A DNA stretch of 64,000 nucleotides from Polychytrium aggregatum (taxonomy: Eukaryota > Chytridiomycota > Chytridiomycetes > Polychytriales), in contig NW_026516236.1 of NCBI RefSeq assembly GCF_025602895.1, positions 310,001 through 374,000 of the forward strand, written 5' to 3'. Shown here in pieces: positions 1-64,000 of this stretch; the first letter of the stretch is position 1; each line of letters begins with the position of its first letter. A program made the translations under genes and the position numbers. The notes below the pieces were generated by a model. The model was not told the origin of the DNA, ran no database searches, and was given only the letters and a program-made list of their open reading frames with translations.

Positions 1-3000
1 GGTTTTGGACGAGGAGCGCAAACGAGCCGCTCATAAGCGACGGGTTGTTGCGCACCATGATGTTCAGCAGCTTGCGATGTGTCTCGGTGAACTTGACAAA
101 GTGATCCTCGTTCGCGTGGGTCTTGGCCGAGCTGCCCGTCCCACTGGCACTGCGATGCTCGAGAGTAAGCACATAGGGCTTGGAGACGACCATGAAGGAC
201 TCGATTGTCGGAAGCAAGATGGTGGCAATGCTGATAAGTTCGGGGCTGTCGTTGATGGCCGCCAAACACACGCCCAGCTTGGTCCACAGCTGCGCAAGAA
301 CCAATCCGTCGTAGATGCCCATCAATGCCTGGCCATCAAAGGAAACAGGTGGTTCGCTGGCGCCTTTTTCGCCGGTTGGCTTGCTTGGGGTCTTGGAATA
401 GACAAAGTCGATTGTTTTGAAGATACGCAAGAGTTTGGACTGATGGCTTGTTGGCGACGAGAAGGTGTCGACGATGGTCTCATCGGGGACCCCCGCCGTG
501 CTGGTGGTGGCCAGGGCCGACTGAAGTCTCTCAAGGTCCTGCAGCATGTGATCGGCAAGCTGCTGGGCCGATTCGCGCAGCTTCTTGGTGAAAAGCTCCA
601 GGTTACGGTCCGCTCGAGACAGATGGCGAATCACCGAAATGATGTTCTGGAACGTGCGGCTGGTGCACTCTCCGGCTGTAAGAACATCAATTACGCTCCG
701 GAGATACGACTCTGGGATGGAGGCCAGGATGGCGTCGTCTCGCTGAGCTGCGGTACTGGGCTGTCCGACGCTTTCGACGGGAGCCGTGGATGACGACGAT
801 GCAACTGGGGCCTCCACATTTGTTCCAGTGGCGGTTGAAGGACCGGCGACAGCCACCGTGCCAGAGGCAGCAGGCGCTGTCGAAGGCCCGCCTGTCGAGC
901 CCTGTGCACCTTGGTCGGCCTTTTCCTTGAGAATAGCCAATGACTTGAGAATGATTGCAAGCAGATGCATCAGCTGCTCCATCAGCCGAGGATTGGACCG
1001 GAACAGGGGCTTTTCGAGCAGCAGCAGCACCGAAATCAGCGGGTAGCTGGGCGAAGTGGGCTGAGGCTTTTCCTTGCCCTTGGCCCGCTTCGGCGTCACC
1101 GGCTTACTGGGCTTGGAGTTGAGCTGGCTAAAGCTTTCGTCCTCGACCACAAAGAACTGGGCCATGCGCTGATTCAGCTCAACAAGGTGGATCAGTGCCT
1201 CGAGACTTCGCTGGGCAAGCAAATGAGGGATGCTCTCGAGGCTACCCAGGCTGATCGAAGCCGACGGCGGCAGCGGCGAGGGCTGGGCAGCGGCGCTTGG
1301 TGCCCCGCCTCCTTTCTTGGGTGTGGTTTGCTTCATCTTGGCCTTGATCGAGAGCTGCGAGAGACCCTTGTCGACTGTGGAGACTTCGACACTGCCCTCG
1401 GCAAGCATCGTCAGGAGCAGGACCATCAGGTCGGTTCGGCTCTTGCTGTTTTCGCAAAAGTTGACCAATATCTTGAGAATGACTTGCTTCTTGGGAGGCT
1501 CCGGCACAAACAGCAGCCGAAGCAGGTTCATCAGTCCGGGCTTCTCTACAAGCTGGATGGGCTCACGGCGGGTGGCCTTGGAGCCGGAGGAGGCTTTTTT
1601 GGCCGGCCGGAAGCCTCCAGTGATGGAAATATGCGCCGGTTGGAAGAGATGTCTGACACGATCCGAGGCGTCGGTAGATCCTCGCAGGAGTGAGTTGGTG
1701 AGCTCACTGATGTACGGGACGCTCGACTCCATGAACGGAGGCTGGCCAAAGGGAGTCGGGAAGGAAGGGGGGAAGCCGTGCAAGCCGCTACCCTGGCCGG
1801 TGGTCGCTTCACCGGCCGCACTGGAGCCACTTGCGCGCTCCTGGGCCAGAACCTCGAAACGGAGCTCCTCGGGCAGCACACTAAGGAACTCTGGTCCAAT
1901 GTCAGACGAGGGCTGCACCGGCGGACGCGAGAGGCGCTGTTCACGGAGATGCTCGCGGATGATTTCTTCCTGCAGGTCCTCGGGAAGTGCAGCCAAAAAA
2001 GTTGGGTCGATGCCGGTACCTGCGTGCAACGTCGGTGAGTTAGATATCCGAATTGCGAACACAAATAGCAAAATCAGTCCACGAGCCACGACTGCCACTG
2101 AGGCTCTGGCTGCCCTACTTTGGCAGGAGCAGCCCTCCGCCGAGACACATCGATGGTGATTCGGGCTTACCAGTGATGTTATACTCGTTTCCAAAGACCG
2201 TAACGATGACTTGCTCCTCTGTGGCGGGCTGGGTTGGCACAGCTGCGGCCGCAACTTCAGTGGCCGAGTTTGAGGGCGCGGCGTCGGGGGTGATCTGGGA
2301 CGGACCGGCGATGGCGCCTTCCTGCTCGGCCGCAAGCCTCTCGGCTTCTCGCTTCTCGGCTTCCTGCTCCTCCGCACGCCTCTTCTCTTCGGTGAGTCGC
2401 TGCTCTTCTTCGTTGCGCCGTTTCTCTTCCTCGGCGCGCCGCTGTGCTTCCTCGCGGGCTTTCTCCTCATTCAGCTTCTCCTGTATCAAGCGCTTGCGCT
2501 CTACTTCCTGCTCAGCCAGTGGCACGAGCCGATCCAAGAGCGCATCCGAGACCTTCATCGCCGTCTCGAGTGCGGTGGTTCCATAGAGCAGCATCGCTTC
2601 CTGGGCCCATCGCTCCATGCTTCCTGTAACGAGCAGTGACTGGGCCGATGCGAGGACATCTGAGATCGGAGGCGGCTCAGGGATGGCAAGCACAGCCCGC
2701 TCGGCGCCGATGAGGCGGCCGCGCAGTTCTTGATGAGCCGTTCCGGTCAAGAAGGTGTCAGGGACCTCAACAAAGACTTCTCCGTTTGATCCCATGCGCT
2801 GTGCGCGCGACAGAATCTCCTCCATGACTTCGGCCACGTTGTCTGGATGGAAGCTGCCAAGGCCGTTCAGGAGCCCGGGGACTCGACGCCGGATCGTTTC
2901 GCGGCTGCGTCTCGGGGGCATCCCGATCCGAAGGTCGCCCGGTTGGTTGCGGGAAGGGTTGATCAGGAGGGGGTGTAGCAGCGAAATCTCGTTGGGCATA

Positions 3001-6000
3001 GCAACTCGAGCAATCGGCTCAGAATGCAGATGATGATGCATGTGGTTATCAAGAGCCATGAGGTTTCGCTGGATGCTACGGAAGGTTGCACTGTGGAGCG
3101 GAATCTCGTGGTGAGTGCCCTCGTCGCCGTCGTCGGGCTGTTCGCCAAACTCCTCGATAAATTCATAGGCACCGTCGTCCTCGTCTTCTTCCTCGCTCTC
3201 GTCCTCCTCGTCCTCCTCTTCTTCTTCAATGTCGTCGTTCGTCAAGTCAAAGAGTCCGTCGGAATCATTGCGTTGGCGGACGCCGTCCGCACCAACGCCA
3301 AGGTCATGGTCGCCATCGTCTCCTTCGCTTTGATCCTCTGTTCGTCGGTCAACGTTCATATCATCTTCGGCATCGACCCACATGGCATCGCCGTCGTCAA
3401 AGTCGATGGTCGGAGCAGCGCCCTCAACGGCCCCGTCCTCTTCGCCTTCCTCCTCCTCTTCGTCGTCGTCATGGTCGTGATCTTCGTCGATTTCGTCGTC
3501 GTCTGCACCGATCTCCTCCTCTTCTTCGGGTGGAAGATCGACGCCGCCTTGATAGGTGTTTGGAACCACAATCTCCATGTCATCGTCGGCATCGGAGGCC
3601 TATTGCATGTAACAATCGCGTGAGCAGCATGGCCGCAACAAGGATTCCCGCTAGACGCTATTCTGGATCGGTCGGCCGTGTATCAACTGCCGCGGATTGA
3701 TTTTGGGATCAACTGCCGCGGATCACCCGCCACGGTTCATGGCCTGCCATTTTCTACTCGGATTCGATTCCATTCGATTCCATTTTCCACACCATCGCTC
3801 TCCGCTGGTCGACACCCCTTCACCGACTCCCGTCATTCCTCCGCGCCTCGCTTTTGGCGAGCCTGTGCACCTTACCAGCGAGTCTTCGCTTTCGGACATA
3901 TCCTCGCCCTCGGTTGTGGTGTAGTCGACATATTCAACATAACCTTCGTCGTCCTCGTCGTCGTCATAGTCGGTGGATTCGTTCTGGTCGTTGGCATCAC
4001 CGGCAGCGTTGAACATGCCCAAAGCAGAGGTGCGATACGCATTCGAGAGCTCAGGGTCGTCAATTTCCTCGTTTTGGATCCGGTCGTCCTCGTCCTCGTC
4101 CTCATCCTCATCTCCATCATCGTCGCTATCGTCAGCGCGGCTATCGTCAGCAATCTCCATGGCGGTGGCAGCACGAGCAGCAGCTGTTGGCGAGAGAGGC
4201 TGCGTGCTCTTGGGTTTCGGCGGGGTGGAGGCCGGGACAACCTTGCCGATCTTGATTGCCAGGTTGGACAGGAGCTCCAGCGGCTTGAGAATGGCGGCAA
4301 TCACGGTGGTGGCATTCGGATGGCCAGCATCGACTTCGCCCAGCATCGAGGTCAAGAGGGTGACATAGTTCTTCTCGAGCATGGTTTTTCCAACAGCGTT
4401 GATTGGATCCTCGCCGTTGACCACGGTCCGCACCTTGGTGCTGAGGATCTTGCAGCACAGCTCCGAGTACACAAAGAACTTGGAGTACTGCTGCTGCAAT
4501 GTGTCGGCGCTGGAGAGAGACTCTTTCATGGCTCGGGCAACGGCTTCGAGAGCCGCCTTCTTGCTTGTCGTCGTCAGGATATCGCGCTTGGGTTCTTTAG
4601 CATCATCCGGGGACGACTTGGTGTCTGAAAAATCGATCGACAGGGCAGTGAGCAGCGAGGCTGCCCAGCGCGATTCGTCAATGCGCACTTTGTCGAGCTT
4701 GCTGAGTTTGCCTTCAAGGCTCAGGCATCCGTGGGGCAGGATGTCTTGCACCACATGATTCACGATCGGAATGCGGCTCTTTTGTGGAGTCTTGAGCCGT
4801 CTGGACGAGCTGCCTTCCAGGATCTCGTACTTGCACGCCTCATAGGACACAGCCAATTCTGCCAGGGCCTGCAGCAGGAAGCAGCGCTTGATGTGGAACC
4901 GCTCATCATCTTCGTTGAGCTCGGACGAGGGCTTGTCATAGTGTGCCTTGCCCTCGGCCTTCATCTTGAGCAGCTCGGAGATGATAAACTGCACAACAGC
5001 CTCGGCGGCGGTCGAGGATGTTGCTCGGTCGGCCTTGGAAGGCACCTCATCACGGGCGTCGACAATGGCCATGGCTTGTCCAGCTTCAGCAACCTCAGTC
5101 GGTAGCGAGGCGGGATCCTTGGTGTCGGGGCTCGTGCCAGAATCGCCGCCAGCAGGTTTCTTGGGACCTATGTTCTTGAGGCCGATCGGCTGTCGAATGG
5201 TCCTGGCCGAGTGAGGATTGAAGCGCTTGAGCTCGCAAGTGCCGACTATGGCGTCGAGAAAGGCGTCTTTGCTACGCAGTACGGCGCCACTGCAGGTTCG
5301 CAAAAACTGGTTTATCTCATCCATTCCTGGATGGCGGGCTTTGGAGAGGGTCCGTGTGATCTCGTCCTCCATGGTCGTCTTGAGGGTCTCCTGGGTCTCG
5401 ACAGCATGGCGAATGATCATCATCGACATGGCCAGCTGATTTGCAAATCCTCCAAACCTGGAAGAGTTGAACAGCTCAGCGATTCCGCCAAGGTGAACAA
5501 ACTCGGATGCGATGCGCTGGTCCTTGGTCAAAAAGACGAGAACAACCATGAGGGCATTCTGGAGGTGCTTGCCGTAGTGCTTTGCCTTGCTCATTTCCAG
5601 AATCGAAGCCATCAGCTTTGTCTGGCCCTCATGGCCCTCGAGGATGTGATCTGCACCGCCGCTTCCGCTGGGAGCGCCGCTATGTCCGGCGTTGCTGTGT
5701 GCTATCAGATGGAGCTCAACGAGCAACAGCGCTGGCGACAGCCACACAGGCTCGGTCTCGTCCACAGGTCGCTCGACGATCCTCTTGACGATGTCGCCAA
5801 TCAAGGGGCGGGTGGCCTGGAGCACATCTTCACGAATCGAGCCTTCGCCTGTGAACAGGACAAGCAGCCGCAGCGCCACATGTAAGCGCTTGGTTGTAGC
5901 CTCCTCGAGTACGCCTTTGGCGATCTCTGCAAAGTCGTCCCCAGCGGCTTTGACCAGGAAATTGAGGAGCTCTTTGTTCTTGGTCTTGATGATGTGGAGG

Positions 6001-9000
6001 ATAATGTCGCGAATATCGAAGATGGCAGCCTCGGACTGGCAGAGGAGGGGGATGGCTACATCGATAAAGTCGTTCTCGAGCTCGCTTCGGATGCTATTGA
6101 GCTTGACGAGCTGCTCGTTGGCTCGCTTTGTCAGGGTCACGGAGTCGGGGTCGTGACTGAGCGACGTCGAACGATCGGTTTGTGGGGTCTCAAGCGCGGG
6201 CTTTGATTCGGTCGGAATGCTGCTACTGCTGCTGCTACTGCTGGCCTCGGGCAGCGCCATAGTCGGGGCCGATGTTCCGGCCATTTCAGTGTCGACGGGG
6301 GCGGGCGCTGTGGATGAAGACGAAGACGCGATGGGCTCGCCGGCCACGGCAGATTCGACCTCGGGGAACAAAGGGTTATCGGACGAATCCGCGGCTCCTT
6401 CTGGAGCGTTTTCTCCGAGCAGCGTTGGGATTCCGAACGGAGGTACCGGGGCCGTTGACGTGGTGGGCGTGGGATCGTCGAAGAGCACCTCGGGATGACT
6501 GAGGAGATAATCGGCCGCCCGTCCGATGTTGTTGTGGAAGCGAATGAGGGCATTGGCGGAAGCACCGCGGGGAAAGCCCATATCCATCAGCTGCTGGACC
6601 CGCTCTTCGTTGGCGGCTTGAGCCCGCGGCTGGGTTGCTCTGCGGTTGGCGGATGCAGGAAATCCAGGGAAGGAGCTAAGGAAGGTGGGGAGGCTGAGAC
6701 TGTTCTCGAAAAACTCATGCGGAAACCCGGGGAGGCGCGACGACCGACGTTCTTCGCCTTGGCCTTTCAGGATCTCCTGGACGATCTCGAGGACTCCGCT
6801 CATGATGGACCGCGGCACGGTGCGGCCTTGCTGCTCGCGCCAAATCTTCACGATCAGCGGCGCGATAAGCAGGCGAATATCGATCAACAGCTCGTTGTGG
6901 AAGTGAAGGTACCGGTGGAACATTTTGTCCCCGTCGCCAGGCGCAAGGACGAGATGGGTGGTCGAGTGGCTATGGTGTTTCGCGGAGCAGAGAAACGCGA
7001 ATACAGACACGATGCTTTCGAGCAGGGTGATGGTGTGGTTCTTTGGCTCGCCCTCAGGTTGGGACAGAGCTTCGGTGTCGGACCAGGCGCCCTCAGCGAG
7101 CGACAGTAGGGTCTCGATGCCACCGTGCAGCACGAAGGCGACTGTGATGCTCTTCAGAACAGTGCTTTTGTTGCGATCTGAGAGGTCCAGAGTCAGTTCG
7201 TGGCAATGGGTTTGGCGCACAGGATGTCAGTGAGTAGGCAAGGACTACAGGAGCGACAGCCTCAGCGGGCACGCGTCTGTCTCTCGGCACATGCAAGACA
7301 TGGGCTGCGATAATAGCATTGGTACTCGGGGCAGCAGCGACACAGGATCCAACGCCACCATGCAAATCACATGAAGCATACCGTCTGATACAAGGGCTAT
7401 GATAAATACTACGCCGTTGGTCAGATATTCGTTCCTCATGGCGCCGCCGCCATGAGCTGAGCAAGAGCGAGCGAGAGAGAGCGCAGAAAAAGGCCGGCAT
7501 TAGAACAACAATCCGACGTCACGAGGCCACCCTGCAGAGTTTCGGGCGGAATGTATAGGCGGTGGCGCAATCATCCTGCACATCAGGAGTGGTGATGCCC
7601 TCTGCCTGATTCCTGTGAGCACACGGAGGCTGGTATGCAACGTACCAGGGCGTTCCCATCTCAAGTGATCAATCAAGATCTTGGCGATAGCCTCAACGAG
7701 CTGATGGGCCGCGAGACGCTGGGCAGCATCGATATTGCGCCGGGCCGAAAGGGCCTTGACCACGGACTGGAAGGTGACGCCGAGGACACTCTGAATTTCG
7801 GTCAGCAAATACTTCCAAGCCTTGACATTGACCAGCTTGTGCTTGTCGAGCGGAGACGGGTCTGTCGCCATAGGTGTGCTTGTGCCGCCAGTGGCAATGT
7901 CCGAGTCAATGGGGACGATGCGGTCGCCCATCCCGGAGGCCAGAACGGTGTCTAGCGCATCAAACGAGGACGAGGCAGTGCTCCGTCCCAAGGAGCTCAG
8001 AGCCGTCGACACAGTCTTCTGGGCTGGGTTCTTCTTTGGGTTGTACCATGCGTCTGGGACAGAGCTCTTGAGACACATGTTCTCGAAGCCACAGGCACGC
8101 TGGAGCTGGCCGAGCGAAGACAGCAGCGTGTCGTCCTTCTCGCCAAACGCCTGCAAGATCATGATGATGCCGCGCGTAACCGAGAGGCTGTGGCTAAACC
8201 ATATGTCCGAAAGCAGCCGGGTGTATCCGTTGATGGCGGCGAGAGCACGAAAGAGCCGGTTTCCGCTTTGCAGCTTGGCGGCGTCTGCTCGAAGAGTGGT
8301 ACATTAGTGAGCCTGACTCGCACTCGGGGACGCACTGATGACGACAGCTTGGAAAGGGAGGGAGCAGCCGATCCAGTACCACAAACGACTCAGGATCACC
8401 GACTATCAACACACCTTCGATGTCAATGTACTGCATGACCACACTATCGCCTCTGGCGTTCATTAGCTCCTCGGCCTCCGCGAGCAGGCGCTTGAGCTCA
8501 GCCGTGATATGGCCAATGACGACCTGGTGATCGGCTTCAATCAGAGCCCTGAGCAAAAAGCTCATCGAGTACGACGATGGTGACGACGGAAAGTCGTGGG
8601 GAACGCCAGGAAGCGCCGTGATTGCCAGCAGAGGCTCCATGCCACCAAGCTTGATAAAGTCTTTGGAATGAGCCGGGTTTTGGAAGAAGCCCTCCATGAC
8701 CTACGGTGGGTGACAGAATCGTGTGTGAGTAGTGCGGAGCGTGGCGAGTCCAGATTGCAGAGCCGCAGAGCCCAGGCGCATGCCAACCGAGACAGCGACA
8801 CGGGCGGCCGTGCGGGTATATTATAAAATGACCGCAGCTTCTCTGATGCGAGCTGCTGAGGTAGGGAGCAGCGACGTACCCTGGTATAGATGTCGAAAAA
8901 TTGCAGAATTCTGGGCTCGTTGCGCGCCGCAGAGGATCCATCGTGGCTCAAAGTCGAAATGTCGGCTGCGACCGTGTTCGAGGCCGTATTGAGGAACACC

Positions 9001-12000
9001 ATCGCGACTTCGTCGGGTTGGACAACCTTGCCCATGTCCACAATCGCTTGCAGCGTCTGGACGATCGCGGTGATGACGTCGGACTTGAGCGACGGATGGT
9101 GGCGCACCAGCTCGTCCAGAGCGTTTCCAACAAGATTGGGAACGTCGTTGTCCTGCAGGCTTTTGAGGTTCTCTTCGGCCGTAAAGAGCGACAGGAACTT
9201 GGGCACGGGTTTGGCTGCCATAAATCCGTCCAACCCGACCTGGTTCAGGCAGATGGCGCCAAAGGCATTTGGGAGGGCCGAAAACACCTGAACGGGAGGT
9301 GTGCAGCTATTTAGCAAGCAGGTCACAGGGAGGCCCAGGATGGCAGCGAGCGCTCTCGCCAGGAGCGGTGTCCTGAGCAGCAAGGACAGACCGAGCCCAA
9401 CGTGGCTCAAGGACGGACATGCGGGATTGTACCTCGGCAGAGACGGGAAAGGGACCGCTGAGGGCCGCCAAGAACTCCTCCGGCAGCTTGGACTCTTGGA
9501 GAATCGCCAAGCTTGTCGGCTCGTTGTGAATGAAGGTCGCCATGATGTTGACAGCTGTGGGTGAGCCAAGCTTTACATTAGTACATGGAGTGTGGGCCGG
9601 CAACCACAGGTCCCAATCAACGGAGCCTCATCGTGGGGCGGTATAGCAACCCAGGTTGGATCCTGATGCCGGACAGGCCGGATGGGCCGGGAATAATACT
9701 CACCAAGGCCAAAAATGCCGGCACCGTACATATTGGATTTCTTGTAAACCTTCAAGATCGACGACGGGAGCGATGAATCGATCAAGCTGCGCATGTTGTC
9801 TGCGGTGCCGGCGGTTTGCATCATGTGCAGGACAAACTTGAAGAGGGCCCTGATGAGGACGGCGCCTTCGTGCGGGATCTCGTATGGCTGCATGCTGTTT
9901 TCCGAGAGGATCCAGTAGTGCTCGACTTCGTCCTGTTGCCACACGGCCGGCCACGACGGAGCCATGGAGGACATGCAATGATTGCGGCAGACATGAGAAC
10001 GCGGCATTCATTCAGCTAGATGCACGGATCCACGGAATATATCCGTCATCAGACGGACTCACAGCCAGCATTGCGATACATACTTTGAGTCGTTGAACCA
10101 ACAGCGCCAAGCCGTTGTTGCCCGAGAAGGCCGAGAAGGCCGACGTGAATCCGTAGATCAAGTTATCCAGGAGCGTGATGCATCGGGAGATATACTGTAT
10201 GTGTCAAATAGGCCCAATCCATTCCGTCGACGTCGCCGAAGTGATGAGAGGGAGCACCAACGTCGATCGTGACAACCGAGGAGGTTGCAACGGAATGTAG
10301 TGTGGATGGCGTTAGTCGCTGAGGATGCACGCTTCTGGACGGGGACGGGAGGGGGGCTTTACACTCCGATCGACCATCAGTTTGCATTCTCACCTTAACG
10401 CGGCCGGGATCTGTGATGCTCAGGACATCGGTGAGGGCCTGGATCAAGCCGCCGCTGATCATCAGATTGCCGCCGGTCTGGGTGGTGGACACATGGGTCA
10501 CCAGCGACAGTACCGCATCAGCGAGTTCGCGGGACGGGCTTTGATCTTGAGCCGAGAGGGAGAGAGGGAGAGAAAGGGAAAGCCGACAGTTAGTACGGTC
10601 GCGGATCAAAGTCGAAGCTCAGAACGAGCGCATTTCATGGCCATGCGAGTGTCCTCAGCACGAGACGTGCGCACCATCGGTGTGACCAGTGGTGATCTTC
10701 TTGACGAGAGACATGAGGATGCCGTGGTTTGCGGAGGCATTGAGGGCAGCGAGCACCTCGTTCATCTTGGCTCGATGGCGGGCAAGGCCATCGAGGGCGT
10801 GCATGGCCGCACACTGGAGCGGCTATCGTATTCCATGATGGCCAGCGCAGGGCAACGGGGAGGAAGAGGCGTTAGAAACCGCGCCATCGAAGCGGCTCGA
10901 CGTGCACCATCTGCGATCAGAGAGAGCAGTACCTTGCCAACGAACGAGTCGCTCTTCAGGAGCGCTGCAAGCTGAGTAATGAGATCGGGCTCGTAGAGCA
11001 GGATCTTGGTCTGGATGGCCTCTTCGTTGGTCAGGTTGGCTGTTGTGAGAGAAGAGAGACAAGCAGTGGGCAATGGCATGAGTTGCGCGACGAACAGGAA
11101 AGAGATGGATGACCGTGCCCCTCAAGGAACACGCCCAAGTATTAACGGCGCAGCACAGAGCGAGGCGGGGGTGCGACGGCGAAGAAGCCAGAGAAACAGA
11201 CACGGGCAAGTGCATCGCAGCCGGCGACTTACCGAATATCGCGAGGGCCAACAGACGCAGCTCCAGCATCTTCACTCGCGTCGCTGCGGACTGCAGGCCC
11301 CAGATGGTACGAATGCGATGGAAGAGCGGAAACTGGTGCTCGAGCGGGATCTTGTGCTGGGAGACCAGGCTGGCGAGGATCTCGGTGTCGGAGGCGCCGG
11401 CCAGCCGGAGATCCGGGACGAAGATGCTGACCGGGGCATCCTTCAGGGCCGGCGGTGCGGCAATGATGGGCCGATGTTCGAACAGAGCGGCCGCGGAAGC
11501 TGCCACCGCGGGTCCAGCGTCAGCAGCAATGCCAGCGGAAGAGGTGGGGGGAGCAGCTGGACCAACGGCCGAGACGGCATCAGGTTGGGTGGCGGATGGG
11601 CGAGCATCGGCAGAGGCCACGGCCAAAGTTGGCTTTGGATCGGCCAATTGATAGTACTGGAACGAGAGCGAAAAGAGATCGGCCGAGGGCACAAAGTCGG
11701 GCGAAGCAATATCAGCGAACGCCGTGCCGGCACGCAGCGAGGGCCAGCGCTGAGCGAGGAGCACAACGGCCTCGTGGGCGGATGTGAGAATGGTTTTGAG
11801 ACTGCGCTGGGAGCTGATTCTCTGTGCCGAGCGGATGAGCAGGGCCAGGACCGACTCGAGGACGACGATGTTTCGGGTGCCCAGCAACTTGATGAGATGC
11901 TCGTAGGAATTATACAGATTGCGGTTGGTGCAGTTTTCCCAGAGCAGCTTGGTAAAGTGCAAGATGCTGGTGATGATTGGCACAGACTCGGGCGCAAGCT

Positions 12001-12253
12001 CGGAATCCAGGATGGACGCAGACGAGGCCGGGGTGGAGTCGATGGGCTTTGTGATGGCCTCGAGGACCAGGTCGAAGCGGTTGAGGACCGGGATCCAGTG
12101 GAACATGTCGCCCTTTGGATGCGACCATTCAGGCAGGCTGTGGATGAGGGTCGGCAGGTCGTCCTGCGGACAGCTCACGAGCTGATCCGAGAGAGCGACC
12201 ACCCATGGCGGAGCGGTGGCCAGCCTCTTTGGAGGGATCTTTGTGATCTTCAT
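1..12253 (-). CDS. TOM1: HUWE1/TOM1-like HECT E3 ubiquitin ligase, 5' part (3' end off window)
   Basis: Giant E3 ubiquitin ligase of the HUWE1/Tom1 family, which ubiquitylates nuclear and ribosomal substrates through a C-terminal HECT domain. That domain lies beyond base 1. The first exon starts at 12253 (MKITKIPPKRL) and carries the DUF908 armadillo-like region to about 11200. Short exons follow, with the DUF913 region around 9560-8950. A long exon at 7220-3900 holds a UBA domain near 6640-6500 (QQLMDMGFPRG, then a phenylalanine-rich helix). Acidic Asp/Glu stretches lie at about 4160-3950 and 3560-3100. Two ubiquitin-binding UBM-like motifs (LAALPEDLQEEII near 2000, LSVLPEELRFEVL near 1890) sit in the DUF4414 region, and conserved pre-HECT helices run to the edge. 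The order DUF908-DUF913-UBA-acidic-UBM is diagnostic of the family. At least ten introns are implied by frame changes. No WWE domain was seen, as in yeast Tom1. Family assignment is firm; exon limits are not. Confidence 0.93.
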
Positions 12254-13024
12254 TGACGAAGATGGAGGTCAATCGGACCGGCGAGATCTGCTCAAGTCCT
12301 GAACGGTAACAGATGACGCCGAGAGTAGTGGGAGCCGAGGGATGTCTCGGTGGCAGGGACGGAGAGCGCAAGCTGTGCTGGGTCTCCCCGGAAGGAAAAA
12401 ATAGAGATGCGGAGACCGCAGACGAAGGAGGGTGGAGAAGGCTCAATGACGAGAGCGGCGGCCAAGAGAGATATACACGGAAGGATGTGGGACAGCCGAT
12501 CGAGATCTCAAGGTGATTTGAAATATCGATCGAGGGTGGAACTGGGCCAGAGCGAGGGATCAGAGAGAGGAGGCTCGGCGCGGGACTGGCTGGGCTGTGT
12601 AGATGGAGGGGGCGCCGATCGATCGGGAAGGAATTTGGGGCGGTATATGGACAGAGCACCGACTGCGATGGTGATGCGTTGCAGCGATGCGTTGCGGTGA
12701 TGCGCTGCGATGATGCGCTGCGATGATGCGTTGTGGAGGATAGATCGGTGCAGAGAGCCTGGCGGGAAGCGGAAACGACAAGGGCGCGATATGGGCAGGA
12801 GCGAGGAGCGAGGGCGGCCGAGGACAGCCGAGAGCGACCGAGAGCACGCCGAGAGCACCGCTGGCTCGATCCGGCGGCTCGATCCGGCGGCGGAGGTCGT
12901 TTCGCCTTTGCCACCGATCCAGGGCTCGGGATCATCTGCTTTGGACGGATCATCCTGCTTGGGACAGATCATCCTGCTTGGGACAGATCATCTTTCCTTG
13001 GCCAGACCGACCGGATCCAACCTC
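12254..13024. promoter_or_regulatory. Divergent intergenic region between the TOM1-like and SMN genes
   Basis: About 770 bp between two genes read outward, so it must hold both promoters. No clear TATA box was seen. It contains short imperfect tandem repeats: GATGCGTTGC/GATGCGCTGC units at about 12664-12735, and a 19-bp unit containing GATCATCCTGCTTGGGACA repeated at about 12948-12990, just upstream of the SMN start. No convincing extra coding sequence was found. Confidence 0.5.
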
Positions 13025-14155
13025 ATGCACAACCCTGAGGATGTAGGCCACACCGCGCGCTGTCTTGCTCGGGCATCTGTAGCCAAGCGCCTGAATTCGG
13101 CATGTCCGTTCTAGTGCCGGCTATCTCCACCCTCTCTGACTGTGACTATTCTCTCGCCTCACCTCCCTGCAGTGGGACGACTCGTCTCTGATCCGAGCTT
13201 GGGATCTGGCACTTCTGGCGTACAAGGTACAGCAGCCCATGCGACATGGTCACAGATATGAAATCTGTAACGCTGCTGTTGAGTGTCGATGAGACATCCT
13301 CGCCGATGCCGTATACCTCGGGAGCAATATCCTCGCCGATGGCATTATCCCGCACGACCCGAGGCCGCTCTGGGCTGCACGCACTGATATTCTCGCCGTG
13401 ACTTTCTTTGCTGTTGAAACACGCCCACCAATCTCCAAACCTCCAGAAACACCACAGCCTCCAGATCAGTCCTGATGCCGACACGGATCCACATCTGAAG
13501 CGCAAGGCCGATTCGGGCTCTCCTCAGAGTATGTGTCCCATTCTTCAGGAACGATGAGCGTCCTCAAGCAGTGCGCTTCCACGCAGGCTGATTTGTATCC
13601 CTTGCTGGTCGACCTGCAGGTTCTGCGGCGCAAGAACCCAAGAGAGCCAAGGCCGAGTCCGCCGACCTGCGCGACGAATGGAACGAGGACAGAAACGAGG
13701 ACGAAGAAGATGGGGAGCTGTCCGAGGGCGAGCTGTCCGAGGAGCACAACGAAGTGCCGCATCTGGCCTCGCCGGGGCTCTCCAAATCGCATGGATCCGC
13801 AACAGCACATGAAACTCCGTTGGACCAGCACGCATCTGCGACCGAGGGCTCGGCAGCAGATGCCCCCTGCTCTTCGTGTGGACTGCAAGCCGAGGATATC
13901 CCTGCCGCTATGGATTCGGAGGCCTTGGAGCCCGGCGCCCTTTCGATCTCGTCGATTGCACCATCGCTTGCCACCGCCCTCCGCACGAGTGGCATTCCTG
14001 ACACTGTCTCTGGCCCCAAGTCCAAGCAGGCGCTGTCCCATCTGCTCGCGGCTTACTACTGGGTCGGCTACTACACACAGGCCCTGAGCGGCCAGGGCGA
14101 CGAAAGCCGGGATCAGGCCGAATCCTCTTTGCAAGATCGATCGTCACAGCCATGA
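13025..14155 (+). CDS. SMN1: SMN homologue (survival motor neuron protein), Tudor-less
   Basis: SMN is the core of the complex that loads Sm proteins onto spliceosomal snRNAs. Proposed exons are 13025-13042, 13173-13226, 13447-13528 and 13620-14155. All junctions have GT/AG ends and the frame closes at 229 codons plus stop. The protein starts MHNPED then WDDSSLIRAWDLALLAYK, matching the Gemin2-binding motif of SMN (WDDTALIKAYD in animals). It ends with HLLAAYYWVGYYTQAL, a YG-box oligomerisation helix (Y/G-rich, spacing as in SMN). Between them is a charged, disordered linker with GELSEGELSEE. No Tudor domain is present, as in the short fission yeast Smn1. The tiny first exon is inferred from splice phase. 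The N- and C-terminal motifs together make the call good despite low overall conservation. Confidence 0.78.
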
Positions 14156-15307
14156 ACGACGCCAGCACCGGCAGCAGCGGCGAGTATATTGCCCATGGCC
14201 TCGAGCCCAAGCGGCGCCAATGCTGTTATGAGGCCCTGCAAAGCCGGCCGTGGTGATCATCGGAGACAACAGCAGTCTTTGCGTGGGCATCCGACGGGCC
14301 GAAGCAGCAATCGCCGCACACCCACAGAGAGCGATCCTCGGCTGGCTGGGTGCGACCAGGAGGATGGAGCCCACACGCTCCGTGACCGATTGCCGGCTGT
14401 TGGAGCCTGGGGGGGTTGATCGGAACGAGGCCCCACATCACATGGTATCTGGAAGAAGCCGCCCAGACCACGCGGGTGAGATCCATTGACACCCGCTGGA
14501 TGCCATGTGTCCCCGAGATCCTCTTCCCGCAAACCCGTTGCGCGAGATGCAAACAAGTCACATACTTCAAATTTGAACATTGGCGGCAGAGGGACATACA
14601 TGAAAGCAAAGAGACGCTGGGGTTGGAGAGAATCAGTAAGACAAGAGCAACGCGAGCGGCAGGATGTGGAGCCGAGGGACGATGGAGTCTGGGACGTTTG
14701 CTCGGCCGAATTGCGACCGCGGCGAGGGAGAGTGCGGGCGAGAACTGAAGCCAAGACAGGTTTGGCTCCGTCGAGGTGACATGCGTTTGCATAGATCATC
14801 CAAAACAGCGAGCAACGCCATGCATTTTGGCCGCAGCCCGTCTGCCCCACCAAGCCGATCGATCCGTATCCGAGTATTTGTAATCGAGTCGGAATTTGGA
14901 GATGGAGATGGGCACAGATTGTTGATCACGAAGAATCTTTTTTTTTTCATTGATAGAGTTGAAAATACACGTTGCATCTTTGATGTCCTTGATGGGCATC
15001 GGAGCTAAGCAAGCTCTCAGCCCCGTCCCCCAGATTCATCGGCCGGCATACCATTCACCATTGACACCCTCCTCCCGACGAATGAAGGTTTCGTCTGGGA
15101 AGGGCAGGGAGGGAGGGGGGCGGCGGGATCGTGCTACCGGTTCACAACTGCTGTTCCTTTTGCTTTTGTTCTTCACGTTCTCCTCTCGACTTGGCACGTC
15201 CTTTCCCTCCATCCCTCCCAATCGACAAGCTCCTCCAGACTCGTCTTGTTCTTGTGGGCAGCCCACAGTTGCCAGTTGGTATGGGAGGATGAGCGGACTG
15301 ATGCCGC
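14156..15307. other. Intergenic, no supported gene
   Basis: About 1.15 kb between the convergent 3' ends of the SMN and SERF genes. Open frames exist on both strands (for example around 14257-14853 minus and 14416-14748 plus), but none shows a recognised domain, coding bias or a consistent exon chain. A T-run at 14939-14948 and the AT-richer stretch around it may belong to 3' untranslated or terminator sequence. Nothing further could be supported. Confidence 0.4.
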
Positions 15308-16063
15308 TCACTTCTTAGAGCTGGTTGGATCGGCGCCACCTTCCTTGGCAGCCTTGGCCGCCTGCTTCTCCCTCATGATTTTGGCATCGCTTTCGATTGC
15401 AAGCGAGACAACAAGAGCACACATTCGCGACACCGGATTGGGCAAGGGGAGAGGAAGCGGGAGAGGGAGAGGGAGAGCAGGTCAGCAAAGCACGACAGAT
15501 GCATTGGCGATAGCAATTCCAAGGAGGTTCCTGGTCGATGGGCAAGCTGTGGACGAACCCGATGACCAGGAGCGAGGGGCAGGGCCGGAAAACACAGGGC
15601 ACAATGAAGAGCACAGACTTACTGTTCCTTTCGCTGAGCGGGGGTGAGGCCATCGGCGCGCTGGCCCTTGGTCCGTTCGTTTGCAATCTTGGCGGCCTTG
15701 GCTCGGGCTTCGTTCCGCTGGTTTCCGCCTGGAATGAGCCCATTCGGTCCGGCCAAGCGACGACCCAGTCAAAGCGATGGTATATGTGTGCGAACCGTGA
15801 CGGTGCCGGAAGAGAGGAATTGTGTGGGAGGGGGAAGCAAAGCCAACGGGGGTTAGATGGGTTTGGGCTGTGGGCTCTGGGTGGTGAGGCCATGGGTGCC
15901 AAGCGGGAGCATCCTCCAGAGCATCCTCCAGAGCATCCTCCAAAGCATCCTCCAAAGCGATCGAGCCCCGGGGACCTGGCTCAACCAAGCACGACGCTGC
16001 CGATCGAGACAGTCGCACCGCCGTATTGGGGTGTGCGAAAGCGACTGGGTACTCACGGGTCAT
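15308..16063 (-). CDS. SERF: SERF/4F5 family small basic protein
   Basis: Small EDRK-rich factor (4F5 family), a short highly charged protein known in animals as a modifier of amyloid aggregation. Proposed exons are 16063-16057 (only 7 nt, ATGACCC), 15728-15623 and 15389-15308. Splicing gives MTRGNQRNEARAKAAKIAN, then GQRADGLTPAQRKEHDAK, then IMREKQAAKAAKE and a short tail ending SSKK. The start MTRGNQR and the later RKxxD..IM..KQ block are the hallmarks of the family, and the length (about 64 aa) fits. Donors are GTGAGT and GTAAGT; acceptors are CCAG and AAAG. Intron 1 contains a 12-bp tandem repeat. The Fanzor element 1 insertion starts about 290 bp upstream of the start codon, so it probably sits in this gene's promoter. 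Confidence 0.88.
15909..15956. repeat. 12-bp tandem repeat, 4 copies, in SERF intron 1
   Basis: Four head-to-tail copies of a 12-bp unit (GCATCCTCCAGA, the last two with AAA) inside the first intron of the SERF gene. It is a short minisatellite with no coding role on the minus strand. Confidence 0.9.
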
Positions 16064-16215
16064 GGCGCTGGTTTGGTGTGGATGGGAATCGGCGCTGGAG
16101 ATGGACGGACGACGCAGAGAAGGGGGCTGGCGATGATGAGCGGACCCAAGAAGCAGACAACGGTGAGTGGATCAGCCGAGCGAGCGGTCAGGCGGAATGG
16201 AAGGCGACGGAAACA

Positions 16216-16275
16216 GCGAGGAGCGAGGGCGTCTCGCCCGTTGCGAGAGCCGGCCGAGACGCCCTCGCTCCTCGC
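16216..16275. repeat. Perfect 21-bp inverted repeat beside Fanzor element 1
   Basis: Left arm 16216-16236 begins GCGAGGAGCGAGGGC. The right arm 16255-16275 is its exact reverse complement, separated by an 18-bp loop. It lies 76 bp outside the left terminal repeat of the Fanzor transposon. GC-rich sequence with the same GAGCGAGGG and TCTCGCC words sits left of element 2 as well. It could be a foldback/MITE fragment, a remnant of a larger element, or a hairpin in the SERF promoter. Confidence 0.85.
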
Positions 16276-16826
16276 CCGACTCCGTGCGCTGATTGGCTCC
16301 ACCTGGCAGGGCGGCCAGCCAATCGCAGCACGGCGTGGCTGGGCAACTCCCACTATCAATTTTTTTCCGGCCCCTCGCGGCTGCTCATCTCGGTCACCTG
16401 AAAGTCACGTTGTATGTGACGCAGCAAAAGTTGGAATCCAGCCATGGTCGGTTGACGGCATTTGGTATCACCTTGAGCCGATTGACGGTGGTGGTGGGCA
16501 ATTGGTGTGGAGGAATGACCAATTGTATCATTGTTGGAAGCTCCACTCCGATTGCGGACAAGAACCACCACCATCTGAATCTCTCTGGTTGGAAACCTAG
16601 TCAAGCGTGGCTGTGTGTCAGCGAGATGACATGATCGTTTGGCTATCAGGCAAGACTCACCTTGACAAGATGTCTTCCCACGACTGATTGAGCGAGCGAT
16701 GCGTTTCTGGATCTGAATCAAGGACGCCACTGTGCAGTATCTCTGCCAGCCCAAAATGCGCTGGTTTTGAGGAGAATTTTTCTTCCCCAAGGGCAGAACC
16801 AGCCATCGTCGCTATTTTCTCGCCAG

Positions 16827-19237
16827 ATGGCTCCCAAGAGAAAGGCACCCCCGACCCCGACCCAGGATCACCCAGTGACTCTCCTGTGGCCAAGAAGCCC
16901 GTCATCAAATCATGCCCCTCCTGTGGATTGACCAACCATGTCAGACCCTTCACCAAGAAGTGCACAGCCAGAGTCGACAGCAGCCCTGCCTCTGGCTCTG
17001 CCTCGGTCGCTGAAATGGTCAGCCAAGCACCCCCTCCAGACGAGCCCAGCGAGGACACTGCCTTCCCAGCCCTCGTGGTCGAGATGCCCGCACCCAAGGT
17101 CCCTGTATGTGCCACGTGCGGGGAAGAGGGTCATGCCAGAAGCAACAGTTCATTGTGTACCAAGAAGAACCCACTCTGGAGCTCTACCTTGCCTGACTGT
17201 GGCCCCAACGAGCAAGTCAAGGCCGAGTACTCAATCATCAAGTGCACTCTCGATGCCATCATCAAGAACGATGCCTTGCACGACAAGATCGAGGAGACCG
17301 TCCGGGCCATGACACACGTGCAGTTCGAAGCATCTCGTCTCCTGGAGCTGCATCTCAGGCGGTGCTTGGACGAGGGCATCACCCTCCCCACTGTGTCGTC
17401 GAAAGACCCCTCGTTTGTTCGAAAGTGTTTCAACATGGTGCATACCGGAACAGTGGGTGTCAGGACAAACACCCCAGAAGATGACAGGCATCTCCTCGAC
17501 ACATATGACCTGTATCGACGTGCATGGGGAAAGTCGTGTATCCTGCCTCCAGTGTCCCTCCCAAAGGGTACTGGGTCACAGGTCCTTGGTTTGGCTGTCA
17601 AGACCTATGCAGTCAACTGTGAGACCCACGTTCTCGATCGTTACTGGTCTCTCCTCCGTCGATTCTGCAATCTGGCCCTGGTTGCTCCCAAGGATGGGAA
17701 ACGGCATACACACGTCGATGATTGTGTCAAGCTGATGGAGAATCCCCTCTCCAAGACACTCCTCGTTGATCTGAGGAAATCCTTCGCCCACCATGCCGAC
17801 CAGTTGTATGAGTTTCGGTACGAAAGCCACCAAGACCTGTACAAGGTCGTACCAGTATTGGCCAGTGAGGTCTCTCGGCTGACCCGCCTGAAGGAGGCCC
17901 TCTTCATGGTGGTCTTTCAGAAGATGATCATTCCCAGGCTCGCGAGGGTGACTGATGATCTGAAAGGAGAGCGCGAGCGACTGAACGAAGAGATGTGTCG
18001 CGCCATCGAACGAAGGCTGCCTGACAAGCACAACGCACTCCAGACCCAGCACGAGGAGGTGGACAAGCAGATCGCTGTCAACACGAAGCGGATCAAGCGA
18101 CTGGCCGACCGGCTTGCCCAGACCAAGAAGCGACACAACATCCCTCGAGCACAGTGCACCTTGGTCCCGCTCTGCGATGCCAGAGCCAAGTATGTCAAGC
18201 TGGACACCAAAGCATTGTGGGAGATCCTTGGATACCAGACTGGCACTGGGCTCAAGTGGGACGACCTGAGGACCAAGGTCAACGACACCACAAAACAAGA
18301 GATCTTCTGGCAGACCAACTTCAAGCTGGAGTCGAGACTCTTTGGTGCCAGGGAGAAGGGGAAGCAGCTCTTTGGCTGCGAGATCACCACCGATGGGGTC
18401 GGGTGCTCGATCACCACGCTCAGATACAAGATCCTGAAGAAGGATCCTGATGTCAAGCCAGAAACCGTGGACAAGGACGACAAGACACCCAAGCTCACTC
18501 CCAAGAAGAAGATCCAGACCAGGGTCGGTCCCATTGACGACTCTCGGACCACATGGATCGGGATCGACCCTGGTGTGGGATCGATCTTCACCGCTGTCAT
18601 TCGGGCACCCGGTCAACCATCCATCCAGGAGCAAGACGGTGTCAAGGTGACCAAGGCACAGCGTGCCAACGAGAAGATCGTGTCGTTCTCCAACAAGGAG
18701 TACCAGCATCGAACTGGCACCACCCAAGCGACCAAATGGATCCAGAGCACCCACAAGATCCTTGGTCTGCAGAAATGGATGAGCACCACACCAAGTCCCA
18801 AGATCCCTGGGTTGGCTTCATTCCTGCAATACATTCGCCATGTGTTCGATGGAGACATGCTGGAGAAACAGCTGTACTTCAGCCTGACCCGGCGACGGCG
18901 ATTCAAGCGACTCGATCTCCACAGCAAGCGACAGCGCACCGTCCACGAGATGTGCAAGCAAGTCATCGACCAGGCACCAAAGGAGACCGAAGTGGTGATT
19001 GCCTTTGGGAATGCCTCCTGGAAGCAAGGGAAGGGATACGCATCCAGTCCCAGGAGACTCAGGTTTGCCAAATACTTTGAGCAATTCCACCACCACCAGA
19101 GACGCCCACCAGACCGATCCGTCTCCAAGATCCATGTGTGCTCGGTGAACGAGTTCAACACGTCCCAGGTGTGCTCACATTGTCGGGAATTCAAGCGACT
19201 TGAGTCACCCGAGTATCTTGATATCGAGAAACCATGA
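16827..19237 (+). pseudogene. Fanzor RNA-guided nuclease homologue, frameshifted and C-terminally truncated
   Basis: Homologue of Fanzor, the eukaryotic TnpB-like RNA-guided DNA endonuclease, closely similar to the copy at 29075-31645. The ATG at 16827 (MAPKRK) is equivalent to the start of copy 2. A C-run five bases long here, six in copy 2, shifts the frame a few codons later, so the long open frame (16688-19237) is not in phase with that start. RuvC-I (WIGIDPGVGSIFTAV), the RuvC-II-like strand (VVIAFGNASW), the VNEFNTSQ motif and the first zinc-ribbon pair (CSHC) are all present. The frame then stops right after YLDIEKP, before the second cysteine pair and the last RuvC motif. RDINASRN is still recognisable out of frame about 19275-19300. 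The N-terminus has a 20-odd-residue insertion between its two zinc knuckles relative to copy 2. Splicing could in principle rescue part of this, but it is probably inactive. Confidence 0.93.
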
Positions 19238-19395
19238 AGCTATGCAGAGTGAATGCACCACACTCACACATCGAGACATCAATGCCTCAAGGAACATGAT
19301 CTCGGTATGCCAGTCGATCATCGCCACAGGAGATTGCCGACGAAGTCAGGAGTGCAATGCCATGGCCTACCCGCTGGGCCTACAGTCAGTCAGTG

Positions 19396-19446
19396 GGCTT
19401 CAGAAGCCAGAAAGTGACTGTCCCGTTTCTTTCTGGATAGACTGTA
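19396..19446 (+). ncRNA. Candidate omega-RNA (guide RNA) scaffold end, Fanzor copy 1
   Basis: Just past the Fanzor coding remains, GGCTTC-A-GAAGCC (19396-19408) can form a 6-bp hairpin. It is followed by a 28-nt block (19419-19446) beginning TGTCCCGTTTC and ending GACTGTA. The block is identical in copy 2 and in the solo relic at 51922, while the hairpin is kept with different length. TnpB and Fanzor systems encode their guide RNA at the 3' end of the gene, so this is the expected place. The RNA itself is inferred, not shown. Confidence 0.5.
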
Positions 19447-19718
19447 AGTATATCGCACTGTTCCTTGAGTATGTCGACAGTGGATGCCGGGTCGCCCATA
19501 TTCTGGGCAGTCCACTTCGGGGTTGCCATCCCTCTTGGGATGGTCGATGGGAGGTGGTTGACTCCCTTGTGCAGAGTGTGTGTGTGTGACGGCGAGAGGC
19601 TTCTCGCCTTCCCTCGGGGGTCTCTCGCCAGAGACTGCTCTTCTCGCCGACCGAGGTGGCTCCGAGAGCCGCTTTTTCGTTCTCGCTCATTTTATTAACA
19701 AGAAATTTTTTCATAGTG

Positions 19719-20084
19719 TCCTGCGAACATCCATGCGATGCTTCGAATCGGCGCTCGCTGGCCTGTCGATCGCACCAGCGAGGCGGACGCTGAAGCAGCA
19801 CATTGTATTCGTGGGACGGGAATATGCAAGGGGCCGAACATGCGAGCCCAATGGGTGGATTCAAAGGCGATGGTACAAAGTGCTGATGGGGAACAGAAAA
19901 AGAAAATATCACAGCAAATACACAGTGCGGCCGTATGCAGGGCCTGGCGTGGATTGTGTAGACAAGACAATAGAAGTGAACTGGATGGAGGGATATCACG
20001 AGCGATAGGCAGATGAGGAGCGAGGCGGTGGAGGATGGATGGGAGAAGAGTGGATTCTGGCGGATTCCGGATCGTCGCCGAGCT
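19719..20084. other. Intergenic between Fanzor element 1 and the unknown minus-strand gene
   Basis: About 370 bp right of the transposon, up to the stop codon of the gene at 20085. It presumably holds that gene's 3' untranslated region. No features of note. Confidence 0.4.
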
Positions 20085-23054
20085 TCAGATCACCCGCTTG
20101 GAGGACCGGCTGCGCTGGATAGCGCCCCGGATCATGGTGGTGAGGCCCTTGCGCTCGGAATAAAACCCACGGACCTCGGATGAGCCTTGGTCGAGGGCCC
20201 GTCGGCTCGTGGCTCGGCCTCGAGTTGGCGCCGCATCGTCGTCGCCATGATCGCCATGATCGCCATTGTCGTCGGCGTCGTCTTCGTCATCATAGCGGCT
20301 GGTATCTTGGGAAATGACGATGATCTTGGGGCTGGAATAGGTGCATCCCTGTGTGAAACAAGGGCCATCGCACTGATGCCGCAGTGGGAAGATCTCGTCG
20401 CCGTCGTCATGGTCGTCCATAAAAGTGGATGAGCTACTGCGAAGGGTTCCGACCGGAGACAACAGCTCCCGGTTTCGGTTTTGGTTTTGGTTTTGGTTTC
20501 GGCTATGGTTTCGGCTGTGGTTTGGGTCTCGGTCTCGGTCTCGGTCTCGATCCCGGGCCAAGCCGTGGTCTACCGGAGATTGCGTCTCTGGGCGCCACTG
20601 CTCGAGCTGTGAGTTTGGGACCAGCCGGCGGCTCGACAGGTGTCCCAGACTGCAGCGGCGGTCCAGAGGGCTGGCGCGAGGCGGTTGTATCGGGCTCGGC
20701 GACGGCAGCGAGTCTGTTGAGGAATTATAGTGGTGAAGCGATAGAGACGACGAACTGGCATCGCGGGCGCCGGTCTCGCGGATGCTGCTCGAGGTTGCAG
20801 CGGCGCCGTCAAAGTTTGGGATAAGCAAGTGTGCCGACTGGAGGAGGCGCGAGGACTTTTTCTGCAGCGTTTTCCATGCCGTCCTGCTTTCGGGCGGCGT
20901 GCCCTCGACCGGCTCCAGCATGACTTTTTCAAAGTACGGCCGGTGGTAGTCCGGCAGCGAGGCCATCGAGGCTGCCAAAGACTCGTCGATCTGGCGCACG
21001 TCCACGGCCGACATGGGCCCGCCGATTTCGTCGTTGGCTAGGTACAGCGACCCATACTTTCGCAGACTCCGCGCGGTGCTGGACGGAGTCACGGGCCAAG
21101 GGCCGCCAGAAGGCATGCTGTCGGCCAGGGTGATGGACGAGCGCGTCGATGGAACCGGGGACGGGAACGACAGATCGACTGAATCGTGGCTCGAGAAGGA
21201 GCCCGGCATGATTCTGGAAAAGTTGGTCGTCCGTCGCCGAGATTTGAAGGGGCCTTTGAAGTTGCTGTTGGGGGCAGAAAGGGTACGATGCATGGATGGA
21301 TTTGGGCTGATGGGGGGCTGCTGGTAGCCCTTGGAGGACTGCATATCTGCTGGCACCAGGTGTAACGGAAAAGCTGTTAGCATTGAGCGCGGCCGGGCAT
21401 GTACCATCGTGAGCACCCCAGATATCGGCACTGTGGTCATGACAGGCAGCAGGAATGCGCAGAGCATTCTTGAAAGAACGAGATCATGCTCACCAGGATA
21501 GTACGGGAGATCAAGCTTCAAGCTCTCGCTGGGCGACCCGATGGGCGAGCTCGAAAAGTAGCCATCCTTGAGGAGCGCATTGACATTCTGGACCGGCTCG
21601 AGATGGAGCATGGTTGGCGTGGGCTCGGTGTGCGACTCTGTAAAGCTGAAGGCGGTTGGAGGACGATTGATCCCCGAGGCCAACGATGCTGGTGAGGAGG
21701 GGGGGAAACGATAACGGTGTCAGAGGAGGACAATCGGGGGCACGGAGGCAATCTGATCCAAGATTGTCGATACGGCCGGCAGACTGCACGGGCTGATACT
21801 CGGGCAGCTGGCGTGCATCTCGTTTGGCGGAATCAAAGACACAAACGGGCTTCTGTCAGTGCCGCCAGAAGCGACGGATGAAACCTACCGGGAGAGTCTG
21901 TTGCCCGACTGTGCATGGTGCTTGATCGCGAGACGACTTTCGAGTCGTTGTCTGGAGACACCATCAACGACCGGTCGACATCGCCCGGGGCGATGATGGT
22001 CTCCTGGGCATCGGCCGAGACATCGGCATTGGTGATGCGCAAACTGTATCCTCGCTGGCGACGACGGAAGGGCCCACACATGGTGCCATCGCTTGACTCG
22101 GGCGGGTCGTACGGAATCCACTGGATCTCCTCGCAGCTGATGGTGCGCTGCATGCCATACAAGTCGTCGTCATCGGGATTGTCCCGGCGGCGCTTGGGGC
22201 CGTATCCCCAGAGATAGCTCCGTCGCTTGTCCGGACGCGGGGGCAGAGGAGGATTGCTGCGACTGACCCGGTGGGCGGAGAGCCGGGAGGAAAACGTCCG
22301 CAGCTGCTCGGACAGCGGTATCGAGATGAGCGAGTCCGCCAGAGCCGAGGTGGGTGCATTACCGTCCTGCGGTAGCGGCCATCCGGGAATAGGCTCGAAG
22401 GCGCCTGTAAGCGGGTTCTGTTTGCGAGAGGAGGAAGCCAAGAGAGAAAGGTCGTTAGCGTTGATGCAATGCTGAAGATAGGACCCTGTCAAATAGCCAG
22501 CCGTCTCTGTCTCTGTCGGCGACAGCCAGACAGTACCCAAAATCGCAGCTGGGCGTTGAGAATGGAGCACCACCAAGCAGGATCAAGAGACACTCCGAAG
22601 GCTGTCCAGGCCAGGTTGGACTAAGGAGGAAGGTGAATCGGCACTCGGGATGGAGTCTCGCCCAAGGGAGGAGGCAATCGGGATGGAGTCCCGCCCGAGA
22701 GATGGGGAGAGGCAGATACGGCACGAGCGGATATCCACAGCCCAAAAGATTGGCCACCGGCTGGCACCGTACCTCGTTGTAGCCCGCCGAGAGCGAGGCC
22801 GGCAAGATGCAGTCCACAAGCGGGGCCGGACGACTCAGGTACTTTGAGTGCAGGCCGCTGGCCGACTTTGACTTTTGGATCGAGACGGTCGGTTTGGGTC
22901 TGGATTTCAGCGACGACAGAGGCGGCGGGGTCGGCAGCGGGGGAGTGGGAGGCGGCGAAGGGTGGCCGTCTGGACTTGGTGTGCAGCGAGAGTTGTGGGA
23001 GCGATAGGTGTGCGGCAAGGCGCTGGAGTTTGAGCGTTTGAGGAGGATCGACAT
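20085..23054 (-). CDS. Unknown Ser/Pro-rich protein
   Basis: Not recognised. Proposed first exon 23054-22773 (MSILLKRSNSSALPHTY..., donor GTACGG). It joins in phase to exon 2 at 22417-21889 (NPLTGAFEPIPGWPLPQ..., containing SYLWGYGPKRRRDNP and CEEIQWIPYDPPES). At least one more intron precedes the large 3' exon(s), which end at 20085 with MIRGAIQRSRSSKRVI. An intron probably splits that part near 21490-21345. The product is mostly low complexity: Pro/Ser tracts, an RDRDRDRD/NQNQ run near 20560-20470 and Asp clusters near 20290. Basic patches could act as nuclear signals. No transmembrane segment or enzyme motif was seen. The Fanzor element lies downstream of its 3' end, so this gene is not interrupted. 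Confidence 0.6.
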
Positions 23055-23915
23055 GGTGCCGGCGACGTCTCAGGCATAAACAGCGACAGCGGCGACAGAG
23101 ATAGGCGACAGGAGGACGACCGAGGCCAGAGGAAGAGGGGGGGTATCGGAGCAGCCGGCTGTGTTGGGACGGCAAAAGGAGAAAGGAGACACCAAACGAC
23201 GGCGAAGACGAAAGGGAAACGGCGGCGGAGGACGCAGGGACAGATGGATCTGGTGCCAAGGTGTGTCCGGAGCCAAGGTGTGTCTGGAGCAAAGGTGTAT
23301 CTGGTGCGAGGAGATATCCGATGCAGACAGATCCGATGCAGCCGATGCAGGACCGGCGAAGCGATGCCGGACGATCAGATGGTGCGATATGACAGGACGA
23401 GATGCGATGCCGAAGCAAGCCAAAGACGGCCCAGCAGACCACAAGTAAGGGCGGCCACGGAGCCAGAGCGGCGGAAAGCGGCGCTTGTTGGAGGGCGGCA
23501 CAAGGCGCGTTGCGGGACAGTGGCCCTTGCAGCTTGCACAGTGAGACTGCGCTGAGGCTGCACAGCACAGACACCCACACAGACAGCGGCCTGTGTTGCC
23601 CCGCGCCGCTCAGTGAACGCGCGCGTCCCTGGCTCGTGCTGCCGGCCACCCACACTGTAGTGACCAGGGGCCCGCACGCGTCTGGGTGCACCCGGGCCAC
23701 TGTGTCTGTGGCCACCCGTCGCACGGACGCCACACCGCCCAGCACCATGTCCCCATCCCCCCGCAGCATGGTCTGCCGTTCCACCAAGCGGCCCAGGGGA
23801 ATATCCGCAGATCGGTTGCCGCAGATCGGTTGCCGCAGATCGGTTGCCGCAATCGGCTGCCGCTCGAATCCAGCCGGGTGCCTTGTATTGTCGTTGGCTG
23901 CCGCCGATCCGGCCC
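23055..23915. other. Intergenic between the unknown gene's start and the SF3A1 stop
   Basis: About 860 bp that should include the promoter of the minus-strand gene starting at 23054 and the 3' untranslated region of SF3A1. It holds three perfect 14-bp tandem units (CGCAGATCGGTTGC) at 23806-23847 and loosely repeated GGTGTGTCTGGAGC-type words near 23255-23305. Open frames here show no family features. Confidence 0.45.
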
Positions 23916-26900
23916 TCACTTGCGACCACCACGCTTTTGTGTGCCCAGCGTCAAGCGATCGCCGTTGCGCAGGTTGTAGAACGCCAGCGACAGGTTGTTC
24001 TTCAGCACGATGCCGCCGCTGGTCACCAACTTCTGCTTCGCGGCCGGGGCGTTTGCAGCGCTTTGGATCTGGTCCTTGAGAGCCTTGACCAGTGTCTGCG
24101 GCGGCAGCGGCTCCAGATCAATCGAGCCGCTCTCCGTGACGATGACGAGGGCCACGGGGTCCTGTTGAATCGCGCCACAGGAGCGCAGACAAGTGAATGC
24201 CATCAGTAAGAGCCCGAGAGCATCCTGCTTCCCACATGCGTCAATATATCCGGGGCCGTCGACCTTCCTTCCAACCGACGAGAAATCGCACCGGATCGCG
24301 CTCGTGAGCATGTCAAGCCCTGTCACAAACTTACCGGGTTGCGTTTCAAGAACTCGGGTTCGGCAATCAGCACGCCGGTGCCAGGCTCCTCCTCCAGGCG
24401 CATCTTTTTCGAATCCGATTCGGCCGCTTCTTCCTGCGGCAGCACACGCACGTTGGCTTTGGGCGGCGGCGGCGGGGCCGAACCGCCTGGGGGCGGCGGT
24501 GGCATTCCTGCTGTCGTCCCTGGAGGCGGCATCCCCGGCATCGGCGGTGGTCCTGGGGGCAAGGGCGGGGGCCCTCCCCGACCGGCACCCGGAGCCATAC
24601 CCGGAGCCATACCCGGCGGCATGCCAGGCGGCATACCAGGTGGCATACCAGGAGGTGCAGCCCCTGGAGGACCCATTCCCATGGGAGGTGCTCCAGGGGG
24701 CAGAGGCGGCGCCATGCCCATGGGCATGCGGGATGGCACCGGAGGCATTCCCGGCAGTCCTGGCGGAGGAGGTCCGGGCATCGGCGGCATGCCAGGAGGC
24801 CCGTTGCCAGGCATACCAAGCGACCGCGGCGGCATGCCGCCCATGGGTGCCCGCATGCCTGGGGGGCCAGGGGGGCCAGGGGGCCCGGGGAAGCCAGAGC
24901 CAGGAGGGCCCGGGGGACCTGGAGGGAAATGTGGTGCGTGACGCATGGGAGGCTGGCGGGACAGCAGCGCAAGACAAACAGAGCAATTCAGTTACCGGCC
25001 AGGTCCTGGCCAGGTCCTGGCGATTTGCTGCAGGTCCACCACCAAGAGCATCGGGTTGCCACAGACAAACTACGAGCACGGCATACGGTACTCACCGGAA
25101 GAGGCGCTGGGCCCGATGACTGTTGAGGGATCTGTGGGCCAATGGACGAGTCCTCCCTATGACGTACACCAAGAAAGTCGCCCAGCTGTTAGCACTGCGC
25201 TTCGTTTCGGTCGATTCCCGATCCTTTGTCGCCAACCACTAACGTGCAGCAGATCATCATCTGCCCGTCGACGTACCCTCCGAGCTTGGACCGGTGGATG
25301 GCTGCGATCTGGTCCTCGAGGTTCACGTTCTGCTGGGCCTGTCGCGTGGCCGACCCGATCGAGGCTGTGTGGCCATCCCAGGTGGCCTTCTCTCGCTCGA
25401 CCTGTCGTTCCTTTGCACTTGCTTCTTCGCCAACCTTGCGGCCGATACCAACTTCTTCACTACCAAAGATATCGGTACGGTAGCTCGAGAGCCTCTGCAA
25501 GTTGCGAGCAACGTCGGCGCCTGCAATTGATGCAACGATAGTCAGTTGGCCAGTCAGTCAGTCCCGGAGACAGGAGACAGACGGGCAGGAGCAGAAACAG
25601 GCGGGCACGAACAGAAACAGGCGGACAGTCAAACATGCCCGGTTTCCCATACGCATCCGCTGCCGTCACTCGTCCGTCTATCGATACTGAAATCATGCCA
25701 TGCCCCTCGGGAAAATCAGCCGCATCCCTCACCTTCGGACAGCAGGTTGGTGCCCTGTTTCTTTGCTTCGGCAGCGCGCTTTTGTTCTCGCCACTTGGGA
25801 TCCATCTGCTCGATCTTGATGTGGCGATCCAGCTCCGAGTCCTTGAACAACTCGCCACAGATGGGGCACTTGGACATGGGCTCGTTGAGCTGCTGTCGCC
25901 CGACTGTAGAGCGAGGCCACAGCGGAGGTGTGTGCACGGGTGCATTTACATGTGAGTGCATGCATAGCGTCACAGCAGACAGACGCATCGATGTGTTTCG
26001 GATCAACTGAGCGGCGGTCCAGCTGTCACCGCGCAACTCACCTTGGGGAACATAGTCGGTTCGGATCTTCTTGGGACCTGAGGTGTCGACTGTCTTGGTA
26101 ACTTGGGGCTGCTCGATGCGGGCGGCGGCCTCGTCATCATCATCATCGTCCTGCTCCATATCGACATCGTCATCCTCCATCTGCAAGGTAGAGGTGTCTG
26201 TGCGTCAGTCCAGAAAACGTGCCTCGCTTGAACTTCACCACAAGCGATCGCTGTCGCATCAACAACCCGCCGCAACAGAAGCCTGTCCTGCAGAATCCTA
26301 CAGCTCGCTTGCACATCAACAGTGTTCCTTTGGTCGATCAACGCACCTCGACTTCCATATCGCCTTGATCCTCCTGCACCGGAGGCGCAAGAACTGCGGC
26401 GCGCCTCTGGGCCAATGTCATGCTCTCGAGATCCATCAAGCTCATGGGCGCAGCAAGCTCAGTGTGCTCGTCGCTTTCCACAAACTCGATCGTTTCGACC
26501 ACAACGAAATCTTGCCAATCGATGCTGGCATAAATGACTGATCCCGAATGGAGGAGTGGATGTTAGAGCGCAGACAGGCAGGAAAGTACGCCATGGACTT
26601 GCGTCGGAAAGTGGCTTGCCGACCAGTCAAGCGGCGTTTCTCACATCCAATACACGACCGACACTGGACCGCGGTCGATATGTCACTCGCGACCGAATGC
26701 TACCCTCAGCCGACATGCCAGCAAAGCAGCATATCGCAACCTAACCCGCCCCCCCCCTCACACACACTCAGCAAAGACTCACGTCGTTCCTGATCGGCCA
26801 ACTCCTCAGCCTTCTTTTTCTGGCCAGCCATGTAGGCGCTGTACTCGACGCGCTCGTTCACCCGGTCCATGATCTAGCATGAGAAGAGGCGGTCCACAGA

Positions 26901-28298
26901 ATGTCAGCAGCCAACCGAGTCACGCCCACATCGTTTTGGAGCGCCTTTCATGGACATACCCTCTGTCGCTCATGGATGTCCATCTGCAGCTTTGGGATGG
27001 TGGTGCGCGGGGGCATCAGGATCTTGGTGTACTGTTCGACGAGCTTCATAAAATACGGGAACCAGCTGTGGTTGGGTCGCAGGAAATCAAACTGGTAGTT
27101 GCGTTGCTCGCGCTGCTGGAGACCCGTCATGAACTGGCGGCCGTTGCGGGCCACAAACTGGGCCGTGAGTTTGATAATGTCCCTGTGCAAATCAGATCAG
27201 ATCAGATCGGATCATGGGTTTGCAGGATGGAAAATAGCGATCAGCGACGATCAACCTTGGGGGCAATGAGAGGAGCGGGTGCAGGAGGCATTATCCGTCC
27301 TGCTCGGACGAGCGTCGCCAGAACTACCACGAGCAGTGGTGCCCGGGCCGCTGTAACAGAGAAATGGATGGATACGAACAGATCCTGGGCAGAGATTGCA
27401 GGCATTTCGGCGCTGAACTCGAATGTAGGCGGCTCCTTTGGCGCTGGCTTGGCCGGTACAGTGGGGACAGCCGCCTGCTCGGCCTTCTTGGCAGTCGGCT
27501 GCTCCTGGGCGGCTATGAACGAGAATCCGGGGAATGCATCAAGTCGAAAATAGCCACGATAGATGAGCAACAGCCAGAGCCATCGATGGCAGCAGCAGCG
27601 CCGGATCCGATGACAACACTGACACCAGCACCAATGGTGGTGTCTGTAGCCAGTGGGTGATCGTGGCCGTGGGATCATGGCCCTTGCCCGGTCAGCCACG
27701 GGCAACTCCACCAGATCATCCAGCACATCTAAACGGACATGCATGGCATGGCTCCGATCGGGCATGGCCAGGCGTTGTACCGGCCGGATCGGCTCACCTT
27801 TGCCCTCACGGACTTCCTTGACCTTGTGTGCATAGTATGCGTGATATGGATCGGTTGGGTTGAGGAAACAGAACTTTGGATTGTGTTTTTCATTTTCTCG
27901 GATGCGCTCTTCAAAGGAGGGGCCACTGCGTCCGGTATACAGGGCCGTCCGATCGATGATGTCTGAGCACCGATCCAGGCGATAGTCGAGGATGTGTGCG
28001 ACAAACGCAGGGCCGATTCGATGGGGATTGAGGCGAGCAGACACAAACGAAGGGCAAGATGGAATACCAAAACTCTTGATTCAGTAACAGATCTCGATCG
28101 ACTGGAGGGCCGCCGGAATCGATGCCGCGGGTGTCCTTCTCCCCAAAGCTGAATCCACGATCAGACACATGTGCGAGCCGGCATGGAGCGATCGCTACTT
28201 CGGATCTCGGGAGGCGGGTAGATGATTCCGACGATGATGTTGCCGGCAGGCTGGTCGCCGCCGGCAGACAGCTCCTCGGCTACTGGCGTGGGAGACAT
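23916..28298 (-). CDS. SF3A1: Splicing factor 3A subunit 1 (SF3A1/Prp21)
   Basis: Component of the SF3a complex of U2 snRNP, needed for prespliceosome assembly. Start at 28298 (MSPTPVAEELSAGG). Exon 1 ends after IIYPPPEIR, with donor GTAGCG. It joins NIIDRTALYTGRSG to begin the first SURP module (ENEKHNPKFCFLNPTDPYHAYY, near 27850). The second SURP module is at about 27180-26950 (FVARNGRQFMTGL, NYQFDFLRPNHSWFPYF). Next comes the PRP21-type middle (IDWQDFVVVETIEF near 26520, acidic tract near 26150, CPICGELFKDSELDRHI near 25880). The block KATWDGHTASIG near 25370 is highly diagnostic. It is followed by a Pro-Gly-Met-rich tract (24940-24480) and a C-terminal ubiquitin-like domain (24160-23916, ending TQKRGGRK). 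About ten introns. Domain order and length match the family. Fanzor element 2 starts about 300 bp upstream of its start codon. Confidence 0.97.
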
Positions 28299-28489
28299 GC
28301 TGGCACTCGCTCAGGGCTCTCTGGTCAGCAGCAGCAGCAACAGAAGCAGCAACTCCTCAGGCTCGGCGATCTTGGGCAGGGAAGGGTGATCAAGGCCGTG
28401 GCGAGCCGGCTCGCGAAAACCGATCTCCCCCCTCGGCGGGGAGCGAGAGAGGAGCGAGGGATGAGCGAGGAGAGGACGGAGGGCTAAGT

Positions 28490-28557
28490 CTAGGGCTGTC
28501 CTACCGGGGCGGATGTTGAGAGCCCTAGCCCTCGCTTCTCGCCGAGAACAGGCGAGA
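28490..28557. repeat. GC-rich imperfect inverted repeats left of Fanzor element 2
   Basis: CTAGGGCT (28490-28497) pairs with AGCCCTAG (28521-28528). TCTCGCC (28537-28543) pairs with GGCGAGA (28551-28557). Similar words (GAGCGAGGG, TCTCGCC) form the 21-bp palindrome left of element 1. This lies in the SF3A1 5' region (28299-28602), which otherwise shows no features. Confidence 0.6.
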
Positions 28558-29074
28558 CGAGAAGGCCGTCCTCGCACCTCGATCCCGCTCAGATCTGCCT
28601 TGCACTATCAATTTTTTCCGGCCCCTCGCGGCTGCTCATCTCGGTCACCTGAAAGTCACGTCGAATGTGGAGCAGCAAAAGTTGGAATCCAGCCATGGTC
28701 GGTTGACGGCATTTGGTATCACCTTGAGCCGATTGACGGTGGTGGTGGGCAATTGGTGTGGAGGAATGACCAATTGTATCATTGTTGGAAGCTCCACTCC
28801 GATTGCGGACAAGAACCACCACAATCTGAATCTCTCTGGTTGGAAACCTAGTCAAGCGTGGCTGTGTCAGCGAGATGACATGATCGTTTGGCTATCAGGC
28901 AAGACTCACCTTGACAAGATGTCTTCCCACGACTGATTGAGCGAGCGATGCGTTTCTGGATCTGAATCAAGGACGCCACTGTGAGCATCACTCCCTGCCC
29001 AAAATGCGCTGGTTTTGAGGAGAATTTTTCTTCCCCAAGGGCAGAACCAGCCATCGTCGCTATTTTCTCGCCAG

Positions 29075-31645
29075 ATGGCTCCCAAGAGAAAGACACCCCC
29101 CGACCCCGACCCAGGATCACCCAATGACTCTCCTGTGGCCAAGAAGCCCGTCATCAAATCATGCCCCTCCTGTGGATTGACCAACCACGTCAGACCCTTC
29201 ACCAAGAAGTGCACAGCCAGAGTCGACAGCAGCCCTGCCTCTGGCTCTGCCTCGGTCGCTGAAATGGTCAGCCAAGCACCCAAGGTCCCTGTATGTGCCA
29301 CGTGCAATCAAGAGGGTCATGCCAAAAGCAACAGTTCATTGTGTACCAAGAAGAACCCACTCTGGAGCTCTACCTTGCCTGGCTGTGGCCCCAACGAGCA
29401 AGTCAAGGCCGAGTACTCGATCATCAAGTGCACTCTGGACGCCATCATCAAGAACGACACCTTGCACGACAAGATCGAGGAGACTGTCCGAGCCATGACT
29501 CAAGTGCAGTACGAAGCATCTCGTCTCCTGGAGCTGCATCTCAGGCGGTGCTTGGACGAGGGTATCACTCTCCCCACTGTGTCGTCGAGTGAACCCGCGT
29601 TCGTTCGAAAATGCTTCAACATGGTGCAGACAGGAATGACTAGTGTCAAGAAAGGCACGACCCAAGAAGACAGGCACATCATCGATACCTATGAGCTGTA
29701 TCGAAGTACATGGAGCGAATCGTGTATCCTGCCTCCTGTGTCCCTCCCAAAGAGTACTGGCTCACAGGTTCTTGGTTTGGCTGTCAAGACCTATGCAGTC
29801 AACTGTGAGACCCACGTTCTCGATCGATACTGGTCCCTTCTACGCCGATACTGCAATCTGGTCCTGGTTGCTCCCAAGGGTGTGAAACGGCACACACACG
29901 TCGATGAGTGCATGAAGCTGATGGAGAATCCCCTCTCCAAGACACTCCTCGGTGATCTGAGGAAATCCTTCACCCACCATGCCGACCAGTTGTATGAGCT
30001 TCGGTACGAAAGCCACCAGGACCTGTACAAAGTCGTACCAATTCTGGCCAGTGAGGTCTCTCGCCTGACCCACCGAAAGGAGGCCCTCTTCATGGTGGTT
30101 TTCCAGAAGTTGATCATTCCCAGGCTCGCGAGGGTGACCGATGATCTGAAAGGAGAGCGCGAGCGACTGAACGAAGAGATGTGTCGCGCCATCGAACGAA
30201 GGCTGCCTGACAAGCACAACGCACTCCAGACCCAGCATGATGAGGTGGATAAGCAGATCGCTGTGAACACGAAGCGGATCAAGCGATTGACCGACCGGCT
30301 TGCCCAGACCAAGAAGCGACACAACATCCCTCGAGCACAGTGCACCTTGGTCCCGCTCTGCGATGCCAGAGCCAAGTATGTCAAGCTGGACACCAAAGCA
30401 TTGTGGGAGATCCTTGGATACCAGACTGGCACTGGGCTCAAGTGGGACGACCTGAAGACCAAGGTCAATGGCACCACAAAACAAGAGATCTTCTGGCAGA
30501 CCAACTTCAAGCTGGATTCGAGACTCTTTGGTGCCAGGGAGGAGGGGAAGCAGCTCTTTGGTTGCGAGATCACCACCGATGGGGTCGGGTGCTCGATCAC
30601 CACGCTCAGATACAAGATCCTGAAGAAGGACCCTGATGCCAAGCCAGAATCCGTGGACAAGACACCCAAGCTCACTCCCGAGAAGAAGATCCAGACCAGG
30701 GTCGGTCCCATTGACGACTCTCGGACCACATGGATCGGGATCGACCCTGGTGTGGGATCGATCTTCACCGCTGTCATTCGGGCACCCGGTCAACCATCCA
30801 TCCAGGAGCAAGACGGTGTCAAGGTGACCAAGGCACAGCGCGCCAACGAGAAGATCGTGTCGTTCTCCAACAAGGAGTACCAGCATCGATGTGGCACCAC
30901 CCAGGCGACCAGGTGGATCCAGAGCACCCACAAGATCCTTGGTCTGCAGAAATGGATGAGCACCACACCGAGCCCCAAGATCCCTGGAGTGCCTTCTTTC
31001 TTGCGATACATCTACCATGTGTTCGATGGAGACATGCTGGAGAAACAGCTGTACTTCAGCCTGACCCGGCGACGGCGGTTCAAGCGACTCGATCTCCACA
31101 GCAAGCGACAGCGCACCGTCCACGAGATGTGCAAGCAAGTCATTGACCAGGCACCAAAGGAGACCGACATCGTGATTGCCTTTGGGAATGCATCCTGGAA
31201 ACAGGGGAAGGGATATGCTTCCAGTCCCAGGAGACTCAGGTTTGCCAAATACTTTGAGCAGTTCCACCACCACCAGAGAGGCCCACCAGACCGATCCGTC
31301 TCCAAGATCCATGTGTGCTCGGTGAACGAGTTCAACACATCCCAGATGTCCTCACATTGCCGGGAATTCAAGCGACTTGAGTCACCCGAGTATCTTGATA
31401 TCGAGAAACCACACTTTGTCCGGAGCTGTGCAAGCTGCCATACGCTGTGGGATCGAGACATCAATGCAGCCAGGAACATGATCTCGGTATGCCAGTCGAT
31501 CATCGCCACAGGAGATCGACCGGGTGTATTCAAGACTGTGCTCCCGAAACCAACCCAAACAAAGAGATTGCCAACCAGGACGGGAAACAATCTCACGGCC
31601 TACCCGCTGGGCCTACAAGTCAGTCAACGGGCTTCAGATATCTGA
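29075..31645 (+). CDS. Fanzor (TnpB-like) RNA-guided DNA endonuclease, full-length ORF
   Basis: 856-aa uninterrupted ORF. The ATG at 29075 is preferred because it opens MAPKRK, a nuclear-localisation-like start. Two N-terminal zinc knuckles of form CX2CX4HX7C follow (CPSCGLTNHVRPFTKKC, then CATCNQEGHAKSNSSLC). A long helical region fills the middle. RuvC-I is WIGIDPGVGSIFTAVI, with catalytic Asp557. The RuvC-II strand IVIAFGNASW has Gly704 where TnpB has Glu, and VNEFNTSQ gives Glu752 some 48 residues on. This matches the relocated glutamate described for Fanzors. The zinc ribbon has SSHC (Ser759, Cys762) and CASC (Cys785, Cys788), so one expected Cys is replaced by Ser. RuvC-III is RDINAARN, with Asp795. 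The stop codon lies inside a 3' hairpin. Fanzors use a guide RNA made from the 3' end of their locus to cut DNA. The missing cysteine may weaken activity. Confidence 0.96.
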   Translation: MAPKRKTPPDPDPGSPNDSPVAKKPVIKSCPSCGLTNHVRPFTKKCTARVDSSPASGSASVAEMVSQAPKVPVCATCNQEGHAKSNSSLCTKKNPLWSSTLPGCGPNEQVKAEYSIIKCTLDAIIKNDTLHDKIEETVRAMTQVQYEASRLLELHLRRCLDEGITLPTVSSSEPAFVRKCFNMVQTGMTSVKKGTTQEDRHIIDTYELYRSTWSESCILPPVSLPKSTGSQVLGLAVKTYAVNCETHVLDRYWSLLRRYCNLVLVAPKGVKRHTHVDECMKLMENPLSKTLLGDLRKSFTHHADQLYELRYESHQDLYKVVPILASEVSRLTHRKEALFMVVFQKLIIPRLARVTDDLKGERERLNEEMCRAIERRLPDKHNALQTQHDEVDKQIAVNTKRIKRLTDRLAQTKKRHNIPRAQCTLVPLCDARAKYVKLDTKALWEILGYQTGTGLKWDDLKTKVNGTTKQEIFWQTNFKLDSRLFGAREEGKQLFGCEITTDGVGCSITTLRYKILKKDPDAKPESVDKTPKLTPEKKIQTRVGPIDDSRTTWIGIDPGVGSIFTAVIRAPGQPSIQEQDGVKVTKAQRANEKIVSFSNKEYQHRCGTTQATRWIQSTHKILGLQKWMSTTPSPKIPGVPSFLRYIYHVFDGDMLEKQLYFSLTRRRRFKRLDLHSKRQRTVHEMCKQVIDQAPKETDIVIAFGNASWKQGKGYASSPRRLRFAKYFEQFHHHQRGPPDRSVSKIHVCSVNEFNTSQMSSHCREFKRLESPEYLDIEKPHFVRSCASCHTLWDRDINAARNMISVCQSIIATGDRPGVFKTVLPKPTQTKRLPTRTGNNLTAYPLGLQVSQRASDI

Positions 31646-31689
31646 AGCCCGAAATGGGATCTGTCCCGTTTCTTTCTGGATAGACTGTA
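31629..31689 (+). ncRNA. Candidate omega-RNA scaffold end, Fanzor copy 2
   Basis: A perfect 22-nt palindrome (31629-31650, arm GGGCTTCAGAT) overlaps the last codons and stop of the Fanzor ORF. The 28-nt motif at 31662-31689 (TGTCCCGTTTC...GACTGTA) follows. GAAATGGGA/TCCCGTTTC (31651-31672) could form a second hairpin in this copy. The first hairpin and the motif recur in copy 1 and in the solo relic. ORF-overlapping structured 3' RNA is how TnpB and Fanzor guide RNAs are organised, so this is the best candidate; its ends and guide segment are unknown. Confidence 0.52.
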
Positions 31690-32049
31690 AGTATCTTGCA
31701 CTGTTCCTTGTGCATTTCGACAGTGGATGCCGGGTCGCCCATAGTCTGGGCAGTCCACTTCGGGGTTGCCATCCCTCTTGGGATGGTCGATGGGAGGTGT
31801 TTGACTCCCTTGTGCAAAGTGTGTGTGTGCAAAGTGTGTGTGTGTGCGGATGTGTGTGTGTGTGACGGCGAGAGGCTTCTCGCCTTCCCTCGCTGGTCTC
31901 TCGCCAGAGACTGCTCTTCTCGCCGACCGAGGTGGCTCCGAGAGCGCGTTTTTTCGTTCTCGCTCATTTTTTTAACAAGAATTTTTTTCATAGTGTTGGC
32001 CCTGGTTGCTGCTGCATGAGCCGAGCCCTGGATCCGGCCATCCCCAGGA

Positions 32050-32754
32050 ATGTCGTTCCAGCAGTTTTTGCTGCCCAACACCCTACCCGTCAGCTCACTG
32101 CTTGAGCTTCCCAAGAGCTCCAGGGCGGCTCTCCTGGCCCAGCTGGAGGCTCACGAAGCTGCCCTGATCGAAAAGGTGGGTGGCTTGCAGAGATATCGCC
32201 GGTGCACCGATTATGCCATTGGCATTCGCTGCCCTGACTCTCCGGAAAACAGTCCGGACCGAGCGTTCCATGCCCACAATCCAAACACCATCATCTGACT
32301 CTCGAATAAACGTACAGCTCAGCTTGGTGGTAGAGTCCAGTCACCATCCAGCCGGATGGAATCCAACACTGGAGGTGAGCCTCGCAATCATGATCCCAAT
32401 GCTGGCTGAACCAGCCGACTATCAGGGACGGACTCGATGCTCCCGCTGCGATTATGCTTTTCCCCGACACGGCTACCTCAGGGACCGGATGAGACCGCCA
32501 GCCGTTGGCTCTGGCTGACCTGTAAACGGTCCCAACAGCAGGGACAAAGCTCGGCAGTGGAGGTCGAGGAAGCCAATGACGATGACGAGGAGGAGGATGA
32601 AGACTACCACGTCGGCGGCTCTGAGGGCGAGCCAGAGGAGCACGATGCCGAAGACGCCGAAGCCGCCGAAGATGAGGAGCTCGATATTGCTGATTTCGAG
32701 GAGCCGGAAGTCGACCTCGCCAGCGATGGGTCCGAGGACATGGTCATGGAGTGA
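32050..32754 (+). CDS. Small acidic protein, unassigned
   Basis: Proposed exons 32050-32175, 32318-32374 and 32539-32754, each in phase 0, giving about 132 aa. The N-terminal half is a leucine-rich helix (LLELPKSSRAALLAQLEAHE). The C-terminal half is a strongly acidic tail (EEANDDDEEEDEDYHVGG, later LDIADFEEPEVDLASDG). Size and acidic tail recall the anaphase-promoting complex subunit APC15, but I see no motif that proves it. Its start codon is only 54 bp from the right end of Fanzor element 2, so its promoter has been displaced or replaced by transposon sequence. Confidence 0.6.
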
Positions 32755-33920
32755 TCCGAGACCATTTGACGAGTGGATTGCATCGATACTCGACAGCTGC
32801 AACAGCCGCAACAGCACGAACGCAGTCCCAACTGAATCTGGCTCGATGGGCGCAGCGCAATACTCCCGAGAGCGAACGGGGGAATCGAGACGCGGATACC
32901 CCGAACATCCTTTGCCAAACAACGATGCATTGGCCAGCGCCTTGAGCAATGCCCTGGGCAGCGCACTGACCGACGCACTGACCAATGCACTGACCAACGC
33001 ATCAAGCAATACATCGATCTGCAGCGTTCTCGTGGTCCTGGAGGGGCTTCGTGTGGATCGATTGAATGGCCGTCCTCGGGCGACATGACCAGACCGGCTG
33101 CACGGTTTCTACAATGAAACCATTTTTGGCAGGTTCCCACCAGACATCAGTCGGCATCGCAGCCATGTCGGTCCCGCTGGCGACCCCGCAGCGAACATAT
33201 CCGCTGGCCATCGCCGCATCCAAGCGCACCGAGAGCATTGTGTCTGCTTTGCCGGCAGCCGATCTTGTCTGTCACTCGGTCTGCATCTCTGTCTCCGGGC
33301 CCAGCAGAACACATCGTTATCCAGTCCCCTTCGCGACCAGAGCTGCCTTCCGTCTTGATTGCCCTCCCGGCCTGCTCTTGCTCTTTGTTTCGACCGGTCC
33401 TCGTTTCTGCGGCCGTCGTCCCCTTTCGGCTTTCTTCTCAGACCAGCCTCTTCGCCCTCGAGTCCCTGGCTGATCAGGCCCAGAGACATCCTTGCTGCTC
33501 CAGAACACCACCCGACTCAGTCCCACAGCCCTCGAGCAATCGGGATCTTTGCCTTGCCATCGCCGATCGGCCTGCCTTTCGCCATCTGAGCCGCACCAAT
33601 CGCCTCGCCCCACTTCAGCCAGTTTCTGATCTCAGCACCAAAGCCAGGGTCACTGCACCAGTCGTCTCCTCGTAAGTACTGGCAAGACTCCATCTGCCGA
33701 CCACAGGAACCCGTCCAGGCCCGATGGCCCTCGGCAACGAACTGCCGCAACATCCTGGGCGATCGTCTGCTTGTTTCAGAGACCGATCTCTGAACCGACC
33801 CGAATCTTTCCTCTCCGCGCTCCCCTTCACTCGCCCATCCCACACACGCACCAGCCCGTCGACTTCACTCATCCCCTCGCCCACCAACCCGGCTCGTTCT
33901 TCTTACTCTGATCATCGCCG
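32755..33920. other. Intergenic between the acidic-protein gene and NASP
   Basis: About 1.17 kb with no supported gene. It has a 12-bp tandem repeat (GCACTGACCAAC-type, 3-4 units) at 32963-33002. The part next to 33920 should hold the NASP promoter and 5' leader. Open frames are short and lack family features. Confidence 0.4.
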
Positions 33921-36184
33921 ATGAACGGTGCTATCGACCAAGGGGATTCCTTCACTGAGCACCAAAGTACCGCGACCCACACCATGAGCAATGCATCCGG
34001 AGATCGGGCCGCTGGCGCCCTGGCCGACAACGACGTCGAGCTCCTCATCCAACAGGGCACCGAGGCCTTTGCCAAGCACGAATACGAAAAGGCCGTAGAT
34101 CTGTTTGGAGAAGCCGTGACTGCTCTGTAAGCTCCTCGGTCTCCGACACCATTGCTGCCTCCCTCCTTCTCCCTCTTCACCCCGACTTTGTCTGTCTCGG
34201 GCGATCGGCCCGGGCCAGAATCCTCATTCCGCCCCTGGACCAGCTGCATCTAACCAAGATCTCTGGTCGGGGGCATGAGCCCGATCCAGCAGCTCGATGC
34301 GGGCCGATCGAGTCGGGATCGGTTCTGCGTCTGGTCCGTCGTATCTCCATCTTGCTCAATCGCTTTGCGTCTGCTCACTCTAGGGCGGAGCAGTACGGCG
34401 AAGGCGCTCCCGAGGGCGCTGATGCGCTGTTCCTGTATGGACAGGCTCTCCTCTCCAACGCCCTGTCCAAGACAAACGTCCTCAACGCCGCCTCGAGCAG
34501 CGAGGTCCGTGATGCCGAACTCGGTAAGTACGGAGCTGTGATCATCCCCTCGCACCCGGGCTGGCCTTTGAAGCAGATATCTTTGGATACCGGCGCCCAG
34601 ATCAAGATGACTAACGCAGTGTACCCATCGTCGTCTGTTTGGCGTGGATTATCTATATGGCTTGTCGCTGCTGTGTTCGTTGTCGCTGTCGCTGTTGCTG
34701 TTGCTGCTACTGGCCATGCTCATGGGAACTTCGGGGGGGGGCGATCTCTGACTGCCAAACTGTCTATCGCTGCGGGAATCGTTGACTGGTGCTGCAACAA
34801 TCTGTGGGCGATGCCGGGACCGCTTATGCGCACCGTCTGCTTCCCACCCGGCGATGCTTGCAATCCGCAGAGCTTCCCCAGAAATCCAGCTCGCACTTTG
34901 TGTTTGAGGACGAGGGCTACGAGGACGACTCTGAGGACCCTGCCGAGCAGGCTGAAGGCCAGGAGAACCCAGAAGAGGAGGACGAGGGTGAAGAAGAAGA
35001 CGACATGCAACTGGCCTGGGACATTCTCGAGCTGGCCCGAATCTCATACGAACGGATGGAGGACCCCGAAAAGTGCAAGCCCAAGCTGGCAGCGGTGCAC
35101 ATGGCCCTGGGCGACATCTCGCTGGAGTCAGGTACGGCCAGCTGCCCTGAGCGTCAGGGACCTTCTTGGTTGTTGGTGGTGGTGCTACCGTCGGTGCTGC
35201 CGTCGGTATCGGGCTCCCCAAGAAAACCCAAGCTGGGGGAGACGAAGGGAAGGCAGGGATGTGCTTGGGCCCGGGACCTTCGGCTGCGGAGCCGTCTGGA
35301 GATAAATCGCCCCGGCCCAGCCTGCCCAGAGATGGACCAAGCAGCCGCTCCCGCCTCCCAGTCTGCATTCTCACCCACAGATCTCCATGCCGTCATCTTC
35401 ACTGCTGCATCCGCATCCGCATCCACACCCACACCCACGACCCGCCTGCCACGTTTGTCTGGCAGAGCGTTGGCGGGAGGCCGTCGAAGATTACCTGCTC
35501 AGCGTCAAGCTGAAAGAGTCGTACTTGTCGGACGATAACCGCCAGCTGGCCGAGGTCCACTACAAGCTGGCCCTGGCTCTCGAATACTCGGAGCGGCCGC
35601 AGGATGCCCTTGGACACGTCGAGAAAACCATCCATGTTCTCGAGAAGCGGGTGGCCCTGCTCGAGTCGATCAGCAGCGGCGGCAGCGAGAATGCCAAGGG
35701 CAAGGGCAAGATGAGCAGCGAGCAGCTCGAGGCCGAGAAGGAGCTGCAAGAGATCCGAGGGCTCTATCCCGAGATGAAGGCCAAGGTAAGCGACTGAGGG
35801 TGTGCTTGTCTGCACAAGCACATCCAAGGCATACGGCCGACAGCATGAGCCGTGTGAGATCGCCGCTCACCCGACACCCGTTGCCGTACCCAGCTCGACG
35901 ACCTGCGGCTCCTGGTCTCAGGCAAGCCCTCGATCAACAAAGAGATCCAGACTGCCCTGAAGCAGGCTGTTCAGTCCATAGGCGGCCCCATCGCAGCCGA
36001 GCCGCTCTCGGCGTCCAGGCCCGCTGGCATCGTCCACGACATCTCGTCGCTCGTCAAGAAGAAGGAGACCGCCGATGATGCCTCGAGATCGGCGCGGGTC
36101 GCTGCTGCCGAGATAGACGACGTCAAGAAGAGAAAGGATCCACTCGAGGACGACAGCCAGGCCAAGAAGTTCAGAGCCGAGTAG
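33921..36184 (+). CDS. NASP: NASP/Sim3/Hif1-type histone chaperone
   Basis: TPR-containing histone H3-H4/H1 chaperone of the NASP family. Five exons are proposed, about 33921-34128, 34384-34524, 34865-35133, 35467-35787 and 35894-36184. TPR1 is LIQQGTEAFAKHEYEKAVDLF. TPR2 includes YGEGAPEGADALFLYGQALL. It is interrupted, as in the family, by an acidic stretch (ENPEEEDEGEEEDDMQLAW) before the third repeat, which starts LAWDILELARISYERM. The fourth is the SHNi-TPR (REAVEDYLLSVKLKESYL, AEVHYKLALALEYS). The C-terminus has a coiled-coil segment and a basic KKRKDPLED-like nuclear signal. The interrupted-TPR layout makes the call solid. The start could instead be the in-frame ATG at 33984. Confidence 0.93.
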
Positions 36185-37053
36185 TGGTCTCGGCTGGGGC
36201 CCGAGGCCGGATGGCCGTCGCCTTTCGTCCAAGCCAGTTCCCCTCGGATCAGATCGGCCCTCTGCCTGGCCCGCCGAGCACTCTGATCTCCTTTCCATAC
36301 CGACCATTGCCATAGCACACCGGGCCAATGCACGAAATACAGTTTGTCTTTACTGAGAGGACAGGGAATTGATCGTGTGGCTATTGAGGCTGGCATGGGC
36401 ATTGGTCGTACCCTGGTAGCCGAGAGCTGCTCAAGCACTGTCGCCAGCATCCAGTGGGATCAACGAATATGTCTCGGGATGGTTTTGGGCTCGTTGTCGG
36501 CAGAGCTGCTGGCATGGCTGGCCCAGTTCCCAGTGCGGCCACTTGAGCCTGGTCTGGCCCCAGCGACCGCCAACCCTGGTTCTCCCCCGATCTCATCACC
36601 AAACAGAATTGCTCCGACTGCGACAGCCGCTGCCGCCAACAACACTGCATCATGGAATCTGGGTATGCATGCTGCCATAATAGCACTCCTCTTGTGCTCC
36701 GGGCCATACCCGCCGTCTCCATTGGGTCTGCGCCATCGCATTCTCGACTGATGCCGTTCTGTGATTGTGATCGACATTCGCCATTGGCGATCTCCTGGGC
36801 GCTGCCACACACCTCCCATGGCCATGTCCCTGGGATCAGAAACTGGACTTTGGTAGGCGTCATCGCAGCGCATGCGTAGAGCTGATCCAAGCCTCGAGCA
36901 CAAGCACGCAGAAATCGGATTGCAGCAGCGAGCAAGTGCGCCCGCCTGCACCAGCGAACCTGCCGTCATCAACGGGAGTGTCCGAGCATTGGCAGCAGCG
37001 GCGGCATCAAAACTCACCCCCCCCCGCCCACCTCTACTCTTGCTTCGGCTCAG
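36185..37053. other. Intergenic/5' region of the UCHL5 gene
   Basis: About 870 bp between the NASP stop and the first recognisable UCHL5 exon. It should contain the NASP 3' end and the UCHL5 promoter plus a small first coding exon, which I could not fix. Candidate ATGs at 36652 and 36823/36829 are each followed closely by a possible donor. Nothing else was recognised. Confidence 0.4.
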
Positions 37054-39148
37054 ATTGAAAGCGATCCCGGTGTATTCACAGAGCTGATCGAGGGCTTTGG
37101 CGTGCCGAGTGAGTCGATGATCTGTCCAGCATTCTGCTGCTCCCCTGCCGTGATGCTGCCTACCATCGAACAACCCGTTTTCGCTGCGTTGTTGACCTGT
37201 TCTTCTCACCCTGCAGACTGCCAAGTCGAGGAGATCTTTGATCTGGAGCAGCTGGATGATATCAAGTAGGACATTGAGTCCACGACCGTTCGATGCACTC
37301 GGCCGATCGTCCGAGGATCGGATGGCAGGGACATAGCTTTTCACGCGGGGTGGGGAGGCCAGAAGGAGAGCTTCCATTGATATGTGTGTCTGCCTCGAAT
37401 GTGGGCTCTATCTCGATGCCCCTTCGCTCCAGACCTGTCTATGGGCTCATCTTTCTGTTCAAGTATCAGCGAACACCGCCCACGGGCACTCTCGATCCCT
37501 CCGAGTCGGTGTTTTTCGCTCAGCAGGTGCGTTGTTGCAGTTGGCCGGTCGATACCAGTCCTGCGTTTCACGCAAGGTGCCCCAGTCTGCCCTTCCAGAA
37601 TCTCTCGGCTGAAGGTTTATTTTCGGATCCGTGTGGTGGGTGTACTGTTCGCCCTACTCCCTCCAGGTTATCAACAACGCATGCGCAACGCAAGGTGGGC
37701 AGACCCGATCAACCCAAGCCATGGCTGAATGATCGATGTGGATGCAGTCGTGGGCGATTGCCGGGAAAGCACTTTAGTCGACCGAGATGGGATGGGATGG
37801 GATGGGATGGGATGGGATGGGACGGGTCATCTGAATCTCGGCGGCAATTGCATCCCACCTCCGTCTCTCTTCCAGCCATCCTGTCGATCCTCATGAATAG
37901 TCCCATCGAGCTTGGACCAATGCTCTCCGAGTTCAAGACCTTCACGAGCGAGTTTCCGCCCGATCTCAAGGGATTGGCCATTTCCAACTCGGACCAAATC
38001 CGAACGGTAGGCAGCAAAGCTCCATAAGCGCCGATGGCATGCCTGGTGACCCAATGGACGCAAGACGATCGTCATACCAAAGTACATAGCACATCGACCT
38101 GCCTCGGATGGTGTGTTCACCGTACCCTGTCCTTCTTTGCGGCCGTGACTGCATTTAGGTTCACAACAGCTTTGCTCGGGCCGACCCTTTCATTCTCGAC
38201 CAGTCGCATCAGCAAGACGACGACGAGGATGTTTTCCACTTCATCTCGTATCTGCACATCCACGGCTGTCTCTACGAGCTGGATGGCCTCCAACGTGTGT
38301 ATCTGCGTTTGTATTTCGTAAAAAATGCATTTGCAATTTGCAATTTGTTGCTGTTACTGCCGCATGATTATTATTTTTCTTTCGGATATGCAGTTTGCTC
38401 TCGATCCGCATTGAGGCTTTCCGCCCCCATCATTGATCCTGTTTGCTTGATCTTTGGACAGCCGCGCCGATCAACCATGGACCATGCACCGAAGGAACGT
38501 GGACTGACGCCGGTTCGTCTGAGATGCATCTGCTCACCTGCGAGTGTCTCAGCTGCAAGTTCCCTGGCCAGGAGGAGAGGGGGCTAAATCCTGCTTCGAT
38601 TCCGTCTCTGGTTATTTTGGCCACGGACTGCTGAAACTGCTGATGCTGTGCAGTCAAGCCGATCATCCAGTCGCGCATCGCCCGGTACTCGAGCCAAGAG
38701 ATCCGCTTCAATTTGATGGCCCTCATCAAGTCACGCACCCAGGTCTACCAACAGCAGCTCGAGACGATCCAGGAACAGCTGGACAGTGCCGATGTCGATA
38801 GCGAGGTCAAGGAGCTTCTTGGAGCCGAGAGGCACGACCTGGAAGCTCGCCTGCAGAGCGAGACCGCCAAGGCAAGTGGTTCCTGCGGTTGCCGCCAAGA
38901 ATGGAGATGGGATTCTGCTCTGGCACGGGCCGATTGCTGATGGCCCTGTCGCAAGGCAGCTCACAATTTTTACTCTTTCTACACCGCAACATGGTTCCAC
39001 CGGTGCTCAACAGCGGAGCCGATGGCGAAAGGAGAACGAGCGAAGGCGGTTCAACTATATTGGCTTTACATTTGGGCTGATCGAGGAGCTTGCCAAAAGC
39101 AATCGATTAGGCGAGATTCTCGGCCGCCAAACAAAAGAAGCCATCTGA
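37054..39148 (+). CDS. UCHL5: UCHL5/UCH37 ubiquitin C-terminal hydrolase (start exon not resolved)
   Basis: Proteasome/INO80-associated deubiquitinase of peptidase family C12. Short exons join in frame: [18 protein letters not shown] (37054-37108), [42 protein letters not shown] with the nucleophilic Cys (about 37669-37695), and [20 protein letters not shown]. Then come [45 protein letters not shown] with the catalytic His and Asp, and [16 protein letters not shown]. Last come [19 protein letters not shown] and the C-terminal helical ULD/KEKE-like part ending [11 protein letters not shown]. All active-site residues are present. The intron after SETAK appears to use a GC donor (AAG|GCAAGT at 38872). 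Intron 4 has a TGGGA microsatellite. The N-terminal methionine exon lies upstream and is uncertain. Confidence 0.96.
37786..37820. repeat. 5-bp microsatellite in a UCHL5 intron
   Basis: Seven uninterrupted copies of GATGG/TGGGA, followed by one variant, in the intron before the AILSILMNS exon. Confidence 0.92.
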
Positions 39149-39458
39149 GCGAGCCTCTCCCAACGATAACGAGGGTCGGGGGCCCAGAGGATCGGCGCGA
39201 TGATGGCGACGATGATGGTGAAAGCGATACAGCGGATATGCGATCTGGCGTCTGCGGTTGCGGTTGCGGGCGATATCCAAGATGCCTGTGCTGTTGGACG
39301 ATCGGTCGATATCGATGCCCTCGAGGCGGCTGATGACCTGGATCCACCCGCATTGTCGAAGCTGCCGATGCATCCAATACAGCACTTGCCTTCGATACAC
39401 CAACGATACTTTCATGCTCGCACCCTCGTCTTGCTCGCGGTGTCGACTCAAAGAAGCT

Positions 39459-40657
39459 CTACGCCACCGGGACGATGCGAGCAAAGGTCTTGGTTCCGAG
39501 AAAGCTCAGGATCTCACCGCCGCTGCCTCCGTCGAGCGGGCCCGCAAAGGTGCGGCCGTTCCAGTAGTTCTTCTGGACAAAGGCCGTGCGGATGCTGGCG
39601 TAGCAGATCAAATGGCCGAGCCGCTCGTGCGAATCGTCCACTCGACAGACCAAATGCGCAACGCAGTCAGCGAGAGCTACAAGCGGAGGCATGGTCTCGC
39701 CCGGCTGCTCCTTGGACCGACGAGACTTTCTGGCGACATTGGATACGGGCTGGGCTGGGAGGTCTGCCGAGACAGTGTCGCTGCTGGTCGACCAGGGCCA
39801 GGGCGGCGACGGAGCCCATCCAGGCAGGCAGACCGGCAAGTTCAGGTGGTCGAACTTGTCCACGGCCGATCCAGAGCAGCTGCCGATCTGAACAATCAGA
39901 TCCTCCATGCCGTGGACGGGCACGTTCAGAACTGACACCATGGTTGGGGGATATCAGCACAGGGTCGATCCAGGAGAGATGGTGTTCGGCAATATCGTGA
40001 GTCATGGTGATCTGGACAGATCATGTCGGGCTGCATCGACCTGGCCGGCCAGGGGTAATGTGGCATGGCGGCTTACCGAAATATCCCGAGGCGAGGAGCA
40101 GACTCTTGGAGTGGCGACTCGTCTTGATCGAGCACACAAGGTTTCCCTGGCGATTGCACAACCGACCAACAGCAAGCGGGATCAGCATTCGAGAGCCGAC
40201 ATCTCTGAGCGACGCAACGATGCAAACTCGTGGCCTTTACGTTGTTGTCGATGGGTGTCAGCCACGAGATGGTCATGACGTTCCTCGAAGCAATGGCGGG
40301 GGATTCGATGGCATCCTGTGCCGGGTCGGTGGGCTGGGGGCTGTACGGGACATGGATGGGAGGGTTGTGGTGTTTGACGAGATGGACTTTGCCGTAAGCA
40401 AGTTGCGATGCAGTTCCAGAGGACGACAAGCTGCAACGAACTCGTTCATTTGTCAATGGCACGAAGGGACCCCGACGAGACAGCGGGACTGAGAAGGGAC
40501 GATGTTGCTGCAAGAGACGGGTTCCAGCGACGGACTCACCCGATGTGCGTCGTTGTGAGGAGACAAACGGGGTTGGGATAGAGCAGCCTCGACCGCAGAT
40601 GCGGCTCGACAGCGACAGAGCAGGAGCCCCTGCGATGCAGGAGGCCGTGCTCGGCAT
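39459..40657 (-). CDS. Flavin reductase-like flavoprotein (FMN-binding split barrel)
   Basis: Proposed exons 40657-40241, 40146-40077 and 39931-39459, spliced in phase. The core reads NVMTISWLTPIDNN, then GNLVCSIKTSRHSKSLLLAS, then VLNVPVHGMEDLIVQIG with GSAVDKF, and later ADCVAHLVCRVDDSHE. These follow the fold of flavin-reductase-like proteins (NVMP.SW..P; S.K..R.T; FVVN.P; S...VDKF; L.C.V). The family binds FMN and is used by NAD(P)H:FMN reductases and oxygenase partners; the substrate here is unknown. The first 60 residues are Arg/Ser-rich with few acidic residues and could be a mitochondrial presequence. A Pro/Ser/Arg insert between VDKFDHLNLP and ALADCVAH may hide another intron. It converges with UCHL5. 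Confidence 0.84.
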
Positions 40658-41675
40658 CGGGGCCCTCGCTCCCGTTGCTCATGACAGGGACGATCGGCAA
40701 TGGCGGGCGATCTGTCGCTTTCGCCGGTCAACCCAAAGGGACACGCGGGGCTGGGCGGCAAGGAGCAGGAGAATGCGATGCACGGCCCTTCTGGGCCGAT
40801 TCAGGCCCGGCCGGGGCTGCTGCACTGCTGTTTGCTTGCAGGGATCCGGGCTGATCGCTCGCCAGGCCGGGCTTGGCCGGATGAGGCAGCAGCAATGCAG
40901 GCGAGCGCGGGGTAGATCAGCCGGGGGGAGACGGGACGAGGATCCATGCAGGATCGGAGAGATACTGAGGGAAAGCATCATTCAATGCTGGATGTGGGGG
41001 GGGGGAGTCGACGGGAGGGCAGCAGAGGGAGTGCCGCGGTGATGACTTGATGATGCTCGTCAAATGGTCAAAGGCTGGCTCTGCGAGACTGAGTTGCTCA
41101 TTGTCGATGGCATCTATGACAGCGAGATGCATTGGCGAACAAGCCAACGGGCTCGAGGCAGTGGACGTCGGCTGCTCGGTCGTCGCTGCTGGATAGCGAG
41201 CCGCCGCAGTGCCTGGCTCTCCGACAGATTGGAGAGCGGTTGATCCTGACGCTGATGGGCTCCTTTGGATACTTTTTTTCTCCGGAGGTCTGGCGGCACT
41301 CGGTCAGAATGACGGTCTGCATTGTTCAGACACATGTGATTGATGACAAAAGGATGTGTGATTGGGTACAATTGGATATGGCTGACGACAGCGCTCTTGT
41401 GGGCGGTGCGGCTGCCTCTGTCGATCGGTCGGCCGATTGGCGGGCAGGGAAGGAGGTTGCTCGGGCCAGCACTCGCCGATCGATCAGGCGGTATCGTCAG
41501 CGGCCGCCAGCGACGTCGTCCGGCAACGTCAGCAGAACCCAGATTCCAGCACGGCCAGCCGGCCGCAGCGATGATTCGTGATTGGGGGCGGCACCAGGAG
41601 AATCGGCCGACAGAGCAGGCTCGGGAAGAAGTGCATGCAGATGCGGGACCTGTGGGGTTGCTGGAGATGGAGTAC

Positions 41676-41790
41676 GGGGATATATCATGGGATATAGCGT
41701 GGGATATCAGAGATATCAAGAGATATAGCATGGGATATAACGGGATATAACGGGATATCATGGAATGTAACGGGATATATCATGGGATAT
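41676..41790. repeat. Degenerate GGGATAT tandem repeat
   Basis: About ten imperfect copies of a GGGATAT/AACGGGATATA unit with interspersed ATCATGG. AT-richer than its surroundings. No coding meaning. Confidence 0.85.
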
Positions 41791-42323
41791 CGTGTTGCAG
41801 GGGTCGCTGCATCTCCAACTGAGCCGCTCCACAGAATCTGCATCGCAGGCAACACTCTGCAACCGAGGCCGTCGCCAATCGGTTCCCCGTCGGATCCCCT
41901 GTCCCGGCCGGGTTGCATTGTGTCGCCCTCTCGCCGTCGACACCGCTGCTCGATATCGTTACCAGGTTGCCGATATCGTCACTCTGCTGTCGTTATCGTT
42001 ACTTTGCCGTCGGTATCGTTACTTGGTCGCCGACAGCGCTGCGATGCGACCATCGCCGCCGTAACGACTGGGCGGAACTTGTGCTGTTCTCTCTGCCGCT
42101 GCACCCCGATCCCGTCCATCCGGACCCTCTCGTGTCCCCTGCATTCGTCACTCTTAACCGATCACTCCTCCGCTGCCTCCCATCTCCCCCCCCTTGCGCA
42201 AGTCCCGCTCAGCGTCAGTCTATAAATCGGCTCCCGCCCACCCTGTTTCTGCATCAAAACCATCGTCCCTGCCGTTCGTCGATCGCGCCCCTTTCGACCC
42301 ACTCTTGTGCATTCGCTCGTGGT

Positions 42324-42431
42324 CCTCGATCACATCTCCTCGATCACATCTCCTCAATTGCATCTCCTCAATTGCATCTCCTCAATTTCATCTCCTCAAT
42401 TTCATCTCCTCGATCGCATCTCCTCAATTGC
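42324..42431. repeat. 15-bp minisatellite upstream of the Pro/Ser-rich gene
   Basis: Seven copies of a 15-bp unit (CTCGATCACATCTCC, drifting to CTCAATTGCATCTCC and CTCAATTTCATCTCC), about 400 bp before the proposed start at 42829. Contiguous units with no spacers, so not a CRISPR. Confidence 0.9.
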
Positions 42432-42828
42432 ATCCGCTCGATCAGCCCTTGCATTGTTTCTCGGCGCCTGCTGCACGCACATGTACATCTCGAGCCTCGG
42501 TCTTCTTCAGTAATCGAACTTTCCGCCAATCGGACGGGGCACTGTCGGGATCGCATTGTGGTGGGGCACCTTGCCGGCGCCGTTTCGCTCTTTCTCTGGT
42601 GACCTTCCCGATCTTCTCTTGGCCGCCCTTCTGCCGTGGCATCCTACCGGCCATTGTGGTCCATTCAGAAGGCTGTTTCCATCCAGAGTCTTGATTGCTC
42701 CCCCTCCCAGCTGGCTATTTGATCGTGCCTGTTGGCGCTCCCGCCCCAAGTTGGCTCCGTTCCCACAGCTTCCCAAGCGCACCACTCCCCCTTCCTCTGC
42801 CTGCATACTTTGCCAGACGACTCTGCTA

Positions 42829-45800
42829 TGGCAGATCACAGCTACCCTCGCTCGACTTGGGCCGCATATGGCCCTGACGAATACCAGCTCGCATCGGTAA
42901 GCGGGCCGACTCGTGTCGCTCTGGTCGCTGCGGGATCAGAGATGTGCTCCCAGGACATCGTACAGATACTTACTTCCGCACATCCCATGCTTGTGCACTT
43001 CTATCTGCAGCGAGATCCTCCGAGGCGACAAACAGTGTACATGGATTCGCCCTCGTTTGCACTGTCCTCCAGCGCGGCCTCAAGGCCCACCCACTCGGTC
43101 GACGTAGCCTCGTCCCATCACCGCACGTCCTTCGCTCGCCCCCCGCATCTCGACTGCGATTTCAACTGGGCCGATCGTACCTCTTTGGCCGATCCCGCTG
43201 GGTCGTCGCGGCGGTGCATTACTCCAAATTCGCTGCACGGCAGCTCTCCCGTCTCGGATATCTCGCCCAACATGCCCCAGGCGACGCATTCCGTCCGCTC
43301 TGCAATCAGCAGCACCCGCGCGGCCGAGACATGGCCCTTCCAGGCCCACACTGCAGCGCTCTCGTCCCCGCCGCACCCGTCCCCGGCGCAGCGATCCTTT
43401 GGCTCTGTTGTCGCCGGGTCTCCGTCGCAGTCCCGCTTTGGCACTGGCCTGCCCAGTCCTTCGCGGGCCGGCGCGCTGCAAGGCCCGCCCGCCTCGTCTT
43501 CCTCCCGTCCCGCCCACCCAGCTGCCCCGCCATCTACCTCGTCTTCGGGTCCAAATCACCGAGCCCTGCCGTCGCCCGGTTGTTCGTTGCCCTATACCGA
43601 CTCTGCTGTCCGGGCAGTTCTCGAGCGGGGCCGCTCAAGCGCGCCGGCGCACTCGGCCTATCCAGCCACCGCCGTGGACCCTGCCGCTGCCACCCACTCG
43701 TCTTCGTTCCCCAGCACCATCCCGGCTTACCAGGGCAGTGCTTCGATGCCGTCTCATGTCGCCCGGGCACGGCCGAGTACCGCCGAGGGTCTGCCTCAAA
43801 GCGTGGTGTCGGTTACATCACCGTTGGACACCACTACATCACCGTTGAACACCGCTACATCTGCTACGAGCCGTCGGTCCCCCAACATGAGTTACTCGTC
43901 GTCGGTGCAGCCCGGCTATGTACCCAGATCGGGGTCGTACTTCCAGCCAGGCTACACCTCCGTCAACCCCAACACTTCGTCCGTGCAACTTGCCGTCTCG
44001 ATCCCGAAGCCTGGCTTTCCCCATCCAAAATCCGCCCAGTCCTCCTCCCCGCTCGACGATATCTCTCCGCTCCCAGGGTATCTCTCCTCCAAACCTGGGC
44101 ACTCTTCCCATGCAAATGCCACTCCGTCTCGCTCTGGTCCGTCCCCCAAGGCTGCGCCCACGTCCTCCTTCAATCTCTCGAAGCATATCTCACAGAACGC
44201 ATCTGCCCTCCCTTCGTATCTCCGCCCAAAGAGTGCCCCTTGTGCGATCGCCTCCGGATCACCCCTTTCGACGCCGTCGCCGACGCAACGTCACCCACAT
44301 CCGTCGGATTCTTCACAGCAGCATTCGTCCCCACACCGTGCAGTGGCTCCTGACTCGACCCGCACCTCGTTCTACGAAGTATTCTCAGGCGCATATGCCA
44401 CACCGCCACCACCACCACCACCACCACCACCACCGAGATCCGGCGCCCTCTCCAGTGGCTGGAACGATGCAAGAGTCCGCCCACCATCACCCAGCCGTGC
44501 TGCTGTTCAAACCTCCAGCATCCCATCTGCACACAGCCATCAAGAGCACTCACGCAGCTTGTCTGTATCTACTTCCCCAGCCCGCCAAAGCTACCCCGTT
44601 ACTCTGCGCAATGCGACTGTCTCGGCTGATCCAAGACCAGTGTATTCGAGCTCGACTCCTGTTTCAGCCTCTGGCCCTGAACGCATGTCTTCTGGAATAT
44701 GGCCGCCATCTGCACCGCAGCGGAAAGAACATCCCAACCAACACGTTCATGAACAGCCGCGACAGCCAGAGTACCCAGGGCGATCGCTGCAAGACCAGCC
44801 AAAGCAAACCCGATTTTCCCAACACCAATCCACACCGACACCTCCACAGACGTCGCAGCACCGGCAGCCCCAGGACCAGCAACCCCGACAGCAACAAGAG
44901 TACCCTTACAGGGCACCGTCGCATCGGCAGCTCCCCCAGGCATCTCAGCCATCGCCGTCGCCGCTTCCTTCACAAACCCCACAGTCGCCACAGACCTTCC
45001 AGTATTCGACACCAGCCTATCTCTCAAGCATTGATCCCTCTCGCCCCTCGGCCCTGCTTCGGCAAAAGATTCTGCGGCAGTATCGATCCACCGACACCGC
45101 TCCGGCCTTAGCGTTCCCAGCCCGCCTTGCTGATCCATCGCCGCTGCCTGAGTTTTCAAATGAACGGCGCACTGATGCCCACAGCCCTAGATCACAGCCA
45201 GCCTCGTCAACTTATTCCAATCGACTCGCTACAGCTCCCAAGTCGAGTATACCGAGTCCAAGGAGCCATGCTGCCAAAACCGGTGCTGGTGCGGATCAAG
45301 GATCACCACATGAATCCAAGTCTTGGTACCCTGCACATCTCTCCAGCGGCGGCATGGACAGCGAGCGTCGCATCGAAAATACCGCCACTAGCAGACAATC
45401 CGTCAAGCGGACCATGCTTTCGGATGAGTACCCTGTGGCTCGGCCGGATCGACCATCCATCGCTGCACTCTCACCAAACTCGCGAGAAGGCCGCCTGATC
45501 ACCGATCGTCAACCGGTAGCAACCACCCCCGCTCCGGCGCCGCCACTGCTCCTGGGTCGCAACACCACTTCGGATGACCCTATCCAGTCCCTCGCAAGCG
45601 AGCCGAGTGCTCCTTACTGGACCGATCGCCGCCAATCGCCGATATACATTCACCCGACCCCGGACAGCTCATGCGGTATATCGACCGAGAACCGAGCGGC
45701 TTCTGCTACCAGCGAGGTTATTCATCCGCGAAAGCGCCTCAAGATCGACGACTGCATCAACAAAGAGGACTCGGTGTCGGCGCCGTCGTCGTCAGGCTGC

Positions 45801-45887
45801 GCCTTGGACGAGGACAGCCGCACCGAGAGCGAGTTTGAATGGAGTGCAGCGCATCCGTCACCGCTGCTGAACACGTCCGATAGGTGA
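42829..45887 (+). CDS. Large Pro/Ser-rich disordered protein, unassigned
   Basis: Very long open frame. The start at 42829 (MADHSYPRSTWAAYGPDEY) is chosen because it is followed by a plausible 114-bp in-frame intron (donor GTAAGC at 42897, acceptor CTGCAG ending 43010). The product, roughly 980-1020 aa, is dominated by Ser, Pro, His and Gln, with a polyproline run encoded near 44404-44436 and Gln/Pro tracts near 44830-45000. The C-terminus turns charged with a bipartite-like basic patch (HPRKRLKIDDC) and an acidic end (EDSRTESEFEWS). No domain was recognised. The stop at 45885-45887 overlaps a good splice donor (AG|GTGAGG), so the gene may continue. A link to the TFIIB-like exons downstream cannot be excluded. 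The length of the open frame argues that it is real. Confidence 0.65.
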
Positions 45888-46148
45888 GGCCGCGGGCTGC
45901 AAGGGGTAGCGCACGATCCGTAGAATCTGCTCAATCGGTGCAATCTACTCAATCGGTGCAATGCGCGCAATTGCTGCGACAGTCATGCATGTGCTTGAGG
46001 CCACAGTACTGATATTTCTCGGCTGCCGGTCTGCTTGTGCGTTTCAAGGACCAGCGACTGCTCTCGCACCCGGGAGGACTCGCTTTCGCTGATCGAAAGT
46101 GGGAGCAGGCGCCCGGAAGGGCAAGACGGCGGAAGCAAGGCCTCGGCC

Positions 46149-47840
46149 ATGTCGATTTCGCAGCTCCTGGATCAACGTGGTGAAGAAAACATCCCAGGTG
46201 ATACCTCGGAGCCGTCCGTGCCATCTGCTCCTCGCAAGATCTCCAAAGCCCTCAGCTACAGTGCAAGCGAATTGCTGCTCAATCCACCCCTGGATCTGAA
46301 GCGGCTTGATATATCCTTGGATCTCTGGGTATGGCACACACCGAATTGTTTTGCGAGAACGAGTCATCGGGACGCTACGATATCCTGCAACGCTGCTATC
46401 CGTTTGGCCACTGTATAGCCATTTTACAGCCATCCGGCAGCTCACAGCAATGTACTGACGTTGTGTTTGCGTTTCCTACTACTCCGACCCGCTCAACTGA
46501 ACATGCAGGAGACATCCGTTGAGCTGTTCGAAGAGCTACGGTGCAAGAGGGTACGTCCACCGAGCCAAGCAGATCGGTGCTGACTCTGCCCTGTCTTTCC
46601 GCTACCCGGTCGTCGTGCTTACCGCCGATCTTTGCTGTGTTCCCAGGAAATGCTATTCCGCAATCCCCTCAAGAATGTGAAGCCAATCCTGGCTGCCATT
46701 CTGTACATTCTCTGCAAGAACAGGGGGCTGCCGCGCTCGATCAAGGAGTTCTGCGCTGCTGGCAGCATCACGAAGAAGGAACTCTGTGAGTACATCGTCA
46801 TCACAGAGTGCCGCAGGCGGAGGGTTCACGGCTGACCTGGTGTGGTGGCAGGATATTGGGCAGCGGAGCACATCCATATGACAGAACTGACCGCATTCGA
46901 ACATCGACAGCGCATTACTATCGACGCGTTCAGGAAATCATGTCGCCGGAACTGAAAGTGGGTGCCAAGCCGTTCACTGCCGAAGAGTTTCTCGTAAGTT
47001 TCGAGTCTCTGCCACGATGGACATGGACGGGCGATTGTCCCCATCTGCATATGTAGGCGCAGCTATTGCATGTCATGCGGGTCCTTCCTCTGACACTTTT
47101 GCTTTGCTCTGCTTTGCTTTGGTGGCATGTGCAGACTCGTTGGTGTCGAATGCTCAATCTACCCGACTCGAGCCTCACAGCTGCGATGTTCATCTACCGC
47201 AGTGCCGACTCGCTCGGTCTGCTGGGCGGAAAGTGCACAAACAGCGCGAGGTAAGGTTGTCAGGCCGGAGCATTCACTTTGCGTCTGCGGGCGAGGGCCT
47301 GGGTTCCCACTGTGCCTCTGCCTCTGCCTCTGCCTCTGCCTCTTCATCCGATCCTCCGTCGCAACCAACAATCTGATATGGTTTCATCTGGATCGCCGCA
47401 GCGCCATCTGCCTGACCCTGGCGTGCCTGTATTTGGATCCAAAATACGATATCAAGAATATCTCGCAGGTGTCTGGTGAGTCCTTGTCTGAATGCGTGAA
47501 TATGGCTGGGTCGTGGTCGAGGCAAGGATTGTCCCAGATGCAGGAGGATTGATCAAGAATCTCTGTATTGTGGTACCGAGCGCATATCTCCGACCTCGTC
47601 GACCAGGCCGCTAACAACAGCGTTTCACAATCCGCCCGCCCATGCCACTTTCATATATCGACGATGATACCACCGCCTGGCTCGTAATCCATCAACCTCT
47701 TGATAGTCGTTTCGTCTGCGACCCTGACTTGCGCCATCAGACAGATCCAGGAGCCACTGGCAGGTGTGTTGGGACCAGACCCTGCCTCGACGCTCTTGGG
47801 GCTTTCCAAGTTTCAGCCGTCGTACACTTCTCTGAGACTG
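46149..47840 (+). CDS. TFIIB-like transcription factor with cyclin folds (5' end uncertain)
   Basis: General transcription factor B family; TFIIB bridges TBP and RNA polymerase II. Recognisable exons, in order, are MSISQLLDQRGEENI..., LKRLDISLDL (to about 46327), ETSVELFEELRCK (46511-), and NPLKNVKPILAAILYILCKN with GLPRSIKEFCAAGSITKKEL (to 46786). Next come SHYYRRVQEIMSPELKVGAK (46914-46992), RMLNLPDSSLTAAMFIYRSA (about 47140-47231), SAICLTLACLYLDPKYDIKN (about 47402-47469) and ATLTCAIRQIQEPLAGVLGP, to a stop at 47838-47840. The block with AAILYI.C...GLPR..KE....I.KKEL is the first cyclin repeat of TFIIB. The later exons match the second repeat and its recognition helix. I did not find the N-terminal zinc ribbon upstream (45890-46150), so this could be a divergent paralogue, a Brf-like factor, or have a missed first exon. 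Confidence 0.72.
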
Positions 47841-48344
47841 TGAAGATAGATTCGCCAGATGCCATGTCTACATCTGGATGCCAGCAGCAAGTGAAGCAAC
47901 AACGAGAGGGCAGGGTGATTTTGACTAGTATAGTTATAGATAAAGGACGATAGAATCATGCTGCAGAGGCAGTTGTGACAAAAAATACACTGTATCAAGA
48001 CCGAAATGGGACGCCCTGTTCTTCTTGTCCAGATGGTCGGATGCATGTGGTTTCTCGAGACTGCTCCCCGAAACCAACAGCAAGCAGCGGCTGATGTGAA
48101 GAGCACGAATGGGCTCTGTCTCGCTTCGTTTTAGCGATGCGAGGCATCGTGCTTTGCATGAATGCGGACGAGTGGACTGGAGCCTTCTCGCACGAATGCA
48201 TGTTTATTCAAGTTTGCTACCGAAGGAAACCTCCAGAGCCAGAGACAGCCCTGTATACCCATCGGCGTCTCGTATGAAACTGAGCCCAGATAGTGCAAGT
48301 CTTCCAGTGGCAGACAACGGCCACAGCCACGACACACCATCTGG
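47841..48344. other. Convergent 3' intergenic region
   Basis: About 500 bp between the stops of the TFIIB-like gene (plus) and the Dbf2-type kinase (minus). On the minus strand 48013-47986 resembles the 28-nt Fanzor 3' motif in 21 of 28 positions (GTCCCATTTC at the start, GTGTA at the end). 48058-48046 repeats 13 bases found near the Fanzor C-terminus (TCGAGAAACCACA). This may be an eroded relic or chance. Confidence 0.35.
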
Positions 48345-51419
<3,075 letters not shown>

Positions 51420-51440
51420 GGCAAGCGAGCTGGAACACGA

Positions 51441-51481
51441 TATGGAGTGATGGAGTGATGGAGTGATGGAGTGATGGAGTG
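51441..51481. repeat. 8-bp tandem repeat upstream of the kinase start
   Basis: Five copies of GATGGAGT directly upstream of the kinase start codon, probably in its 5' leader or promoter. Confidence 0.9.
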
Positions 51482-51921
51482 TCAAGCAGGTTGCGTGGAC
51501 TGTTTTCGTGAGAAACGATGATTTTGTTACTGCCTTGCAACGGCCCTGGCCCAACAACAGCTCCAACCCCAAGCTGGCGACGGCGCGAAAGCATCATCGG
51601 ACAGTCTCATATCGCCGCGATATCCATGCGAGTTTCAGAGCCTCAACTGCTGGCGCCAAAACCCTGTGCCAGATTGGTGGCGGTCGAACTTGGGCCCGGA
51701 GGACAGACGTTTCCCCCCGCCGCCTGCTGCCGCCATATCCATAGGCGCGCTTCAGCGATTCCCAGGCCCATCGGATGTGGCTGCTCTATCGTACCAAGGC
51801 ATGGCTTCTTTCAATCAATCGGTCACTCCTCACACTGGCCTCGTGTATTCAGAACGTGGTGCCGGAGACAGGTGCTCCACATTTCGTCGATGGTGGCAGC
51901 AGGGGCATTCTATCTATTATG

Positions 51922-52217
51922 TACAGTCTATCCAGAAAGAAACGGGACAGTTCCTTCCTGGCTTCAGATGTCTGAAATCCGCTGACTGACTGTAGGCCCC
52001 AGTGAGCAAGCCGTGAGATTGTTTCCCGTCCTGGTTGGCAATCGAGTGGTTTTGGTTGGTTTGGGAAGCATGGTCTTGAATACACCCGGTCGATCTCCTG
52101 TGGCGATGATCGACTGGCACACCGAGATCATGTTCCTTGAGGCATTGATGTCTCGATGTGTGAGTGTGGTGCATTCACTCGACTCTCTGGACAAAGTGTG
52201 GTTTCTCGATATCAAGA
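51922..52217 (-). pseudogene. Solo Fanzor 3'-end relic with scaffold-like hairpin and motif
   Basis: 296 bp matching only the 3' end of the Fanzor unit. It runs from CTTGATATCGAGAAACCACAC (about codon 770 of copy 2) through THRDINASRN and GDRPGVFKT to the hairpin TTCAGA-CA-TCTGAA (51976-51963) and the 28-nt motif (51949-51922). Homology to the transposons stops exactly at the end of that motif. No CACTAT termini are present. Its GAATGCACCACACTC stretch is shared with copy 1 rather than copy 2, so it derives from a copy-1-like lineage. It lies about 500 bp upstream of the kinase start codon. Either a truncated pseudogene or a stand-alone guide-RNA unit. Confidence 0.85.
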
Positions 52218-52239
52218 TGATGCTGTGCTTGGCCATGAA

Positions 52240-52331
52240 TGCGATGAGTGGGTGGGTGTATTCAGGTTCCAGAAAACAACACAGTCAAAGCTCAAAACGG
52301 GGGTGTCCCATTTCATTTTGGAAACGCTGTA
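52240..52331 (+). repeat. Diverged Fanzor 3' motif in inverted orientation
   Basis: Beside and facing away from the relic at 51922-52217, GGGTGTATTCAGG (about 52254) recalls the Fanzor GGGTGTATTCAAG. 52304-52331 then matches the 28-nt motif at 22 of 28 positions (TGTCCCATTTC...CGCTGTA), with no gap. The distance between the two is shorter than in the intact elements. Probably an older, internally deleted copy. Confidence 0.5.
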
Positions 52332-52376
52332 AATGCCACAGCAAGCTCCGTGGTCTATCAAAGCTTTGGCGCGCCA

Positions 52377-55300
52377 TCAAGAGGATATGCCCTCTGCCCA
52401 CTCCTTGATCATGTCCATTTTGTCGAGCGCCTCCTCCGGGATCATGAACATCATCGTGTGCGCACGCTGGATGTCGAAGGACAATCGCTGCAGGAGCGGA
52501 TACATAATTCCGAAATGGGTGACGATGAGGAAGATTCCGGTGATGGCCGAGAAGGTCTCGTAAAAGACCAACAACCAGCCGATCCAGTTGGTTATAGGAT
52601 CGACCGAGCTGCTGAGGATATTGTCGCATGCCGGCGGCAGATACATGTCATTGTACTTGCGCAGCAGCTTGAGTTGGGTGATGATGCCGGATGAGTTGGG
52701 GCTGCTCTGGATCCAGTTGGAAACGTTCTGGGCAATGTCGAGGAATCGGAGGATTGCCGGATGGAGCCCCGAGGCGATCACGCCCGAGTCAAAGGTTGCG
52801 CAGTCCGAGGGCGAAGTACTATTGATGCATCCGTTGACCATCGAGACGGCGTATTCGTTGCTGGTGGTCGAACCAAAGGTGGCCGAGGTGCCGGAGCCAT
52901 AGGCCAGGGTCATTTCGATTGTGCCGAGCAGATTGATAAAGTTATTGCTGGTGTTGCTCCATGAATATCCGTAGAGGTCTTGGCGGTTCAAGGTATGAGG
53001 ATTCATGACTGGTGTGGCGTTCAGGTAGTACTCCCTCAGGACAAAGTATACGCCCTCGGTCGAGACAGAGCGCCGGATGACCATATCGACCCTCGAGAAC
53101 TGAGTCGTGGCCATGCCAAAGAAAAAGTACGTCACGACACCGACCGCCAGGAAGAACGTGATCACGAGCAGAAGCAGCAGGGCGACCTTGCGTCGTAGCC
53201 CGTGGCTATCGTCAAACTTGATGTGCATCTCCTCAAACCGCCTCCAGGCCACAAGGCAGCAGTTTTGGTTGGATTTCAGGAGCTTATCGCGCTTGCGGAT
53301 GTTGGGGCTCTCAGCGGTGTTATTTTTGACAGCGTTACTTCGGCCGGAGACTCCGGTGGCATTGGCGTTGAACGCCTCGACTCCCTGGTCCTCCTCCATC
53401 TCGTCTGTCATACCCGTGAGTCGCTCTGTATCAAGCATAAGCGAATCACATTCAGAAACACCGCGCATAGTTAGCAAGGGGCGGATCAGGCTTGGCTCTA
53501 GGGAACATCGTATGCACCACTTGCTGCGGACACGGCAGCGCCGATTTGGCTCTGTGGCATGGATCACACTGGTGCTCGGGCAGAGGGTTGCTGCATGACA
53601 AAGTCGATCACTGGCACGAAAGGCGCCGGCACTAAGCACCATCTTGCTCGAAGGACTTTGGAGGTGGTGCAGCTTACCTTGATGTCCCTCGCAGATGCCT
53701 TTGATGACCTCCTTGGGAATGCTGAAGAAGATGCGGAAAAAGCGCTCCTGGTCCTTCTTGATCCTGAAGTAGCTCGGGTGGATGATGAATATGTAGATCG
53801 CCATCAGGAACAGCGGCGGAATCAGCGAGACGTACAACAGATAGCTGCCAATCTGATTGGTTTGCAGCCCGGCGCCAAAAGCGGGCCCAATGGTCGGAAC
53901 GACATTGTTGATGCAGTTCTCGAGGAGCAAGGCAATGCAGTTCGAGACATTGAAGTAGTTTGCAGCCGTGCTGTTGGCGACGCACTGCAGCGACATGATG
54001 TATCTCCCCACGGCATTGTAGGAGGTCACGGACTCGATGACGGAAGTGGATCCGTTGATGCGGGTGGTGTAGTTGACGTTTCCAAACTGGATCATCTGCA
54101 GCTGGGCAGATCGGATGTTGGGCAAGTTTGCGATGATGGTCGACTGGGATACGGACGAGTTTGGAGGCTGGAGCGCAGCTCCCTTCATGAAGAGATCGAC
54201 CGAGCGAGCCTGGCTCAGCGTAATGACCATGGACCGAGCCCCAAAGTAGAAGCTCTTGGCCGACTGGAAGATATTGAGGACATTGGAGAGGTTGGTTTGC
54301 AGCAGGCAGGTCAGAAGTACGCCGCCTGTACATGAAAGAGTGGCGGAGGAGTGTGTTAGCAGTGGTATCTTGGCTGAGTAGGTGTCCTCTCCGTTAGCGC
54401 CGTGGATCTCAAAGGCAACTGTATCCACACAGCATCGCACATACGTGGACGAGGCACCCCTTTGATACTCACATGCAATTATGAAGAGAATCAGCAGTAG
54501 AAAATATCTGCCCAAGTTGCGTATGTGCTGCTTGATGATCCTGTTCTTCTTGAAGATCATCTTGCGGATGCGCGCTGTGCGATTGCCTGCAGCGGACGAG
54601 GCGACACTGCTGCTGTTTCCGACGCTTGCAGTCCGCATGAGCGACTTTGGTGGAGGCGGAACCAGCAGCCCAGAAAAGTCACGCAAGCTGTCCTTTTTCT
54701 GAGGGCCGTGGAGCTCCCGTGATCCATCGGCCGAGAACGTCATGGGCATGGCGGACTCTGAATCCACGATGCTCTCCAGATTAGAGGGGACTGTGAGCGA
54801 GAGAACACGACAGAATGTGAGTAAGATAGGCAAAGTGGATGAACGAAGCACATGCATAAGATTTGGGCGTGTACTGGCTTGTGTTGCAAAGGGTTGGAGC
54901 GGGCTGTCTGTGCGATGCACCGGCTGCGGTGCGATGGACAAGCAATCGACCCAAGCAGAGCCAGTCACGCATGTACCTGCAGAGAGCTGTGAATTCAGTC
55001 GTGGATACTCGATCCGACAAATGTAGTGCTTTCCGATGGGCAACTGCTCCAGCTTGATAGTCATGTCGTACTCTCGTCCATTGAACGACAGCTTCTCCTT
55101 GTATCCAGCCTTGTCGGTGAACTTTGCCAGGTTAGGCACGGTCAGGGCTGGGATCCACTCGGCAATATTGGGGGTTTCGTCTTCGTCCCAGATACCAAAT
55201 ATGTTGATGATGCCTGCCGTGACGTGCCGGATTTCGAGGTTGGAGTTGAGGACGAGAAGTTCCTGGCATTTGGATGGATTGCTGGGAGCGTCTTTGATTA

Positions 55301-58300
55301 TGCCCAAGAAGGCAATGTTGCCATCGGCATCGTTGATATGGCGCACGCAGATGGTCAAGGGAACGAGGTGCCCGTTGGCGTTCAGCCCAATGACCATGCG
55401 CTTCCGATCGATAACCTACAGCGGCGGTGGTAGCGAGCCCATGGCGCGAGGGTGAGCCAGTGGGCGAAATCAAAAGTGTCAGATCCAGTGACGGCGATGC
55501 AGATGGTAGACCAAGGGTGAATATCGAATCATGGAGGCAGCCATCAGCTGTATGATCCTGGAGGGTGGTTGTCGCCGATTGCGGCGCTCCTGTACCTTGG
55601 CGTATCCTGTTTGGATGTACTTCTTCAGCAAGTCATCGTGAGCCTCAGCCAGAGGCGAGGGAATCATGATGTTGACGTTTTTGCCGATCATTTGAGGTCG
55701 ACGGAAGCTCAATATCTGCAGGGCTGCATCATTGACATGAGTGATCTGGGGTGGAGTGAATGCCGTCGCCAAAGTGGCATCGTAACGGAATGTGGTCAAT
55801 CATCAGCGGCGGAATATGGGAGATGTAAGCAGCTGTAGTTGCCGATGTGCCTATGTGCCTAAATGTCTATGTGTCTATGTCGCTGTGCCAACGTGTCGAT
55901 ATGCGAGTGCACCAATGCTCCGACGTGCTGAGATGTCTGTCGGCGAACTCACTATTCCCATGGACTCGGGCTTGCCAGAGATGGTGATGGTTCCATAGGT
56001 TTCATCGTAGACATCGCCCGAGACAGGAACGTCCTCGCCATCTTCCGAATCCGAGCCGCGATCGACTTTGGCTCTCGTTTCCTCGAGCTCTTCGGCACGG
56101 AGCAGAATCTCTTTGCCGTACCGATCGTCGTTCATGATGTTCATGAGAAAGTCGCCGTATCGGCGGTAGGGCTGCGGAGATTTGGGCATATTCTTGATGA
56201 TGTTGATGTAGTCGCTCTGGATGACGGAGATGAGCTCGCTGATCTTGAGTGAGGTCTGCGTGAGCTTGCGCACGCTCGGATTGCTTCTCAGGAGCTCCTT
56301 CCAGAACTCGATGATGACGGTCTCGATCTTGACTTCATTCCTGCAGCACAGAATACGCCACAAGTTGCATCGCAAAGGGTGCCAAGGTTAGGGTCCTGGA
56401 CAGGTGGCATCCGTTGGCTCACAATCCAGCGTAGCGATGCACACGAGGACCCACCGCTTGATCTTCTCCATGATCTGCTCGTATGCAATGAAATTGAATC
56501 CTCCTTCTCCGCCTGCTTCGGAGTCGTCCTGGGTAAACTTGATTCGATGAATGAGGAACTGTTCGTCGATGGCTGGAGAGAGTTGCGTGGCTTTGGAGCA
56601 TGCCGAGATACACTGGGCGCGATTTCCCAGCTGCAGGACGTAGAATCGACAGGCAAACAGAAATATGGCGACGGACTCGGGGAACTTTTGGAGATTGTTG
56701 GCAAAGAACTGAGATAGATCGGAAAGGGTTCGTTGGTCGCGCTCCTCGTCGCGAATGTTGGGTTGCGAGCGCAGGTTCTTCTTGACGACCTCCTCGGAAT
56801 CAATGATATCTCCGGGGCTGCCGCTGGGCTTGCGTTGGGCAGTGTTCATCTTTGGAGGTGGCCGAAACAGAAGCCCTTCTGTGTCCAGGATGTAGCGTGC
56901 CTTGAGCTCGGCCATGTAAGCAGAGTTGATACGCGAGAGCGGAAAGGCAAGGAGCTGCGCTCGACGGTTGCTCATAAAGATGTAGGCGAAAATGAAGGGC
57001 AGCGGCAGGGAAATCAGGAAGATCAGGCCGATGTCTGAGTTTCCTCGGGCCATGGTGATGATGAGCAGCTCGGATGCAAAGGCCATGCTGCAGAGAAGAC
57101 CGCCCTTGACGCAGGCGAAGCTGAAGTGATAGTAGGGCGAGTACTGGAGACGAGATTTGCCAAGGCAATGGTGAGTCGACGGTCAGTGACTCGATGGGAG
57201 TGTAAGAGTGGGGGAATCAAGGCAATCGGCGTATCGGCAGCGAGATCAATGCGCGCGATTAAGCAAGTATGGAGCAGGATGAAGAAAGATGTTTTTGGGT
57301 CTGTGGGATGCTTGCAGGCGTCTGGGTGTCTCGGATTTCTTACCATGAGATAAAGGAAAGCCATGGCATGGGAGTACAGGAAGCACGCCAGCAACATGAT
57401 CCATCGCTTGTACTGTATATCGCCGTTGATGGCAAGGAGCACCATTGAGCCGATGGCCAAGACGGTGCGACCCGCAAACTCGAGCAGCGAAAGTCGCGTA
57501 TGAGACCTGCAAGTGACATCCTTTTTGGAGGGATAGGGGTGAAATCTGGCGAGCTGAAGGAGAAACAGGAGGCTGGGGATGGTCGCATATGCGAGATGGT
57601 TGCGGACGTGAGCGGGACAATTCGGCAACAAGGTTGCGGGCAGACCGACGAGCACGAGAGCATCAGTTTTGGATGGCAAATGCAGAGACAAGGACATGGC
57701 GGCAGCGTTGCTCGTAGCAAAGCCCAGGGCGGAGGTCGCGAGCACTCACGGGATATAAATGATCAAAAATATGAGAGACAGAACACTGCGGAGCAAGGGA
57801 TTGGCGACGCTGGTGGTGGCCTGCGATGACCAGCAGTCGGCGATGCTCACGACTTCCCAGCTGAGTTGTGAGGTGGACACGTTGCTGCAGATCAAGAAGG
57901 AGTTGGCGAGGGCACAGGTGATGGGGACGTGCAGGATGTTGGACGATAGAGTGACGATCCATTGGAGGATGGTCATGACCCAGCGGAACCGGCGATGGCG
58001 ATTGACAACCGAGTCAGCGAGGATCAGGATGACGAATACAAGGGCAGTAATGACTGCGTAGATGGCGTAGCTAAAGACGTCGGGCAGGATGAACTGTGGA
58101 CGAGGGCAGTTGCCGGTGAGTGCGACATTCCGTTTGGGAGTCGTTTGAACGCGCAAAGGACATGCACATAAGAAAGCGTGAGAAGATATGCTCATTGCAA
58201 GCGAGTCTGCTTCGCGGATGGGCCAAGCCAAGCCGAGCAGAAGGAGCGACGACATTCGAGTGTGGCATATTCAGCATTGAGCGGCCAGAGACACGGACCA

Positions 58301-58767
58301 AACGCGGAAACACAAACGATACATGCCTCGAACTGCGGGTTGGTGTAGTGGAGCGCTTCCTGGAGCCATTGGATCTCTGTCTGCCAGGGGAAGAGAATAA
58401 AGGAGAGCGGGAAGGCCAGATCTTGCAGATGCATGATCAGATTCTCGATGATGATCCAGATGAGACTGCGGTGCTCGTCTTCGAGGGTGAGGACCATCAG
58501 GATATCAAACAGGACGCGTTTTGATGTCTTGACGAGCTGGCCGATGCTCAGCGAAGCGTGGGAGTCGTTGGCCGAGGACTCGAAAATCATGGCGGCGGAC
58601 TGCGAGGTGCGGCAGATGTCGGTATTGTCGTGCGGATGAGGTGCTGTCGTGGAATGAGGTGTTATCGTGCGAATGAGGTGTGCGAATGAGATGGGTAGAA
58701 TGTAAAGAATGAAAAATTGGCGGTTGAAGAGAGGGACGCTGATGGCGGGCCACAGACGACCCTCCAA
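52377..58767 (-). CDS. TmcB-like multi-pass membrane protein with PAS domain
   Basis: Large protein resembling the Tiny macrocysts (TmcB/TmcC) family of Dictyostelium, which is expanded in chytrids; its role is unknown, with sensing proposed. The 5' part (58767-57030) encodes repeated hydrophobic helices (for example FFILYILPISFAHLI, then AIYAVITALVFVILILAD, then IGLIFLISLPLPFIFAYIF). A soluble helical region follows (SDLSQFFANNLQKFPESVAI, then EFWKELLRSNPSVRKL, to about 56000). A PAS domain lies at about 55800-55050 (DAALQILSFRRPQMIGKNV, VRHINDADGNIAFLGIIKD). The C-terminal half has further transmembrane segments (FLLLILFIIACEY, VALLLLLVITFFLAVGVVTYF) flanking extracellular Asn-rich loops, and ends DMIKEWAEGISS. 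Many introns. The first exon is not fixed and may reach about 58870. I treat it as one gene on domain order; two genes are possible. Confidence 0.75.
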
Positions 58768-59448
58768 GGATTGGGTCTGTTTCTGGAACGGAAAGGGCCC
58801 ATACAGCTATTCAGCGGCTCAGAACAGCACCACCGCCATCTGCGACAGCATCGGTACAACCACGCGTTGCTCATGAACATCAGAACCCCCTGGTGCGAAA
58901 CCCCTGCTCTCGATGCACGTTCTCGCCAGCTCCACGTTCTCGCGTGCGGTGGCAGGCAGCCCCAAGGCACCTGTGTCACGGCGTAGGCGTCCGTGTGGCG
59001 GGCTTGCCGAAAGCGGCAGGCGTGTTGCCGTCGTGCGACGCTGTGTTGCAAGGGTGGCGCACCCAGGGCAAACAGACACTGCCTGTCTTGTCAGGGAATC
59101 GCCACACACAGCACAGCACAGTGCGGCACAATGGCACACGGCGCCACACAGCGTCACACGCAATGTTACACACGTGGGTACCACACGACACCGCGACAAT
59201 ATCGCGCACGGCCACAATGCGCAGCACAGCACAACACACTGAGCAGTTACTGTGTGCCGCTGTTTGTTTGCTGCGTTGCATTATTGGGTTGTGTTTTTGC
59301 TGTCGTTTCGTTGCGCTTTCGTTGCGCTTTCGTTGCGCTTTCGTTGCGCTTTCGTTACTGTCCTGATCTGCTCCTGCTCGGGTCGTCCTTCGCCGTCAAT
59401 CATCCACTCCCGCTCGACTCTCTGCCAGCTCGCTCGCCCAGGCCCATC
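58768..59448. promoter_or_regulatory. Divergent intergenic region with CA-rich DNA and 11-bp repeats
   Basis: Between the minus-strand TmcB-like gene and the plus-strand secreted-protein gene, so both promoters are expected here. 59090-59230 is CACA-rich low-complexity DNA. 59310-59353 has four copies of an 11-bp unit (GTTGCGCTTTC), about 95 bp before the next start codon, possibly a promoter repeat. No open frame with a recognisable family. Confidence 0.5.
59310..59353. repeat. 11-bp tandem repeat in the promoter of the secreted-protein gene
   Basis: Four exact copies of GTTGCGCTTTC ending 95 bp before the start codon at 59449. Confidence 0.92.
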
Positions 59449-60371
59449 ATGAAGTTCTCCGTCGCCGCCCTCTGCTTCTCGCTCTTTGCCGCCGTGGCCA
59501 ACGCCCAGGTTGTTGTTCCCAGGTAATTGTCTGGTCCGTCGTCTTGACCGGTCCTCTGGGCCAGCCAAACGGCACTCCATTCCCACTTGCGAGTGTGGTG
59601 CGGCTCATCCTGCGATCGATCTTGGCTTTGGCATCGGCTCGTTGATGCACCATGCGACAGCGCTGGCTGCCTCGGCTCTCGGCCGTTGCCGTCTTGTCTT
59701 GAACGCCGCCCAGCCTGGACCGGCTTTTTCGCTGACCCCCCTTTGCCTTGGCTTTCCACAGCTGCTCGCTCCCCATCAACCCCAACTGCTTGATCTCGCA
59801 GGCGCAGTACACCATCCTCGGCTACGCCGTCAGCACCAACATCGGCGCCGTTGGCTCGACTGCCACCGCGAGCAACTACAACGCCACGATTCTCGTCCAG
59901 TGCGTTTACTACTCGGCCAACCTGCCCTCGGCCCAGCGCACCCTCAAGTCCGGCCAGTCCATCGCCGTCGCCGGCTTTGGCGCCCCCAACCCCCGATGCC
60001 CTGCCGGCTACCCCGGCTCCACCGTTGCCCTCAACCAGTCCCAGATCTTCTTTGTCTACGTTGCCACCTCGACTCCCTCGGTGATTTACGGCCTCTTTGA
60101 TATCTGCGACTCCCCGCTGTCGACTTCGTACGCCAACCTGCAGGCCATCTCCAACAACATTGCTCTCAACCCCGACCACTCCATCCTTGATGGCGGCAGC
60201 AACTGTGCCCTGCCCAGCCCCTCTGCCGCCGCCGTCTCCAGCGTCTCGGGCACCACCGGACCCACTACTATGCCCCTGCCTGGCTCTGAAGCCCCCGCCG
60301 CCGCCGCCCTGGGCCTGGGTCTCCTCGTCTCGTCGGTCCTCGCTGTAATGGCCGCCGTTTGGATGCACTAG
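59449..60371 (+). CDS. Secreted, C-terminally anchored surface protein, unassigned
   Basis: Start at 59449 with a classical signal peptide (MKFSVAALCFSLFAAVANAQ). The intron runs from 59523 (GTAATT) to 59761 (TTCCACAG), joining VVPS to CSLPINPNCLISQAQYT. The mature part (about 200 aa) is rich in Ser, Thr, Ala and Asn, has paired cysteines (CSLPINPNC, CVYY, CPAGYPG, CDSPL, SNCALPS) and several N-glycosylation-like NxS/T sites (NYNATI, LNQSQ). It ends with a Ser/Pro/Thr linker and a hydrophobic tail (ALGLGLLVSSVLAVMAAVW) with almost no cytoplasmic residues. This fits a GPI anchor signal or tail helix. It looks like a fungal cell-surface protein; no known domain was recognised. Codon use is strongly biased towards C-ending codons, suggesting high expression. 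Confidence 0.85.
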
Positions 60372-61073
60372 AGACTCGGCCGCCCTCTGCCGTTTGCGGA
60401 CCGGTCTATATCCACCGCTCCCTCCGCCTTATCACCAGAGCCTTGCTCCGTTTTTATTTCGCACCTCCACCTCCACCTTCGCCATCCTAGCTCGGGCGGC
60501 TTATCTCATAACCCGATGCCCCACTTTCTTGCCCTCAGGATCTTGACTGTGCACCAGCACCAATCGTTCTTGATGTCCGTCGTAATACACACATAGATGA
60601 TGCTCAAAATGCGAGATGCCCGATGGCTATGGCTTCATTTGGAGTGTGGATGCGCATCCACAATGACCATCGACACCGAGGAGGCAGAGCAAGGATTGGA
60701 CGCCGGCTTCTGTCGCCCGATGTTCCTGCGCATGCTCATGCTGCAGTGGGTGGATTTGAGGAGGAGGCACAATCCATGAGCATGAACTTGATGAGCGCTA
60801 TATTCCAGCAGGCAAGAAGCAAGGGCATGCGGGATCTGTGGAATCGACAAGCCACATCGACCCGCACTGCTCACCAGCCCCATCTCTGAATCATCATCTG
60901 GATGTTTCGCTCACGGCGAGCCCATTGTGAAACTGGACACTGTATTAAGATACATTCAACCCTTTGGCACACCCCTCCTCCCACCAAACCAGTGAGTGCA
61001 ACGTGTAGTTCGCTTGATGTACCTGCGAGTGTCCACCCATCCGTCCAGCCATTCGGGCTATGGGTTTCGTTCG
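60372..61073. other. Convergent 3' intergenic region
   Basis: About 700 bp between the stop of the secreted-protein gene and the stop of the CEP290-like gene. Likely both 3' untranslated regions. Short open frames near 60600-60890 on both strands have no recognisable content. Confidence 0.4.
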
Positions 61074-64000
61074 TCACCACTGGCTTGGGCCAGCACCGCC
61101 TATTCCAAGCACATGTTCTGGTGAGAGCCCTATCCTCTCACAGAGCGATCGAATCGTTTCCTCGTACTGCAGGTTCTGGCGCACGGACTCTTTGTAGTTG
61201 AAACTGAGGTCCTCAAGGTCGTCAACGAGGCCGGGAGGAATGCGGGCGATTTGTTCTGCAGGTTCAAGATTGTGGTGGAATAGTTGTCAGAGTCGATGGC
61301 TGGACGTACCGTGGAGATGGTATGCATTCACTCACCTTTGAGTGAGCGATTCTCCGACTCAAGCATCGCCAGGTAAGCCGCTGACTGTCCAGTACTTTCT
61401 TTCTCGCCGCCGCCTCGGGTCGACTGGAGAAGAACGATCTGCTCGGAGAGCTTTGAAACCCGAATCTTGGAAGTATCGAGCTAACAAGGAAGGGAAAGCT
61501 GTCAATGCACACTGGAGAGTCGCCGGCAGCCACATGCGCCCAGGCATTCGATCATATGCGATCATGAGGCTTGAGACTCTGCTATCAATCGGCAAACTTG
61601 CTCGCACCTCTTGCATCAGTTTGCGAACTTTATCTCTGAGGCCGACAACCTCCTGTTTCGACCCCTCGGTGCTGAGCAGGTTTTGGACGACTCGGTCTCG
61701 TTCTGCAAGCTGGGATCGCTGCGTGGTTCAAGCTCTCTGGTGTTAGTTGCTGCAACGTCAACCTGAAAGATGCCGAAGCGGTACTTTGGCTTGGATTGGG
61801 GGGCTTTGCGCCTGCCGTTACTCACCAGCTCTTGGATCAGCTCGGATGCATTGGACTCTGCGGCATCAGAGCACGACGCCGAATCCTCGTCCGCTCGATT
61901 GGATCGATGCGGCTTCTTCTCGAGGACTTGTATCTGGCTCTGGAGCATCTCGTTTCTTTGCTCAAGCTCCTCGATTCTTTGGAGATGGTGGGCGGCCCGG
62001 TTGTTCTCTTTCCTGATCTGCTTGCGCAGTTTCTGGTTCTCCTCCTCGATCCTGAAATTGATATTCGATCAGCGTTGGATGTTGGCAAGAGCCATATCGA
62101 CAGAGCACCGCTCATGGCGCATCCGACGGAGAGTGGACAAGACAAAGAGCATCTGCCATTGGTGGGCATCCACGCCATCACTGCGAATCACTCTATCGCC
62201 AGCAGTCTCCTCACTTTGAAATGTGCGCCTCCAGTTTGGCCTTGTGCTTCTCAAAGTCTGAATAGATCTCCTTCTCGCGCTTCAGAGCCTTGCACTCCTT
62301 CATCAGCTCGAGGTACTTTGCATTTGAGAGCCCGGCTCGTCGATACTTGTCGTTTTCGAGTTTGAGTCGCTCCGTGGCAGACGATAGATGGTCGATGATG
62401 TCCACGAGCTCATCGACAGACTTTTTTGCCAGCACCGTTTTGCCTGCCGTCGATCGAAGCGTCGAAGGAGGCATATTGATCTCGGGCAGAATCCGAGACT
62501 CCTCAAACTCGACCCGCTTTCTCTCGGCTTCTTGAAGTGACTCGAGATACTACATCAAAGTCATGGAGTGATTCAGTGGTGCAGCAACGGAGCCGCCGAC
62601 AATCGCTGTCCAGCAAGAAAATGGAGCGGCCCTCCTGATACTGCCGAACTCGCCCATCAGGCATACCATTTCAGTGTCGCCAAGTTGACGCTCTGCGCGC
62701 TCCTTCATGCGCACACATTTCGCTGTCTCATACTCGAGCTTCTTGATCCGGGTCTCGAGGTTCGCGTTTTCTTCTTGCATATCGCTGTTCTTTTTCTGCA
62801 TCCAGTGTGTCCCGCACATCCCCGATCGTGTAGACATCGCGCAAATGTCGATGATGCAGTGGATATGCTCCAGTTCGTCAATAGAGAGAGCGATGGACGG
62901 TACCATCAGCTCGCACGATGTATGGGTCTCATACCAGAAGATCGCGGATCCTGGAGTCCAGCACCTCGACAAGCTCTGCGCTGCGATTGCCGACCCGAGC
63001 TTCGACATGCATGCTTCCCGGCTCCGGTGAGCGAGCAAATGCCCTCGGCGGCGCTTCCTGTGCTTCCTTCAGCTTCTCTAGTACTTCGATCTGGTCTGTC
63101 AACCGATGAACCGTGCTTCTCAGCTCGGCAATTTCCCGGGATTTTGTCAAATCGATTTCCTGCGCAACCGATTGTGCGTCAGTCGCACAGCCCGATTCGA
63201 GTAGGCCCCAAATGAGCATCCAATGGCTGGACGGTTTTGATCTGTCCACAGCTGGCCGAGACTGCACCCCAGCGCCGGCCAAGTGAGATGTGGGGAGACA
63301 GAAGACAGGCGGTGGCCGCCGTAACCCGACTCTGCACAACTGAATACCTCTCGCCACTTTTCGAGCTCAGTCTCAAGCGACCATATCTTGTCCTTGAGCA
63401 TTTTTACTTGGTCAGCGTGCTGCCGCTGCAACTTGGAGATGGTGTACTCGTACTCCTCCTCTGCAAGACTCTGCAAGGGATCCCGATTCTTGTCCCGTCC
63501 CTGAGCCTCCTTCGTGGCGCTGTGAGCCTTCCCGCTGGTTGAGTTTTGCAACTTCTGGAGCAGTTTGGCATGCTCCCGCTCTACTCTTGTGAGGCCGTCC
63601 TTCAGCTGGCCGACTTGACCGACAAGATCCTTGGCCTCGTTCTCCTGCATGACCATCTGGGTCAGCCGTTGTCGGACACTCGATCAATCAATGGCATTGC
63701 CTCTGACAATACCTTGCTGGCCAACTTGGCCTTGAGCGACTCAACTTGGCGCTTGAGCTTTTTCTCTGGCTCGCCGCGATCTGGGATGGGAGGCATTTGT
63801 GTGATGCGAGCCACAGCGCTGGGAGATGAGTGGCATGCTGCCCAGATCCCAGTGTATCATCCAAACCGCTGTTCGATCGACGGCTACCTTGATATATAGA
63901 CATCTGACTCACGGCTGGTGTTGTATCTGTCGTATCAGATTCGATAAACCTCAGCTTGAATCCCAAACGTACCGCCCCCCCCTCCAACCACCGCCACACG
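61074..64000 (-). CDS. CEP290: CEP290 homologue, C-terminal part (5' end off window)
   Basis: Long coiled-coil protein of the ciliary/flagellar transition zone. The C-terminus, DDLEDLSFNYKESVRQNL with YEETIRSLCERIGL, closely follows the conserved human CEP290 end (EIEDLKYNYKEEVKKN, then LLEEKVKKLSEQLG). Upstream exons are almost wholly heptad-like: ENEAKDLVGQVGQLKDGL near 63640, YTISKLQRQHADQVKMLKDK near 63440 and EIAELRSTVHRLTDQIEVLE near 63130. Further on are SIDELEHIHCIIDICAM near 62880, SVDELVDIIDHL with KYLELMKECKALKREKE near 62400-62290, and NEMLQSQIQVLEKK near 61940. It is split by several short introns. The stop is at 61076-61074. The start lies beyond the right edge. A CEP290 orthologue implies the organism builds a flagellum. 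Confidence 0.85.

Follow-up and report, generated by a model that had tools for sequence, protein, structure and literature searches.

The window analysed here, 64,000 nucleotides from the forward strand of Polychytrium aggregatum contig NW_026516236.1, contains two Fanzor-bearing elements in forward orientation, Fanzors being RNA-guided enzymes that cut DNA. The first, W1 (16351..19718, 3368 bp), is flanked by TCC on both sides and its open reading frame (ORF) is broken. The second, W2 (28603..31995, 3393 bp), is bordered by TTG and then CACTATCAATTTTTT at the left and by TTTTTTCATAGTG and then TTG at the right, the two TTG triplets (28600..28602 and 31996..31998) forming a 3-bp target site duplication (TSD). 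The CACTAT...ATAGTG ends and 3-bp duplications described for both copies in the original prediction were thus confirmed.

W2 carries an uninterrupted Fanzor-type ORF of 856 amino acids (29075..31645, forward strand) with D557, T755/S756, RD794-795 and a zinc ribbon that matches PF07282 above the Pfam cut-off (E 2.8e-8). PF07282 (TNB/OrfB zinc ribbon) was present in all seven aligned proteins, and the aligned proteins matched the Fanzor motif D-X(125-275)-[TS][TS]-X-X-C4 zinc finger-X(5-50)-RD as defined by Bao & Jurka (2013; PMC3627910). Read by eye, the motif runs D557, 197 residues, TS, C4, five residues, RD, with the first zinc-finger Cys replaced by Ser in W2 and retained in the six other aligned proteins. 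In W1 the ATG is out of frame by one base and a stop deletes the C-terminus, so that, given the Cys-to-Ser change in W2, neither window copy is certainly active. A sequence search of the PDB gave no Fanzor among the matches, and peptide patterns found no match in viral contigs.

CACTA-ended copies in the genome

Across the 64.7-Mb genome, CACTATCAATTTTTT occurs 84 times (reversed control, 0) and TTTTTTCATAGTG 150 times (control, 3), the latter count including the ends of an autonomous CACTA family. Sixty-one of the 84 left ends were paired with a right end no more than 9.9 kb away, and CACTAT...ATAGTG termini bound all 61 paired elements, these patterns themselves having been used for the pairing. 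By size, the pairs include 26 gene-less ghosts of 1540-1711 bp and 29 long elements. Both borders were read in 60 of the 61 pairs and in one further element (C392); among these 61 elements, 44 have a perfect 3-bp duplication (42/59 plus 2/2), as do 31 of 44 distinct sites, although one tally keyed on the left flank gives 45 sites because the allelic pair C404/C21 is there taken as two. With a chance 3-bp match expected at about 1.7% of sites, the binomial probability of the observed duplications is about 1e-44; the 13 of 44 distinct sites without a perfect duplication count against the explanation that we favour below. Homology past the ends, which the original prediction had named as evidence against its borders, was not seen at unrelated sites, where flanking sequences already differ at the borders (22 bp compared on each side).

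CACTA termini and 3-bp duplications are features of the CACTA/EnSpm (CMC) superfamily. The element, with CACTA termini in an inverted repeat and a 3-bp TSD, is a non-autonomous member of that superfamily: no transposase domain of its own was found alongside the Fanzor-type ORF and the 53 bp of mariner remnant inside it. The many copies, their ends and their duplications support the earlier view that a transposase-less, CACTA-ended element carries the Fanzor-type gene as its cargo.

An autonomous 5.7-kb CACTA family resides in the same genome, its protein matching PF02992 (3.3e-11) and, below threshold, DUF4218; 7 of its 11 copies read at both ends have a perfect TSD. It shares 13-14 terminal bases with the right end of the Fanzor element, where the right CACTA-side region of W2 (31690..31995, forward strand) terminates in TTTTTTCATAGTG, the reverse complement of which begins CACTATGAAAAAAA like the autonomous element. 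Of 29 PF02992 matches in the genome, the right-end list covers the contigs of 23, and 17 of those 23 sit 2290-2291 bp from a CACTATGAAAAAA end; the six covered matches with no such end nearby count against the favoured explanation. So does the restriction of homology between the two elements to one shared terminus, the opposite termini being different (CACTATCAATTTTTT at the left of the Fanzor element, CACGATGAAAAAAATAGG at the right of the autonomous one). The original prediction proposed looking for a CACTA transposase with matching ends; the outcome is a PF02992 family that agrees at one end and differs at the other. We infer that a CACTA transposase moved the Fanzor elements in trans. Four unpaired left ends (L009, L012, L021, L023), considered as an autonomous family starting CACTATCAATTTTTT, did not match the autonomous element, and two other PF02992 matches (L029, L030) had one short weak stretch each resembling it and no recognisable end pair within 3.2 kb.

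Origin of the Fanzor cargo

The genome also holds a Tc1/mariner-type Fanzor transposon of 3788 bp (element B); both copies read (L040, L041) are bounded by TA on each side and have imperfect 28-bp inverted repeats. A DDE_3 domain (PF13358, E 2.1e-17, a value that refers to L040 alone) lies upstream of the Fanzor in a broken transposase gene. The left CACTA-side region of W2 (28603..28916, forward strand, element positions 1-314) has no match in element B and is followed by 53 bp left over from the 3′ end of a Tc1/mariner-type transposase gene (28917..28969, forward strand, 90.6% identical to element B). Just past the Fanzor stop codon lies a fossil of the mariner-type transposon's right inverted repeat (31662..31689, forward strand, ending GACTGTA), which occurs in 22 of 23 aligned elements and is missing from the 295-bp L022 only. 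Preservation of the transposase gene 3′ end and the mariner right repeat inside the element shows that the cargo is what remains of a Tc1/mariner-type Fanzor transposon, which this genome still contains.

The window contains a further trace of that transposon, a 410-bp ghost (51922..52331, reverse strand) with TA at both ends and without the CACTA part, which comprises a left repeat, the final ~300 bp of the Fanzor gene, the scaffold segment described below and the right repeat; its left repeat is a relative of the one in element B, with an alignment score of 16 where 500 shuffles gave at most 6.

An uninserted CACTA ancestor, in which left and right are joined without the mariner remnant, was not found among the elements read. 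One candidate of 665 bp (C370) still has the fossil repeat inside. A 278/295-bp pair and L009 are free of the repeat, but most of both sides is gone as well, L009 having ~250 bp that match the left and right ends, and these look like deletion derivatives. Special constraint on the fossil repeat (0.017 against 0.10 in its neighbours) was also rejected, since 312 of 1540 windows of equal length were as low.

Candidate guide RNA and the left-flank motif

Two structured segments on the forward strand are candidates for an omega-RNA. A putative scaffold at 31613..31689 is predicted to fold compactly, with the mariner right repeat closing the structure (z -4.8 over 31610-31689), and its alignment shows weak covariation, with both sides changed in 1 of 18 pairs. 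The second candidate, on the CACTA side (31716..31812), is a near-invariant structured block (z -3.9) with a 21-nt core found 149 times genome-wide when one mismatch is allowed. A search of 31560-32000 against Rfam returned nothing near the gathering score.

Insertion sites carry a motif at their left flank, written R-A-(A/C)|(T/C), in which position -4 is A or C at all 31 sites and the first TSD base is a pyrimidine at 30 of them. It could fit a Fanzor TAM or a target preference of the CACTA transposase, and for the latter we would offer slightly less than even odds. The first TSD base belongs to the motif, Fanzor and ghost sites show it alike, and six of the seven autonomous sites with a perfect TSD have A or C at -4 (by eye), all of which suits a transposase preference; yet the motif is strongly one-sided, the mirrored position +4 being G or T at only 18 of 31 sites (Fisher P 5e-5 against -4), and among autonomous sites the first TSD base is a pyrimidine in only 4 of 7 (P 0.015 against the Fanzor family). 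A possible contrast at the second TSD base between sites with a Fanzor and sites with a ghost became weaker once imperfect sites were viewed by eye and was set aside.

Exchange between copies and a possible role of the Fanzor

Elements from different loci are mosaic: for variants that the copies share, linkage falls from r2 0.76 at 1-5 bp to 0.052 at 31-50 bp, against 0.048 for independence, and is gone beyond ~30 bp, and distances in the left and middle regions have a correlation of -0.08, against 0.79 and 0.58 in odd/even-column controls. Distances in the 3′-noncoding and CACTA-right regions are correlated (r 0.35, P 0.0055), a point against the favoured explanation. Ectopic recombination of any kind could also yield mosaics, which likewise counts against it.

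Our favoured reading, to which we assign a probability of roughly 57%, is that of a non-autonomous CACTA transposon with mariner-derived Fanzor cargo, in which the Fanzor drives a homing-like conversion. RNA from the 3′ part of the element would be loaded onto the Fanzor, which would then cut sites or sibling copies, and repair of the cut would copy sequence from another element. Such conversion, as we propose it, would maintain purifying selection on the gene as well as the mixing of the family. Conversion driven by the Fanzor is plausible, and it is from sequence patterns that we infer the homing-like mechanism.

It is also possible, if on the doubtful side, that a CACTA MITE just carries a Fanzor that does nothing for it, exchange being a by-product of the gap repair that follows CACTA excision, or of ordinary ectopic recombination between ~150 dispersed copies. 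Passive carriage accommodates the CACTA ends and 3-bp duplications, the presence of about as many gene-less ghosts as long elements, and the finding that ghosts and Fanzor copies are about as closely related between as within groups in all four regions compared. It sits less easily with purifying selection on the ORFs (median dN/dS 0.31 over 45 pairs), although part of that signal may be due to exchange, as ghosts give a dN/dS of 0.34 against 0.27 over a stretch which the usual ATG does not reach in frame in any of the 11 ghosts. Nor does it readily account for the 16 of 53 scored places with a nearly full-length match free of stops, from residue 5 or earlier to residue 846 or later (C1 and C307 among them being alleles). 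A symmetric DDE integration complex is not expected to leave a one-sided flank motif, so the left-flank motif also argues against passive carriage.

A more specific form of homing appears unlikely to us. The guide RNA would end at the fossil mariner repeat and the guide would be CACTA family sequence, so that the Fanzor would home within its own family, cutting CACTA copies without an insert, or variant copies, which repair would convert. If true, within-family homing would explain why all fully read copies except very short deletion derivatives contain a Fanzor or a ghost, and why recombination per base in this dispersed transposon family is of the order of its mutation rate, as in a sexual population.

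The alleles bear on how interiors change. Ghosts are internally deleted elements, and 4 of 19 shared (allelic) sites have a Fanzor on one haplotype and a ghost on the other. Simple internal deletion without conversion could draw on the one junction common to all 11 ghosts read, which has small differences and CACC microhomology (by eye) and could be a deletion hotspot, and in three of the four Fanzor/ghost pairs it was not possible to read the full length of both alleles; we nevertheless regard it as quite improbable. At the W2 site, W2 and its allele C413 differ at 3 of 484 positions (0.6%) in the left part, below all 209 other pairs, but at 76 of 894 (8.5%) in the middle, above the median of 6.7% for unrelated pairs; at the right end they differ at 3 of 143, a value that 87 of the 209 other pairs equal or undercut and that is uninformative, leaving the swap without a definite right limit. 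Here the two haplotypes share the left part and the flanks and differ in the interior, one having the Fanzor and the other the ghost. For C364/C378, identity is 92.7% in a 220-bp sample of the middle, less than to several unlinked copies, and 98.5% in a 200-bp left sample, which does not discriminate.

That the mosaics are an artefact of assembly or polishing is very improbable: draft assemblies can scramble repeats, but scrambling should not spare alleles, and alleles score alike, C390 and C397 on separate contigs reaching 2417 and 2413 bits against one ghost and 2249 each against another and C1/C307 scoring identically, as the closely matching left parts of W2 and C413 also attest.

No empty alleles were seen at nine sites tested via joined flanks; four sites (W1, C11, C12, C24) had a second place in the assembly, occupied in every case, and five had none. 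The suggestion in the original prediction that the Fanzor cuts empty sites after excision was accordingly not established, and exchange of interiors between copies was seen instead. With no empty allele seen, recent excision and homing into empty sites stay hypothetical, a point against the favoured explanation.

Relation to known systems

In common with CACTA/EnSpm (CMC) transposons, the family has CACTA termini, 3-bp duplications and, in its partner family, a PF02992 transposase; unlike them, it is non-autonomous, with Fanzor cargo and a one-sided target motif. A literature search for Fanzor together with CACTA found no paper, one for Fanzor with EnSpm gave a single preprint in two forms, and one for Fanzor and gene conversion found none on point by title among the matches listed. 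A survey of Fanzor-transposon associations, reportedly published by Jiang and colleagues in 2023, could include CACTA/CMC.

Fanzor1 proteins, which have the same C-terminal signature as here, have been captured by the Mariner, Sola, IS4, Helitron and MuDr superfamilies (Bao & Jurka, 2013; PMC3627910); within the portions of that paper considered, CACTA/EnSpm is not among the superfamilies named and no mariner-to-CACTA hand-over is described. The terms EnSpm, CACTA and CMC are likewise absent from the text of Yoon et al. (2023; PMC10711439) on Fanzors in DNA transposons. In the Auxenochlorella genome a Fanzor repeat is likewise abundant and coexists with an EnSpm-Plavaka transposon; the two are not linked in the part of that report considered (PMC12633428).

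The Spu-1 elements of Spizellomyces punctatus, which carry SpuFz1 (Saito et al., 2023; PMC10432273), likewise have defined ends, a Fanzor inside, no transposase, many gene-less ghost loci that keep the 3′ end, and conserved bases directly left of the left end. For Spu-1, the sections of that paper considered report no transposase flanked by the same repeats in the genome, whereas the Polychytrium element has CACTA-type ends, 3-bp duplications, an autonomous CACTA family with one common terminus and an older mariner right end inside. TnpB acts in cut-and-copy retention of IS200/IS605 (PMC10432273), and by analogy the layout, with an RNA at the right end and an adjacent motif at the left, would be common to both; unlike IS200/IS605, ours is a DDE-type transposon with target duplications, for which the RNA and cleavage are only predicted.

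The biological role of Fanzors has been described as unknown (PMC10432273). Our comparisons indicate that a Fanzor passed between transposon superfamilies within one genome lineage. The P. aggregatum genome provides a natural test system, with a defined element, a CACTA transposase family sharing one terminus, a mariner-type relative, shared sites that offer an allelic series (Fanzor, ghost and short), and exchange among copies that can be measured, in which the alternatives of cut-and-copy, homing and passive cargo become testable.

CACTA-ended Fanzor elements in the window and genome

The original prediction placed Fanzor genes inside transposons with CACTA-type ends and, on re-reading, coordinates and borders were as described: W1 (16351-19718; 3-bp target duplication, or TSD, TCC) and W2 (28603-31995; TSD TTG) both run from CACTATCAATTTTTT to TTTTTTCATAGTG, and the packaging of Fanzor in a CACTA-ended element is real. 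Within W2, a variable-length TG-rich tract at element positions 3226-3300 (window about 31828-31902) separates two conserved right-end blocks. ORFs at 10826-12253 and 3726-7220, both on the minus strand, carry DUF908 (E 1.7e-32) and UBA (1.6e-8) domains, as in HUWE1/TOM1-type ubiquitin ligases, and are ordinary host genes.

A genome-wide search, proposed with that prediction, returned 84 occurrences of the left-end pattern and 150 of the right-end pattern, part of the latter belonging to the autonomous CACTA family described below. Among the right ends listed, at least 61 could be paired with a left end, giving 29 long elements (3343-3876 bp), 26 internally deleted ‘ghosts’ that keep the ends and lack a complete Fanzor gene (1540-1711 bp), three elements of 2.2-2.6 kb and three short ones. 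In the 61 elements whose two borders were read, 60 of them from the pairs above and one on contig C392, the 3-bp TSD was perfect in 44 (42/59 + 2/2), or at 31 of 44 distinct sites; by eye, the remaining elements included some with 2-bp, 4-bp or one-mismatch duplications and some with none. The 11 ghosts that were read from end to end all have the same junction at their internal deletion, and in each the usual ATG leads to a stop within 63 codons. Ghosts at G000:C418:159978 and C212:162429 adjoin AATTCGGGGTGTCCCGTTT in the right flank, which by eye resembles part of the mariner-type repeat described below; this is possibly a nested insertion.

The assembly (64.7 Mb, 418 contigs) is taken as holding both haplotypes for many regions, because at 19 sites one insertion with identical flanks recurs on two contigs (15 from flank comparison, plus C61/C101, W1/C413, C11/C83 and C12/C112).

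Origin of the cargo and of the ends

A second Fanzor subfamily (loci L040 and L041) is housed in a 3788-bp Tc1/mariner-type transposon, element B, which has imperfect 28-bp inverted repeats beginning TACAGTCAA, is flanked by TA at both ends in both copies and, at L040, contains a broken DDE_3 transposase gene. Three parts survive in the CACTA-type elements: 53 bp from the 3′ end of this transposase gene, then the gene for Fanzor, and the right repeat of element B as far as GACTGTA, beyond which the sequence has no counterpart in element B. Mariner elements are already known to have captured Fanzor1 (PMC3627910); in the literature covered, which is incomplete, we found no published case of Fanzor on CACTA ends with a fossil mariner end inside. 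This mariner-to-CACTA hand-over is among the stronger new facts. The window also holds a 410-bp ghost of the mariner-type Fanzor element (52331-51922, minus strand), with TA at both ends and no CACTA part, which comprises a related left repeat, a Fanzor C-terminal fragment, a scaffold-like segment and a right repeat. Adjoining it, a 1006-aa ORF (52380-55397, minus strand) with no Pfam match up to E 0.1 is a host gene.

The search for a CACTA transposase, also proposed with the prediction, led to an autonomous family that shares one terminus with the Fanzor elements. The PF02992 profile has 29 matches in the genome; among the 23 on contigs covered by the list of right ends, 17 lie 2290-2291 bp from a CACTATGAAAAAA end, the other six being more divergent and without such an end at that distance. 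The spacing led to the prediction of an 18th copy on C388, and reading confirmed it. A complete copy begins with CACTATGAAAAAAAAGCTGACG, ends in CCTATTTTTT(T)CATCGTG and measures 5.68-5.69 kb (two copies); the 3-bp TSD is perfect in seven of the 11 copies read at both ends. At L039 (G000:C201:119900-127000) the 3′ ends of two copies face each other across about 36 bp, and a third copy is nearby on that contig. The Fanzor element shares CACTATGAAAAAA at its right end (13 bases in most copies, 14 in W2), and sequence comparison revealed no other homology between the two. Because nothing else is held in common, we infer only that Fanzor elements may be mobilised in trans by this family or a relative.

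Insertion-site motif and mosaic copies

At the 31 distinct sites with a perfect TSD, the base to its left (-4) was always A or C, the first TSD base T or C in 30, position -5 A in 17 and position -6 a purine in 26; adding imperfect-TSD sites gave A/C at -4 in 43/45 (one allelic pair entered twice). To the right, the lowest P over 12 positions was 0.037, uncorrected, and the position mirroring -4 was G/T in 18/31 (Fisher P 5e-5 versus left). Such a motif, one-sided relative to element polarity, is the pattern that a nuclease motif at the left and a guide at the right would leave, and is among the stronger new facts. A target preference of the transposase might produce it instead: autonomous copies are alike at -4 (A/C in 6/7, by eye), but differ at the first TSD base, a pyrimidine in only 4/7 (P 0.015).

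Copies are also mosaics. In a set of 21 copies, linkage of shared biallelic variants (r2) fell from 0.76 at 1-5 bp to 0.39 at 11-20 bp, 0.13 at 21-30 bp and 0.05-0.06 past 30 bp (0.048 expected for independent sites), with similar decay for transversions only and for ten Fanzor copies only. Distances in the left and middle regions were uncorrelated (r -0.08), as were those in the two halves of the middle region (-0.09); odd and even columns within one region gave correlations of 0.79 and 0.58, and 3′-noncoding and CACTA-right distances correlated weakly (0.35, P 0.0055). The short linkage scale can reflect many accumulated breakpoints and does not require short tracts. That the mosaics are an assembly artefact is argued against by the nearly equal scores of alleles on separate contigs. 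The mosaic family is among the stronger new facts.

Fanzor and ghost alleles occupy the same site in four of the 19 cases (W2; W1, whose 1516-bp allele is taken as a ghost from its coordinates; C364/C378; C79/C166). On C413 the allele of W2, which shares flanks and TSD with it, is a ghost of 1540 bp. Its left part differs from that of W2 at 3/484 positions, below all 209 other pairs (minimum 1.28%), and its middle at 76/894, or 8.5% (other pairs’ median 6.7%); the middle nearest to that of C413, 2.8% different, belongs to W1, which neighbours this site on the opposite haplotype. Of the 209 other pairs, 87 differ as little or less over the right end (3/143), and 30 over its last 93 bp (1/93). 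The left part is thus allelic and the right end not distinguishable from other pairs, so that the swap has a clear left limit and no clear right one. For C364/C378, identity was 92.7% in a middle sample, below several unlinked copies, and a non-discriminating 98.5% in a left sample. Sites that have both a Fanzor and a ghost allele, in one case with a foreign middle, are a further stronger new fact.

Fanzor protein and candidate guide RNAs

Whole-genome protein search, starting from 1529 first-look candidates and counting in the second subfamily, scored at least 53 places (70 matches), of which 16 matched from residue ≤5 to ≥846 without an internal stop. The protein carries the Fanzor/TnpB C-terminal signature as taken from PMC3627910 (D557, 197 residues, TS, zinc finger, 5 residues, RD), and PF07282 is present in 7/7 aligned copies. 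Since one zinc-finger Cys is missing from W2 and the ORF of W1 is broken, an active enzyme is more likely to come from another copy. Among ten Fanzor copies dN/dS was 0.24-0.43 (median 0.31, 45 pairs) and, over the C-terminal stretch retained by ghosts, 0.34 (ghosts) versus 0.27. This points to exchange between the two groups, or to their having been derived repeatedly and recently, and it makes dN/dS less reliable as evidence that the gene functions now.

Two stretches are candidate guide RNAs. Candidate (a) ends at the fossil repeat, which closes its predicted junction (z -4.8 for 80 nt; alignment fold -3.8; mariner-type counterpart -3.0). Candidate (b), a hairpin block that hardly varies between copies, lies 27-123 nt past the fossil repeat (alignment z -4.8; single sequence -3.9); its 21-nt core has 149 genome occurrences allowing ≤1 mismatch, exact at all matches listed. 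Left region 76-314 is conserved as well (0.023), so conservation by itself is no mark of RNA.

The function originally proposed for Fanzor, cutting empty sites after excision, is plausible as a hypothesis. If candidate (a) marks the functional RNA end, the guide would be element sequence; if the RNA extends to the CACTA border, it would be the flank. The first case would favour homing inside the family, the second the cutting of empty sites.
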